Assembly: GCA_963678705.1 (NCBI GenBank) | Contig: OY783204.1 | Location: 17,122,759-17,186,758, forward strand | DNA: 64,000 nucleotides | Direction: 5' to 3' | DNA from: Panorpa germanica | Taxonomy: Eukaryota; Arthropoda; Insecta; Mecoptera; Panorpidae | In this document: positions 1 to 64,000 of the stretch, one piece after another | How the letters are laid out: every line of letters begins with the position of its first letter | How positions within the stretch are numbered: the stretch's first letter is position 1 | Position numbers and translations under genes: made by a program | The notes under the pieces: generated by a model | What the model saw: the letters and a program-made list of their open reading frames with translations, nothing else | Databases searched by the model: none | Told to the model about the DNA's origin: nothing

Positions 1-430
1 GCATAACTTATACGCGTGTGTATTCCTGGAAATGAACGTAAACAACTGCACTTGTGTTATTGTTTACGAGTGAACTTTCTAGAACCAAATACTACGCGTA
101 TGGAGTGGAACGTCATAGAACTAGACGGAAGGTCAAACAGCGTATCTGGATAATTATAGGAATATTCGGGAAAGTCAGGGGTGTCGTGACCAAAGGTAGT
201 CTGCTGCGTAGACCTCGGATATAAAAGGAGCGAGCATCGCGTCGCGAGTCAGTTTTTACAACAGCAGTCAGACCGCAAGAAAACATCAGCCAGTAAAACT
301 AATAAGTGAAATAATAAACCGTAATAATTGTAAAGTAGTTGTAATTGTTTTTGCGTTAATAAATAAAGTTTATAAAAGTGTCAATCCTTCTTTTAATTTG
401 AATTGTGGCTATTTCTAAATATAAGTTACA
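1..430 (+). mobile_element. LTR-like regulatory relic (possible solo LTR, cut by window start)
   Basis: A TATA box (TATAAAAG, 220-227) is followed by a GC-rich start-like stretch (231-260), then AATAAA-type signals at 313-318 and near 359. The stretch stops around GTTACA at 430. This layout of promoter, short transcribed region and poly(A) signal is that of an LTR of the gypsy or BEL kind. No primer-binding site, coding part or second copy is visible, so it could instead be the promoter and first exon of an ordinary gene. It is a fossil if it is an LTR. Confidence 0.3.
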
Positions 431-786
431 ACGCGACTAAATAGTGTAAACAATTGCATCCGCTCGGCAATCAACTAAAAAGAACCCCGTCGTCGCTAAG
501 TAAAATTGTAACAATATTTAAATAATTGAATGTGACGTAAACAGTGTTAAATTAAATATTCAATGATCAATTGAAACTATATAAAATGCGTAACAAAGGT
601 ATTGCTTTTACCAACGCAATACTGAACAAAGTGTCACTTTTAATTGTCATGTTTTATTAGTGACTACTCAATAATATAAAATTAAAAATTCAAAGTTTTG
701 TCAATAAATTGATCTTAAATCATGTTTATCATGAACAATACTGAGATTTTACGAAAACGTTTCTTGAAAATTTAAAAGGTAGTTAG
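431..786. other. Unassigned AT-rich spacer
   Basis: No coding frame, RNA gene or recognisable repeat end is seen. The stretch near 655-700 (TGACTACTCAATAATATAAA) recurs at 1078-1100, so part of it is a local duplication. Confidence 0.4.
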
Positions 787-1034
787 TGGTTGATTCTGGT
801 CCCATTAACAAACTGTCAGATCCTTCTCTTGTATACAGTTTACAGAGATATATACCGTTAGCTAGAACTAAAACTTGTAGAACTGGGTTAAAGGAGATCC
901 AAAAAATTTTATCAACTATAATCAAAATTAAAAATAATCATTGCAAAATTCCAACTCACGTCTATAAAATTAATCTTATTGTGCATTCTCTCATCAAGCT
1001 ATTTGAGATTTTTTGTTTTACTGACTCGACATAA
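787..1034 (+). pseudogene. I-like LINE C-terminal fragment
   Basis: The frame reads IKIKNNHCKIPTHVYKINL, which resembles IRIKSNHCKTPAHLYKINI in the better preserved I-like LINE relic at 54002-54838. The first part (about 787-895) is repeated at 10657-10777. No start, zinc knuckle or full domain is left. It is a relic of the linker between RNase H and the zinc knuckle of a LINE second ORF. The 5' part before the recognisable motif could belong to another repeat. Confidence 0.4.
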
Positions 1035-1421
1035 TTAATAAATGAAGCAGTATTTTCATTTTTGTTAAAAGTGTTTAGTGACTACTCAATATTATAAAAT
1101 TAGGAGTTCGAAGTTTTATTAATTAATTGAGCTTAAATTTTGTATCTCAAGAATAATGCAGTTAAAATTTTAGGTAAAAATTATGAAAATTGACAAAGTT
1201 ACAAAACTTTGAAGTGAAATGTTTCTTAGAAAATGTTTCCACTCAATTAATTACTTATTTAGTATTGTTTATTATTATTAAAATAAAAGCTTAATCATTT
1301 GATTTATTTAAAAATAACTTTGAACTTCACTGATAACAGTTAAGTATCATTCCCACTCACTGCTTTAATTTTATTTTGAGTTTTAAATTAAAAATATTAA
1401 ATTAAGAAAAACTATATTATA
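1035..1421. other. Unassigned AT-rich spacer
   Basis: Low-complexity A/T-rich sequence without coding potential. It ends at the A (1421) that borders the 3' end of the Helitron. Confidence 0.4.
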
Positions 1422-1451
1422 CTAGCTGACCCGGCCACGCGTTGCTGTGGC
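1422..1451 (-). other. Helitron 3' terminus: hairpin and CTAG end
   Basis: On the minus strand GCCAC (1451-1447) pairs with GTGGC (1438-1434) around an 8-nt loop. Twelve nucleotides follow, ending in CTAG at 1425-1422. A hairpin about 10-12 nt before a CTRR end is the usual Helitron transposition terminator. Confidence 0.85.
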
Positions 1452-1791
1452 TAACGTTTTTGGCATATTACATTGTTGTAAACTATTTAAGAGGAACGGT
1501 AGGAGAACATCAGACATGGGCACTACCATGCTTCTTTACATAGATGTCATTTGTAAAAAAAACATGGCGACCTTCATGACTGATTTTATACTACCGTTAC
1601 CCCTTATTACAATGAAATTATTATTTACGAACGAAGACGAAAACGTTAAAGCTGGTATAAAAATTTACTGGTTTGGGATTTGAAGGGGAAGGACTTTAAA
1701 CACAATTCATTAAAATTTTCGTATAGTTGATTTAAAGCAAAAATCAATACAAAAGAATTAAATTTAAAATTCATTATCATTTTTATTCAAG

Positions 1792-1797
1792 TTTGTA
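1792..1797 (-). terminator. Helitron gene poly(A) signal
   Basis: TTTATT on the plus strand reads AATAAA on the minus strand, about 124 nt downstream of the RepHel stop at 1921. It is the first canonical hexamer after the gene and lies inside the element. Confidence 0.5.
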
Positions 1798-1920
1798 ACA
1801 AATGAGTACATTACGAAGTTTTTAGTAAATAACATGTAACACTCAAACTTATAAATGAGGTAGGTAGGGTGGCAACAATAATATTTATTATTCTGAATTA
1901 TAAATACTTTCAATTTCAAT

Positions 1921-4900
1921 TTAATGTAGCACCAATTGGTGCACAATATTTTTGGTTAACCTGTCTTTAGCTAACACAAATAGGTTTGACGGTTTTCCTA
2001 CACGTGAACATGCAACATATAGCTGCCCATGAGAAAAACATGGATTTTCCAAATGTAAACCACAAATGGACATTGTTTGGCCTTGAGACTTATTTATAGA
2101 CATGGCAAAAGCTAAACGAATTGGAAACTGTAATCTTCTAAAGGGTATGGTAGAATCTGACGGTATCATTGGAATACGTGGCAATAGGACCACTTTCCCT
2201 TTAAACTTTCCACTTAAAATAGTTGCTTCAATAATATTTCCGGTGATCTTTTTGATGACCAAACGCGTACCGTTGCATAATTGAGGTGGATTCAAATTAC
2301 GCAGGAGAATAATAGGTGAACCTATCTTTAATCGAAGATTATGTGGTGGCATTCCAGGTATATCTAGTGAATTTAAAAATTCAATTGGAAAATTTACACT
2401 ATCATTTTCATTAACAACAGTATCTATTGATTTGAAAGACATCAGATTGCCTGGTAACAACTGTTGTATCTGGAAGTTAATTTCGTCAACATCAACATTT
2501 TTGGCTGCCAAAATAGCCCGATGACTGAGCCAGTTATGATTTAAGTAATTACTCTGTATATCCGGAAAAATACTCTGAATCAATTCATTTTTTCCCTGAA
2601 AAACAGTGCAGAAATTGTCTGGCAGTTTAATGCATTGCGTATTTGGTTGCAGTTCTATTTTACCGTTCCCAATATCTAGTAATTGTTCGGAAAATATTTG
2701 TGCTGATGGATCATTTTGCAATCGTACGCGCATGTTTATGGTCAATGGAAGTGTTTCAACATTTCGCCATAAGAATGATTGTTTCAAACATGCATTAATT
2801 TCATCCGTGAAAGTGGAGCGAGGTATAACTGGTAGGGTCTGGCGGAAATCACCAGACAAAAGTAAAAGAGCACCACCGAAAAGTTTATCATTGCCGTTTA
2901 AATCTTGCATAGTTCTATGCAATGCTTCGAGTGAATATTTGTGAGCCATTGTGCACTCATCCCAAATTATAATTGAACTCTTCCGCAACACTGCAGCTAT
3001 TCCACTATTTTTTTTTATGATACATATTGCATTTGGTTTATGATGAATGTCCAATGGCAGCTTGAATGTTGAATGTGCCGTTCGTCCACTATCTAGCAAA
3101 GTAGCCGCTATGCCTGACGATGCAACTGCCAATGCAATTTTCTGTTGTGACCGTATTTTGGCAAGAATCAACGATATTAAAAATGTCTTACCGGTTCCAC
3201 CTGGTGCGTCCAAGAAAAAAAAACCGCCTTGTTCAGCAGCAACAGCCAGCATAATCCGATCATAAATAATTTTTTGTTCTGCTGTCAGTAATGGCTCGCT
3301 CTTCGCGATAATTGTTGCTAAATTACCTTGGTCAAATTGTTTTTCTCGTTGTAAATCGGTGTTGACTAAATCCATGGCTGGGCGATCAGGTGATGGCATA
3401 CCATAATGATTAAGTGGTAAATTTGAAATTAAAACACATAAATCCTCGATTAACAGTAACGCTTCATTATACATCTCTGGCGTATAATCTATGTTTTGGT
3501 ATTGATCTGTTTGTCTAATTCGGTGCAATATGTCTTCTGTCATACAATTTTTATATTTTTCCCACAAAGTTTGTGCTTGCGATGGATAACATGTCGTCAA
3601 AATAATTGCAAACAGCTGACGAATATTATTGGGCGTTGATGTTAACGCAGCATCAGCAAGCGTTAAGTCCCAATGGTTATCATCTTCTAGCAATTGCAGT
3701 TCACGACATGCAACTTTGTATGTATTGAATACTCGACCATTAACTGTTCGCAGAAATTCAAAAGACGTTGGTCCGGGAACATTCACCAATAACAAACGTA
3801 AATAGAAGCACTCGCTTTGCTTTGGATGTACCGTGTAAAGTCGCCCCAATGTCTTAGCTTTGAATATGCCTGTGATGGAAGGATGTGGTTTTCCTTGCTT
3901 TCGTGGTTCCCATTTTTTACCGGATTTGTTCCATGTGAAATAACGCGGAACATCACTATATTTCAATGTTTTTGCGAATTGGCCAAAAATATCAGATTGT
4001 TGACACAATGTAAAAAATTCAGTTAGTGTCGTTTTTGGAGCCTCAAGCGCTCTTTGGAGAACATTTCCTTCAGTAAAGTATACACGTTGACCGTTTTCAA
4101 GATGTATTGCTAGATGCTGGACAGAAGGGTCTCTTTCGTGTATGGGAAAGCTAAGAATATGCCAAATAGCTTCGTTGCTGCTAATGTACCTACCCATTTG
4201 GTATCGTACTATTTCGTCATTTTTATTTACATTCTGTACTTCAAATATAGCTAAATCATTGCCTTTATTTACATATTTACAAATGTACTTAATAGATTTT
4301 ACAGAACTGCAAAGCTCAACATTGATATGAGCCTGATAAGTTTTTGAAAGTAATGGTGAGTATGGTACCACCCACTGATTATCAAGTTCAACTTGATTTG
4401 TAAAATTCGGCAGTCGTATTGTGAATGTGTGGCCACCATTCTCAGTATTTCTACGGCGATACATTGGATAACCGTCAATATCCGTGATAGTGTCATTCGT
4501 GTGCGGCTTTGGGAAATTTTTCTTACATTTTCCATTTTCCATGCATGGTGACGTTATGTTGAAAGCACCGCACGGCCCGTGGATCATGTGTTTGGTAACA
4601 ATATCAAATAATTCTTGATCAATTGATGGGTCTGGAATTTCGGCTGATATTATTTGATCAATTTCTTCTGGACGGATTTTATCTTGAAGCCAAATTAAAA
4701 TGTGGGCATGAGGCAAACCTCGCTTTTGCCACTCAATCGAATACAGCCAACAACGTGTGATACCAAAAACTGAATATTTAACAATAAAATCAATTAAGGA
4801 TTTCAATTTTTGTTTAAACACACGTGCAGTTATATCATGACGATGAAGTGCTTGTTGTCCTGGTGATAGTAAAGTTTGTATCTCTTTCCAATTTGGATTA

Positions 4901-6480
4901 CATGTGAATGTAATAAACAAATCCGGTCGGCCGTAATGACGTACGTAAGTCATCGCATCTTGTATGTATTCCTGCATGTTCCGTGGACTGCCGATGTAGC
5001 TTGAAGGTAAAATGAAAGCATTACCGATGTCATTGGGGTTTAAATTTCCGTCGATGTTTCCAACAACAGCATCTCGTAAGTGAATGTATTCTTCTGATCG
5101 TAATTTAGCCTGGTTATATCGAAGAAATCGCAAGCGTTCGCTTTCAACCTTAGCATACATATCAACAATGTACTGATGGAATAGCTGACGATATCGAAGG
5201 ATATAGTTGTCCTGATTTAGTCTAACCATCAATCGGTGTGCGTAGTAGTTCATAGAACTAACTTTTTTATTTCCATTAGCGCCTAAAAAAATAAAGAATA
5301 AAATGAAAAAAGAAATCAAAATCCGTTCATACAGTTAGGAAATACATAGTTAATAGTCAAATTTACCGGTATTTGGATCACACTGTTTGATTCTAATATG
5401 ATATTCATCCTGTCCTTGCCAAAATATTAATGGATATTGTAGTGCATCATATGAACGGTGAAGATCTGAAATCGTACTGACAGTGTTGTCTCGCCGTGTA
5501 ATTTTTATAGCTCTGTTGTCAACTGGATCACCAACCATAATAACAGCAACCTCGTCAACAGTTGGAGCATTGAATCTACCAGCATTTTCACCTAATGGTA
5601 CTTTGTCGGCTTTTATGACGATTTGATAGTTGTCATTTTGCAATCGTGGCGAAACTCTTTTAAACAATCGAATTAGTTGATTCTGATCTTCTAAAAAATT
5701 TTCCAGCAACATCACGATTGCTCTTTCCTCTGCTTGTTCAATGAAATTATACTGGCACCGAGTTGTTACGCGCTCTTCACAATTGCCCATAAAATAAATT
5801 TGGAGAAATTTCGAATCATTATCAGGCATCGGCATCAATGATCCGATTTTATGGTACACTTGGCCTTGTATTTTGAATGTAGTTTCAAAATTACGTCCAT
5901 GGGATGCGAGATCGCAAATTTTAGTTGCCCCAAATGACGTCATTTGGAAGCAAGAATTAAATTTGCGTATCTTACGCAAAAATAATTTTGAATCATCTGA
6001 ATCACCAGCAAGAAGGGATAATAAAGGTTCCGGCGGAGTGGGTAGAGGTGACAGCACAACTTTTCCCGATGCGCAGCACATGCCGGGTGTTTCATTTCGA
6101 AATTTCAATGCCTGACAATATTGGCATACTTTATCCATTGCACCGATAGCAATTTTTGAATGCGCAGAGTAGTTAATATCTGGTGCATATTCGAAAGCAA
6201 GACGAACAAATGATGCACGTGTTAATGAGCGGCTGATCCGCTGCCTCTGTCGTTCTCGTACTCGTGCTGTAGCTATGTTTCGTTCTCGTGCCGCTCTTGT
6301 TCTTGCAATATTCTGTCGCAGACGTTCGTCACGCTGTTCTTGACATTCTTGTGCACGACGCTCTACATTTGCTGCATTTCTTATTGTGATTTGTTCTGCC
6401 GACTGATGAGCTCTTTCAACGCGTTTGCGTCGTGCCTTTGTGCTCCTCGCGTTGTTGAGGTTAGATTTCTTCGGTGGCAT
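1921..6480 (-). CDS. Helitron Rep-helicase protein (RepHel), two coding exons
   Basis: The protein nicks and unwinds DNA for rolling-circle-type transposition. Exon 1 is 6480-5367 and exon 2 is 5282-1921. The 84-bp phase-1 intron (5366-5283) has a GTAAAT donor and a TTTTTTTAG acceptor, and splicing gives about 1491 residues, a usual RepHel length. The Arg-rich N-terminus (1-80) is followed by a Cys pair motif (C119, C122, CC135-136). The HUH nuclease motif appears as PHAHIL (563-565), with the two catalytic Tyr in YICKY (704, 708). Helicase motifs are GGTGKT (1066-1071), IIIWDE (1142-1147), GDFRQTLPV (1182-1190), SINKSQGQT (1433-1441) and LYVACSR (1459-1465). All frames are open. The intron call is by inspection: it removes a stop and keeps the frame. 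Without splicing the gene would be two separate ORFs. Confidence 0.9.
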
Positions 6481-6484
6481 TTGA

Positions 6485-6590
6485 CTGAAAAAAAAAATAT
6501 AGAAAAAAAGAAGAAAAAAAAACTGAAAAACACGCTATTATAGCGCATTGAAACAATATATATAATGATAAATTATGTGATAATACTTAC
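6485..6590 (-). other. Probable 5' UTR intron of the Helitron gene
   Basis: On the minus strand GTAAGT at 6590-6585 is a consensus donor, and a long pyrimidine tract ending TTTTTCAG or TTTTTTCAG stops at 6485, four nucleotides before the ATG. The same layout occurs in both palindrome arms (left arm 19693-19798). It is inferred by eye only. Confidence 0.55.
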
Positions 6591-6659
6591 ATGTAAAATT
6601 CACTGTATTTCGCTTTACTACAAACTAAATTTAACCTGTACTTTAGACGTTTGAGATTA

Positions 6660-6720
6660 ATACAATATGTTTAAAGATTATATATATAGGTTACAACTGT
6701 TTACTATTTAATATCATGCG
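6660..6720 (-). promoter_or_regulatory. Possible Helitron promoter
   Basis: A TATATATATAATC run (minus strand, about 6690-6677) lies roughly 90-100 bp upstream of the putative 5' UTR intron donor. It is the only TATA-like stretch between the 5' terminus and the coding start. The region is AT-rich, so this is weak. Confidence 0.3.
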
Positions 6721-7021
6721 ACTAATATAAGTATAAACAATAATATGCAGTTTCTGGTAGTAAACATGTGTCAGCGTTCTTAGATCTTAGTGCCGTGTGA
6801 CTATGAGTCATCCATTACGCATCGGGTGGCTGGTATTTGGATATAACAAATAATTAATAGACAAATAATTAGCAATAAGATAAATAAATTGAGATTTAAG
6901 GTATCCTATCTTTCAAGCTGGGTCAAACTGCACACGGTGTACAAATTTCATTAAAATCGGTGAAGTAGTTTAGGAGTCCATCGAGGACAACACAGTGACA
7001 CGTAATTTATATATATTAAGA

Positions 7022-9240
7022 TTATAACCTCCAAAATGTGACAATCTGTCAAAATGCAGCCTACTGCTTTGTTACTTTATTACCTTACTTTATTATTACT
7101 TTTAATTGAAGTTTAATGTCAGTTTTTGAGAAATATAGAAGTGAAAATAATTTTTATTACTAATTGTTATTAAAAATAGCAATTTTAATTATTTCACATA
7201 CAATTTTGTCGAACTGTCAAAATTTATATTACTAACGATCCATACGTACCAACTAAATTAACTAAACTTAAATTAAAACACAAATGTGAAAAGGAATGCT
7301 TCAACGAAATCTAGAAAACAGTGAATGGGAATGAGGCTTTATACTTTTTTTAAAATTAAAAGTTTTCGTATGATATTTGTCTTTCATTTGAAATACATAA
7401 AATGAAAACGAGAAGACTGGATCTTTTCAGTGTCTCTGGTTCCACTGCAGACATTTTGTGACTACTTTGTGGTTGTCTTAACATTTCTCGGAAGACCCTG
7501 TTTATTAACAGAAGTTTCCGCCCAGAGAAAAGTTTTAAATAAAACGTCACATACATACTCGTAAATGTTTTTGTCGAGGGTAAAAAGTTTAATCATTAAA
7601 AATATTTCAAATGTTTTGTATTTCATATAATAAGAGTGATGGGGTGCGCCTGTTCGCTACCCCTACAATTACCCTTATCAGTAAAGATTTCTTCCCCTGA
7701 AATTTCATAATATTTTAATTCATTCTCCGAATAAATTATATTTAATTAATATTTTTTTTATTTTTAATTAGCCACGGCATTTGTGATTTTCTATCAGAAG
7801 CATAAAACAAACTGAAGTTATAAATGTATAAATGCTATGAAAAAGCTAAGGGTGCGGTTTTGGAGGGCCTGAAGTATAGTATTGAGGTTAAACTTTGAAG
7901 AACTAATTTTGAATTTCCCGTTATTGGTAAATGTGTACAATTAAAATCTCAATACACGCCCCAAATTTCAACTTTCTATCTTTCCTAGTTTAAGAGAACA
8001 TTATATTTTATATAGTTATATATTTTATCCCGTGGTACGATTGAATACCATACGTATAGTCCAAATCACGATAGTTCGGCGGCGACTTATACTTAAAAGA
8101 GGTTATAAGAGCGGTATAAATCTATAATACGATAATGAATTTTATCTTATTCGTTTCTTATATTATCTTATGTATCATATATTATACTAGTATATTGTAT
8201 ATAAAAACAAGTGGGCATTCACTGGAATGTTTCTCTTACATGTCTTAGCCAGTAAACATTTTGGAGTAAATTCTACTTAATTTCTATTACATATCATGAG
8301 TTTTTTGTCTGGAACGTGTTCGTTTTCTATTCAGTCGTTCATAGGAAAGGCCCTTTTTATGAGCTACAGACATTGCAACGACGGTTCACTGCTGAATTAA
8401 AAGCGGAGTCGGTTTATGATTTATGACCGGAGTTATAAACTTGACACAAGCAGGGGTATAAAACTTAATGGAATTCTACTTTTTAGAGTCTGCAAAATAT
8501 AAATATTTAAATGAAGAAATAAATAGATGTAATCTTTAGTACGGATCGTGATTTTTTTAATGAATATTATTCATCTTCAACAATATTATCTTCAACAATA
8601 CTCGTTATATTAGTTTTTTACATTGTTTTGGTGATTCAAAAATCCCCGATCGGCAAGTCTGCGTTAGGTTTCAAACCTCCGTCTTACCATCGCTAGGTAC
8701 TATCTTCGTTTATATACATTCTATTCGGGGATTGAGGGAGATAGCGTCTGTCTATTACCATTAAAGAAATATTTGTTGAAAAAGGATAGCATATACTTTA
8801 AACTACTGTACTGAACGAAATATTATACAAGTATACAAGTGTAACGGTGAAAAATATATTTTACTTGTCTAACCGCATCTCGTTTCTCTCTCACTTTGGA
8901 ATAAATGAGATGAAAGTGAACTTAAAAAAAAATATCCATGTGGGAAAGAAACAGAAATACTTAATGAATGATGTTGGAAAAAGAAAGAATACTAGAAAGA
9001 ATAACTAACACAAAATCTGTGACAGGTAGAGAACTTGTAAAGCGTTAGAATAGAATTGTACGAGTGACTCGAACTTCACCAAATAGGGGACTTCACCAAA
9101 TTGTTTACTGGGTAATTACTTAATCACATAAGAAGTTTATTGCCTACTTAGGCAGATTGCTGAAACAGTAGGAGAAAATAAAAAAAATAAAAATTCGAAA
9201 CATAACTGAGTCAGTTTTTTTTAGTTATATCGACAGTTTA
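7022..9240. other. Long unassigned intergenic stretch
   Basis: No ORF with recognisable motifs, no RNA gene and no paired element ends are seen. Only AT-rich sequence with short open frames is present. TTTCAAACCTCC near 8670 looks vaguely like a tRNA T-arm, but no cloverleaf can be drawn. Confidence 0.4.
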
Positions 9241-9630
9241 TACCCCACAACTTGTTTTAAGTATGAATCGCCGCCGAACTCTCGTAATTTGAACTATACC
9301 ATATTTGAATATCATACGTCCACCATAATTAAATTATACGTTAATATTTTCTTTCCTGCATCAGAATTAATATCACGATTTGTATCCGCTGTTGACGGTA
9401 TACTATATATCGTCCAAGGAATTCATTTTAATTACCTTTTGCTACTACATAAACCTAATATCAAAATCCATAAATCAACCAGCTTAACGCAAAATATGTT
9501 ACAGATGTTAACTTACATTCATGTTATATTTTTGTTAGAGCTATTTTGCCTGAGCCTGTGGCTTTCACCCAGGCATAGCATTGATATCATAAAGAGCGAC
9601 AAAGGTGCCCATTTTTCACGGATACAATAG
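9241..9630 (+). pseudogene. Possible gustatory-receptor-like fragment
   Basis: One open frame from about 9241 to the stop at 9630 encodes three hydrophobic segments, around ILYIVQGIHFNYLLLLHK and TYIHVIFLLELFCLSLWLS. The pattern of a membrane helix followed by a basic loop resembles parts of insect gustatory receptors, which are often fast-evolving. No C-terminal TYhhhhhQF motif, start codon or splice-linked partner is found. It may equally be a chance open frame in AT-rich DNA. Confidence 0.2.
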
Positions 9631-10656
9631 TTTCGGAACTTATGGACCAGGACCAGTGTGAGCGCCTTATGTTATTTTCGGCAACATAGTAACTTCGAGT
9701 TGAGAACTTAGCACAACTTGAAAATTCAACATTGAAACTTCGTCACATATACATCGGTTAAGAGACCAGACAGTGTCCATATCCGATTGGAATTGATTAT
9801 TAACAAATTCATGTTACATAATTATTGACTTTTAATTGAGAACATCCTAACATTAAGCACAATAATATTCAATCTAAAACGCTTATCCTTAAAAAGAAGT
9901 TTTCTGTGTTATCTAATATACAAAAGAGTAGATTTATTTATTAAGAGGCAGTAAAATAGGTCACAAAACATTATATATTAGATAAAATCGTTTACGTAAC
10001 AGGTAACGTAACTCTGTTTAGTGGAATTTATAAAGTATTTTTATTTTGTAAAATAAATAACTTTACGTCTCTGAAGGTCTACGTTTCTTCGAGCTGTAGG
10101 GGTCCCGTCCTTCGTCCAGAGCACCTGATTCAACGGCAGCGGTCCCGTTATTGCCTCATAAAGGTGTCGGCATATATTGTTTCAGACAGAATGAATAGGG
10201 TATAATAAATTGTGTGTAAACTTTCTCTAATACACCCTCCAACCCTTATTGAACCAGAAAACTGTCTGCGTTCGTCTAAAGGAGTCCAACAAAGGATCTA
10301 GTAATTGTTAAGGTAAACCAATACACGATTTCGTTAATTAATTTAGTTTCTTCAGAGTGTTGCCATATTGGACAAAATAATGAATTTAATGAAATCTGTG
10401 AAAGATTTAGGAATCGGATATTTTACTCGTACGTTACTTATTTCTAAACCCAGATCGTACATTGAACACGTATATGTTATTTGTACATGACCCCCCCTTC
10501 CCCTCTGGGGGGACTGATAGAACTTTATCTAGTGACACGGGATCAAAGAGGGGCGGTGTGATGACAGTTTTACTGAATAAAGTGGAATCTGTAACAATTC
10601 CTTAATAAACTGGGCACTGAGATTTTTCAAAAAGGTTCCTTTAAAATTTTAAACGG
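9631..10656. other. Unassigned intergenic stretch
   Basis: No coding sequence is recognised. A C-rich then G-rich run (CCCCCC...GGGGGG, about 10491-10511) can form a short hairpin. Confidence 0.4.
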
Positions 10657-10777
10657 GGTCGTACAGTTGATTCTGCTGGTCCCATTTAAAAACTGTCAGA
10701 TCCTTCTCTTGTATACAGTTTACAGAGATACGAGAACGTATATACTGTTAGCTAGAACTAAAACTTGTGGAACTGTG
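10657..10777 (+). repeat. LINE-associated fragment, copy of 787-895
   Basis: It shares long near-identical stretches with 787-895, for example CTGTCAGATCCTTCTCTTG followed by a GTATACAGTTTACAGAGATA run. A MITE interrupts it at a TTAA (10778-10781). The first few bases after that MITE (AAAGGAG) match the uninterrupted copy near 893. Confidence 0.5.
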
Positions 10778-10781
10778 TTAA

Positions 10782-11409
10782 AGGGTTAAAACAGTCATAA
10801 GGCTCAAAAAAAGCTATTTTTAAAGAATTTTTTCTGGGAAGACTTTTAAATTTATTAATGTATTTTAACATTTTTATATAACATAGCTGATCTCCAAGAA
10901 CTCAAAGAAGGCATCTTGCGGTGACCATGATATCTCTGGACTGAATCACCTAAAATGAAAAAACCAAATGGATTTCGTTAAAGTAATGTATAATCTAGTA
11001 ATTCATCGAAGGAATAAGCTAAAAACTTTTTTTTTGACAAAATAGCGGCTTCTCAAAAAAAATAATCAATTTTTGACCAAAATTTTGGCCTTAAAATGTT
11101 TATAAAGAGAACATAAATCGGTGAGAAAAAACCTTCGACTATTTACTAAAATACTTAAGAAACTTGCTTTTAAAATTTGAGACTGATCGGTTCAGCCGTT
11201 TCTGAGAAATCTTGGTCATCGACTTTAAAAACACAGTTTTCAGACTCATAGTATAGAGCAAAAAAATTTTTTTTTAACTTTTTAAAACTTCGAAAATAAT
11301 CGCCGGATTGACTTAAATTGAATTTTTCATTTACCTTTCATATATATACATTACGAAACTGAAATAAATAAAATATTTTTTGTTGAAGATTCTAACTGTA
11401 TATAACCCC
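10782..11409. mobile_element. TTAA-flanked MITE, family 1 (complete-looking)
   Basis: The element begins AGGGTTAAAAC and ends TATAACCCC, giving imperfect inverted ends (GGGGTTA). A TTAA lies at each border (10778-10781 and 11410-11413), the target duplication typical of piggyBac-like elements. The uninterrupted site at 890-897 (GGTTAAAGGAG) supports precise insertion. At 628 bp with no transposase frame it is non-autonomous. A second, shortened copy is at 18942-19261. Confidence 0.6.
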
Positions 11410-11439
11410 TTAAAGGAGGCTTTACAGGTTATGGCGGGT

Positions 11440-11640
11440 AAAACTCAATGGGCTTGTGCACTCATTTTTTAGGGGTCGATTTTTTAATTGTCGATTGAAA
11501 TAGATGTGAATAAATGTATATTGGCATTTCGTTTTAATAAATATCTAAATGTTGACGGAGATACAGCAATTAAAAATTTAAATTGTAATTTTAGCACTAG
11601 AGATGTCGGCCATATTTATGACGTATGACGCTATTAAGGG
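11440..11640 (+). repeat. Dispersed repeat R-A, forward copy
   Basis: The stretch ending AGAGATGTCGGCCAT is matched in reverse at 45095-45290, including CTCATTTTTxxxxGTCGA, GTxTATTGGC and the AAAAATTTxAATTGTA tract. A shorter relative is at 49230-49370, inside OR-B intron 1. No terminal repeats are evident, so it may be a SINE or an old DNA element. Confidence 0.5.
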
Positions 11641-11739
11641 ATATGTTAGTTATTTGTTATATGTATAAGAATCCTGTGTTAAGTAAGCTATCTCTTTTAC
11701 GCTCTATTGTATAAAAAAGTATTTTAATTTTTATAACGT

Positions 11740-11935
11740 TAGATCCCTTTAATAATTAAAGGGAAAAAATGACCATTTTAATTGTTAATATCTCCCAAAA
11801 TATAGCGAGTTATTCAAAAGTAATTGAACATTTGTGGTTCTGGGAACCAACTTTACCAATATATAGTACACTTTTATAGAAATTAAGACATGGTTCACAG
11901 GTCCATTGGATCTACTATTAATTAAGGTAGTTGTA
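11740..11935 (+). repeat. Dispersed repeat R-B
   Basis: It contains CCTTTAATAATTAAAGG (a palindrome), AATTGTTAATATCTC and the stretch around TATAGTACA. Diverged relatives are at 32725-32880, 49585-49765 and 61770-61912, each in intron 1 of an OR gene. Confidence 0.5.
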
Positions 11936-11989
11936 CACTGGATGCAAGAAATGCAGAAGTTTAATAAAAAATTGCATAATTAAATCATT

Positions 11990-12185
11990 AATTAATTAAA
12001 AAAATGAACTTTAATTTAAAGAACAAAGATTTCAAAAGTCATCTAAAAGGAAAGGATTATTATTTTTTGCATCTAAATTGAAATAAGAAAATATGGTTCA
12101 GAAACGAGACCCAAAAAATTATAATTAGAATCAAAAGTAATCGTTGCAAAGTTCTAGCTTACCTGTAAAAAATTAATCTTATCGA
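11990..12185 (+). pseudogene. I-like LINE C-terminal fragment
   Basis: The frame reads LKGKDYYFLHLN then, after a break, KIWFRNETQKIIIRIKSNRCK. This is the same region as LKGRDYYMLHPNLSKK..WFRNEF in the minus-strand LINE relic at 54002-54394. It is degenerate and lacks the RNase H and zinc-knuckle parts. Confidence 0.45.
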
Positions 12186-12307
12186 TTGAAGCTAGCTATT
12201 TTCTAAAAATCTTATGAATTTGTCTATAGTCGCGTCATCTATATGTCATCCTACGAACTTATTGAGTGATGTGTTAGACCATTAGCCCGGGAACTTTAGA
12301 CTTTTAC

Positions 12308-13265
12308 CTGACATGAGGGCCGGTAGTTCTAATTTTTGGATATGTTTTAAAGTTAGGGCTGCTAATGAAAACTCCAAGTTATTCAACACGGGCGACGTCG
12401 GCGCGCGCCGCCATCTTGGAAAAATGGCGGCCAAAAACTGTTTTTCAGAAATATCTCGTTACTAATGCGTCCTACTATAAAAATAGTTATTATCAAACTT
12501 ATACAGGACTCAATTCTCTACAAGTTTTGTTTATAATATTTTTTTGTATGTCTCACAGTGACGGAGCTGCAAAATAGGACACCTCAATGAAAATTTTAAA
12601 ATATTTCAATTTTGAGTTCAATTTTTTTATATTTATTTGTTATATATTATAAATGAACTATTAATATACAAACTGTTTACTGTTCATGCATTGCTTACTC
12701 ATTTCCACGCCACCCACTATGAGGTAGAGCATATGCGCGTTTTTCCGAGGTTTTCCCAATAGGAAAATCCACAGGAATACCCGATTTTATACAATTTTGT
12801 TTTATTCATTTTCATACGTTAATTATTCCTCCTCTATCTTTAATATATACGATTAACGTTGCCCTTAGTCCCGTGAATCTCCACAACAACAGAAAACGTT
12901 TCTTCTTCTTCATCTTCACTGTTAAGCATAACTTCTGGTACATTTTCGCAGGATTGTCCATTACAATATCCACAGATAACGGAGCACTTGAATCCAGCTT
13001 TTCTACATACACACTTGCTGCCACAATCTTTTTTACACTTACAAGAAATGTAGTGGAGCCTGAGGAGCTGGATCCTTTGTCGGTATCACTGGAATAAGCG
13101 TATTATCACAACGTTTCCAACCCCAGTCTAGCGGATTCTTGTCATTTCCATACCATCCTTGTACGTCGCCGGTATTAGATAACTTGGGATTTTCATTAAC
13201 AGCCCTAACTTTAAAACATATCCAAAAATTAGAACTACCGGCTCTCATGTCAGGTAAGTGTCTTT
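12308..13265. repeat. Inverted duplication around a coding relic
   Basis: About 90 bp at 12310-12400 reappears reverse-complemented at 13165-13260; GACATGAGxGCCGGTAGTTC followed by the TTTTTGGATATGTTTTAAAG tract is matched almost base for base. The right arm is coding sequence of the Cys-rich relic on the minus strand, and the left arm encodes the same peptide on the plus strand. The arms could be terminal repeats of a foldback element, or one exon piece duplicated in inverse orientation. Flanking target duplications are not seen. Confidence 0.65.
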
Positions 13266-13323
13266 TTTCGGCTCTGGGAACTGAGATATATAGCGTATTT
13301 ATGGAATATATCGGACACCTCAT
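12725..13323 (-). pseudogene. Relic of a Cys-rich (CXC-like) protein of insect repeats
   Basis: On the minus strand, 13323-13039 includes LDWGWKRCDNTLIPVIPT and PAPQAP. A second frame downstream (13050-12870) encodes CKCKKDCGSKCVCRKAGF and then CSVICGYCNGQSCEN. Closely spaced Cys pairs with Lys/Arg/Gly resemble tesmin/TSO1-type CXC Zn-binding domains, here at the end of an otherwise unknown protein. Insect genomes hold many proteins of this WGW...PAP...Cys-rich design, from memory often in repetitive loci. The reading frame is broken and the 5' part is missing. What the intact protein does is not known to me. Confidence 0.45.
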
Positions 13324-13329
13324 ATATGA

Positions 13330-14689
13330 ATAATGAAGGATATAATCTAATATTACAAAATATTATCAAATATCATTATCAATTCTTAATCATTTTAAAG
13401 CATTTTGCATTAGTTCTTTCGTAATGTTCTAATGGCCTGCTTTACATACTGTTCTGTGTAGATGCATTTAGCTCCCCGCTTCTCATGTTCAGTGAAAAAA
13501 TTGTCCACAAGTGAGTATGAGACACACTCTTAAAAGAAATGCTCATCCCTATTTAGTATTTATGAGAATTTTTGTAAGCAATGTCGGGAATAATGTTTAC
13601 TAAGAGTACTTCTTTTACAGTGAAAACGTGAAAATATAAAATAAGTTATAAAAGACGATCTGAATATCTGAAGCTGTTCTTTTGTTTGTATAGATGTGAA
13701 CACACACACATATATAGAAATACACATATCTAGTAAAGTATACTATACGCTGATATCATATACAGAAAGTAGATATTTGATTTGGTGTTTTGCCTTGCAC
13801 GGTAAACGTATCCCCTCAACTAATACAAAAATACCATAATAGTTGATCTTCAAAGGTAACATAAGTTATGAAAGACGATACGGTGCGGTGATTGACCGTC
13901 TCACAGTGTTTAGACCTTAAATTGCACTGTGTGTAGGGGTTTTTCGGAAGGTTGAAAATTCTTCTTGAGCATCGTATTTATACATGGCAGCAATTAAATG
14001 ACTTATGTATTTATCTTAGTCAACCTCTTTGCTTATGTACGAAGGTAACATTTCATTTTTAATAACATTGTTGACATATCATTTAAATACAATTGTAAGC
14101 ATTTTCCAATATTTATTTTAGTTCATAAATAAACAAATCAATTTTCCATTCGTTTGCTTTGATTTGCTGACGTTTTTACTCAGCACATTGAATAAGTTTG
14201 TCGTTTCAAATATTTTTCTATTCATACATAATTTAAAATATTTTTCTATTCATACATAATTTAAAATGTATAGAAAACGTTGAGCCAGCATTCATCTGTC
14301 AATGAGATGTTATTCTTCGTATACCCAGAGCAAAATAAGAAGCTTATTTCTTGTATTGTACGAGTACGATACTTATAAAAACTCTGTTTCTAGTCTAGCC
14401 GTCTTCTGGCTTATAATTAAACTGTCACTCATAAAGTTCGCTCCAGCTGTTTCGATAAAAATATTTTATTAATAAATAAATAAACAGGCGATGACGGATA
14501 CAGTCCATTTCATAGTACGACTGATTTAGAGTCATGGATCTGCCATGACGATTAAAGGCACACTGTTTGAGAAGATCGTCGTAAAGTAGTAAGGAATAGA
14601 GAATTTGCTGAAACTTTGTAAATTTGTTCTATGACAGTCAATAATTAATTAAAAAATTGAATTAGCTTTATATGAAATTTTTAATACAT
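13330..14689. other. Unassigned intergenic stretch
   Basis: No gene is recognised. It holds only a short CA/TA-rich patch near 13700 and the small tandem duplication at 14211-14266. Confidence 0.4.
14211..14266. repeat. Two-copy 28-bp tandem duplication
   Basis: TATTTTTCTATTCATACATA plus eight further bases occurs twice in direct succession (14211-14238 and 14239-14266) without a visible mismatch. Confidence 0.85.
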
Positions 14690-14905
14690 TCAAAAAATTA
14701 AACTTCAATTTGAGAAACCAAGATTTCATTAACAAAAGTCAGTTAACAGGAAGAGATTATTATATGTTACATCCAAATGAAGTTGAAGTAGAAGTTGTGC
14801 ATTTAATTGAAAATGTTATGAAAGTTTCTAATGCAGAAAATTAATATTTTAATAGAATATGGTTCAGAAAACATCAAGCTTTCGATCCAAATAATAAAAA
14901 TAATA
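14690..14905 (+). pseudogene. I-like LINE C-terminal fragment
   Basis: The frame reads KKLNFNLRNQDFINKSQLTG then RDYYMLHPN. On the opposite strand the LINE relic ending at 54394 starts RNTDFINKSQLKGRDYYMLH, a close match. Only this linker region is left. Confidence 0.5.
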
Positions 14906-15489
14906 TGTTTCCAAAGAAATAACAAAACTAATTGACATTTTTTATAAAAAATATCATCACAATTATCCGTTACTTTCACTGTTCAAAACACGATGTAAGA
15001 TTTGGCAACGTTGCTTGCGCAGTTATTCTGTGCATGAGAAATCGCGAATATTCGAAAGCTTTAGGTCTAAGTTTTCAAGTTATGTATACTCTAGCGGTGT
15101 TCTCAAATGTGTCCATGTTTATACATTTTTAGTGTAATATTATCTATAAATATTAAAATTATATTTCATATGCATGAAAAAAGTAATAAGTAATGTAATT
15201 TTGCTTAGTGTCTGTAATTACTAAGATTTACCAATAAAATAATAAGACGTTTATAATATTGACCCAATATTACTTATCAATAAATATACTCGTAGTGATT
15301 ATATACAATGCATCACTAGATGTAACTCAATTGAGTGTAACATTTAATGAATATGAATAAGTGTCACACCCTATCCCTTTTCCTCTGGAGGATACCAGAA
15401 TTGTACTAGGATCCTTAGAGCGAAATATTACTTACAGTAGTAAACGTATATTTAGTTTAAAATGCCATCGATGGATAATCTGTAGAGAG
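14906..15489. other. Unassigned spacer
   Basis: AT-rich with no coding or repeat signal that I can support. Confidence 0.35.
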
Positions 15490-15604
15490 CTATACACAAT
15501 ATTAGCAGCTGGACTGAATTATGGACAATAGCACTAAATGAAAATAAATCAAATCTTATTAACTTCACCAACAGAAAGGTAGGAAACCTGCCAGTTAATC
15601 TTTA
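15490..15604 (+). pseudogene. Jockey-like LINE reverse-transcriptase fragment, left piece
   Basis: The frame WTIALNENKSNLINFTNRKV and then GNLPVN matches WRIALNETKSVHVNFTNKR at 45655-45715, the thumb-proximal part of a Jockey-clade reverse transcriptase. The sequence is interrupted at 15604 by the terminal-repeat element 15605-16562 and resumes at 16563. Confidence 0.6.
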
Positions 15605-16562
15605 GGCCTGTCGCAGTATGGGACCGTATTTAAGCGACGGCGAATTCGGACGTAAATCGGCGGGTTGGATGAGCGGCTACTATTCTCAAAGAAACCGACT
15701 GTGTGTGTCACAATACAAATTTATACTAATTTATTTATCTATATTTTTGATACAGCATTCAGTTGTTGTTTACGTCTTAAATCTGGTGTGCCTGGATAAT
15801 AAGATAAGGGTATATTATCTTATTATGTTATTGAATACCGAGCAGATAACATAACCAAACGCATATGCTTACTGCATAATATTATAATGGATAGTGAAGG
15901 TCTTCCCATAAATTTTGATTCCACATCCAGCGGAACTCAACAAACCTCAGACACGAATCGATCAAGTACTACGGATGAAAAACGTGGTGCTGGAAAAGCT
16001 TACGATGTTCGTGAAAAATTCAAGACTTTTTTTTGCCAACAATCCATAGTAATTATTTTTACCAAAAATTTTTCAATATATTTTTTAATATATTTTTCAA
16101 TATATATATCGAATGAAAGTTTGAATTTTTCTGCTTCCACAAACTCTCTCTTTCTTGAATTAAAAAAATTAATTTTTCGGTGTCCATGATTCACTGAAAT
16201 ACAAACATAAACTGAAGCATGCTGAACATACTCGTTCACAAAGCGATATCGCCGATAAATCCGAATGGATCCGGATTGAAGCGAAACAACAATCGTTCTT
16301 AGGTATCCCCTCCAGTCTGAGGCGGCTGTTTGCATTTACAAAGGTTCGGATAGGATAGCGTGTAGTAGTAGTAACGCTTGGTTAAAATTCGCTAATATTC
16401 GGTTCTAATGTGAGATGTAGGTGCCGCCCTTATTCGGACTGTATTGTAGCTTGCAGTGTGACTGGTCTCTTTGCATTTACAGGGTTCGGATAGGTAAAGC
16501 GTAGTGCTGCGTATACGTCCGGCCGAAATTCGTTGAATTACAGTGCTATAGTGAGACAGGCC
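15605..16562. mobile_element. Terminal-inverted-repeat DNA element inside a LINE
   Basis: The left end GGCCTGTCGCAGTATGGGAC and the right end (reverse complement GGCCTGTCTCACTATAGCAC) are inverted repeats. Diverged similarity continues into GACGxCGAATTCGGxCGTA-like sequence further in. TA borders both ends (TTTA| and |TAAT). Starting GG(C)C with a 2-3 bp A/T target recalls PIF/Harbinger or ISL2EU-type elements, but the family is not certain. The interior holds a short frame (15887-16020, MDSEGLPINFDSTSSG...) of unknown meaning. A subterminal module is duplicated within the right part: the core TTTGCATTTACA..GGTTCGGATAGG occurs near 16329 and again near 16471. Confidence 0.65.
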
Positions 16563-16705
16563 TAATGGAAAAATAGTACCATACGCTAGCACAGAAAAGT
16601 ATGTAATTTTATGCAAAAATAAGAAAAAAAACTTATATTAAGAAAAGGGAACAGCTCGACATTAAATACAGAAAAATGTACTGAATGATAGGTAGAAAAT
16701 CTTTT
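16563..16705 (+). pseudogene. Jockey-like LINE fragment, right piece
   Basis: Continuing after the inserted element, the frame reads NGKIVPYASTEKYV, then KKREQLDIKYRKMY and MIGRK. The same order is seen at 45720-45870 (IPYANTAKYLG..., KKRDELEIRYKKMY). A stretch between these motifs is missing and a stop follows KMY, so it is a dead copy. Confidence 0.6.
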
Positions 16706-18040
16706 TCCTACCGCTGACAGGTTGGCTTGTTGTCAACTTTAAAACCTATTAAGGACTATTAACAGATACAAGATAATTTCTATTGTCTTGCGTATATTTT
16801 CATAGGTCTATTGCTCTATTTGTGTAACATTGTCCGAGCTTTAAGTCTATTTTCAAGGTCGTGTTTTCCATGAGCACTGGGAGGAGTATCTTCCTGCCAT
16901 GAAAGAAAAATTATAGAAAAAGATTAAGAAATGAAATTTTTATTATTAAAGACAAGTTCGTTTAGGTTGTTGTTCAATGACTCATTGACATTGACCTTGT
17001 CAATGAATTCAGTGTCATTGGAAAATGTGGGGTCCTACAAGTCCTTAGGTAATCAGGCTAGGAATCAGGATTATGGAAAATATTGTGAAGTTGTGAGGAT
17101 TCTTCAATCAGCTTTTAATATTCGGATTGCTCGTACCAAGCAAAGAAGTTGGAAGTTTCCTCAATCCGGCTAGATGGGTCATGGAAAGTTCTAACAGATG
17201 CGGCGAGTAAGGTCCCAGAATTCCGGTGAATACAAATAAAACATTTCTTTAATTTAAATGGTATACTATATTAATTAACTTGGTGAACTGCAGCTATGCC
17301 AACGCTGATTCCTTAAACCATTTTTGTCGGAAAGTATATTACTGACTGCCGATATTGTCAATTAAGCACTTAATGAACATATTGACGCCAAAGAAAATAG
17401 AACATAATATTAAATTAACAATATTAACAACAAAAAAGGTTATGACATAAAACAGGGTTAAAAGTTTAGGTAGTAATAATAATAATGAAATGTAAATAAA
17501 AGGACCGTGGTCCTAAAAAGCCCGTGAAGTATTAATAAAAAAAAAAAAATATAAAATAAATTAACAAATAAAAAAGAAGAAATTATCATGTGGCTACATA
17601 TATGACTTGATAAGATTTTCTTTACCAGTCCTCGTCCGAACAACATAATAAGACATTTGTTATACTTGTTAAAGGATTTTATCGAGAATAATTTGCTTCC
17701 TTTTTTATGTTTTTTGTTAACGAAAAGAGCTCCTTTTACTTACCAGACGAAATGATTAATAACTGAGGTCGGTTACTAATTAGTTTAATTATAAAGTACA
17801 AGTAATATACGCATGAACAATTTCAATCAAATTTTTACGATCATTTTGATTGCGTTGCAAACGATAATTTGCTTCATTTGATGTAGACCATTAATTCTTC
17901 ATTGAACATTTTATAATTTATTATGTAATTAGATACTTATGATAGAGTAATGCAATAAAACCAGATGAAATAAAACAGAAGTACGAAGTGCGGGTGTGGT
18001 AGACGAGTGGAGCGTATTCATATTTATTTTCCACCTAGAA
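16706..18040. other. Unassigned intergenic stretch
   Basis: No coding region, RNA gene or repeat end is supported. Short A-rich and T-rich runs are present near 17525-17575. Confidence 0.4.
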
Positions 18041-18177
18041 TTAAGGAGGTACAGACCTTACAGGCGTAAATGATGAACGTTTCGATGATCGATAACAATA
18101 GTTCAAATATACTAAAGTTCATACATTTTCTTAAATGATTAAAAATAGAATAAAATGATAATATTTATTTAACTAGG

Positions 18178-18220
18178 GTATTATATGCAAGAAGAATTCT
18201 TAAATATGTGCATATAATAC
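18178..18220. repeat. Perfect 12-bp inverted repeat (hairpin)
   Basis: GTATTATATGCA at 18178-18189 and TGCATATAATAC at 18209-18220 are exact reverse complements separated by 19 bases. It lies within MITE family 2, beside the LINE tail. Confidence 0.7.
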
Positions 18221-18226
18221 GGCATT

Positions 18227-18510
18227 TTTTTTTTTATTAATTTACAGTGTGTGTCGTTAGACTTTACATTCTTTCAATATTAAATCACGTAATTACATCT
18301 CATTGCTAACTTAAAACTATTCTAAAATTTTTTAAAATTCCAACAGCAATGTGTGATTTTTTTTACTCTTGTTCCTAAGTTTTCTTGCTCTTTACTCCTC
18401 ATTGTTTCACTACCTTTACTATTTTCTTCTTGGCTCAATCTCCGCCATCCACCTCTTGTCCTCCTTACCTCCTCTCCGCAAATCCTCTATTTTCTGAACT
18501 GGAGTTTAAC
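18227..18510 (-). mobile_element. R1-like LINE 3' tail, 5'-truncated
   Basis: The sequence matches the LINE tails at 29796-30510 and 50958-51942: CTCCGCAAATCCTCTATTTT, CCACCTCTTGTxCT and TGGAGTTTAACTxTTTCC. The T-run at 18227-18238 would be its A-rich tail. No clean target duplication is seen. Confidence 0.55.
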
Positions 18511-18941
18511 TATTTCCAAATTTATTATTGAATTGAATTAATATGAATTTGACTTTTCTTGTAGTTATTAAACTATTATATGCATTAAAAAATATTTTTA
18601 ACAGGCAAATAGTTATTTAATTTGGAATTAAAAAATTCATGTTTAAAGGTACAGTCCCGATAATATTACCCCTCCTATATTTTGTTTTGCCGAGAGTTAA
18701 ATTTGTAGCATTGGCAGTCCGTCCCGTACCTCCTTAACGATCCAATGACTCAATTAATATCTGATGTTCCAGTATTCCCCAGACGACGAACGAATTACAT
18801 TTATTAATTAAAAAATAAATAAAAGTATTTTTAACTATAGAAAACAAATATATGCTCATTAAAAATTGATCATTAGTTATAAATTCTTGAGTTTGTTCCA
18901 AATGGAATACGTTATCATTAGTATAAGTTTCATAGAGTTAA

Positions 18942-19261
18942 GGGGTTAAACCGATTTTCCAAGATATTTTAACTTATTGACGTAAAAATTTACGTACACA
19001 TTGTTGTAACTTTTAACTTTAATTTGATATTTATTTGTTTCGAAATAATGATTTTTAAAGCTGATGTAGCCGATATCTGGGAGGACCTCTAAAAAAGGAT
19101 ATTTTACGGTAAGCGTGATATTTCTAAACTGGATCATCTAAAATCGAAAAGTAAAAAAAAAATCATAAATATAATAAGTATAATCTTGTATTTGATTAAA
19201 GTAATAAACAATATATTAATTTTCAACAAAATGGCTGCTTCTCAAAATCCTTCTCATTAAA
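18942..19261 (+). mobile_element. Truncated copy of TTAA MITE family 1
   Basis: After TTAA (18938-18941) it begins GGGGTTAAACCG. Stretches such as GATATTTCTAAACTGGATCA and ATGGCTGCTTCTCAAAA parallel the complete copy at 10782-11409. It stops where the left Helitron arm begins; the other half is not found on the far side of the palindrome. Confidence 0.55.
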
Positions 19262-22200
19262 TCTTAATATATATAAATTACGTGTCACTGTGTTGTCCTC
19301 GATGGACTCCTAAACTACTTCACCGATTTTAATGAAATTTGTACACCGTGTGCAGTTTGACCCAGCTTGAAAGATAGGATACCTTAAATCTCAATTTATT
19401 TATCTTATTGCTAATTATTTGTCTATTAATTATTTGTTATATCCAAATACCAGCCACCCGATGCGTAATGGATGACTCATAGTCACACGGCACTAAGATC
19501 TAAGAACGCTGACACATGTTTACTACCAGAAACTGCATATTATTGTTTATACTTATATTAGTCGCATGATATTAAATAGTAAACAGTTGTAACTTATATA
19601 TATAATCTTTAAACATATTGTATTAATCTCAAACGTCTAAAGTACAGGTTAAATTTAGTTTGTAGTAAAGCGAAATACAGTGAATTTTACATGTAAGTAT
19701 TATCACATAATTTATCATTATATATATTGTTTCAATGCGCTATAATAGCGTGTTTTTCAGTTTTTTTTTCTTCTTTTTTTCTATATTTTCTTTTTCAGTC
19801 AAATGCCACCGAAGAAATCTAACCTCAACAAAGCGAGGAGCACAAAGGCACGACGCAAACGCGTTGAAAGAGCTCATCAGTCGGCAGAACAAATCACAAT
19901 AAGAAATGCAGCAAATGTAGAGCGTCGTGCACAAGAATGTCAAGAACAGCGTGACGAACGTCTGCGACAGAATATTGCAAGAACAAGAGCGGCACGAGAA
20001 CGAAACATAGCTACAGCACGAGTACGAGAACGACAGAGGCAGCGGATCAGCCGCTCATTAACACGTGCATCATTTGTTCGTCTTGCTTTCGAATATGCAC
20101 CAGATATTAACTACTCTGCGCATTCAAAAATTGCTATCGGTGCAATGGATAAAGTATGCCAATATTGTCAGGCATTGAAATTTCGAAATGAAACACCCGG
20201 CATGTGCTGCGCATCGGGAAAAGTTGTGCTGTCACCTCTACCCACTCCGCCGGAACCTTTATTATCCCTTCTTGCTGGTGATTCAGATGATTCAAAATTA
20301 TTTTTGCGTAAGATACGCAAATTTAATTCTTGCTTCCAAATGACGTCATTTGGGGCAACTAAAATTTGCGATCTCGCATCCCATGGACGTAATTTTGAAA
20401 CTACATTCAAAATACAAGGCCAAGTGTACCATAAAATCGGATCATTGATGCCGATGCCTGATAATGATTCGAAATTTCTCCAAATTTATTTTATGGGCAA
20501 TTGTGAAGAGCGCGTAACAACTCGGTGCCAGTATAATTTCATTGAACAAGCAGAGGAAAGAGCAATCGTGATGTTGCTGGAAATTTTTTTAGAAGATCAG
20601 AATCAACTAATTCGATTGTTTAAAAGAGTTTCGCCACGATTGCAAAATGACAACTATCAAATCGTCATAAAAGCCGACAAAGTACCATTAGGTGAAAATG
20701 CTGGTAGATTCAATGCTCCAACTGTTGACGAGGTTGCTGTTATTATGGTTGGTGATCCAGTTGACAACAGAGCTATAAAAATTACACGGCGAGACAACAC
20801 TGTCAGTACGATTTCAGATCTTCACCGTTCATATGATGCACTACAATATCCATTAATATTTTGGCAAGGACAGGATGAATATCATATTAGAATCAAACAG
20901 TGTGATCCAAATACCGGTAAATTTGACTATTAACTATGTATTTCCTAACTGTATGAACGGATTTTGATTTCTTTTTTCATTTTATTCTTTATTTTTTTAG
21001 GCGCTAATGGAAATAAAAAAGTTAGTTCTATGAACTACTACGCACACCGATTGATGGTTAGACTAAATCAGGACAACTATATCCTTCGATATCGTCAGCT
21101 ATTCCATCAGTACATTGTTGATATGTATGCTAAGGTTGAAAGCGAACGCTTGCGATTTCTTCGATATAACCAGGCTAAATTACGATCAGAAGAATACATT
21201 CACTTACGAGATGCTGTTGTTGGAAACATCGACGGAAATTTAAACCCCAATGACATCGGTAATGCTTTCATTTTACCTTCAAGCTACATCGGCAGTCCAC
21301 GGAACATGCAGGAATACATACAAGATGCGATGACTTACGTACGTCATTACGGCCGACCGGATTTGTTTATTACATTCACATGTAATCCAAATTGGAAAGA
21401 GATACAAACTTTACTATCACCAGGACAACAAGCACTTCATCGTCATGATATAACTGCACGTGTGTTTAAACAAAAATTGAAATCCTTAATTGATTTTATT
21501 GTTAAATATTCAGTTTTTGGTATCACACGTTGTTGGCTGTATTCGATTGAGTGGCAAAAGCGAGGTTTGCCTCATGCCCACATTTTAATTTGGCTTCAAG
21601 ATAAAATCCGTCCAGAAGAAATTGATCAAATAATATCAGCCGAAATTCCAGACCCATCAATTGATCAAGAATTATTTGATATTGTTACCAAACACATGAT
21701 CCACGGGCCGTGCGGTGCTTTCAACATAACGTCACCATGCATGGAAAATGGAAAATGTAAGAAAAATTTCCCAAAGCCGCACACGAATGACACTATCACG
21801 GATATTGACGGTTATCCAATGTATCGCCGTAGAAATACTGAGAATGGTGGCCACACATTCACAATACGACTGCCGAATTTTACAAATCAAGTTGAACTTG
21901 ATAATCAGTGGGTGGTACCATACTCACCATTACTTTCAAAAACTTATCAGGCTCATATCAATGTTGAGCTTTGCAGTTCTGTAAAATCTATTAAGTACAT
22001 TTGTAAATATGTAAATAAAGGCAATGATTTAGCTATATTTGAAGTACAGAATGTAAATAAAAATGACGAAATAGTACGATACCAAATGGGTAGGTACATT
22101 AGCAGCAACGAAGCTATTTGGCATATTCTTAGCTTTCCCATACACGAAAGAGACCCTTCTGTCCAGCATCTAGCAATACATCTTGAAAACGGTCAACGTG

Positions 22201-23718
22201 TATACTTTACTGAAGGAAATGTTCTCCAAAGAGCGCTTGAGGCTCCAAAAACGACACTAACTGAATTTTTTACATTGTGTCAACAATCTGATATTTTTGG
22301 CCAATTCGCAAAAACATTGAAATATAGTGATGTTCCGCGTTATTTCACATGGAACAAATCCGGTAAAAAATGGGAACCACGAAAGCAAGGAAAACCACAT
22401 CCTTCCATCACAGGCATATTCAAAGCTAAGACATTGGGGCGACTTTACACGGTACATCCAAAGCAAAGCGAGTGCTTCTATTTACGTTTGTTATTGGTGA
22501 ATGTTCCCGGACCAACGTCTTTTGAATTTCTGCGAACAGTTAATGGTCGAGTATTCAATACATACAAAGATGCATGTCGTGAACTGCAATTGCTAGAAGA
22601 TGATAACCATTGGGACTTAACGCTTGCTGATGCTGCGTTAACATCAACGCCCAATAATATTCGTCAGCTGTTTGCAATTATTTTGACGACATGTTATCCA
22701 TCGCAAGCACAAACTTTGTGGGAAAAATATAAAAATTGTATGACAGAAGACATATTGCACCGAATTAGACAAACAGATCAATACCAAAACATAGATTATA
22801 CGCCAGAGATGTATAATGAAGCGTTACTGTTAATCGAGGATTTATGTGTTTTAATTTCAAATTTACCACTTAATCATTATGGTATGCCATCACCTGATCG
22901 CCCAGCCATGGATTTAGTCAACACCGATTTACAACGAGAAAAACAATTTGACCAAGGTAATTTAGCAACAATTATCGCGAAGAGCGAGCCATTACTGACA
23001 GCAGAACAAAAAATTATTTATGATTGGATTATGCTGGCTGTTGCTGCTGAACAAGGCGGTTTTTTTTTCTTGGACGCACCAGGTGGAACCGGTAAGACAT
23101 TTTTAATATCGTTGATTCTTGCCAAAATACGGTCACAACAGAAAATTGCATTGGCAGTTGCATCGTCAGGCATAGCGGCTACTTTGCTAGATGGTGGACG
23201 AACGGCACATTCAACATTCAAGCTGCCATTGGACATTCATCATAAACCAAATGCAATATGTATCATAAAAAAAAATAGTGGAATAGCTGCAGTGTTGCGG
23301 AAGAGTTCAATTATAATTTGGGATGAGTGCACAATGGCTCACAAATATTCACTCGAAGCATTGCATAGAACTATGCAAGATTTAAACGGCAATGATAAAC
23401 TTTTCGGTGGTGCTCTTTTACTTTTGTCTGGTGATTTCCGCCAGACCCTACCAGTTATACCTCGCTCCACTTTCACGGATGAAATTAATGCATGTTTGAA
23501 ACAATCATTCTTATGGCGAAATGTTGAAACACTTCCATTGACCATAAACATGCGCGTACGATTGCAAAATGATCCATCAGCACAAATATTTTCCGAACAA
23601 TTACTAGATATTGGGAACGGTAAAATAGAACTGCAACCAAATACGCAATGCATTAAACTGCCAGACAATTTCTGCACTGTTTTTCAGGGAAAAAATGAAT
23701 TGATTCAGAGTATTTTTC
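19262..23718 (+). mobile_element. Helitron left arm (5' part only) of the palindrome
   Basis: It starts TCTTAATATATATAAATTAC after an A (19261) and follows copy 1 nearly base for base up to the position matching 2565 of copy 1. It then breaks off inside the helicase domain, about 1.14 kb short of the 3' terminus. The 3' hairpin and CTAG end are missing. Differences from the right arm are few, about eight visible coding changes in 4.5 kb between the two arms. Confidence 0.93.
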
Positions 23719-23735
23719 TGGTATCTGGAAGTTAA
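19803..23735 (+). pseudogene. Truncated Helitron RepHel gene, left arm
   Basis: Exons 19803-20916 and 21001-23735 are joined by the same 84-bp phase-1 intron, and a probable 5' UTR intron lies at 19693-19798. The product would be about 1282 residues. HUH motif, YICKY, Walker A, Walker B and GDFRQTLPV are kept. The last helicase motifs (SINKSQGQT and LYVACSR in the whole copy) are lost, and the final residues LVSGS come from the junction. Private changes compared with the right arm include Lys for Asn near residue 10 and Trp for Arg shortly before Walker A. Nicking might survive in principle but helicase function should not. Confidence 0.85.
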
Positions 23736-23765
23736 TTTCGTTGTTGTATCTGGAAGTTAATTTCG
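23719..23765. repeat. Palindrome junction with 20-bp direct repeat
   Basis: GTATCTGGAAGTTAATTTCG occurs at 23721-23740 and again at 23746-23765, separated by TTGTT. The second copy is the normal start of the right arm and the first is an extra copy between the arms. Left-arm homology ends at 23718 and right-arm homology starts at 23742. A filler copied from the neighbouring arm suggests template switching or end joining. Confidence 0.85.
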
Positions 23766-26700
23766 TCAACATCAACATTTTTGGCTGCCAAAATAGCCCG
23801 ATGACTGAGCCAGTTATGATTTAAGTAATTACTCTGTATATCCGGAAAAATACTCTGAATCAATTCATTTTTTCCCTGAAAAACAGTGCAGAAATTGTCT
23901 GGCAGTTTAATGCATTGCGTATTTGGTTGCAGTTCTATTTTACCGTTCCCAATATCTAGTAATTGTTCGGAAAATATTTGTGCTGATGGATCATTTTGCA
24001 ATCGTACGCGCATGTTTATGGTCAATGGAAGTGTTTCAACATTTCGCCATAAGAATGATTGTTTCAAACATGCATTAATTTCATCCGTGAAAGTGGAGCG
24101 AGGTATAACTGGTAGGGTCTGGCGGAAATCACCAGACAAAAGTAAAAGAGCACCACCGAAAAGTTTATCATTGCCGTTTAAATCTTGCATAGTTCTATGC
24201 AATGCTTCGAGTGAATATTTGTGAGCCATTGTGCACTCATCCCAAATTATAATTGAACTCTTCCGCAACACTGCAGCTATTCCACTATTTTTTTTTATGA
24301 TACATATTGCATTTGGTTTATGATGAATGTCCAATGGCAGCTTGAATGTTGAATGTGCCGTTCGTCCACCATCTAGCAAAGTAGCCGCTATGCCTGACGA
24401 TGCAACTGCCAATGCAATTTTCTGTTGTGACCGTATTTTGGCAAGAATCAACGATATTAAAAATGTCTTACCGGTTCCACCTGGTGCGTCCAAGAAAAAA
24501 AAACCGCCTTGTTCAGCAGCAACAGCCAGCATAATCCGATCATAAATAATTTTTTGTTCTGCTGTCAGTAATGGCTCGCTCTTCGCGATAATTGTTGCTA
24601 AATTACCTTGGTCAAATTGTTTTTCTCGTTGTAAATCGGTGTTGACTAAATCCATGGCTGGGCGATCAGGTGATGGCATACCATAATGATTAAGTGGTAA
24701 ATTTGAAATTAAAACACATAAATCCTCGATTAACAGTAACGCTTCATTATACATCTCTGGCGTATAATCTATGTTTTGGTATTGATCTGTTTGTCTAATT
24801 CGGTGCAATATGTCTTCTGTCATACAATTTTTATATTTTTCCCACAAAGTTTGTGCTTGCGATGGATAACATGTCGTCAAAATAATTGCAAACAGCTGAC
24901 GAATATTATTGGGCGTTGATGTTAACGCAGCATCAGCAAGCGTTAAGTCCCAATGGTTATCATCTTCTAGCAATTGCAGTTCACGACATGCATCTTTGTA
25001 TGTATTGAATACTCGACCATTAACTGTTCGCAGAAATTCAAAAGACGTTGGTCCGGGAACATTCACCAATAACAAACGTAAATAGAAGCACTCGCTTTGC
25101 TTTGGATGTACCGTGTAAAGTCGCCCCAATGTCTTAGCTTTGAATATGCCTGTGATGGAAGGATGTGGTTTTCCTTGCTTTCGTGGTTCCCATTTTTTAC
25201 CGGATTTGTTCCATATGAAATAACGCGGAACATCACTATATTTCATTGTTTTTGCGAATTGGCCAAAAATATCAGATTGTTGACACAATGTAAAAAATTC
25301 AGTTAGTGTCGTTTTTGGAGCCTCAAGCGCTCTTTGGAGAACATTTCCTTCAGTAAAGTATACACGTTGACCGTTTTCAAGATGTATTGCTAGATGCTGG
25401 ACAGAAGGGTCTCTTTCGTGTATGGGAAAGCTACGAATATGCCAAATAGCTTCGTTGCTGCTAATGTACCTACCCATTTGGTATCGTACTATTTCGTCAT
25501 TTTTATTTACATTCTGTACTTCAAATATAGCTAAATCATTGCCTTTATTTACATATTTACAAATGTACTTAATAGATTTTACAGAACTGCAAAGCTCAAC
25601 ATTGATATGAGCCTGATAAGTTTTTGAAAGTAATGGTGAGTATGGTACCACCCACTGATTATCAAGTTCAACTTGATTTGTAAAATTCGGCAGTCGTATT
25701 GTGAATGTGTGGCCACCATTCTCAGTATTTCTACGGCGAGACATTGGATAACCGTCAATATCCGTGATAGTGTCATTCGTGTGCGGCTTTGGGAAATTTT
25801 TCTTACATTTTCCATTTTCCATGCATGGTGACGTTATGTTGAAAGCACCGCACGGCCCGTGGATCATGTGTTTGGTAACAATATCAAATAATTCTTGATC
25901 AATTGATGGGTCTGGAATTTCGGCTGATATTATTTGATCAATTTCTTCTGGACGGATTTTATCTTGAAGCCAAATTAAAATGTGGGCATGAGGCAAACCT
26001 CGCTTTTGCCACTCAATCGAATACAGCCAACAACGTGTGATACCAAAAACTGAATATTTAACAATAAAATCAATTAAGGATTTCAATTTTTGTTTAAACA
26101 CACGTGCAGTTATATCATGACGATGAAGTGCTTGTTGTCCTGGTGATAGTAAAGTTTGTATCTCTTTCCAATTTGGATTACATGTGAATGTAATAAACAA
26201 ATCCGGTCGGCCGTAATGACGTACGTAAGTCATCGCATCTTGTATGTATTCCTGCATGTTCCGTGGACTGCCGATGTAGCTTGAAGGTAAAATGAAAGCA
26301 TTACCGATGTCATTGGGGTTTAAATTTCCGTCGATGTTTCCAACAACAGCATCTCGTAAGTGAATGTATTCTTCTGATCGTAATTTAGCCTGGTTATATC
26401 GAAGAAATCGCAAGCGTTCGCTTTCAACCTTAGCATACATATCAACAATGTACTGATGGAATAGCTGACGATATCGAAGGATATAGTTGTCCTGATTTAG
26501 TCTAACCATCAATCGGTGTGCGTAGTAGTTCATAGAACTAACTTTTTTATTTCCATTAGCGCCTAAAAAAATAAAGAATAAAATGAAAAAAGAAATCAAA
26601 ATCCGTTCATACAGTTAGGAAATACATAGTTAATAGTCAAATTTACCGGTATTTGGATCACACTGTTTGATTCTAATATGATATTCATCCTGTCCTTGCC

Positions 26701-27760
26701 AAAATATTAATGGATATTGTAGTGCATCATATGAACGGTGAAGATCTGAAATCGTACTGACAGTGTTGTCTCGCCGTGTAATTTTTATAGCTCTGTTGTC
26801 AACTGGATCACCAACCATAATAACAGCAACCTCGTCAACAGTTGGAGCATTGAATCTACCAGCATTTTCACCTAATGGTACTTTGTCGGCTTTTATGACG
26901 ATTTGATAGTTGTCATTTTGCAATCGTGGCGAAACTCTTTTAAACAATCGAATTAGTTGATTCTGATCTTCTAAAAAAATTTCCAGCAACATCACGATTG
27001 CTCTTTCCTCTGCTTGTTCAATGAAATTATACTGGCACCGAGTTGTTACGCGCTCTTCACAATTGCCCATAAAATAAATTTGGAGAAATTTCGAATCATT
27101 ATCAGGCATCGGCATCAATGATCCGATTTTATGGTACACTTGGCCTTGTATTTTGAATGTAGTTTCAAAATTACGTCCATGGGATGCGAGATCGCAAATT
27201 TTAGTTGCCCCAAATGACGTCATTTGGAAGCAAGAATTAAATTTGCGTATCTTACGCAAAAATAATTTTGAATCATCTGAATCACCAGCAAGAAGGGATA
27301 ATAAAGGTTCCGGCGGAGTGGGTAGAGGTGACAGCACAACTTTTCCCGATGCGCAGCACATGCCGGGTGTTTCATTTCGAAATTTCAATGCCTGACAATA
27401 TTGGCATACTTTATCCATTGCACCGATAGCAATTTTTGAATGCGCAGAGTAGTTAATATCTGGTGCATATTCGAAAGCAAGACGAACAAATGATGCACGT
27501 GTTAATGAGCGGCTGATCCGCTGCCTCTGTCGTTCTCGTACTCGTGCTGTAGCTATGTTTCGTTCTCGTGCCGCTCTTGTTCTTGCAATATTCTGTCGCA
27601 GACGTTCGTCACGCTGTTCTTGACATTCTTGTGCACGACGCTCTACATTTGCTGCATTTCTTATTGTGATTTGTTCTGCCGACTGATGAGCTCTTTCAAC
27701 GCGTTTGCGTCGTGCCTTTGTGCTCCTCGCGTTGTTGAGGTTAGATTTCTTCGGTGGCAT
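23732..27760 (-). pseudogene. Truncated Helitron RepHel gene, right arm
   Basis: Exons are 27760-26647 and 26562-23732 with the 84-bp intron 26646-26563, giving about 1314 residues. The nuclease motif, both Tyr and helicase motifs through GDFRQTLPV are present; the C-terminal helicase motifs are missing because the arm ends early, and the stop comes from the junction. Private changes include MSRRR for MYRRR, IRSFP for ILSFP, TMKY for TLKY and RYFIWN for RYFTWN. With the left arm it shares three residues that differ from copy 1 (LLEIF, TYKDAC, LLDGG). Confidence 0.85.
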
Positions 27761-28301
27761 TTGACTGAAAAAAAAAATATAGAAAAAAAGAAGAAAAAAA
27801 AAATGAAAAACACGCTATTATAGCGCATTGAAACAATATATATAATGATAAATTATGTGATAATACTTACATGTAAAATTCACTGTATTTCGCTTTACTA
27901 CAAACTAAATTTAACCTGTACTTTAGACGTTTGAGATTAATACAATATGTTTAAAGATTATATATATAGGTTACAACTGTTTACTATTTAATATCATGCG
28001 ACTAATATAAGTATAAACAATAATATGCAGTTTCTGGTAGTAAACATGTGTCAGCGTTCTTAGATCTTAGTGCCGTGTGACTATGAGTCATCCATTACGC
28101 ATCGGGTGGCTGGTATTTGGATATAACAAATAATTAATAGACAAATAATTAGCAATAAGATAAATAAATTGAGATTTAAGGTATCCTATCTTTCAAGCTG
28201 GGTCAAACTGCACACGGTGTACAAATTTCATTAAAATCGGTGAAGTAGTTTAGGAGTCCATCGAGGACAACACAGTGACACGTAATTTATATATATTAAG
28301 A
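23742..28301 (-). mobile_element. Helitron right arm (5' part only) of the palindrome
   Basis: On the minus strand it starts TCTTAATATATATAAATTAC at 28301, after an A (T at 28302 on the plus strand), and runs to 23742, matching copy 1 from 7021 down to about 2462. Roughly 1.04 kb of the 3' end, with the terminator hairpin, is missing. It is the mirror of the left arm but reaches about 100 bp further. Confidence 0.93.
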
Positions 28302-28322
28302 TATATATATATATATATATAT
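28302..28322. repeat. (AT)n tract at the right palindrome edge
   Basis: Alternating TA from 28302 to 28322 abuts the Helitron 5' end. A similar TATATATATA run continues after the LTR-like relic at 28896. Confidence 0.9.
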
Positions 28323-28323
28323 G

Positions 28324-28895
28324 TGTGGAGTCGTAAAAATAAATCGAGCATACAAAGTAATCATAACTATAACACCCGAGCTAGAGAAGTCGTAAAAGAT
28401 ATGATTAATAAGGGTATATTGTGAACGGAAACCAAGTCAAAGGTTAAAGCAATTAAAATGTGCGAAACTTTAAACCACTGATTGAACGTGAGGGAATGTG
28501 CTTACCGAAATTAACTAAACGCATTCTCAAAAGTAATAAAAATAAACCTATTAAATCTAGCTGAAAACTAATGTAGGACTGAGTATATATTAACTAGAAC
28601 TTAAGATGGTTTGTTCATTCATTGTTCTGTATTTGTAAAGTAAATACCATCGTTTATATTGTAACCTTATTGTACGAGTATTATTATCATCGTTATTATT
28701 TTATTAAATAAATGTATTAAACAAATTATGTGATTCTTTATCATCCTGACAAGAAACTAAGATATTGCATAGTTGAATATTAATTGAACTGACATTTGCC
28801 CTGAATTAAATAAGAGTACCTTGATTCCACATTAGATTAGCGGATTGGGTATTGTTTTCCACATCAGAATTGGGATAGTACTCTCGTTTTCCACA
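28324..28895 (+). mobile_element. Possible solo LTR
   Basis: It starts TGTGGAG and ends TTTTCCACA, giving the TG...CA ends and short inverted termini of an LTR. A poly(A)-signal-like TTAAATAAATG and a long AT-rich transcribed-looking part lie inside. It sits in an alternating AT tract, so a target duplication cannot be judged. No internal retroelement sequence is present. If correct it is a fossil, perhaps BEL/Pao-like; the family is a guess. Confidence 0.35.
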
Positions 28896-29712
28896 TATAT
28901 ATATAAATATTCAAGAAAATCGTAAGAAATGTAATTTTCTTATTACAGGCATAAGTATCTGAAGCAAATAGATACGAGTTTATAAAAATACTTTTACCAG
29001 AAATCCTCTTTTTGTTTACAAAGACAATCTTCTCTGCTTGTGATTACCGGAATGGTGCCCGGTACGGCTTTGGGGCTGCTTTATTACGCATGGTTTCCCG
29101 AGTTTCTGTATTTAAAGTTAAATGTTATTTCAACATTTTAATTTCATTTCCGGTATTCCGTTTTATATGGCCTCGAGATATGTTCCGCATCAAAAAAAGG
29201 AGTTGAAAGCTAAATTTTTTAGCTTTCATAAACAAAAAAATATGAGTTTCAACTTTATAAATAATTTGGAATAATTCTGTGGTCGCTATCAAATTACACG
29301 ACCCGGTAAACACACGAGCACCGTCAGAATAAATTCACAGATAAACAGTGTCGTATTAGGACATTTTATGCCCATTCAAATCCCATAGCCCATAAATTAT
29401 ATATGGTAAAATACAAAATATATAAACGCGCATCCTGGATAAAATATCTTATCTAAGTCTCAAAGAATTGGAAAATCAAAGAAGGGGTTTATATCCCCGA
29501 AAATATAATCGTAGCTGAATATTATAAGAACATTTTTACACGTCGTTAAAGTTACCTTGTCCTGTCAAACTGATAGACGTGCTAGAGACTTTAAACTTGT
29601 TGAATTTGATATTTATAAAGACCCTTATTTTAAATAAACAAGTTATAATTTGCAAATTAAATATTAGAAAAAACAAAGCATAATCCAATATTATGATATT
29701 AATAACATATAC
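28896..29712. other. Unassigned spacer
   Basis: No gene or repeat ends are recognised between the LTR-like relic and the mariner-like terminus at 29713. Confidence 0.4.
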
Positions 29713-29795
29713 AGGGTGTGGCAGCATTACCTCCTTTTTTCAAAACATAATAAAACCCATTGTATGAATCAGACATTTTTTATTTGTTTCTTATA

Positions 29796-30510
29796 TTTAT
29801 TCATTTATGATATTAATTGTGTGCCTTTCGGCTTTACAATCTACATTATTATATTTCTTAATACATTTCATATAAATTCAAAGTTAAAACTAAACTTAAA
29901 CTATTCTAGACTATTACTACTTCGAAGTGTACTTTCTATCTTCATCTATCACCTCTTGCCTTCCTTGTCTCCTCTCGACAAACCCTCTATTATCTTTTCA
30001 CTATCCTTCCTGCCTTCTCTCTTCGTTTTCACTTCTCCAATTATGTATTACAGGCATAAACGCTCTATCTTTACTATTTCTTCTTGACTCTCTTACTTTA
30101 CTATTTCTTCTTGACTCTCTTCCTTTACTATTTTATTATTGTCTCTATCTCCGTCATCCACCTCTTGTACTTATCTCCTTTCCGCAAATCCTCTATTTTT
30201 CTGGACTGAAGTTTAACTGTTTCCTCGCTACTTCTTTCTTTCTCCTGCTTCCCTTCATTACCTCTTTTAGTACTTCCTCTCTCTTCATGTTCCTTATGCA
30301 ACCCAGCCACAAGCTTATTTATTGTCCGGTTTTTTCTTTCCTTTTTTCTATTTCCGCCATCCACCTCTTTCCTTCACTGCCTCCCTTTAATAGCTGGCCA
30401 ATATTCATTTCGCTCACTACTTTTTCCTTACACTCAAACTTAATGTGCTCCAGTGTTTCGTCCTCCGTTCCGCACACTCTACACATTCTTTCCTCACTAC
30501 TTGCCCAGTA
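29796..30510 (-). mobile_element. R1-like LINE 3' tail with 11-bp target duplication
   Basis: TGTTTCTTATA stands at both borders (29785-29795 and 30511-30521). Inside, the minus strand matches the LINE tail at 50958-51942, including CTCCGCAAATCC, the Lys/Glu-rich coding end and CCTTTCGGCTTTACAATCTA near its 3' end. It is a 5'-truncated insertion with degraded coding sequence. It landed in the 3' end of the mariner-like relic. Confidence 0.7.
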
Positions 30511-30552
30511 TGTTTCTTATAATGTAGGCACATATATGTATAAAGTTTTGTT

Positions 30553-31070
30553 TTAGTTAGTTTTGAAGATCAAATGAGGTAGGTGACGTCCCCCATTCTC
30601 CATACACTGAGTAAACCGATTTCTGGCGTTTGTCATGACTCGTGCCAGTACAGCAGGCGTTATGTTGACAATTTCTTCCTGGATGTTGGTCTTTAAATCT
30701 TGTAGGGTCCTTGGACAGTTAACATAAACACGGGATTTTAAAAAATCCCATAGAAAAAAATCACAAAGGGCCAAATCGGGAGAGCGGGAAGGCCACTCCA
30801 AATCGCCACTTATTGAGATGAGGCGCTGTGGAAGTGTTTTCTCAAAACCGCCATCGATGCTCTTAAAATGTGTGCTATTGCACTGTCTTATTGGAACCAA
30901 GTGTCCTCTAACTCTCTCACTCTGCGCTGAGGGACTCCAGTTCTTTGTCTTGTCGTACTTGCAGTTTGTCTGAACGTAGTAACCCACGTAACAATTGATT
31001 TCCGGTCCACGACTGAGGCTGACAGGACTAAATTAAAACGATTCCGAAAGGCGCGCTGGATTGCGATCAC
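30553..31070 (-). pseudogene. Mariner-like transposase relic
   Basis: The N-terminal frame (31070-30888) has IQRAFRNRFNLVLSA, then DRKSIVTWVTTFRQT. This is the helix-turn-helix DNA-binding domain (DUF4817 type) of insect mariner-like transposases. The second frame (30987-30553) has WPSRSPDLALCDFFLWDFLK, the conserved PDLAPCDFFLW region holding a catalytic Asp, and ends GGRHLPHLIFKTN. The stretch between them, with the first catalytic Asp, is missing, and the two parts are in different frames. It is dead. Confidence 0.7.
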
Positions 31071-31090
31071 AGGATATTCAGTGGAAAGTA

Positions 31091-31399
31091 GGATACGAGT
31101 TGATAAGAGTTTGTACTACACATAGAAAATGTACAGTATCTCCGAACAGTAACGTAACTCAATCATATAATTAAACACAGAGCTTAATGACATCATAACT
31201 AATAGAATTAAACAGAATCTAGTACAAAATATGCAATCATTACTATGGTGAATCGTATTTATCATAGAATCGAGTATTTAAAATTTCAAAACTTTATTGA
31301 AAGATTAACTCAGAATCAAAAAGCTTTCTATTCTATATTATTGATTTATATTAATTACCTTATATAAAATTGTTTCTAATTAATTACATTTCGCACATT
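31091..31399. other. Unassigned spacer before the OR cluster
   Basis: No coding signal. Homology to the other OR upstream regions becomes visible only from about 31400. Confidence 0.35.
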
Positions 31400-31719
31400 T
31401 AAGGTCTTGATAGCATATTTGAATAATGTATAGTTTCATAAAGGGTTTGGTTTACGTTATTTATTCTATTGATGTTTTAGTACTGGATTGAATTAATTTG
31501 AATTACTTATTTACAACATGTACTCGTATGTACAAATCTGAGAACAACACGTTGCCACTGATGAGGGGTGATGCAACTTTGAATTCTTTATTAGTATATT
31601 CTTTATTTCCTCGGTAACGATGTATGGGACACGTCATGTAACATATCGAGCTGCAGTTGTAGTTGCAGTTTTAAATCAGTCAGGCGGTAACTTCCCAACA
31701 CGAAACATTTGAAATCAAA
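31400..31719 (+). promoter_or_regulatory. OR-A upstream block and initiator
   Basis: The stretch GTTTGGTTTACGxTATTTxTTCTAT and the run ending ACTTATTTACAACAT are shared with 38550-38645, 46910-46975, 48000-48070 and 60270-60345. Closer to the gene, AGCTGCAGTTGTAGTTG and AAATCAGTCAGGCGGTAAC are shared with OR-B, OR-C and the stub at 47770. TCAGTC at 31676-31681 fits the arthropod initiator; its A is 42 nt before ATG. No TATA box is at the expected spacing. Confidence 0.55.
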
Positions 31720-33867
31720 ATGTCGACTACTCTGTACGACGACTTGGAAACAGTTCTTAAATTAATTGAGATGGTGTTCAACATGGTCGGGATTAATATA
31801 TTTAGTTTTTATACGGAAACAAAACGTTGGAAAAGTAGGGTGCGGAAAATTCCTACGGTTTTAATTGTACTAACCCCACTAAGTGCAGTGGCGGCTTTTG
31901 TGTACAATAGGCACGATTACGTTAAAGGTATCGAAGCAGTATTTGCGATTTCTGGTGCTCTTCAAATTTTCAGTAAGCGCTTGATTATTCGACGAGTTTG
32001 CAATGATATTGTTGAATTTGTGGACAAATGCCGAATATTCAGGAGTAACCATGCTGGCGATATCGAAAATGCATTTACGTCACTGCCTTTCAACAAAATA
32101 GTTGCACGTCCGTCGCTTGTGATTAAATTATTCGTGTTGTTGTACTTAATAACTTTATCGGTGATGTACATTACCCCATTTTTCCTATTTGAACGAAGTT
32201 TACCGTTTCCTCTCTATTTACCAATTGGATCGCCATTGAAGACTCCTTTTTACCAACTGAATTACGTATTTACAGTAGCAGCGGTTTCTGTGTGCGTAAT
32301 ACTATCCATGGGAACAGAAGCTATTTTAATTTCTCTGGTTTCGGAATTTTATTTGCAGAGCCTCACTTTAAAATACAAGCTGACATCTCTTGGTGACGGG
32401 GAGGAAGATGGTCAAAGAATCAAGATTCGGGAGATCTGTCAGTTACACTGGGAACTAACATGGTATGTGTTAGTACATTTATTTATTGTTCCCATAAATG
32501 TTAACTTTCCCATAACGTTCATTTTATTTCGAAGCGGGATGCCACCGCATCTTGTGAATTTCTCCCAGACCGGCTTTGCATACGAGCTGAGATTCATCTA
32601 ACTACGGAAATGACGAAATATATTATTGTCTGTAAAAGTTTGGGCCCCATGCATATAAATTTAACATTTTTACTCACCATTTGTTATTTTTAAAAGTGAT
32701 ATTGATGATGAAATGAATTATACCTCCAGCGAATATTGAAAAAAATGGAATCTTTTAACTGTTAATATCTCTTATAATATAAAAAAATAATTGGATATTG
32801 AAGTTCCTGATAGTCAACTCTATCAATTTATTGTACAGTTTTATAGAAATTAAGACGTAATACACAATTCTATGATATACAAACATAATAAATTAGTTCT
32901 GTTAAAAAACAATAGATTTTTACAGTTCAGTGAAGGATCTTAACAGCATCTTCTCCTCCTTGCTGCTGGTGCAGTTTTCCACAAGTTTTGCACTGATCTC
33001 GACCAGCCTTTTCATGTTCACCAGTCATTACTACTATTTCCTGGTTTATGCTGTCGTACTGATTCTACAGTTAGGCGTGTACTGTCTCTGCGGAGAAATC
33101 GTGAAAGATCAGGTAACTCATCTTAGTATTGAGCAGCATTTAAACATTACACACATTACCTTTAATGATTATCATTTTTCTAGTTTGAGAAACTCTTGTT
33201 TTCTTTGTACAACAACGAATGGTACAAAATGAATTTGAAAGACAAGAAGTCTTTAAATATTATGATGAGCTTCGCTCAGGGCGTCCCGACGTTGAAGGCT
33301 GTTGGATACGTGGAGTTATCCTGTGAGACTTACTTTCAGGTAATTTCTTTAGTATTGTGTTTAGTAAATATTAGTAAGCGTAAAATCAATGGGAAATCTT
33401 CATCACCATCAACATGGGTCTAGCGGCATTGTGGACCGCTGACCTATTATAAAACTTCTCTCTATTTCTTCCTATTAGCCGCGTTTGTCTTCCAATTTAT
33501 CATGCCAATTTTTGCAATCGCTTCATCCACTTGTTAACTCTCTCTTTCACTCCCACATCTTCTGGGTTGCCTTGCAAAGGTTATATTACGAGTATGATAT
33601 AGAATATTTTAATGGCAAATTGCTTCTTTTCAAAATCTGCAAGAGATCAGAATCAGTCTTCCTGGAAGTCCAAGTTTTCCGGTTTGTCCAAGAAAATAAC
33701 AAAGAAAATTGTTACACTGTAGATTTAGTAACGAAAAAACTTATCCAACACCTAACGCTCTTTTCACAGTCTCATCAAGCGATAACAGGAAATCCCCAGT
33801 ATCGTTTCAGAAAAGTCTTTAAACAATAATAATATTGGTTGTTTATTATAATTGAACGAAAACACAC

Positions 33868-33947
<80 letters not shown>

Positions 33948-35363
33948 CTAAGGTCCAAAACCATTGTACAATTATTTTGATATTTCTTATTGAAAATCCT
34001 CCGTATTACCCCCACTTTAAGACATTCTGATTCTCCTTTACCTAAACGTGTTTATGATACAAGCTCGCTATTCATTACTCTCTTTTCAATACCATTCACT
34101 ACATCTATTACTACATCCATTACTAAGAACACCAAATCATTCATCCTGTACACATTCAAATTGATCCACATTCCAGAGACGTGCACAAATGCATTTAAAT
34201 ACAAAATGCAAATACCTCGTTATTTTCCTATTTCAAATACAAAATGCAAATACCTATTTCAAATTCAAAATAAAAAATAAATTTCATGTTAGTATTTAAA
34301 TACAAAATATGTTTTTTAAAAATACTTTTGAGAAAATAGAATACTCATTATGTTACTAATACAAATGTTATTTTTTTTTTAATAATTCTGAGAATTCTCT
34401 TTGATAAAGACCGACTTCGTTTTGAAACATTTTTGTTTCATAAAAATACTACCTCTAATTTAAAAAATAGCAAAAGTAGTGGTTTTGTTAGTGTCGCATG
34501 CTTACGTCGCACTAGTCTGTACGTTAAAAGTACAACACATTTAGTACTCATGTCTAAATAATGTCAACTTAGGAATAAAAATATATAAATGTTGGATGTC
34601 GCATGTGGGGGTAGTAGATAAAATAATATATATTTATGTATATATATTTCAGTAAGGAATGTAGTGGAGTGATTGTCTTGCAGTAAAACAAATAATGAAC
34701 GAGAAAATATGATAAACAAATTTAGGTAAACGAAAATCAGATGTCTTATGGTGGGGGTAACAGGAGGGATAATAAAATAATAGGCACATCTATCATTTTA
34801 AATTAGAATTCTAAGACAATTGTGCATATATATCATAGATGGTGCTAATCTTGGTGGGGTTTTAAGTTTATATTAAAAAAATAATGTTTATTGATTAACA
34901 CTATACAGTAACAAATATGAAAAAAATTATTTTCTTTTTTCCAAATAGGAATTAGGTTTGAAAAAGTTTTTAAATAAAATATAAAATTCTGTACTCTTAA
35001 AAGATATTTAAATACAAAATAGAAAATAGGTATTTACATTTTGAGTATATGTATTTGAAAAACGCACATCTCTACCATATTCAATATCGCTTAAAACTCA
35101 ACCAGTATGGCAATTAAGTATTAAATTAAAGCAAGTGTTTGCTTTTGGTTCAAACTGATTTACAACCAGTTAAGTAAACGTCACAGCAAGATCACAAACG
35201 CGTTAACTCTTGACTTCGTTACAATATTACAACAATTTATTTCTTACAGATCTTGAAGGCGGCCTACACCTACCTGACCATAATGCAGACCATCGCACCA
35301 GAGGACCAGACCGGATGCTGTGAATGCATTGCTGACAAGATGGTAAAGTCAACACCCACATAG
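31720..35363 (+). CDS. Odorant receptor OR-A (7tm_6 family), four exons
   Basis: It encodes a ligand-binding subunit of an insect odorant-gated cation channel in olfactory neuron membranes. Exons are 31720-32462, 32926-33112, 33184-33339 and 35250-35363, all with GT/AG borders; intron phases are 2, 0, 0. The product is 399 residues, normal for the family. Hydrophobic segments lie near residues 45-62, 70-90, 133-155, 181-208, 256-280, 284-305 and 343-385, seven in all. The C-terminal run GYVELSCETYFQILKAAYTY is the typical family end. It is about 84 percent identical to OR-C over exon 1 by hand count. Its last exon reads 18 residues past the stop used by OR-B and OR-C. The ligand is unknown. 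Confidence 0.88.
32725..32880 (+). repeat. Repeat R-B copy in OR-A intron 1
   Basis: TGTTAATATCTCTTATAATA, then CTGATAGTCAACT and ACAGTTTTATAGAAATTAAG resemble 11740-11935, 49585-49765 and 61770-61912. It sits about 45 bp before exon 2 in OR-A and roughly 90 bp before it in OR-C, so it probably predates the gene duplication. Confidence 0.5.
33871..33939. repeat. (AT)n microsatellite in OR-A intron 3
   Basis: About 34 uninterrupted AT units. Confidence 0.95.
34174..35074. mobile_element. Non-autonomous hAT element in OR-A intron 3
   Basis: It begins CAGAGACGTGC and ends GCACATCTCTA, with terminal inverted repeats of hAT type. The 8-bp flanks CCACATTC (34166-34173) and CCATATTC (35075-35082) differ at one base. 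Subterminal ATTTAAATACAAAATxxAAATAC motifs occur in both halves. No transposase is present at 901 bp. It explains part of the long intron 3 of OR-A. Confidence 0.7.
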
Positions 35364-36150
35364 ACAATGTCTTGCAGTGTCAGTTGCACACATTCATTTT
35401 CTACCTGAACCATCTTAATGTAATAAAATTCGAATTATTCACCATTTAAATATTCATTTTCAAAGTTCCTAATATCTGTAATCTATATGTAAGGTTTAAA
35501 CTAGATAGAATAGAGTTTGTGCACCAGTTACATTTTTGCTGGGTATTATAAAGTATGAGGTTATATTATATATATTTAACATCCGTTTCCACCTTAAGTC
35601 TTTAACACAATGTACATAAATTTGTAATGTATGTTTTTCCTCTAAACACAGTTTTATATATTTTAGATTTATTTAAAATAACACAGGTTACTTTTTACAT
35701 ATTTTTTAAAGTTATTATACTCGTAGATAACAAAAGTTATTCTTTGTCATAAATAAACATTTTCTAATATTCGTAAAACTTTATATGCAAGATTACATAA
35801 TGTTACAAATTAAAGTGATACATTAGGCAGAGATTTTTAATGTTGTTTCTATTAATATATTGTCAATCTACTAAAATTGTGTTAAACTTTGGTAAATAAT
35901 AAAACGTAACGTTAAGCAAAAAAAAAGTTACGTTAAGTAATGTATCATTTTACGTTTTGTGTTTACCGGAGTAGTATTTATTAGTAATGTATTTTATCCA
36001 ATGTAATGTTCTATTTCTATTAATTATTTCTTTGTTTAAATAAAAATCTGTTTGTTATCAATATTAATTGTTTGTATTTCATTTTCTTTTTATTTTTGTT
36101 TTACGATGATTTCAACAAGTGGGTGATATTCACCGCGTATTGGTTCTTAT
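35364..36150 (+). repeat. OR 3' flank block, OR-A copy
   Basis: GTTCCTAATATCTGTAATCT, the GGTTTAAACTAGATAGAATAG motif and GTACGTTTTGTxTTTACCGG-like stretches recur after OR-B (53600-54001 and 54839-55160), after the last-exon relic (57934-58800) and after OR-C (63061-63900). An AATAAA at 35422-35427 may be OR-A's poly(A) signal; at this place OR-B and OR-C have AATGAA. Confidence 0.7.
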
Positions 36151-37017
36151 TGTAAATACACGAAGATAAATTGTTCAACGAATAACCTACTCACACACAT
36201 TTATTAAGAATTTGATAAAATTAAAATATAGTGTTAATCTAGGTGTACTTAATTTGTTGAAAAAAAATAAAATTTTTCTATCGATTGTAATGCGAGATAT
36301 TTATAATTAAAGTGCACATAGTTAACATGCAACGATAAAGTATAAAAAGAAAAGACATAAAGACATAGTTTCGTGTATATCTTAAAAACCGTTTTTAGGA
36401 ATGCTCTAAAAAACTAATATTTCATAAAACAAAGAATTAGGAAAATTTAGAAATGAAAATCATTTTTTTTGTTGGTTTGTTGAAAAGATATAAAAGCTGA
36501 AATTAAAATAACAGTCGTGTGGTGTGATTGATTAGTGTGTTTGCATATGAAAGATTCTACATATCGAGTAACGTCTACGACAAAAATAAATTAGTCTGCC
36601 GTTGAATATTTTAAAGATTTCGTATTGACTGTCGGACTGTGCTTCGGTCTCCGATTGTCAGGGCAAACTACCCTAATTAAAATAAGAATTAGGTTATTAC
36701 AGTTACTTGTTTACTATAATATAAATACTTGGTATAAATTGTTAATTATGGGTAATTAATGTTTATACGCAGCATTGTAGGTTATGTTTTAATGTCATAA
36801 GTCGTCAACGCATGTGTGTACGGTAACTTGAACATGACCGAAGTAAATAACATGATTAACAGTATACCGAAAATATTTCAGTTCAAGTACGAATTTTAAT
36901 GTTCGCCAAATGAACACGAACTTTGCATATATATGATTATGTATAGACATAATTAACTAAATAACAACACCGAACACAACAGTCACTATTAAGTTTCAAC
37001 GCTCTCAACTACTTTGT
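36151..37017. other. Unassigned spacer in the OR array
   Basis: No gene is seen. The end (36925-36990) weakly resembles the region before the other spacer blocks, where SINE relics lie. Confidence 0.35.
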
Positions 37018-37345
37018 CGTCTAATATTTCATTTTAAACGACTCAATCCTTGACAGACAATGCATCGATTGACACACAGTGGTACTGTAAAACGGGACGT
37101 TTGAAGAGTCATTTAATATTAAAGAAGGAGACTGCTTTATTTTATAAACATACATATGGGGGAACGCAAATCAATAACAATAAAATGTAGGAACCCTGAA
37201 ATGCAGCAATTTTTAAGTATTTACTCGTACTTCATGCTATATCTGTTAGTCTGTGTTTGACCTGATTTATAGTAAAACAATGATTATTCTCAGGTTTTGA
37301 TATATGTATATCATATATCAGAGATTCCCAAACTACGGGCCGCGT
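37018..37345. repeat. OR-array spacer block, copy 1
   Basis: It carries TTGACAGACAATGCATCGAT, TGACACACAGTGGTA, GAAATGCAGCAATTTTTAAG and ends at the hAT-like terminus AGATTCCCAAACTACGGGCC. Other copies are at 39254-39590, 56866-57200 and 59014-59260. All stop matching soon after the hAT-like motif. Confidence 0.75.
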
Positions 37346-38379
37346 ACTATTTCTAAACACTAGAAAAAAAATCTTTTAAATTTAAATTTTTTTTTTTAGG
37401 TTATTGCCATAACTGTAATTTATAGTCTTTTGGAAACTCGAAATTAGGAGGGGGTAACGTCAAAACGATAATAAAAATCATATTTTTGACATTGTTTTTT
37501 TGACGACACAGTTTATATTTTATTTTCTTTAATTATTACATGATAAAATATAATTATGTAATAATAAATTTCAATTTACTTTGTGAAACTTTCATAAAAA
37601 AATATCAAGAAATGAGGTATTGCCAGCGAATCTCCGCAAACGTCACAAGAAAAAGAGTGGTTGCAGTGTCCCTCATAACTCATCACTGGATTATCTCAAA
37701 TCAAAAACCCAAAATAATTTCATTAGTTGATAAGTTTTTGCAGGTAACACTATGAAGTTTATTGATTTTTCAATTTTATACAGCTCTTAGAAGTCAAAAT
37801 ATCGATTGTTCAAGAAAGAAATCAGAAACTTTGGTATTTTAAAATACTTTATAATTAAAGAAAGAAAAAAAATTGGACAGCGTTACCTCAGCATTTATGT
37901 AAATAAAGAGTGTGCTTAATTTCAAAAGGATCGGTCCTGTAGATTTTGAGTTAGAAAGGGGACCGACTCTGAAAAAGCATTTAAAAGTTTCAAAGTAACA
38001 CGAAACCAGATCAGAGAGGTAAAGACTTAAAAATCTGCGACAGTTTTACTCCAATCAACTTCAAATTTTAACACAATAAACGTAATATGTTGTACATTTA
38101 TATAAATAAATAAAAAAATTGAAACCTTACCTACTACGCCGCCCCTCCCCACACCTTCTACTTATGTATCTCTGTTCACGTAACAGAGAACAATTTTACC
38201 TAACGTTACATTTTTGTTACGTTGTCACAGAATAAATGCAAAACACATTAAAAATCTTTTACTAATACACCTTAGCAATATCAATTAAAAATTTATTTAT
38301 CAAGTTTTTAGGTAAACATGTTTACGTAATTCGTAACATTTGTTATATTAAATAAACATTAACTACTGGTACTATTATT
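37346..38379. other. Unassigned spacer
   Basis: Short open frames only, none with recognisable motifs. A 71-codon frame at 37540-37755 has no family features. Confidence 0.35.
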
Positions 38380-38880
38380 GTAATACTAACACTAGTTTAA
38401 TAGCGGGTGATGAATTTCTTCTCCGACATTCCGTCCTTAACTTCCTGTTTAAACTTTCCTTTCGATATCTGATAATGATATCAATTGGTAATATTTCCTA
38501 TATAATTGTTACTAATTACCAAATTTTGTTAATAGCTAATTAAAATAATGTACAGTCTAATATCGGTTTCGGTTTACGCTGTTTGTTGCATGATATTGTA
38601 GTGCTTTATTGAATTGATTGAATTACTTATTTACAACATGTACAATTGTACACCGTTGTAGAAACACCGTTTCTACTGTCGTGCTTTATGCAAAGTACGA
38701 GACATCCGTCAGTTACATTGGGAACTAACGAATGCATTTATTTATTATTTTCACATATGTACTTCAAGGAGGTCCTTATTTTTAATTTTTCACTCTCTAA
38801 GATTTGTTAACTAAATTAAAACAAAGATAAGAAGAAAATTGTGCCATTCTACTGTAAAATTAAATTATTGCAGAAAATGT
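38380..38880 (+). pseudogene. OR copy with large internal deletion
   Basis: The upstream block of the OR genes (38390-38660) runs almost directly into the last bases of exon 1: GACATCCGTCAGTTACATTG at 38701-38720, encoding RHPSVTLGT-like shadow in other frames and (D)IRQLHWELT in frame. It is followed by the start of intron 1, where TTTTTCACTCTCTAAGATTT matches 49078-49100. About 700 bp covering the initiator, ATG and almost all of exon 1 are missing, and the GT donor is lost (GAATGC). No exons 2-4 follow. Confidence 0.7.
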
Positions 38881-39253
38881 GTTAAATTATTTTCTATAAT
38901 TTGCAGAAAAAGAAAGAAATATGTTATTGTTCAACGTAGTCAGTTTTAGTGCGGATAATAGGTGCAGAAATGTGATCTGATTGAATTTTCTCTCATTCTC
39001 GACGAAAAGCAGTATTTAAGGTGTCGTTCTGTCTCATGTTTTTTAGTTGATCCAAGATTAAAAAAACTATTTAGTTAAGCCGTGAAATATGATGGTCGTT
39101 GTGAAGAAATGAAGCTGGGAACTTTTTCTTGTAAAAACCGATCTTGAACCGATGTTGAAAACGATGGAATAATAAATTTAACGTAGTGAAAGGTTGACTG
39201 ACTAAAACGAAGTTGATCGAAGTGTCATAGGATACGAAATATCTTAAAATTGT

Positions 39254-39590
39254 GTCGTCTAATATTTATTTTTAAATGACACTATCCTTGACAGACAATG
39301 CATCGATTGACATACAGTGGTATTGTTCAACGGGACGTTGAAATAGTCATTTAATATTAATGAATGAGACTGCTTTATTTTATAAACAGACATAAGTAAG
39401 AACGCAAATCAATAACAGTGAAATGTACAAAACCCTGAAATGCAGCAATTTTTAAGTATTTTTCTGATGTTAGTTATATCTGTTGGCCTGTGTTGAGCCT
39501 GATTTTTAGTTAAACAATATTAATATCAGATTTTGATATATGCCATATTTTAAGGGTCCCCAAACTACGGCTCCCGCACTCTTCTGTAGA
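39254..39590. repeat. OR-array spacer block, copy 2
   Basis: TTGACAGACAATGCATCGAT and GAAATGCAGCAATTTTTAAG lie in the same order as at 37018-37345. The block ends at GGTCCCCAAACTACGGCTCC. Confidence 0.75.
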
Positions 39591-40071
39591 AACTAGGAAA
39601 AGAATTTCAATGAAAAAATGCAATATGCAGAACACAAAGCAAAGCACTTACACTCCTGAAAGAAGTTAATTTAAAACCTGTTGTGTCTGTTGCCTCCTCA
39701 ACATTATTGGCAAATTTTTGAATAATCATTTAACTATGGTTTATTATAAACCTTGGTTGATACTTTTATTTCCAGCTCTGATATTGGTTAATACGTAATA
39801 GTAATATATCCAAGCACAATTCCTTTTAAAGATTTAAGCACACATTTTACTATTTCTATAGTGAAATTTTGTCACACTTTTTATTTTGTAACATACTTCT
39901 AATTTACAAGAATTTGATTTATTGCTTAAAACATTTCGTTACAAATTCATTTATATTTCCTCCAACAGAGACCTCTCCTCTTACACCAGATTGGTTAAAG
40001 TGTTCTATCAGTTCTGTACCCTCTTGTAGCTGATAGCCTGTATAACCAGCCATACTGCTTTCAGTAGCTTC
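39591..40071. other. Unassigned spacer
   Basis: No coding or repeat signal is supported before the Harbinger target site. Confidence 0.35.
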
Positions 40072-40074
40072 TTA

Positions 40075-41728
40075 GGCGCTTATTTTGCAACTCCGTCGGG
40101 TAGAGGCCAGGCGGCGTGTTCGTATTTGTATCCGACGGGGCTGTTTCACGACGGTGTGGTGTAGTGCCATTGATTTAGGTATTGTGAAAGCCCCGTCGGA
40201 AGTGTTTGATAACTACCAGACGTTAAATTGTATTGGTTGTAAACTTAGCTACAGTTACCAACAAAAATTTAAAATATTAACCAAAAAAAGTTCTTTTTTT
40301 TTAATTAGTAAATAAACATATACTTGTATTAAACAGTTCAAACGTTTGTTTTAAAATTGAGTTAATGATAAAATGTGAAAATAACAATTAGACACCTAGA
40401 GCTACAGGAAAATAAATACAACATGTATTGCAATTAATTTATTATACTATAATAATTCTGTACGTATAATTCATAATAAAATTGGAAATATATGATACAA
40501 ACTAATAATATAACATAATTCAACAACACTCATCAGAGTAATACAAGTACATTTTGTTTCATTTAACACTTCAACATTTATACTATAATAACTGTATCTA
40601 TTCATATATACGAATATGGGTAGGGTGGAGGGTATACAGGATCAAAGATTTTTGGTTCACTATTCGTATATGTGAACCATCTGTAGCACCTATTACTCTC
40701 TGCATGTTGTATTTATTGTAAAATCACAATGACAGGTTTATACATTAAAATATATAAGATATAAATAAACGGTGTTTTCATATAATATTACACTGCTTTG
40801 ATATTATTCTTTTCATTTATAGTTTGTGGGAATGTGATGTATTTAGGCATCAAGTATTTCATTATCAAATCACAGACTGGATGTGTACTTTTACTAACGA
40901 TCATCTGTGAAAGTGATACATTGTATTGTCCTCCTACAACTCGTTGATAACCCTCATGCAAAGAACTAAAACATTAGAATAACAATTAAAAACACAGAAA
41001 CCTAATACAATCGTTTAATTTTATTATAAAAACATATCTTCTATCAATATAACTTCCAAATTTGCTATCAAAAGATACAGCAGTTCATCTAATTTGTTTA
41101 GGCGCGTGCGGCTTCAGTGTTGCGATTATCATCTTAACTATTTTCTTGTGTTTGTAATTTAAAATGCATCAATACAAGATCTCAATGTTATTCATCGTAG
41201 GTATTCTTGATGGTAAGCAGCAATTACCTAAAGAAGCACATCATCGAAACTATCGTCAAATACCTACATTATTTGAATCGTTTGTTGCTCTTGTCAAATA
41301 ATCCTAACCTATAATTTTTTAAAGTCAAAGTATTAAATATGCTAAATAAAAAATATTAAACATAATTCGTATCTGCAAATATACTTACCTTGGCAATTAT
41401 TTAATTAACTAGACCACGTTTTTTAAACTTGTACAAAAATTACTGCATTTTCATATGTTTTATGATCAATATCATTCAATATTTGAAAAAAGATTAGGTT
41501 TTTATATAGAATTGTACAGATTTCTACCGAGTCCGACGTCGGATCCGTATTCCCAGACAGCTTAATAGGTGCCTGGTAAATAGCGTCGTATTCACGACGT
41601 TTCCTAGACACACACCTGCCATGAAATGTCGTTTAAAATGCCGTTTTCAAAATTCAGCATCGTGTCGTCGTGTATCGGACTGGTACACGACGACACGACG
41701 TCGTAGTCAGAGTTGCAAAATGAGGCCC
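40075..41728 (-). mobile_element. PIF/Harbinger element with transposase remnants
   Basis: The left end is GGCGCTTATTTTGCAACTCC; the right end, reverse-complemented, is GGGCCTCATTTTGCAACTCT. Each is bordered by TTA (40072-40074 and 41729-41731), the 3-bp target typical of PIF/Harbinger. A 13-bp hairpin GTGTCGTCGTGTA/TACACGACGACAC lies near the right end. The minus-strand interior keeps transposase pieces. At 1654 bp it is a shortened, non-autonomous copy. Confidence 0.85.
40615..40965 (-). pseudogene. Harbinger transposase remnant
   Basis: On the minus strand 40965-40800 reads QRVVGGQYNVSLSQMIVSKS and then HPVCDLIMKYLMPKYITFP, the DNA-binding-side region before the catalytic core. About 40715-40620 reads NTTCREVIGATDGSHIRIV, which carries the GxxDGxHI motif with the first catalytic Asp. 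A non-coding stretch between them may be an old intron. The remaining catalytic residues are not found, so the enzyme is dead. Confidence 0.75.
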
Positions 41729-41800
41729 TTAGCCTTCAACAGTCAAGCCATCTGATTACATTCAATTAGTTAATTATATTTAATTTATATGTATCATTAA

Positions 41801-43049
41801 GGAGGTACAGGAGGTACCGTCAATATAAATAGTTTATCTCTCGGTAATATGAAATACGTAATTCGAAATATGTGAGGGACGAGCAAATATTGGGACTGTA
41901 CCTTTGAAAATGAATTTTTCAATTCCCTATTAAACTGCTTTTTGCCTGCTAAAATGATTTTTTTATGCATATAATAGTTTAATAAATGAAAAATTACCTA
42001 TAATTAATATCAAATTTATATTAATTCCATTTAAATTCAAATTAAATATTCTGAATAATTAATAAAGAGTTTGGCAACGCTGTAAATTTTTCGAATGTTG
42101 ACGCATGCGTGTTTTGTTTTTTTTGACAGCCAAATTGTTATAATAATAATAATTTTATATAATATTTATAGATATATTAAATATTATATACTGTGCAAAT
42201 ATTTAAAATATTATTTACAATAGTGTGCAATAGAGTGCAATAAAAATGATTGAAGAAATAATACGTTATTATTGGAAAAGCAAAAGAGTTACTGAAAAGA
42301 ATTTTAACCAACGAGTCGCTCAGAATAAATCATTTACATTTACATTTAATTTAATGAATTATAGTGAAATATATATGTTATATGTTTAAAATATGCAAAA
42401 TATATAATATATGTTTAAAATAACTATTTACTACTATTTACTATTTTTCTTTAATATTGAACATATTTATGGTATATGTCTCTACGATTTTACAATCTTC
42501 TTACAAATATTCCCAATCCCACCATGCTTCAAAAAGAAATGACAAACATTTATTGTGTTTAGTATTGGTTTTATAAATAATTAATTAATTATTTTTGAAA
42601 ATAGGCATTTTTGTGATAAGATTTTTTTTACATACAAGTAGTTTTTGAAACTCGTGTCACTATTTTTTTAAATTTTGAATTTCCCGCTCGATTTGCCATT
42701 TGCAACGTTGCCGGCTCAGAACCCACATGTACTGTTTTTTAATGGTTTTCTTTAATTATTTTCGTATATAGGTATCCTTTTGATAATTTTCTTTTTGCAA
42801 TAGTTTCAGAAAAGATTTTTTTATATACACCTAGTTTTTGAAAGACGTGTCACCATTTTTTTATAGTTAAAAGTTATATAATGTGGTGAAATTGAGCTAA
42901 AACTTATGATTTGTATGGAAAATGACTATTTTCAATCATGTATAAAAAGAAAACTATGCAACCTAGGTCTCTAAAATTTTGAGACAGTATGTATTTTATG
43001 ATATTTATGTATGACGTTTTCATCATTTACGTTTAACTCCTGTACCTCC
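41801..43049. mobile_element. TTAA-flanked MITE, family 2 (long copy)
   Basis: Perfect inverted ends GGAGGTACAGG and CCTGTACCTCC are bordered by TTAA at 41797-41800 and 43050-43053. The left 250 bp match the right part of the copy at 18045-18733 in reverse. There is no transposase frame in 1249 bp. The family is unnamed here; a TTAA target suggests piggyBac-like mobilisation. Confidence 0.8.
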
Positions 43050-43087
43050 TTAAGTGTTAATTAGTGTTATTTTTTTATAAGTGTGGG

Positions 43088-43817
43088 CAGAGGCGGCCTT
43101 AGGGACTGGCAAGCAGGGCAACCGCCCGGGGCCTAGCACCCTCGGGCAACAACCCAAGTTGAAAAATTCATTACAATATATGTATTTCAATCTCGCGCCT
43201 CGCGTTTTAGAAAAATTACTTGAATCTCTGCGTATATCTTTTAAGACACTCATGTAGCTTACTTTATTATCATTAATATTTCAAGTCTTTGTGCTTCTTG
43301 ACTTTTATAAATCATTCAATATAAAATTTTAAAACTCTACATTTCATTTTTTATAACTTTTGTATTTCTTGTCAATCATCATCAAAAATACTTACTTTCA
43401 ATTTACATAAATTACACAAAGAACAAGTGTTTCGCAATGATTTGCCACCCCCGGGGCCTCACAAAGATCTGCTGCCCGGGGCCACGCAATGGTTAAACTT
43501 GTTAGTTTCTTAGGTTAGCTCGAAATAGACAATTTGCAGGAATCTTTACAACAAGCCCGTTAACACAAAAACTTGGCACGGATGTCTATGGTTACACACT
43601 GATGAAAGACTACTAAGTAAATGTAATGAAATTCGGAGGAGCACCTGACTCACAAAGAGCTGTTGTTTCATGGAAGACATTATGTCGTATATAGTGTAGT
43701 CATAATATTGTATATACTCGTATAATTATAATTTATTTTTAAGAAATAATGTAGATATATAAGTTTTGTTTGGAACAATAAAGTATTAGTGAAGAAACGT
43801 AAAAAAGGCCGCCTCTA
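43088..43817. mobile_element. Non-autonomous hAT element
   Basis: It begins CAGAGGCGGCCTTA and ends AAGGCCGCCTCTA, with 8-bp flanks AGTGTGGG (43080-43087) and GGTGTGGG (43818-43825) differing at one base. It is GC-rich near both ends (CCGCCCGGGGCC, TGCCCGGGGCC) against an AT-rich background. It has no transposase in 730 bp. Confidence 0.75.
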
Positions 43818-43825
43818 GGTGTGGG

Positions 43826-45094
43826 TCCTAAATACTATTTTCGTAATATGGTTTTTTCAAGGTGTTTATTACCCTCATTTACTTGCATATACAAATGAAG
43901 TATTAACTTCAAAGACGCATACCTTCAAATCTTATATATTTTTTAAATGATTTAAAGTGAAGTTATAGATATGCATACCATACTCTATAGACATGCGAAA
44001 TATTGTCATTGGGATATGATGGGAAATTACATTTATTGTATGGAAGTTTATCTTCTCTTAGTGCAATGCGCTATATATTATTGCAAATGTTTAATTTTAA
44101 ATGTTAAATTCTGTATTCAAGTTAATACTAATATAATAACGGTTTAGTTTACTTTTGAACACTATAATAGCGATTACGAGTAGTGTTTAAATTTTTACAC
44201 TGCTATCTCAGACTACCGGATTCACTGACGTTGCTTCTTAAACTAACTTTAAATTAATTCAATCTAACTTAATTACTAATAATAATTTCAAAAAATAATC
44301 CACATAAGTATAATCTACATGATTATAACTAATAATAAACTGTTGGTGGTTTTAAATACGACCAGTGTTACTATTTAACTTCTGTCTCACCAGATCAAGC
44401 AGCTAAGAACCTCATAGCGTAATCCTGCTGCAATAAACTGCCTAAATACGATATCATATTGTAGTGTATAAATTGGTTAAAATCGGCGTTCTTCTCAGCA
44501 TTGGATCTAATTTAGTCTAATCAAGCCAAAAGTGGGAATTTACTACTCACTGTTCGTTAGTTAACTATGGTCCTTCTTTAACAACACAGGAATTAAAAAA
44601 TATATTTTTTAGGCTAATGTCATAACTGTAGTTTTCCAAACCATTGAAAATCGATTTTTCAATCTTAAGTATAATTGTTCACCTAACAAGTAACTTTTGT
44701 ACAAGATGTTTTTACACTATATTGGAAATTCACTTCATTTAAAATTAACCGCAAATCCAGATTACACATAGCTCTTATCCTAAACAATTACCATCAACAA
44801 TTACCGGACGGAATAAATAGAAGGCGGGAAGTAGTCATATGCAGACCCACTAACAGTAAAGCATATTATTTTCCAATGCTCAAAATACTCGTAGCTCAGA
44901 CAAGAATGTAATATGCCTTAGGAATATAGTCTTATATATAAAAGCGCAGAGAAAATCTGAAAAACCTTAATGAGTTTATAAACAAAACAAATTTAATCTC
45001 TTTTCAAGTTTGACTTGATTATTTCGACTATTAACGGCTACAAAACATAACCACAGCTCTGACCTAATCAAGAAATAACTGACCTATACAATAC
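43826..45094. other. OR-array spacer with intron-3 relic
   Basis: Around 44130-44240 the sequence GGTTTAGTTTACTTTTGAAC, then TATAATAG, resembles OR-B intron 3 (53165-53200), so a decayed OR piece is probably included. No exon is recognisable. The rest is unassigned. Confidence 0.4.
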
Positions 45095-45290
45095 AATTTC
45101 ACGTAATACAAATGGCCGACATCTCTAGCGCAAAAACTACAATTCAAATTTTTAATTGCTTATCTCCGACACCATTTAGATATTTAATAAAATAGATACG
45201 CCAATACACATTTATTAACATTAATTTCAATCAACAATTGAATTCGACCACTAAAAATGAGTACACAACCCATTAAGGGCAGAAATTAAC
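45095..45290 (-). repeat. Dispersed repeat R-A, reverse copy
   Basis: It reads ATGGCCGACATCTCTAGCGC on the plus strand, the complement of the forward copy at 11440-11640, with matching A/T-rich middle and GAGTACACAACCCATT end. Confidence 0.55.
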
Positions 45291-45329
45291 AAAAATTGAA
45301 CCGCTTGATATCAGCTTTCAAAAATAATT

Positions 45330-45590
45330 ATAATAATATTACAACTGTAACTGATTAGTTAGTAATCATCATTCCACATGCATGAAGTAGGTACAGTCTT
45401 TTCTATTTTCCGGTAAGGCGGTTACATATTAGGTAAAATTGTTTACGTAACACTTAATATTTGTTATGTTAAAAAAACCTTATACACACATAACTGTGTT
45501 TAGTGTGTGATGAATTTATTTTCCGACATTCCGTCGTTAACTTCCACTTAAACTTTCCAATCAATTAGTAATATAGCATGAAGAAAGCAT
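45330..45590 (+). repeat. OR upstream block relic
   Basis: ATTATAATAATATTACAACT, CATGAAGTA and TTTTCCGACATTCCGTCxTTAACTT match the far-upstream region of OR-C (59945-60145) and of the deleted copy at 38380. A LINE fragment follows instead of a gene. Confidence 0.6.
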
Positions 45591-45599
45591 ATAGAAATA

Positions 45600-46190
45600 A
45601 ATATAATATCCACAGGAAAACTACCTCGTTCGGCTAATTTATGGTCAGGGAAATGGCGCATTGCATTAAACGAAACGAAATCGGTGCATGTTAATTTCAC
45701 CAACAAAAGGACTAATTACATTCCGGTACTAATAAATGACCAAGCTATTCCGTATGCGAATACAGCAAAGTATCTAGGAATGACATTAGATGCAAAATTT
45801 CGTTGGAAGGTTCACGTAAAGAAAAAGAGAGATGAACTGGAAATAAGATATAAGAAAATGTACCATATACCATTGCTGTATAAGCAAATATTGAAACCAG
45901 TTTAAACATATAGAATCCAGTTCCAAGAAATGCAACATCATATGCATTCAGACTTTTCAAAATCAAGTTCTGAGGAACATAGTGAATGCACCATGGTTTG
46001 TCGGCAATAGCGATATACATAGGGATCTCAAAGTAACTACAGTAGCTGAAAAAATTACAAAAGTAGCAAGAAAGCACGAGCAACGTCTCCAACACCATGT
46101 CAACGTAGAAACGTTTCACCTGTTGCACACGCATGGACTGACAAGAAGATTAAAGAGAACTAAGCCATTTGAGCTAGTATGATGACCGAC
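45600..46190 (+). pseudogene. Jockey-like LINE reverse-transcriptase C-terminal fragment
   Basis: The frame WSGKWRIALNETKSVHVNF, then IPYANTAKYLGMTLDAKFRW and LYKQILKPV, is the C-terminal part of a Jockey-clade reverse transcriptase. Further on, in shifted frames, HRDLKVTTVAEKITKVARKH, HEQRLQHHVN and a KPFELV end match 59276-59647. Several frame breaks make it inactive. Confidence 0.75.
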
Positions 46191-46399
46191 AGAAAAAGAG
46201 TATCAACAATGGTTAATATCCTGACTTCAAAAATATTACCATTAATAAATTGACTAGAAAAATTTTTGTTAGATAGTTTATATAAACTAGTTATAACAAT
46301 AAAATAGGTATAATAAAAAAAAAAAAAAAACTCTGCTGATTTATCACCACCATCACCAAAGCAAACAAGAAAAATAAATAAAACTCGGACAAACAAAAA

Positions 46400-46727
46400 A
46401 ATAAAAATAATCGAACTAGAGCAAGATGATATAATAAAACGAAACGAACAGACAAAATCAGATGGCAGTACACCTGTGGCAATTGAAGTTTATTCAGAAC
46501 CGCTAAGAACAATAATTGAAAATAACAATGATAAACATTATACCACGTATGAAAAATTAAAAACCATTATAACCAAGAGCATTGGAAACAAATATATTGC
46601 CGGAATTATATAAAAATATACCAATGATCCTAGAAAATTTGGTAACATGTTAAGCTTACTGTACAACCATCTAGAACACAAAAAAAACAAGACACAATTA
46701 ACCAGAATAATTAAATCAATAAAATAG
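46400..46727 (+). pseudogene. LINE ORF1-like fragment
   Basis: The frame IIELEQDDIIKRNEQTKSDG, then YEKLKTIITKSIGNKYIAG, a stop, NDPRKFGNMLSLLYNHLEH and NKTQLTRIIKSIK, has the look of the region before the gag-type part of a Jockey/I LINE first ORF. It is recognised from memory of such proteins, not by search. One stop interrupts it. An A-run lies just upstream (46316-46330). Confidence 0.35.
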
Positions 46728-46799
46728 ATATAATAGAATATATGTAATATAGGATAAATGATCATTGTAATTAAAATGTCCTAAATATTAAAGTAAAAA

Positions 46800-47060
46800 C
46801 AAATTGGTAAAATTTCCTATAAAATTGTTACTAAATTACAACTTATTGCGCATTTGCAGTCCTGATAGCTAATTTTAGCTAATTTTAGTATAACACAAGC
46901 TATATGTTACGTTTTATGTTTAGTATGTTTTCGTGCTTTATTGAATTTACTTGAATTACTTATGTACAACATGTATACAATTAACACCGTTTTCATTGAC
47001 ATTGTTGATACAACTTTGCATTCATTATTAGTGTTAATAAATGCATGCAAATTCATATTT
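46800..47060 (+). repeat. OR upstream block relic without a gene
   Basis: TTGAATTACTTATGTACAAC and GATACAACTTTGCATTCATT match the region 300-150 bp upstream of OR-B and OR-C. No initiator block or exon follows directly. Confidence 0.6.
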
Positions 47061-47634
47061 GTATATCAATATTTCGATTTTATTTTTAATTATTTAAGAT
47101 TTCTTTGTCTTAATTCATTTATATTTTATGCCTAGTTGTTTTTATATACACTGCTCTCTGTGGGGCAAACGATACTATTTCTTATGTAAACATCCTTTGT
47201 TTTACGATTCACTTCTACTAGGGTCGACACTAAGCATTTGGTCCTAATTCGTTCTTATCGCTTCAACACTTAAACCTACAGCACGCTTAACCTTTTTGGT
47301 GCATATACATAAAATAATAAATACACATATTTTTATTTATAACTTAAACCGTGAGTTACATTTACCTAGTGTCGTAACTAATATTCTTCTTAACTAAAAT
47401 ATATAATCAATTTATATGTAATTCAATAGTATAGTTTAAAATAAAAGTAATCTAAAAAAGTTCTGATGTTTTGCTGTTTTTTTTGATATAAATAAAAAAT
47501 TGCTATTAATTACTTGATAGGTAAAAGGTCCTTCCCAAATAAATTGTGCGCCCACTAAGCTATTGAAACTTGGATACCGACGACAGATACGCCTTAGCAG
47601 TGTATAGATATCTATAAGGTCCAAACTCCACAAC
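47061..47634. other. Unassigned spacer
   Basis: AT-rich with no recognised gene or repeat ends. Confidence 0.35.
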
Positions 47635-47808
47635 CAATTAGTATATTTTATATTTCCTTGGTAACGATGTTGGGGACACGTCAACGTGTAACATGTCTAG
47701 CTGCAGTTGTAGGTGCTGTTTTAAATCAGTCAGGCGGTAACTGAACAACAAGTAACACTTCAAATCAAAATGTCGACTACTTTGTACGACGAATTGGAAG
47801 CAATTCTT
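47635..47808 (+). pseudogene. OR stub: proximal promoter plus first 13 codons
   Basis: The proximal block with TCAGTC (47726-47731) is followed by an ATG at 47770 and MSTTLYDDELEAIL-like codons matching the OR start, in frame through 47808. Sequence then departs from any OR exon. It is a promoter with a cut-off exon 1, about 500 bp upstream of the intact OR-B. Confidence 0.75.
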
Positions 47809-47954
47809 TGTGACGTTGCATATGTAAACTTAAAAATCCTTTACATTATTAATAAAAAGTTTATTTATCAAAACATAAGTTCCCGTAGCTACAAAAACAC
47901 GTCTTTACTCTACAATAGACAAACAACATGAAGTATCGTTTTTTCTATACTCAG

Positions 47955-48266
47955 TTAACTGCCGATAGCTAATTTGAATAATGTACCGTCTAATAACGAT
48001 TTTGGTTTACGTTATTTGTTCTATGAGGTTTTACTGCTTTATTGAATTTACTTAAATTACTTATTTACAAACATCTATATACAAATAATACCCTTTCTAC
48101 TGTTCTGGTTGATACAACTTTGCATTCATTAATATTATATTGTATACTACCAATCATTTGTAACGATTACGGGGACAGGTCGGCCTGTAACATGTCTAGC
48201 TGCACTTGCAGTTGTTGTTTTAAATCAGTCAGGCGATAACTAGAGAACAAGTAACATCAAATCAAA
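47955..48266 (+). promoter_or_regulatory. OR-B upstream block and initiator
   Basis: It has the same block order as in OR-A and OR-C, with AAATCAGTCAGGCGATAAC (TCAGTC at 48225-48230) about 40 nt before the ATG at 48267. GGTCGGCCTGTAACATGTCT is shared with OR-C. Confidence 0.55.
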
Positions 48267-51200
48267 ATGTCGGCTACTTTGTACGACGATTTGGAAACAG
48301 TTCTTAAATTAATTGAGATGTTGTACAACATGGTCGGGATTAATATATTTAGTGTTTATACGGAAGCAAAACGTTGGAAAAGGAGGGTGCGGAAAATTCC
48401 TACGGTTTTAATTGTGCTAACCCCACTAAGTGCAGTGTCGGCTTTGGTCTACAATATTCGTGATTTTGTTAAAGCTATCGAAACAATATTTGTGATTTCT
48501 GGTACTCTTCAAGCTGTCAGTAAGCGCTGGATTATTCGACGAGTTTGCAATAATATTGTAGAATTTGTTGACAAATGCCGAATATTCAGGAGTAAACATG
48601 CTGGCGATATCGAAAAAGCATTTACGTCACTGCCTTTCAACAAAATAATTGCTCGTCCGTCGGTTGTCATTAAATTATTCGTGTTGTTGTACTTAATAAG
48701 TTTAACGGTGATGTTTATTAGCCCATTTTTCCGATCTGAACGATGTTTACCGTTTCCTCTCTATTTGCCAATTGGACCGCCATTGAGAACTCCTTTTTAT
48801 CAACTTAATTACGTATTCACAGTAGCAGCTCTTTCTGTGAGCTCATTACTTGTGATAGGAACAGAAGCTATTATGATTTCTCTGGTTTCGGAATTTTATT
48901 TACAGATTCTCACTTTAAAATACAAGTTGTCATCTCTTGGTAATGGTGAGGAAGAAGATCAACGAAACAAGATTCAGGAGATCTGTCAGCTACACTGGGA
49001 AATAACGAGGTATGTGTTATAATTGTGCATTTGTTTATATAGCTTTCATGGAAGTACATTAGGATGGTCTTTATTTTTAATGTCTCACTCTCTAAACTTT
49101 TTGAACTGGGCGAAAATGAAGATAAGAAAAAAATGTTTCATTCTACTGTTTATTACGGACCGGCTTTATGAGTATAGGAGTCGGCACTGGAAGTGTTACA
49201 AATTAAGTTTGATTGTTTTTTTTTAATTAAAAATGTCAGCATTGCATAATGCATCGTAAATGCAATAAATGTTTATTGGCGTGTCTATTTTATAAAATAT
49301 CTGAATATTGTTAGTTATTTGTTGAGTAGGTCAGTGCTGTAGTAATGTTCTGTAGCTGTTGGTAGTCGAATAATCAAGTCTAATCAATGATTATTAAGTT
49401 TTTATTTTATTTAACCCAGCTAAGGCAGACATAATATTGAAATCTGATTGTTCCTTAAAATAGCTGTAAATAATATTTGATATTTTGATATATAAATACT
49501 CGTACATATAGCAGAGATTTATGATCTGGAAGGTTGGTAACCTTACACGAGGATTGTGTTGTCACATGCACTTGGAATGTGTACAACGTTGAATCCCTTA
49601 AATAATTAAAGAGACAAAATGACTTTCTTAATTGTTAATATCTCTTACCATGTAAGGAGTTATTAAAAAATAATTGAACATTTGAGGTTCTAGTAACCCA
49701 CTTTATGAATATATAGTACAGTTTTAAGACATAGTTCACAAGCCCATTGTAAGACTTTCTACGTTCAAAAACTACTTTTACAAATATCTCACGAACAGGA
49801 AAAGATAGAAAACTGAAAATCTATGGTTGAAACAGAATATATGGTTTTCAAAACTGCTATAATTTTAAAGTCAGTATGAGGGAGTCTTTATAAACGGTTA
49901 TTGATTAAACTGTGACAATTTTTCTCCAGTGGCGGGGGTAAATGAGAAGAATAATATTATATTGCAAATATAAATATAATTTCTAGTGTTTAGTTTACAG
50001 TACAGTATTAATAATTAAATGAATTGCTATAGTATCGAATTGGAAGTGCTTTATAGCGGGGTGGGGAAAACGGGCGCTGGAGGTTAGTACGCTATGAGGC
50101 AGCGGCGCTCGGAGGAGTAGGAGTGATGAAAGACAAAACCTGTATGAGGTAGGAACGCTGCGGATCATGAACCATGCTGCTGAATATCGAGGCGGTGGTG
50201 TACGGGGATTAAATTGAAAGTGCCAGAACGGGAACGATACAGGCTAGAGTGCTAAGTGGCGATTAAGAGCGTGGCGATGTGCACTTTTCAGTACGGAAAT
50301 TAATTGCTGTATTTGGTAGGTTTAAAGTGAAATGGGTGAAAATAAACTTTAACAAGCATTTATCTTAGCGAACAATTATTAAAAAATAATGTACATATAG
50401 GGATTAAATTAAGTATGCAGAATAACAGTATAGTATTAATTTTGCAAATAAATTGCAATAGAGAATTAAATTGAAAGTGCGTGAACGATAGAGAACCATA
50501 GAGCTAAGAGGAGATGATTTGGGGAGTACATATTGTTCATTACAGTATTTAATTAAGGCAAATGATAGGATTAGAACAAAATAAAAGAAAATAAATTAAA
50601 AATTAAAAAAATAACATAAATTTTTTGAAACATTATTTGTTTTTATATGTAAAACTAATATAGAACGAGTAGATAGAACGATATTTCAATTTAGACATGG
50701 AATTAAAATTTGAAATGAAATTCAAATCACATACAAAAAACACACGTCGCTTGCGACGAGGGTAAACGCTAGTTACATAATAATAATGAAACCTATTTTG
50801 TTCTATCAGCTCTAATATAGTGATATTTAAGAAACACCAAAGAGTTAAGGGACTCATCCCTCAATGCCTATCTAAGTTCGTTGCAAAAATTTGCAGACAC
50901 CGAGAAAGTTCGTTCGTTATCCGTCGAAGTTGGTTTTACTGTGAATAGCGTGTTATATTTATTATTATTAATTGTTTATTGTTCTCCTTTCGGCTTTACA
51001 ATCTACATTCTTAATACATTTCATTTACTTCACCTTACAATTAAATTTACATTATTCTAGACCTTTTTATTTCCAAAAGTACTTTCTGCTTCTTCTTCTC
51101 TTGACCCTCTTCCTTCATTTTCCCTAGTCTTCCTTCTGGACTGGTCTATTCCTTAGTCTATTTTTCTGGGCTGAAGTTTAACTGTTTCCTCGCTACTTCT

Positions 51201-53545
51201 TTCTTTCTCCTGCTTCCCTTCACTGCCTCTTTTAGTACTTCCTTTCTCTTCCTGTTCTTTGTGCAACGCAGCCACCAGCTTGTTTATTCTCCTGTTTTTT
51301 CTTTCCTTTTTACTATTTCCGCCATCCACCTCTTTCCATCACTGCCTCCCTTTAATAGCTGGCCAATATTCCTTTCGCTCGCTACTTTTTCCTTACACTC
51401 AAATTTAATGTGCTCCAGTGTTTCGTCCTCCGCTCCGCACACTCTACACTTACTTTCCTCCCTACTTTCCCAGTATCTGTTTCCTTTTTCCTCATTTCCC
51501 AATCTAAACCTTGCTGTTCTTCGTATGTGTTTTATGTCTTTTTCTATAAGGTACTGAGGCACACGATTTTCCCATAACCTTTTATATCTTGTATTGTAAT
51601 TGCTTTTTCCGATTTTTCCCATTCTCTCCTGTTGTTGTATCTCCTTATGCCTTCTCCTTAGTTCCTCTTCCACACTTGCGCCTCCTTCTCTTCTCCTCTC
51701 TGCCTCCTCGATCGCGATTCCATTTCTTTCAAAGTACTCCTTTCTCTTTTTTGGACCTCCTCCCCCCCCCCCCCCATTCTTTATGCTATCCTCTCTTATT
51801 TTCTTTAAAATTTTGCTTTCCGCCCTGGTCAATTTCTCCTCATATTTTACTGCTCTTTCCCCTGTTTTAATTCGTATCTTATCCCTTTTTATCTCCTCCA
51901 TGACCATGCATCCTGGCGTGCACCTGTCCAGCCCTAGTAACCATAGCGTGTTATAAAGCTTCTCTAAGTTCAAGGTTCGTTTTATTGTGTTCCTAAAAAG
52001 AGAAAACTCCTGCTTTAACTTTCCAAAACATCAGCCAATATCACAACAGTCACAACACTCACTACAGGTTGTTCTGCATTTTTCAAAATTTAATTTATTT
52101 CTTCCTCCATTGTTAATTCCTTTTCCTCGTCATCGATGAATAACGATTTCTCCAAATTGTCTGTAGTCTGCCAAATCTACTCATTAGCTGAGTAACTAAA
52201 CTTAAGGTTTTTTTGAAGGACCTATTGTAACTATACTTACTAAATTATTTCCGTAAAATTCATTCTAGAATACTTTTGACATAAGAATAAAATCTCCCTA
52301 TTTACAACTATTGCATTAAAATAAAAAATAAAACAACCGATTTTTTCAGTTTAGTGAAGGATCTTAACAGCATCTTCTCTGCCATACTGCTGGTACAGTT
52401 CTCCACAAATTTTGTTCTGATCTCGACCGGCCTCTTCATGTTCACCAGTCACTTCTACAGTTTCCTGGTTTATGCCGTCGCAGCCGTTCTGCAGTTAGGC
52501 GTGTACTGTCTCTACGGGGAAATCGTGAAAGATCAGGTAACTCATCTTAGTATTGAGCAACATTTAATTACAAACTTACCTTTAATGATTTTAATTTTTC
52601 TAGTTCGAAAAGGTCTTGTTTTGCTTCTACGATAACGAATGGTACAAACTGAATTTGAAAGATAAGAAGTCTTTAAATATTATGATGAGCTTCGCTCAGA
52701 ACGTCCCGACCTTGAAAGCTGTTGGCTACGTGGAGTTTTCCTGTGAGACTTATTTTCAGGTAATTTTTAAAGTATACTTGCTGTGTTAGTAAGAGTACTA
52801 TACTTGTAGTTGTATTTTTTAATTATCTCCAAATAAACTTTTATAAAACCAGTTGGAAATCATCATCATCATTGTGCTTGCGGCATTGTAGAGCCTTTAT
52901 CTTCTTTAAGACTTTCCACATTCCTTCAAATAGACCTTTTTTTCTTTCTCAACGGAATACCCCTATTCATACAGCACCTGATTACGATCCGGGAAAGCAG
53001 GACACTCAATAAAACCACCAGATCGAACGAAAACTGGTGTGTTCAACATGGTATGGTCGTTGACCTGTTTATCTTCTATTAGTGCTAATACGAGTATACT
53101 AGTATTATTGAAAATGTTTATTTTATATGTTTCATTCTATATTAAAGTTAAACTAATAATAATAACTTTTTAGTTTACTTTTGAACTCTATAATAGTGTT
53201 CAAAGGATTACTGACTGCTACCTTTTTTACCCCACTAGATTACAGCGAACTGACGTAATCAGTAAGAAATTAGAATGACTCTCTTCCAAGTAGAAGCAAG
53301 TCCAAGTTTCCGATCCATATAGTGGAAAATGACAAAGAAAATATCCTGCACTTAACATTTAGATTAGTAAGAGATAGCAGAAAATTCGTGGTTTCGATTT
53401 AGACAAATCTCTAAACCACAAGCCTCTGGTATAACAATTACACCAATGCTTTATATAATGTAATACAACAATTTATTTATTACAGATCTTGAAGGCGGCC
53501 TACACCTACCTGACCATAATGCAGACCATCGCACCAGAGAATTAG
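48267..53545 (+). CDS. Odorant receptor OR-B (7tm_6 family), four exons
   Basis: It encodes an olfactory channel subunit of the same subfamily as OR-A. Exons are 48267-49009, 52350-52536, 52604-52759 and 53486-53545; their lengths (743, 187, 156, 60) and phases (2, 0, 0) equal those of OR-C. The product is 381 residues. Seven hydrophobic segments are in the same places as in OR-A. The end reads TYLTIMQTIAPEN and then stop. Intron 1 has grown to 3.3 kb with repeats R-A and R-B, a Helitron-type 3' end and a 985-bp LINE tail. Exon 1 has KRWKRRVRKIPTVLIVLTPL like OR-A. Nothing seen disables it, but the large intron is a reason to check expression. Confidence 0.87.
49230..49370. repeat. Repeat R-A fragment in OR-B intron 1
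   Basis: AATGTTTATTGGCGTGTCTA, then AAATATCTGAAT and GAGTAGGTCAGTGCTGTxGT parallel the R-A copy at 45095-45290 read in reverse. Confidence 0.4.
49585..49765 (+). repeat. Repeat R-B copy in OR-B intron 1
   Basis: CCCTTAAATAATTAAAGAGA, AATTGTTAATATCTCTTAC and ATTTGAGGTTCTAGTAACCC align with 11740-11935. Confidence 0.55.
50209..50560. repeat. Diverged direct repeat, about 255-bp period
   Basis: ATTAAATTGAAAGTGC followed by (x)GAACG and a GAG-rich stretch occurs at about 50209 and 50463. The sequence upstream (50050-50300) is markedly G-rich for this window. It could be part of a non-autonomous Helitron ending at 50772. Confidence 0.45.
50745..50772 (+). mobile_element. Probable 3' end of a different, non-autonomous Helitron
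   Basis: A perfect hairpin CGTCGC-TT-GCGACG is followed by AGGGTAAACGCTAG and then T (50773). Hairpin, roughly 10-nt spacer, CTAG end and T target are the Helitron 3' signature, but the sequence differs from that of copy 1. No matching 5' TC end could be assigned, so the element's length is unknown. Confidence 0.5.
50958..51942 (-). mobile_element. R1-like LINE, 5'-truncated, with 13-bp target duplication
   Basis: ATAGCGTGTTATA stands at both borders (50945-50957 and 51943-51955). The minus strand encodes the C-terminal end of a LINE second ORF (from about 51940 to the stop at 51284), with the zinc-knuckle region CRVCGAEDETLEHIKFEC and a Lys/Glu-rich tail. A G-run gives a poly-Gly tract near 51765. 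The 3' UTR ends in a TTATT-rich stretch. The open frame and exact duplication point to a fairly recent insertion into OR-B intron 1, opposite to the gene. Confidence 0.85.
51956..52349. other. OR-B intron 1, remainder
   Basis: No repeat is recognised here. A pyrimidine-rich TTTTTTCAG acceptor ends at 52349. Confidence 0.4.
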
Positions 53546-54001
53546 ACCGGATATTGTGAACTCATTACTGAAAAGATGCTGATATTAACTTAACATTTTA
53601 AAGAAGATAAAGACCACACATGTAATTGTCTTGCAGTGCCGGGTTCACACTTGTTACCTTGCTACAAACTAATTAAAGTTTTACATTGTCTTACATCTTC
53701 TTCTTGGAACCATGTTAACACAATGAAATTTCAATTATACACCATTTATATATCAAGTTTCAAAGTTCCTAATATGTGTAATCTATACATAAAGTTTACA
53801 CCAGATAGAATAGAGTCTGTGATCAATGTATGCTAGATTATATGAAATATGGAATTATGTATATTAACACACTTCTGCCCATAAACCTCCCAGTTTCTCT
53901 CTCAGCTCTTCGTTACATTTTATAACATTTGTTTTGTATCTTTTCTCTCTAAGCACAGTTCCATATTTTTAAGAATTATTTTTATATTTTTTATACATCT
54001 T
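53546..54001 (+). repeat. OR 3' flank block, OR-B copy, first part
   Basis: GTCTTGCAGTGxCxGGTTCACAC, GTTCCTAATATGTGTAATCT and ACCAGATAGAATAGAGTCTG correspond to the OR-A block. It is split at 54001 by an inserted LINE and resumes at 54839. Confidence 0.7.
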
Positions 54002-54838
54002 TTATAATTTATAATTCAATTTTTCTAAATACTTCAATAATTCACTAATTAAATTTGAATCACTTAACAAAAATTTAGTATTGACGGGAACAGTTTTAAT
54101 CACATATAATATATCACTATTCAATTTTGATCTTTCTAAACTATAATTTATGCATTCAAATATAATATGATCCAAAGTTCCTTCTTCACCACATTGACAT
54201 CGATCGTCAGATTTAATATTAATTTTGTACAGGTGAGCTGGAGTTTTGCAATGATTACTTTTGATTCTGATTATAGTTGATATAATTTTGCGGAACTCAT
54301 TTCTAAACCATCTCTTCTTACTTAAATTTGGATGTAGCATATAATAATCTCTTCCTTTTAACTGACTTTTGTTAATGAAATCTGTGTTTCTCAACTTGAA
54401 GTTTATTTTTTGATTATATTAAAAATTTCATATGAATGTAATTTCTCAATTTCTAAATTTATTGATTCCTTTGACAATTTCGTTTTCTCTTATTCCACAA
54501 TGTCCTGGTATCCACATAAATTTTATGGTATTATTCTTATTTATTATATTGAAATACATCTCCTTAATTTTGCATGTCAAAATATCGTTATTTGATTTGT
54601 TATCATTAGAATTTAAATTTTTTAAAACACTTAAAGAATTCGTTATTATTATAATTTTATTATTGTTGATATTTTCATTAATTTCCAATGCTTGCTAATT
54701 TTTCACCAGTATAAGAGCAAACTTTGTTATTTAATTTAAATTTATAATATCTTAAATTTATTTGTTCATTTATAGCAAATCCTGCTTTATTTCTTTCTAA
54801 ATCAATGGATGCATCTGTATATATTATTTTATCTTTCT
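54002..54838 (-). pseudogene. I-like LINE fragment with RNase H and zinc knuckle
   Basis: The minus strand reads YTDASIDLERNKAGFAINEQ (54800 region), TNSLSVLKNL and MWIPGHCGIRENEI: the RNase H core with its Asp and His neighbourhood. It ends WFRNEFRKIISTIIRIKSNH and CQCGEEGTLDHIIFEC, a zinc knuckle. This RNase H plus C-terminal knuckle order is that of I-clade LINEs. Frames are broken by stops between domains. It is inserted in the OR-B 3' flank, since sequence homologous to the OR-C flank lies on both sides. Confidence 0.78.
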
Positions 54839-55160
54839 ATGTAAATATACATTTTCTGATATGAATAAAGTTTTTTATGCAAGATTATATAACGTTACAT
54901 ATTAAACAGAGATATTTAATGTCTTTTGCATTTATTTAATATCAATGTAATAAAATTGTGTTAAACTTTGGTAAATAACAAAACTAAAGTTAGGAATTTA
55001 CCGTTTTGTTTTTACCGGGGTAGTTTTTACTTGTAATGTATTTTATCTCTATTCATTATTTATTTGTTCAAATAAAAATCTGGTTATTATCAATAGTAAT
55101 TGTTCATATTTCATTTTGTTTTTACGAGTATTTTTGTTTTACAACGATTTCAATTATTGG
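54839..55160 (+). repeat. OR 3' flank block, OR-B copy, second part
   Basis: ATATACATTTTCTGATATGA, TTGTGTTAAACTTTGGTAAA and TTTTTACGAGTATTTTTGTTTTACAACG-like motifs match 35740-36120 and 63455-63810. Confidence 0.7.
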
Positions 55161-55560
55161 GTCATAATCGCTGAGTATTGTTTTTTTAAACATTGATTAT
55201 TAGTAATGTAACAGTATCATATAGATTCATTAATTATTAATATATTTTAACTAACTATTTAGGAACCAGTGTAAAGGTTCATATACAAAGTATTTTTAAT
55301 AGTTTAAGTCGCCTAGCTGTCGGGAACATTATTTAGATTAAGTATTGTTTTATCAATAAGACCAAGACTCATATTAATATTATATTCAAAACTGATGATG
55401 TAGTATTTATAATAACTTTTTAAAAGAAATATTAATTAACTTTCTTTGTGCATAAGCACGTATAGCTTCAAATAATGTTTATATTAAAACCAAATACGAA
55501 TATCCAAAGTAGTGATGATGAAATGACGAAATGAGGTCATATATTGAAACAAAGACTTTT
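55161..55560. other. Unassigned spacer
   Basis: No supported feature. Confidence 0.3.
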
Positions 55561-55910
55561 AAGCTATATAAACCTAGAACAAGAGGGGAGTGGGGATCAG
55601 TCCATCAGATCGCACCCAGTCAGTACGTCGAGACCCAGTCGAAAGGTCTGTCTATACAGACCCCGTCAAATTAGGGAGTAGCGCCCCTCAGGCGGTTGGT
55701 CCGGTTTAGTCAGTCGCTTTGATATAATAATGATAAAGTTACTAAGAATTGTATTAAGTAATTGTTTGAATAATAAAGGAATTAAGTGTTAATGAATACA
55801 TTGTTTTAATATTGTAAAGTACTTAGAGTTAACGGTCGCGTCGCGTTAAATAAAGTGATTGTCCAAAGCAGAGAAAGCAGCCTGCAGAGAAAGCACAAAA
55901 AGTAAGTAAA
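55561..55910 (+). promoter_or_regulatory. Promoter or LTR-like stretch, unresolved
   Basis: CTATATAAACC near 55564 is followed by a GC-richer transcribed-looking stretch with repeated CAGTC motifs (CCCAGTCAGTACGTCGAGAC, CCCAGTCGAAAGG) and AATAAA-like signals near 55770 and 55850. It resembles an LTR's promoter and leader but has no clear ends, and could be the promoter and first exon of the receptor-like exon at 56132. If an LTR, it is a fossil. Confidence 0.25.
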
Positions 55911-56131
55911 ACCTAATATATTTATGTAATATGATTAGAAGAAGTACTTAAGTCCTGATAGATAAATAAGCCTCCACAATTAGCTTAGGTCATCCGACTC
56001 AAGGAGAACCAGATCTCCAAAAGAACTCTCGCTTGAGACGATTGTAGCATCGCTCTCATAAAATAAGTAACTACCACCATATATAGATAGTAAGATATAC
56101 GGGGTAGGGTTACAGTAAGGTTATGTTTCAG

Positions 56132-56367
56132 TTCGAATCTCTGGCAGTTCTGCTATTAACACTTTTGAGTAATGTATTTTTATTACTTGCAAGGGAATAT
56201 TTACACAGTTTAAAGTACGAGTTATACACTACACTGTGTGCAGTAAATCATGATTTGATTTCCCTCTATTCGTACAGTTTCGCGGTGCCAGCCTATATTA
56301 GCCATAAACTCGCGAAGTGTTGTGCTGAAATTTCATCTGCATGTGTTCAAGGAAGACGGAACTTAAG
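56132..56367 (+). pseudogene. Orphan exon resembling a gustatory receptor
   Basis: An acceptor ATGTTTCAG (ends 56131) and a donor AAG|GTATGT (56368) frame 236 bp reading FESLAVLLLTLLSNVFLLL, then SLYSYSFAVPAYISHKLAKC and ISSACVQGRRNLR. A membrane helix followed by a Cys/Thr-poor linker and a phase-2 donor is typical for the penultimate part of insect gustatory receptors. It is recognised by style, not by search. No partner exon was found, so it is an isolated exon of a lost or displaced gene, or a chance frame. Confidence 0.35.
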
Positions 56368-56439
56368 GTATGTAGCAAGGGGAGATACATCCCAAACTAA
56401 TATGAATTATTTAAGTGTATAAGGGGTGCGCAATGTCAA

Positions 56440-56618
56440 CGGATATATTCTAATTCGCATACCACCACAGTCACAATCTGAACGGATGACTTGCTCACCC
56501 GTCCAAACTGTGACCTATTGATCTGCTGGTTCAACATGGTATGGCCGTTGACAATCGAACCCAAAGGCACACCATCTAGTGTAAAGCATTTACGCTTGCG
56601 GCCACGGTGCTATCATAT
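56440..56618 (-). mobile_element. tRNA-derived SINE
   Basis: On the minus strand TAGCACCGTGGCCG (56612-56599) resembles a pol III A box and GGGTTCGATTGTC (56562-56550) a B box, at tRNA-like spacing. The body runs downward to about 56440. A related copy lies at 58900-59012. Confidence 0.6.
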
Positions 56619-56794
56619 TGAATTTTAAATATTTAATTTCTTTTTAATTTTTATTTAATTTATTTAACATCGGGCTTTTCCTACGCTGAGAATATCACCG
56701 ACAACACCTACTATGTTAGCAGTTTTTGTGGTGCATGGTTTCATATATGGGTTACACCGCCACCAGATATGTATATGATTATGTATACACATAG

Positions 56795-56865
56795 TTGACT
56801 AGATAACAACCAAACCCAGAAAGATAACTCTGATCCGAGGATCGAACCAGAAGACACAGCATTAG
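56795..56865 (-). mobile_element. SINE fragment
   Basis: CTGGTTCGATCCTCGG on the minus strand is a B-box match. The ACCAAACCCAGAAAG stretch on the plus strand resembles CACCAAACTCAGAAA at 58915 and 63953. The A-box half is missing; the spacer block follows directly. Confidence 0.45.
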
Positions 56866-57200
56866 ACTGTGTTATCTAATATTTAATTTTAAACGACTCT
56901 ATCCTTGACAGACAATGCATCGATTGACACACATTGGTATACAATAACGTTATTAACGTCCCGTCCGTACTGGACGTTTTAAAAGTCATTTAATATTAAA
57001 GAACAAGAGTGCTTTATTTCATAGACATACATAGGTGGGGACGCAAATCAATAACAATAAAATGTAGGAACCCTGAAATGCAGCAATTTTTAAGTATTTA
57101 CTTAATGTTATATCTGTTGGCCGGTGTTTAGCCTGATTTATAGTTGTGTATGATATGTATATCATACATCAGGGATTCCCAAACTACGGGTCGTGAACGC
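56866..57200. repeat. OR-array spacer block, copy 3
   Basis: TTGACAGACAATGCATCGAT, then GAAATGCAGCAATTTTTAAG and GGGATTCCCAAACTACGGGT lie in the same order as at 37018. It has a short extra stretch near 56940-56965. Confidence 0.75.
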
Positions 57201-57568
57201 TTTTGTGCAGAATGTACTATGAAGAACAGGAGGTAGAGGCATAAAAAACTTTAACCTGACGATATCTCGAAAATCATCCGATTTTCACTGACGTCATATC
57301 AGGTTTACCTGCAGTGCCAGTGTAACTTACATTTTTTGGGACACCTTGTTTATTTACCAAACATTATTTTCCGTAGCTACAAAAACATGCTTTTACTATA
57401 CAACAAAAAATCTTACAAGAAGAGATCGATTCAAAGATCACTATGCTTTTATAATGTAATGGAAATTCAATTATACTTAAACTTAATCGCTGATCCAGAT
57501 TACACAAAACCCTTATCCTAAACAATTATCATAAAACAAACCAATAGTATTATTATTCTGAACTATGT
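57201..57568. other. Unassigned spacer
   Basis: No supported feature. ATTCAATTATACTTAAACTT and CTGATCCAGATTACACA resemble 44740-44770, so part is a decayed array repeat. Confidence 0.35.
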
Positions 57569-57933
57569 CTATTTATCGAAATTTGCTCTACATTTCCATA
57601 TTTGTTCTCATTCTCCATATTCCGCAAATTTTTTCTTAATCTGTAAGAGATCAGAATTGACCTTTCTCAAAGTGAAAGTTTCCTATTCATACAGTGAAAA
57701 ATAACCAAGTCAAATTGCCGCAATTAGGAATAAGTACAGGACCAACTATTCACCATTAAATTTTAAAATTTTAATTTTAATAAAACATTCTCCCATTTAT
57801 TCCTCCTTGAATAGATACGAGAAAATTCCCGATATCGAGTCAGACAAGTAATACAACAAATTATTTCTTATAGATCTTGAAGGCGGGCTACATCTACCTG
57901 ACCATAATGCAGACCATCGCACCAGAGGAATAG
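57569..57933 (+). pseudogene. OR relic: end of intron 3 and last exon only
   Basis: ATCTTGAAGGCGGGCTACAT starts the last exon at 57874 after a TAG acceptor and reads ILKAGYIYLTIMQTIAPEE then stop (57931-57933). The upstream 300 bp match OR-C intron 3 (62766-63000) closely. Exons 1-3 are absent, the spacer block lying close upstream, so this is the 3' stump of a lost OR. Confidence 0.85.
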
Positions 57934-58800
57934 ACCGGATGCTGTTAATCCATTGCTGATATTAACTGAACACGTTAAATATTTAAAAAAAGTCAACACC
58001 CCTTTACACCACTTTATAAATTGGCTTGCAGGGTCAGTTTCACACTGCGTTACATTTTCTACCTGGACCATGTTAACGCAATGAAATTTAAATTATTCAC
58101 CATTTAAGTACTCATTTTCAGAGTTCCTAATATCTGTAATCTAAATGTAAGGTTTAAACTAGATAGAATAGAGTCTGTACACTAGTTAAATTTTCGCTGT
58201 ATATTATGAAGTATGAGATTATATTGATTTGACCTCCCCGTATCCATTTAAGCTCTTCATCACTTTTTACATAACTGTGTAATGTATGTTTTCCTCTAAA
58301 CAGAGTTTACTTTTTACATATTTTTTGAAGTTATTTTAGATAATTAAATTTATCTTTTCACATAAATATACATTTTCTGATATGAGTACAGCCTTAATGC
58401 AAGATTTATTATTGTTACAAATTGAACTGATGTAGTAGTCAGAGATTTTTAATATCTTTTCTATTAATTTAATGTCAATGTAATTAAATTGTGTTAAATT
58501 TTGGTAAATAATAAAACGTAACGTCAAGTAAATAAATTACGTTCAGTAATACACGAATTTACGTTTTGTTTTTACTGGAGTAGATTTTATTTGTAATGTA
58601 TTTTATCCAATATAATGTTTTATCTCTATAAATTATTTAAGTTCAAATAAACAAAAAATTATTATCAATAGTAATTCCTTATATTTAATTTATTTTCTAT
58701 TTTTGTTTTACGACGAGTTCAATTTCTGGATCATATTCGCCGGTTATTGTCTTTTTATACCTTGGTTGGTAGAATTTGTTTTATTGTGAGTCTCTGTTTA
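57934..58800 (+). repeat. OR 3' flank block, relic copy
   Basis: It matches 63061-63900 over most of its length (ACCGGATGCTGTTAATxCATTGCTG, TTACCTGGACCATGTTAACG-like, CCTTAATGCAAGAT). It is more similar to the OR-C flank than to those of OR-A and OR-B, pointing to a late duplication of this unit. Confidence 0.75.
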
Positions 58801-58899
58801 TTGATCTGAAACTATTGTGAATGACAAGAAAATTAATACTAATGTAAAAACTGTAACTCATTATTTATCAATAATCATTCGACATGTGGGATGATCTTT

Positions 58900-59012
58900 T
58901 TGATTTATATGTAACTACCAAACTCAGAAAATATAGCGCTGGCCCAGAAATCGAATCCGAAGACTTACCTATCTGGTTTGAAGCATCATCGCCCTCGGTC
59001 ACGGTGCTGTAA
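58900..59012 (-). mobile_element. tRNA-derived SINE
   Basis: On the minus strand TACAGCACCGTGACCGA (59012-58996) is an A-box match and CGGATTCGATTT (58959-58948) a B-box match. The spacer block copy 4 begins right after it. Confidence 0.6.
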
Positions 59013-59013
59013 T

Positions 59014-59260
59014 GTTTTACTTTAAACGACACCATCTTTGACAGACAATGCATCGAGTGACACACAGTGATATTGTAAACCGGGACGTTTAGAGTCATTT
59101 AATATTAAAGAAGGAGACTGCTTCATTTTATATACATACATACAGTAATTACTTGATGTTATATCTGTTACTCTGTGTTTAGTTTGAATTACAGTTGTAC
59201 GATGATTGTTTTCAGTTTTTGATATAAGTATATCATATATCAGGGGTTCCCAAATTACGG
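59014..59260. repeat. OR-array spacer block, copy 4
   Basis: TTGACAGACAATGCATCGAG and GGGGTTCCCAAATTACGGGT are present. The middle (the AAATGCAGCAATTTTTAAGT part) is deleted relative to the other copies. Confidence 0.7.
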
Positions 59261-59275
59261 GTCGTAAACGCTTTT

Positions 59276-59660
59276 GTGCAAAATGTATTATGCACAAAAT
59301 GTATTATTATACAAAATAAGTTACTAATATACAAACAGATCCTTAAACCAGTGTGGACTTATGGTATCCAGCTATGGGGCTGTACCAGTCAGAGTAACAA
59401 GGATTTAATCCAAAGGTTCCAGAACAAAGTGCTAAGAAACATCGTGGAAGCACGGTGGTATATTAGAAACATTGATCTTCACCGGGACTTAAAGATGGAA
59501 ACTGTGGACTCTACAATAAGGAAATTTGCCAAGAGTCACCAGGAAAGACTCCAACAACATGTTAATGACGTGGTAACACACCTACTGGACAACGATGGAG
59601 AAACAAAGAGAAGACTGAAATGGGTTAAACCTCTTGAGTTAGTTTAATTAAATTAAATGA
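59276..59660 (+). pseudogene. Jockey-like LINE C-terminal fragment
   Basis: The open frame reads LLIYKQILKPVWTYGIQLWG, LIQRFQNKVLRNIVEARWYI, then IDLHRDLKMETVDSTIRKFA and ends KPLELV. This is the C-terminal end of a Jockey-clade reverse transcriptase; the catalytic core is missing. It is uninterrupted in its 123 codons and followed by an AAATAAAATG-like tail, so it is a fairly young 5'-truncated copy. Confidence 0.8.
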
Positions 59661-59940
59661 AATAAAATGTAATCGTGAAAAAGGTAATATACATTTATGT
59701 TAAATATTTCGTATCATACAATAAGGTATGCTGAAGAGCAAAACCTTAATTGTGAATATTATGTTAGCGTTAAATTGCTTATAAGTCTAGATTGTAATAG
59801 TTATATAAAAAATAACATTTGTTTAAATATTTAAAAATACCATCTGGAACTATAACCTATCTTACTCAATGAATAATAAATCCATAGACTAACACAGATT
59901 TACATTTGCTGAACGAATTGTAAAAAAGGATACTTCACTA
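59661..59940. other. Unassigned spacer
   Basis: No supported feature. Confidence 0.3.
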
Positions 59941-60534
59941 AACTTAAAGAATAATTATAATAATATTAAAACTTATAAATAATTGATTACAAATCTTCAT
60001 TCTACATATATGAAGTACCGTTTTCTATTCTCATTTAACTGCTGCTCTAGGCAACACTTAACATTTGTTGTATGATTAACCTTAAACACACGTAACTGTG
60101 TTTGACGGGTGATGATTTTATTGTCAAACATTCTGTCCTTAACTTAAAATTTAAGTTTTGCATTTGAAGTTTTTAATGATTTGAATTATTAATATCTCTG
60201 CAATAATATTGTTACTACTTAATAAATTTTAGTAATGATAGCTAATTTGAATAATGTATAGTCTAATAAAGGGTTTGGTTTACGCTATTTGTTCTATGAT
60301 GTTTTAGTAGTGGATTGAATTGATTTAAATTACTTATTTACAACATCTATATACAAATAATACCCTTTCTACTGCCTGGTTGATACAACTTTGCATTCAT
60401 TAATATTATATTGTATATTTCATTTGTAACGATTACTGGGAGAGGTCAGCCTGTAACATGTCTAGCTGCAGTTATAGTTGCATTTTTAAATCAGTCAGGC
60501 GGTAACTAGAGAACAAGGAACACATCAAATCAAA
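59941..60534 (+). promoter_or_regulatory. OR-C upstream block and initiator
   Basis: It is the longest preserved version of the shared upstream region, including the part seen alone at 45330-45590 (TTCTGTCCTTAACTT) and the TTGGTTTACGCTATTTGTTC motif. TCAGTC at 60491-60496 lies about 42 nt before the ATG at 60535. Confidence 0.55.
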
Positions 60535-63060
60535 ATGTCGACTACTTTGTACGACGACTTGGAAACAGTTCTTAAATTAATTAAGATGGTGTTCAACATG
60601 GTCGGGATTAATATATTTAGTGTTTATACGGAAACAAAACGTTGGAAAAAGGGGGTGCAGAAAATTCCTACGGTTTTAATTGTGCTAACGCCATTAAGTA
60701 CAGTGGTGGCTTTTGTCTACAATATTCACGATTTCGTAAAAGCTATCGAAGCAATATTTATGATTTCTGCTACTCTTCAAACTGTCAGTAAGCGCTGGAT
60801 TATTCGACGAGTTTGCAATAATATTGTAGAATTTGTGAACAAATGCCGAATGTTCAGGAGTAACCATGCTGGCGATATCGAAAAAGTATTTACGATACTG
60901 CGTTTCAACAAAATAACTGCTCGTCCGTCGGTTGTCATTAAATTATTCGTGCTGTTGTACTTAATAAGTGTATCAGTGATGACCATTACCCCATTTTTTC
61001 GATCTGAAAGAAGTTTACCTCTTCCTCTCTACTTGCCAATTGGATCGCCATTGAAGACTCCGTTTTATCAACTGAATTACGTTTTTACAGTGGCAGCGAT
61101 TTCTATGTGTGCAATACTACTGGTGGGAACAGAAGCTATTATGATTTCTTTGGTTTCGGAGTTTTATTTACAGAGCCTCACTCTAAAATACAAGCTGACA
61201 TCTCTTGGTGACGGGGAGGAAAAATATCAACGGATCAAAATTCGGGAGATCTGTCAGTTACACTGGGAACTAACGAGGTATGTGTAACTGCATTTAGTTA
61301 ATGTTTCCATTTATGTATTTTAGGGTGATCCCTATTTCTTAACGTCGTCAATTTTAATGTCCCACCTTCTAAAATTTCTAAACTAAAAAACAGTTAAGAA
61401 AAAAATCACAACATTTTTTATATTTTGTCTTCTCTAATCTTGAAGTCCTATGCCATCGCATATCTTCAATTCTCCTCCGACCGGCTCTGCATACGAGCTG
61501 AGATTTAACTAGATGCAGGAAATAAACTGGTTGACACGCCTTCTTCAAATTTGGCATAGTAATAGAGTTCAAATTTACGGAAAGAAAGATTTGTATAAAA
61601 TATTGAACTTGAATCTTTATTCAATGACTATAATCTTAATAGGAGCAGTAAACACACCTCTTATATAAGATCAATATTGATATTATGTCTGGAAAAGCTT
61701 GGGGTCCTATAGATATAAATTTCACATTTTTACTCATTATTACTCAGAATTATACTCTCTAAGAGTATTGATATTGTCAAAAATGAATATTTTAATTGTT
61801 AATATCTCTTATAACAGAAATATAATTGAAAAAAATAGTACATTTGAGGTCCCAATAGTCAACTTTAAACAGTACAGTTTTATAGAAATTGTGACTAGCT
61901 CACAATTTCTAGTAACTGAACTTTTGACAAATTAGTTCAACTACACTTCCTCCAAGAAAATACTTATCATAAGAACACAAATACAAAGCAATCGATTTTT
62001 CAGTTCGGTGAAGGATCTTAACAGCATCTTCTCTGCCATGCTCCTGGTGCAGTTCTCCTCAAGTTTCGTTATGATCTCGACCAGCCTCTTCATGTTCACC
62101 AGTCACTACTATAGTTTTCTTATGTATGCTGTCGCTGTAGTTCTGCAGTTAGGCGTGTACTGTCTTTACGGGGAAATTGTGAAAGATCAGGTAACTCATC
62201 TTTGTATTGAGCAATATTTAAACATTACACACACTACCTTTAATGATTATCATTTTTATAGTTTGAAAAACTCCTATTTTCTTTGTACGAGAACGCATGG
62301 TACAAATTAAATTTGAAAGATAAGAAGTCTCTAAACATTATGATGAGCTTCGCTCAGAACGTCCCGACGTTGAAAGCTGTTGGATACGTAGAATTGTCAA
62401 TGGAGACTTATTTTCAGGTAATTTATTTGTATAACTAATATTATAGTATAGGCATAGCACTACTTGTATTATTTAAATATCTCCACATAAACTTTCGCGA
62501 AACCAATGTGAAATTATCATCATCATCATGCAACTACCAACCTTAGAGAGCCTTGATCTCTTTTAAGACTGTTTTCTTATTCTTCCTATTGACCGCTTTT
62601 TTCTTTCAATTTACCTAACACATTTCCGCTAGGGTTTCCTTCACTGGCGATCTTGCCCTGAGTTTCCCTCTTACATTTCCACCCGCTGGATTGACCGCAT
62701 AATTCTTTTAGCCTGTTTTCTTCTATTCTTTCTACATGTCCTAAACATTGGAGTCTTATCCTCCTGAACTATGTCCATTTATCGAAATTTGCTCTACATT
62801 TCCATATTTGTTCTCATTCTCCATATTCCGCAAATTTTTTCTTAATCTGCAAGAGATCAGAATTGGCCTTTCTCAAAGTGAAAGTTTCCTATTCATACAG
62901 TGAAAAATAACCAAGTCTCCCTTTTATTCCTCCTTCAAGGGATACGAGGAAATTCCCGTTATCGAGTCAGACAAGTAATACAACAAATTATTTCTTATAG
63001 ATCTTGAAGGCGGGCTACACCTACCTGACCATAATGCAGACCATCGCACCAGATAAATAG
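60535..63060 (+). CDS. Odorant receptor OR-C (7tm_6 family), four exons
   Basis: It encodes an olfactory channel subunit, paralogous to OR-A and OR-B. Exons are 60535-61277, 62004-62190, 62262-62417 and 63001-63060, with intron phases 2, 0, 0. The product is 381 residues ending TIAPDK and stop. Seven hydrophobic segments match OR-A positions. It is the most compact copy (introns of 726, 71 and 583 bp) and has no large insertion in a coding or splice region. Compared with OR-A, about 40 of 247 exon-1 residues differ, spread over loops and helices (for example KKGVQ for KSRVR in the first cytoplasmic part). Nothing visible disables it. Confidence 0.9.
61770..61912 (+). repeat. Repeat R-B copy in OR-C intron 1
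   Basis: AATTGTTAATATCTCTTATA, then GAGGTCCCAATAGTCAACTT and CAGTTTTATAGAAATTGTGA align with 32725-32880 at the same place in OR-A intron 1. Confidence 0.5.
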
Positions 63061-63900
63061 ACCGGATGCTGTTAATTCATTGCTGATATTAACTGAACAC
63101 GTTAAATAATTAAAAAAAGTCAACACCCCACTTAGAAAATTGTCTTGCAGGGTCAGTTTCACACTGCGTTACATTTTCTACCTGGACCATGTTAACGCAA
63201 TGAAATTTAAATTATTCACCATTTAAAACTTCATTTCCAAAGTTCCTAATATCTGTAATCTAAATGTAAGGTTTAAACTAGCTAGAATAGACCCTGTACA
63301 CTAGTTAAATTTTTGCTGGATATTATGAAGTATGAGATTATATTGATGTAACCTCCCCGTTTTCATTTAAGCTCTTCATCACTTTTTACATAACTGTGTA
63401 TTTTACATATTTTTTAAAGTTATTATAGATAATCAAATTTACCTTTTCACATAAATATACATTTTCTGATATGAGTAAAGCCTTAATGCAAGATAACTTA
63501 ATGTTACAAATTAAACTGATATAGTAGTCAGAGATTTTTAATGTGTTTTGCATTAATTTATTGTCAATGTACTAAAATTGTGTTAAACTTTGGTAAATAA
63601 CAAAACGTAACGATAGGCAAAAAGAATTACGTTAAGTAATACATAAATTTACGTTTTGTGTTTACCGGACTAGTATTTACTTGTAGTATTTTATCCAACG
63701 TAATGTTTTATCTCTATTAATTCTTTCTTTGTTCAAATAAATATTTGTTTGTTAACAATAGTAATTGTTTACATTTCATTTTCTTTCTATTTTTGTTTTA
63801 CGACGATTTCAATTACTAGATCATATTCGCCGCGCATTGTCATTTTAAACCTTGGTTGGTAAGGTACGTTTCATTGTAAATCTCTGTTTATTGAATCTGA
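63061..63900 (+). repeat. OR 3' flank block, OR-C copy
   Basis: It holds the same order of motifs as after the relic exon at 57934 and OR-A. AATGAA rather than AATAAA occurs at the place of OR-A's poly(A) hexamer. Confidence 0.75.
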
Positions 63901-63944
63901 ATCTATTGTGAATGACATGTGTTATCATCTTTTTGATTTATATT

Positions 63945-64000
63945 TAACCACCAAACTCAGAAAATATAACGCTAACCCAGAAATTGAACTCGAAGACTTA
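63945..64000 (-). mobile_element. SINE fragment cut by the window end
   Basis: CCACCAAACTCAGAAAATAT and CCAGAAATTGAACTCGAAGA match the SINE at 58911-58965, including a decayed B box. The A-box half lies beyond the window. Confidence 0.5.

Follow-up and report, generated by a model that had tools for sequence, protein, structure and literature searches.

The window (that is, the whole 64-kb stretch of DNA analysed here) carries three near-identical pieces of one Helitron, all within 27 kb: a complete copy (copy C) and, 12 kb from it, two 5' parts (arms A and B) facing each other in a palindrome. Copy C, which the initial annotation left unmentioned, occupies 1422..7021 on the minus strand and comprises 5,600 bp, with a TC terminus preceded by A, a CTAG terminus followed by T and a predicted 3' hairpin (a stem-loop predicted with RNA parameters, ending 12 nt before the element end). 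Its RepHel looks intact and is made up of two long open frames, with a probable intron between them, as a T-rich tract and an AG suggest. No Pfam match was obtained for the first frame, and the second one matches, among others, Helitron_like_N, PIF1 and the Pif1 2B domain (PF14214, PF05970 and PF21530); HUH and two-tyrosine Rep motif strings are also present. The best solved match is Helraiser (7lcc; first frame, E 2.2e-25; second frame, E 1.5e-232), most of whose length is matched by the two frames together. In its TC/CTAG ends, 3' hairpin and A/T flanks, as well as in a RepHel with an HUH, two-tyrosine Rep and a PIF1-like helicase, copy C resembles a canonical Helitron of the Helraiser/Helibat1 kind, and it served as the yardstick for the element coordinates of both arms.

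The inverted pair of Helitron 5' parts was recovered by a self-comparison of the window. Arm A (19262..23718, plus strand) corresponds to element positions 1-4457 and arm B (23742..28301, minus strand) to positions 1-4560, read from 28301 down, with a 23-nt filler in between, so that the two facing 5' parts around a short junction, as first described, are found at these borders. Arms A and B differ at 9 of 4457 positions (ungapped) and by the 103 nt present in arm B only, which agrees with the earlier statement that they differ at several sites and in length; arm A differs from copy C at 7 of 4457 positions, and arm B at 8 of 4560. This inverted identity (99.8% over 4.46 kb) is not a chance match. 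Both outer edges are, again as initially annotated, intact 5' TC termini, each with an A before it on its own strand (ATTAAA in arm A, TATATA in arm B), and a host A precedes the 5' TC in all three copies in the window. At the other end, 1,143 bp of the 3' part are gone from arm A and 1,040 bp from arm B, and therefore neither arm has a 3' end. The CTAG/hairpin end was indeed absent from both when the window was searched with the last 150 bp of the element, whose sole full-length match is copy C (the other listed matches span 12-18 nt), as the initial annotation had it; its term "tail-to-tail" is correct for the orientation, although both tails are themselves missing. Measured against copy C, the two breakpoints lie 103 bp apart in element coordinates.

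In each arm, the N-terminal part of RepHel is an open frame of 394 aa, stop to stop (19749..20933, plus strand, in arm A; 26630..27814, minus strand, in arm B), nearly identical to the copy C frame, which itself matches Helraiser. The Rep and the first helicase part are encoded at 20949..23735 (plus strand, with a stop about 5 aa beyond the end of arm A) and at 23732..26614 (minus strand, with a stop about 2 aa beyond the end of arm B). Both arms retain the motif strings of Rep as well as the first domain of the helicase, but neither has a Pfam match to the Pif1 2B domain in its frames. The palindromic product cannot encode a full RepHel, and it lacks the 3' terminator.

Elsewhere in the window, three similar frames on the plus strand (31675-32601, 48255-49022 and 60490-61287) have Pfam 7tm_6 (odorant receptor) matches and form, with 85-89% DNA likeness over about 1.1 kb, a receptor gene cluster, of a type that points to an insect as the host. 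The minus strand carries one frame that matches zf-RVT weakly, below the cut-off (54002-54418), another one without a Pfam match (51284-52030), which presumably resembles a retroelement tail like the former, and a 159-aa frame, also without a Pfam match (30553-31032), which we take to resemble the end of a mariner-type transposase. A 101-nt inverted pair (12298-12398 and 13163-13263, 90% complementary and 764 nt apart) is possibly a small transposon with terminal inverted repeats.

Junction and outer flanks

The filler (23719..23741, assigned to neither strand) is templated for 21 of its 23 nt, since 23721-23741 equals element positions 4556-4536 in the orientation of arm B; in an exact-match map, the filler adds a second copy of the arm B end, at a period of 25 nt. 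The remaining 2 nt are either untemplated or the product of one mismatch. Together with the stretch found in arm B only (23742..23844, minus strand, 103 nt, element positions 4458-4560), the filler makes up a non-palindromic centre of 126 nt, or of 120 nt according to a mismatch-tolerant repeat finder. Such a templated filler looks like the outcome of repair synthesis with slippage, and the retrieved passages of PMC3907307 describe a junction with 16 bp inserted, composed of two pieces with matches in nearby sequence. For a strand that ends at 4560, 5-nt complements exist at 4525 and 4531, and the end of the filler has 3-4-nt complements in several places; at the switch point 4457, no perfect complements of 3-5 nt were found (positions 4301-4560 searched). 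A special hairpin at the breakpoints is unsupported, as the fold of this region in the intact copy is not better than that of its shuffles (z -0.02). Rfam returned 0 matches at gathering scores.

Outwards, the palindrome ends exactly at its TC termini: the left flank ends in ATTAAA and the right one starts with TATATA, which, once joined, read as a legal AT target. The flanking bases fit an A/T insertion for copy C and for both outer ends of the palindrome, although at these ends the same fit is predicted by any two ordinary insertions and is therefore non-discriminating. Neither outer flank is an inverse copy of the other (minus-strand matches of up to 16 nt within 2 kb on each side), which led us to reject a chromosomal fold-back, and also argues against a single read copied back; the initial annotation had already disfavoured a simple missed-adapter artefact, and this comparison adds further evidence to that effect. 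Between the flanks of A, B and C (1.4-2 kb compared per side) there is no mutual match except two left-right repeats, one of 112 nt (85%) and one of 46 nt, so a segmental duplication of the Helitron plus its surroundings was rejected too. The longer plus-strand match between the flanks, 18407-18517 with 30116-30224 (85%), represents a dispersed repeat that recurs in part at 51157-51265. An insertion of one Helitron into another was discarded as well, since the element is not continued past the outer ends, and nothing convincing emerged when the flanks were considered as the two halves of a single repeat, or of a single reading frame, that had been interrupted (the open stretches over the join measure 11-57 aa in the six frames).

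Apparent ages and origin of the palindrome

Over 4,457 positions (an ungapped count that ends at element position 4457), private changes amount to 4 in arm A, 5 in arm B and 3 in copy C. The apparent ages of the three are thus similar, and these counts do not discriminate between origin models. All nine coding changes are non-synonymous, where 0.78 would be expected per random change; since 0.78 to the ninth power is about 0.11 (hand calculation), purifying selection has left no sign since the insertions. Practically one source sequence seems to underlie the three copies, which would have drifted afterwards. When the changes of copy C are polarised by Helraiser, copy C seems to carry the derived state at G>S, where the Helraiser residue is G, and probably also at D>V, where it is E. 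Arms A and B have no clear derived change in common against C; nonetheless, I>N (element position 1323), where Helraiser has N in a gapped and uncertain alignment, may be ancestral in C, in which case one derived change would be common to A and B.

Which events, then, would leave two left ends and no right end? The options initially listed (template-switched replication, fusion by deletion and artefact) were the right set, but a fusion by deletion and an aberrant transposition remain close, the analyses do not decide between them, and the order in which they are given here is a matter of judgement. The best explanation, held tentatively and at a little short of an even chance, is that two opposed insertions, with their 5' ends outward, were fused by a central deletion. 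One young Helitron would have made two ordinary insertions, nearby and in opposite orientation; a later double-strand break, or a deletion at the hairpin centre, would have taken both tails and the intervening host DNA; and synthesis-dependent end joining would have closed the ends, leaving the 25-nt-period repeat at the junction. The two insertions, the loss of host DNA between them and the repair pathway are the parts that we infer. Only ordinary steps are needed, and the 5' ends look like normal ones made by Rep at A/T, as this origin predicts without any extra assumption. Furthermore, three copies of similar age within 27 kb make close-together insertions plausible here, there is neither a segmental duplication nor a clear derived change shared by A and B, and the filler is like those of repair junctions. 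On the other hand, two independent and uniform breakpoints would fall within 103 bp of each other with a probability of 0.036, an argument that would be weakened by a symmetric loss from an extruded hairpin; I>N, if ancestral, may give A and B that one shared derived change; and another insertion must have landed nearby, and correctly oriented. The latter is at odds with what the consulted sections of PMC4778049 report for Helraiser, namely that 701 retranspositions showed no clustering around donor sites.

A single aberrant transposition, by which a double-5' Helitron was inserted as one unit at a single AT site, is somewhat less probable in our judgement, and still a serious contender to the fusion by deletion. 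A strand carrying Rep at its 5' TC terminus would have been cut short near 4560; its 3' end would have snapped back near 4457 and primed self-copying, with run-off exactly at the Rep-capped 5' end; and the resulting self-complementary TC...GA strand would have been inserted between A and T by the two-tyrosine chemistry, to give A[TC...GA]T. This requires one insertion instead of two, the lack of clustering among those 701 retranspositions speaks for it, and it is in line with the short distance of 103 nt between the breakpoints, which recalls a fold-back loop (the same 0.036 under independent uniform breakpoints), with a filler that is slipped and templated, with a palindrome that stops at exact TC ends between differing flanks, with the legal AT target read across these flanks once joined, and with arms equal in apparent age (4 versus 5 private changes). 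The Helraiser system also lends it some ground, given that the left end is described as essential and the right one as not strictly required (PMC4778049, PMC5876387), and that truncated products occur (PMC4778049), as far as the retrieved portions of both articles go. However, the joining of a run-off 3' end to T is an assumption, none of the short complements (3-5 nt) is located at the switch point 4457, and the breakpoint region of the intact copy folds like its shuffles. Besides, neither such a product nor any double-5' palindromic Helitron was found, among the matches listed and in the excerpts these provide, by a literature search in open-licence PubMed Central.

An assembly or library artefact, i.e., a chimeric molecule or a wrong graph path joining two Helitron loci inside the repeat, appears improbable. 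Near-identical, multi-copy repeats are prone to misjoining, but the palindrome stops at the transposon ends and its flanks are not inverse copies, which does not fit one read copied back; each arm has its own private changes; and the 25-nt-period repeat would resemble repair synthesis rather than a plain chimera. Finally, the same junction would result from a rearrangement (an inversion, a translocation or template-switched replication) between two Helitron copies far from each other, with breaks at 4457 and 4560, and the filler fits template switching, but neither the double-3' reciprocal nor the second copy of the right flank expected from it is present in the 64-kb window, and we consider it very improbable.

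Comparison with related structures

The palindrome departs from a canonical Helitron in that its left end is present twice, its right end is missing and its helicase is incomplete: the 3' CTRR followed by T is found in copy C (CTAG, T) but in neither arm, and the hairpin upstream of the 3' end, predicted in copy C, belongs to the region that the arms lack. Each step of the proposed origins has near precedents. In Fusarium, according to the available passages of PMC5148889, there are FoHelis with several 5' termini, and an insertion in opposite orientation, followed by the loss of the inner termini, has been proposed for Helitrons of this fungus. Extra 5' ends and proposed composites of opposed insertions are thus common ground, although in these Helitron2-like elements the extra 5' pieces are typically <200 bp and accompany a single 3' end, whereas here there are two 4.5-kb arms and no 3' end. 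Human fold-back inverted duplications, which concern chromosomal arms (21 sequenced spacers, of 766-70,466 bp, in the excerpt consulted of PMC3907307), are similar in their inverted arms, their single-copy spacer and the short templated insertions at some junctions. In contrast, the arms described here end at transposon termini, the single-copy part measures 103 nt, and the inverse chromosomal sequence that a fold-back leaves beyond the repeat is limited to matches of up to 16 nt in the 2-kb flanks. The expression "tail-to-tail" in the retrieved text of PMC6927752 comes from the title of a reference on heat shock factor sites; this article, like PMC6544945, PMC5714489 and PMC3187698, contributed general background alone.

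Relatives of the second RepHel frame of copy C were also sought in two collections of viral and prokaryotic contigs, with 7 and 8 pattern stretches and 0 confirmed by tblastn, and a degenerate 5'-end pattern had 0 matches in either collection; null results from such collections say little about insects.

Meaning for the Helitron family

If the palindrome arose by one insertion, Rep would be able to join a non-canonical 3' end generated by run-off copying, and Helitrons would be able to insert through left ends alone, something testable in the Helraiser system. This would amount to a route by which a rolling-circle transposon without a 3' end produces self-complementary insertions, and might also create an anti-Helitron hairpin locus as a by-product.

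Some of the potential consequences are shared by the two leading origins. Inward transcription from both 5' ends could give rise to double-stranded RNA against the Helitron family. A similar form is known from Mu killer of maize, a partial inverted duplication of the MuDR transposase gene in which one transposon end is present twice, and for which a hairpin RNA has been proposed (PMC3440606, in the parts of the article retrieved). Mu killer derives from MuDR and not from a Helitron and, according to the same parts of that article (PMC3440606), it is for Mu killer that RNA silencing from such a type of locus has been reported. Whatever its origin, an inverted, truncated transposase gene near an intact-looking copy, as in this window, would be the type of locus able to start RNA silencing of the family.
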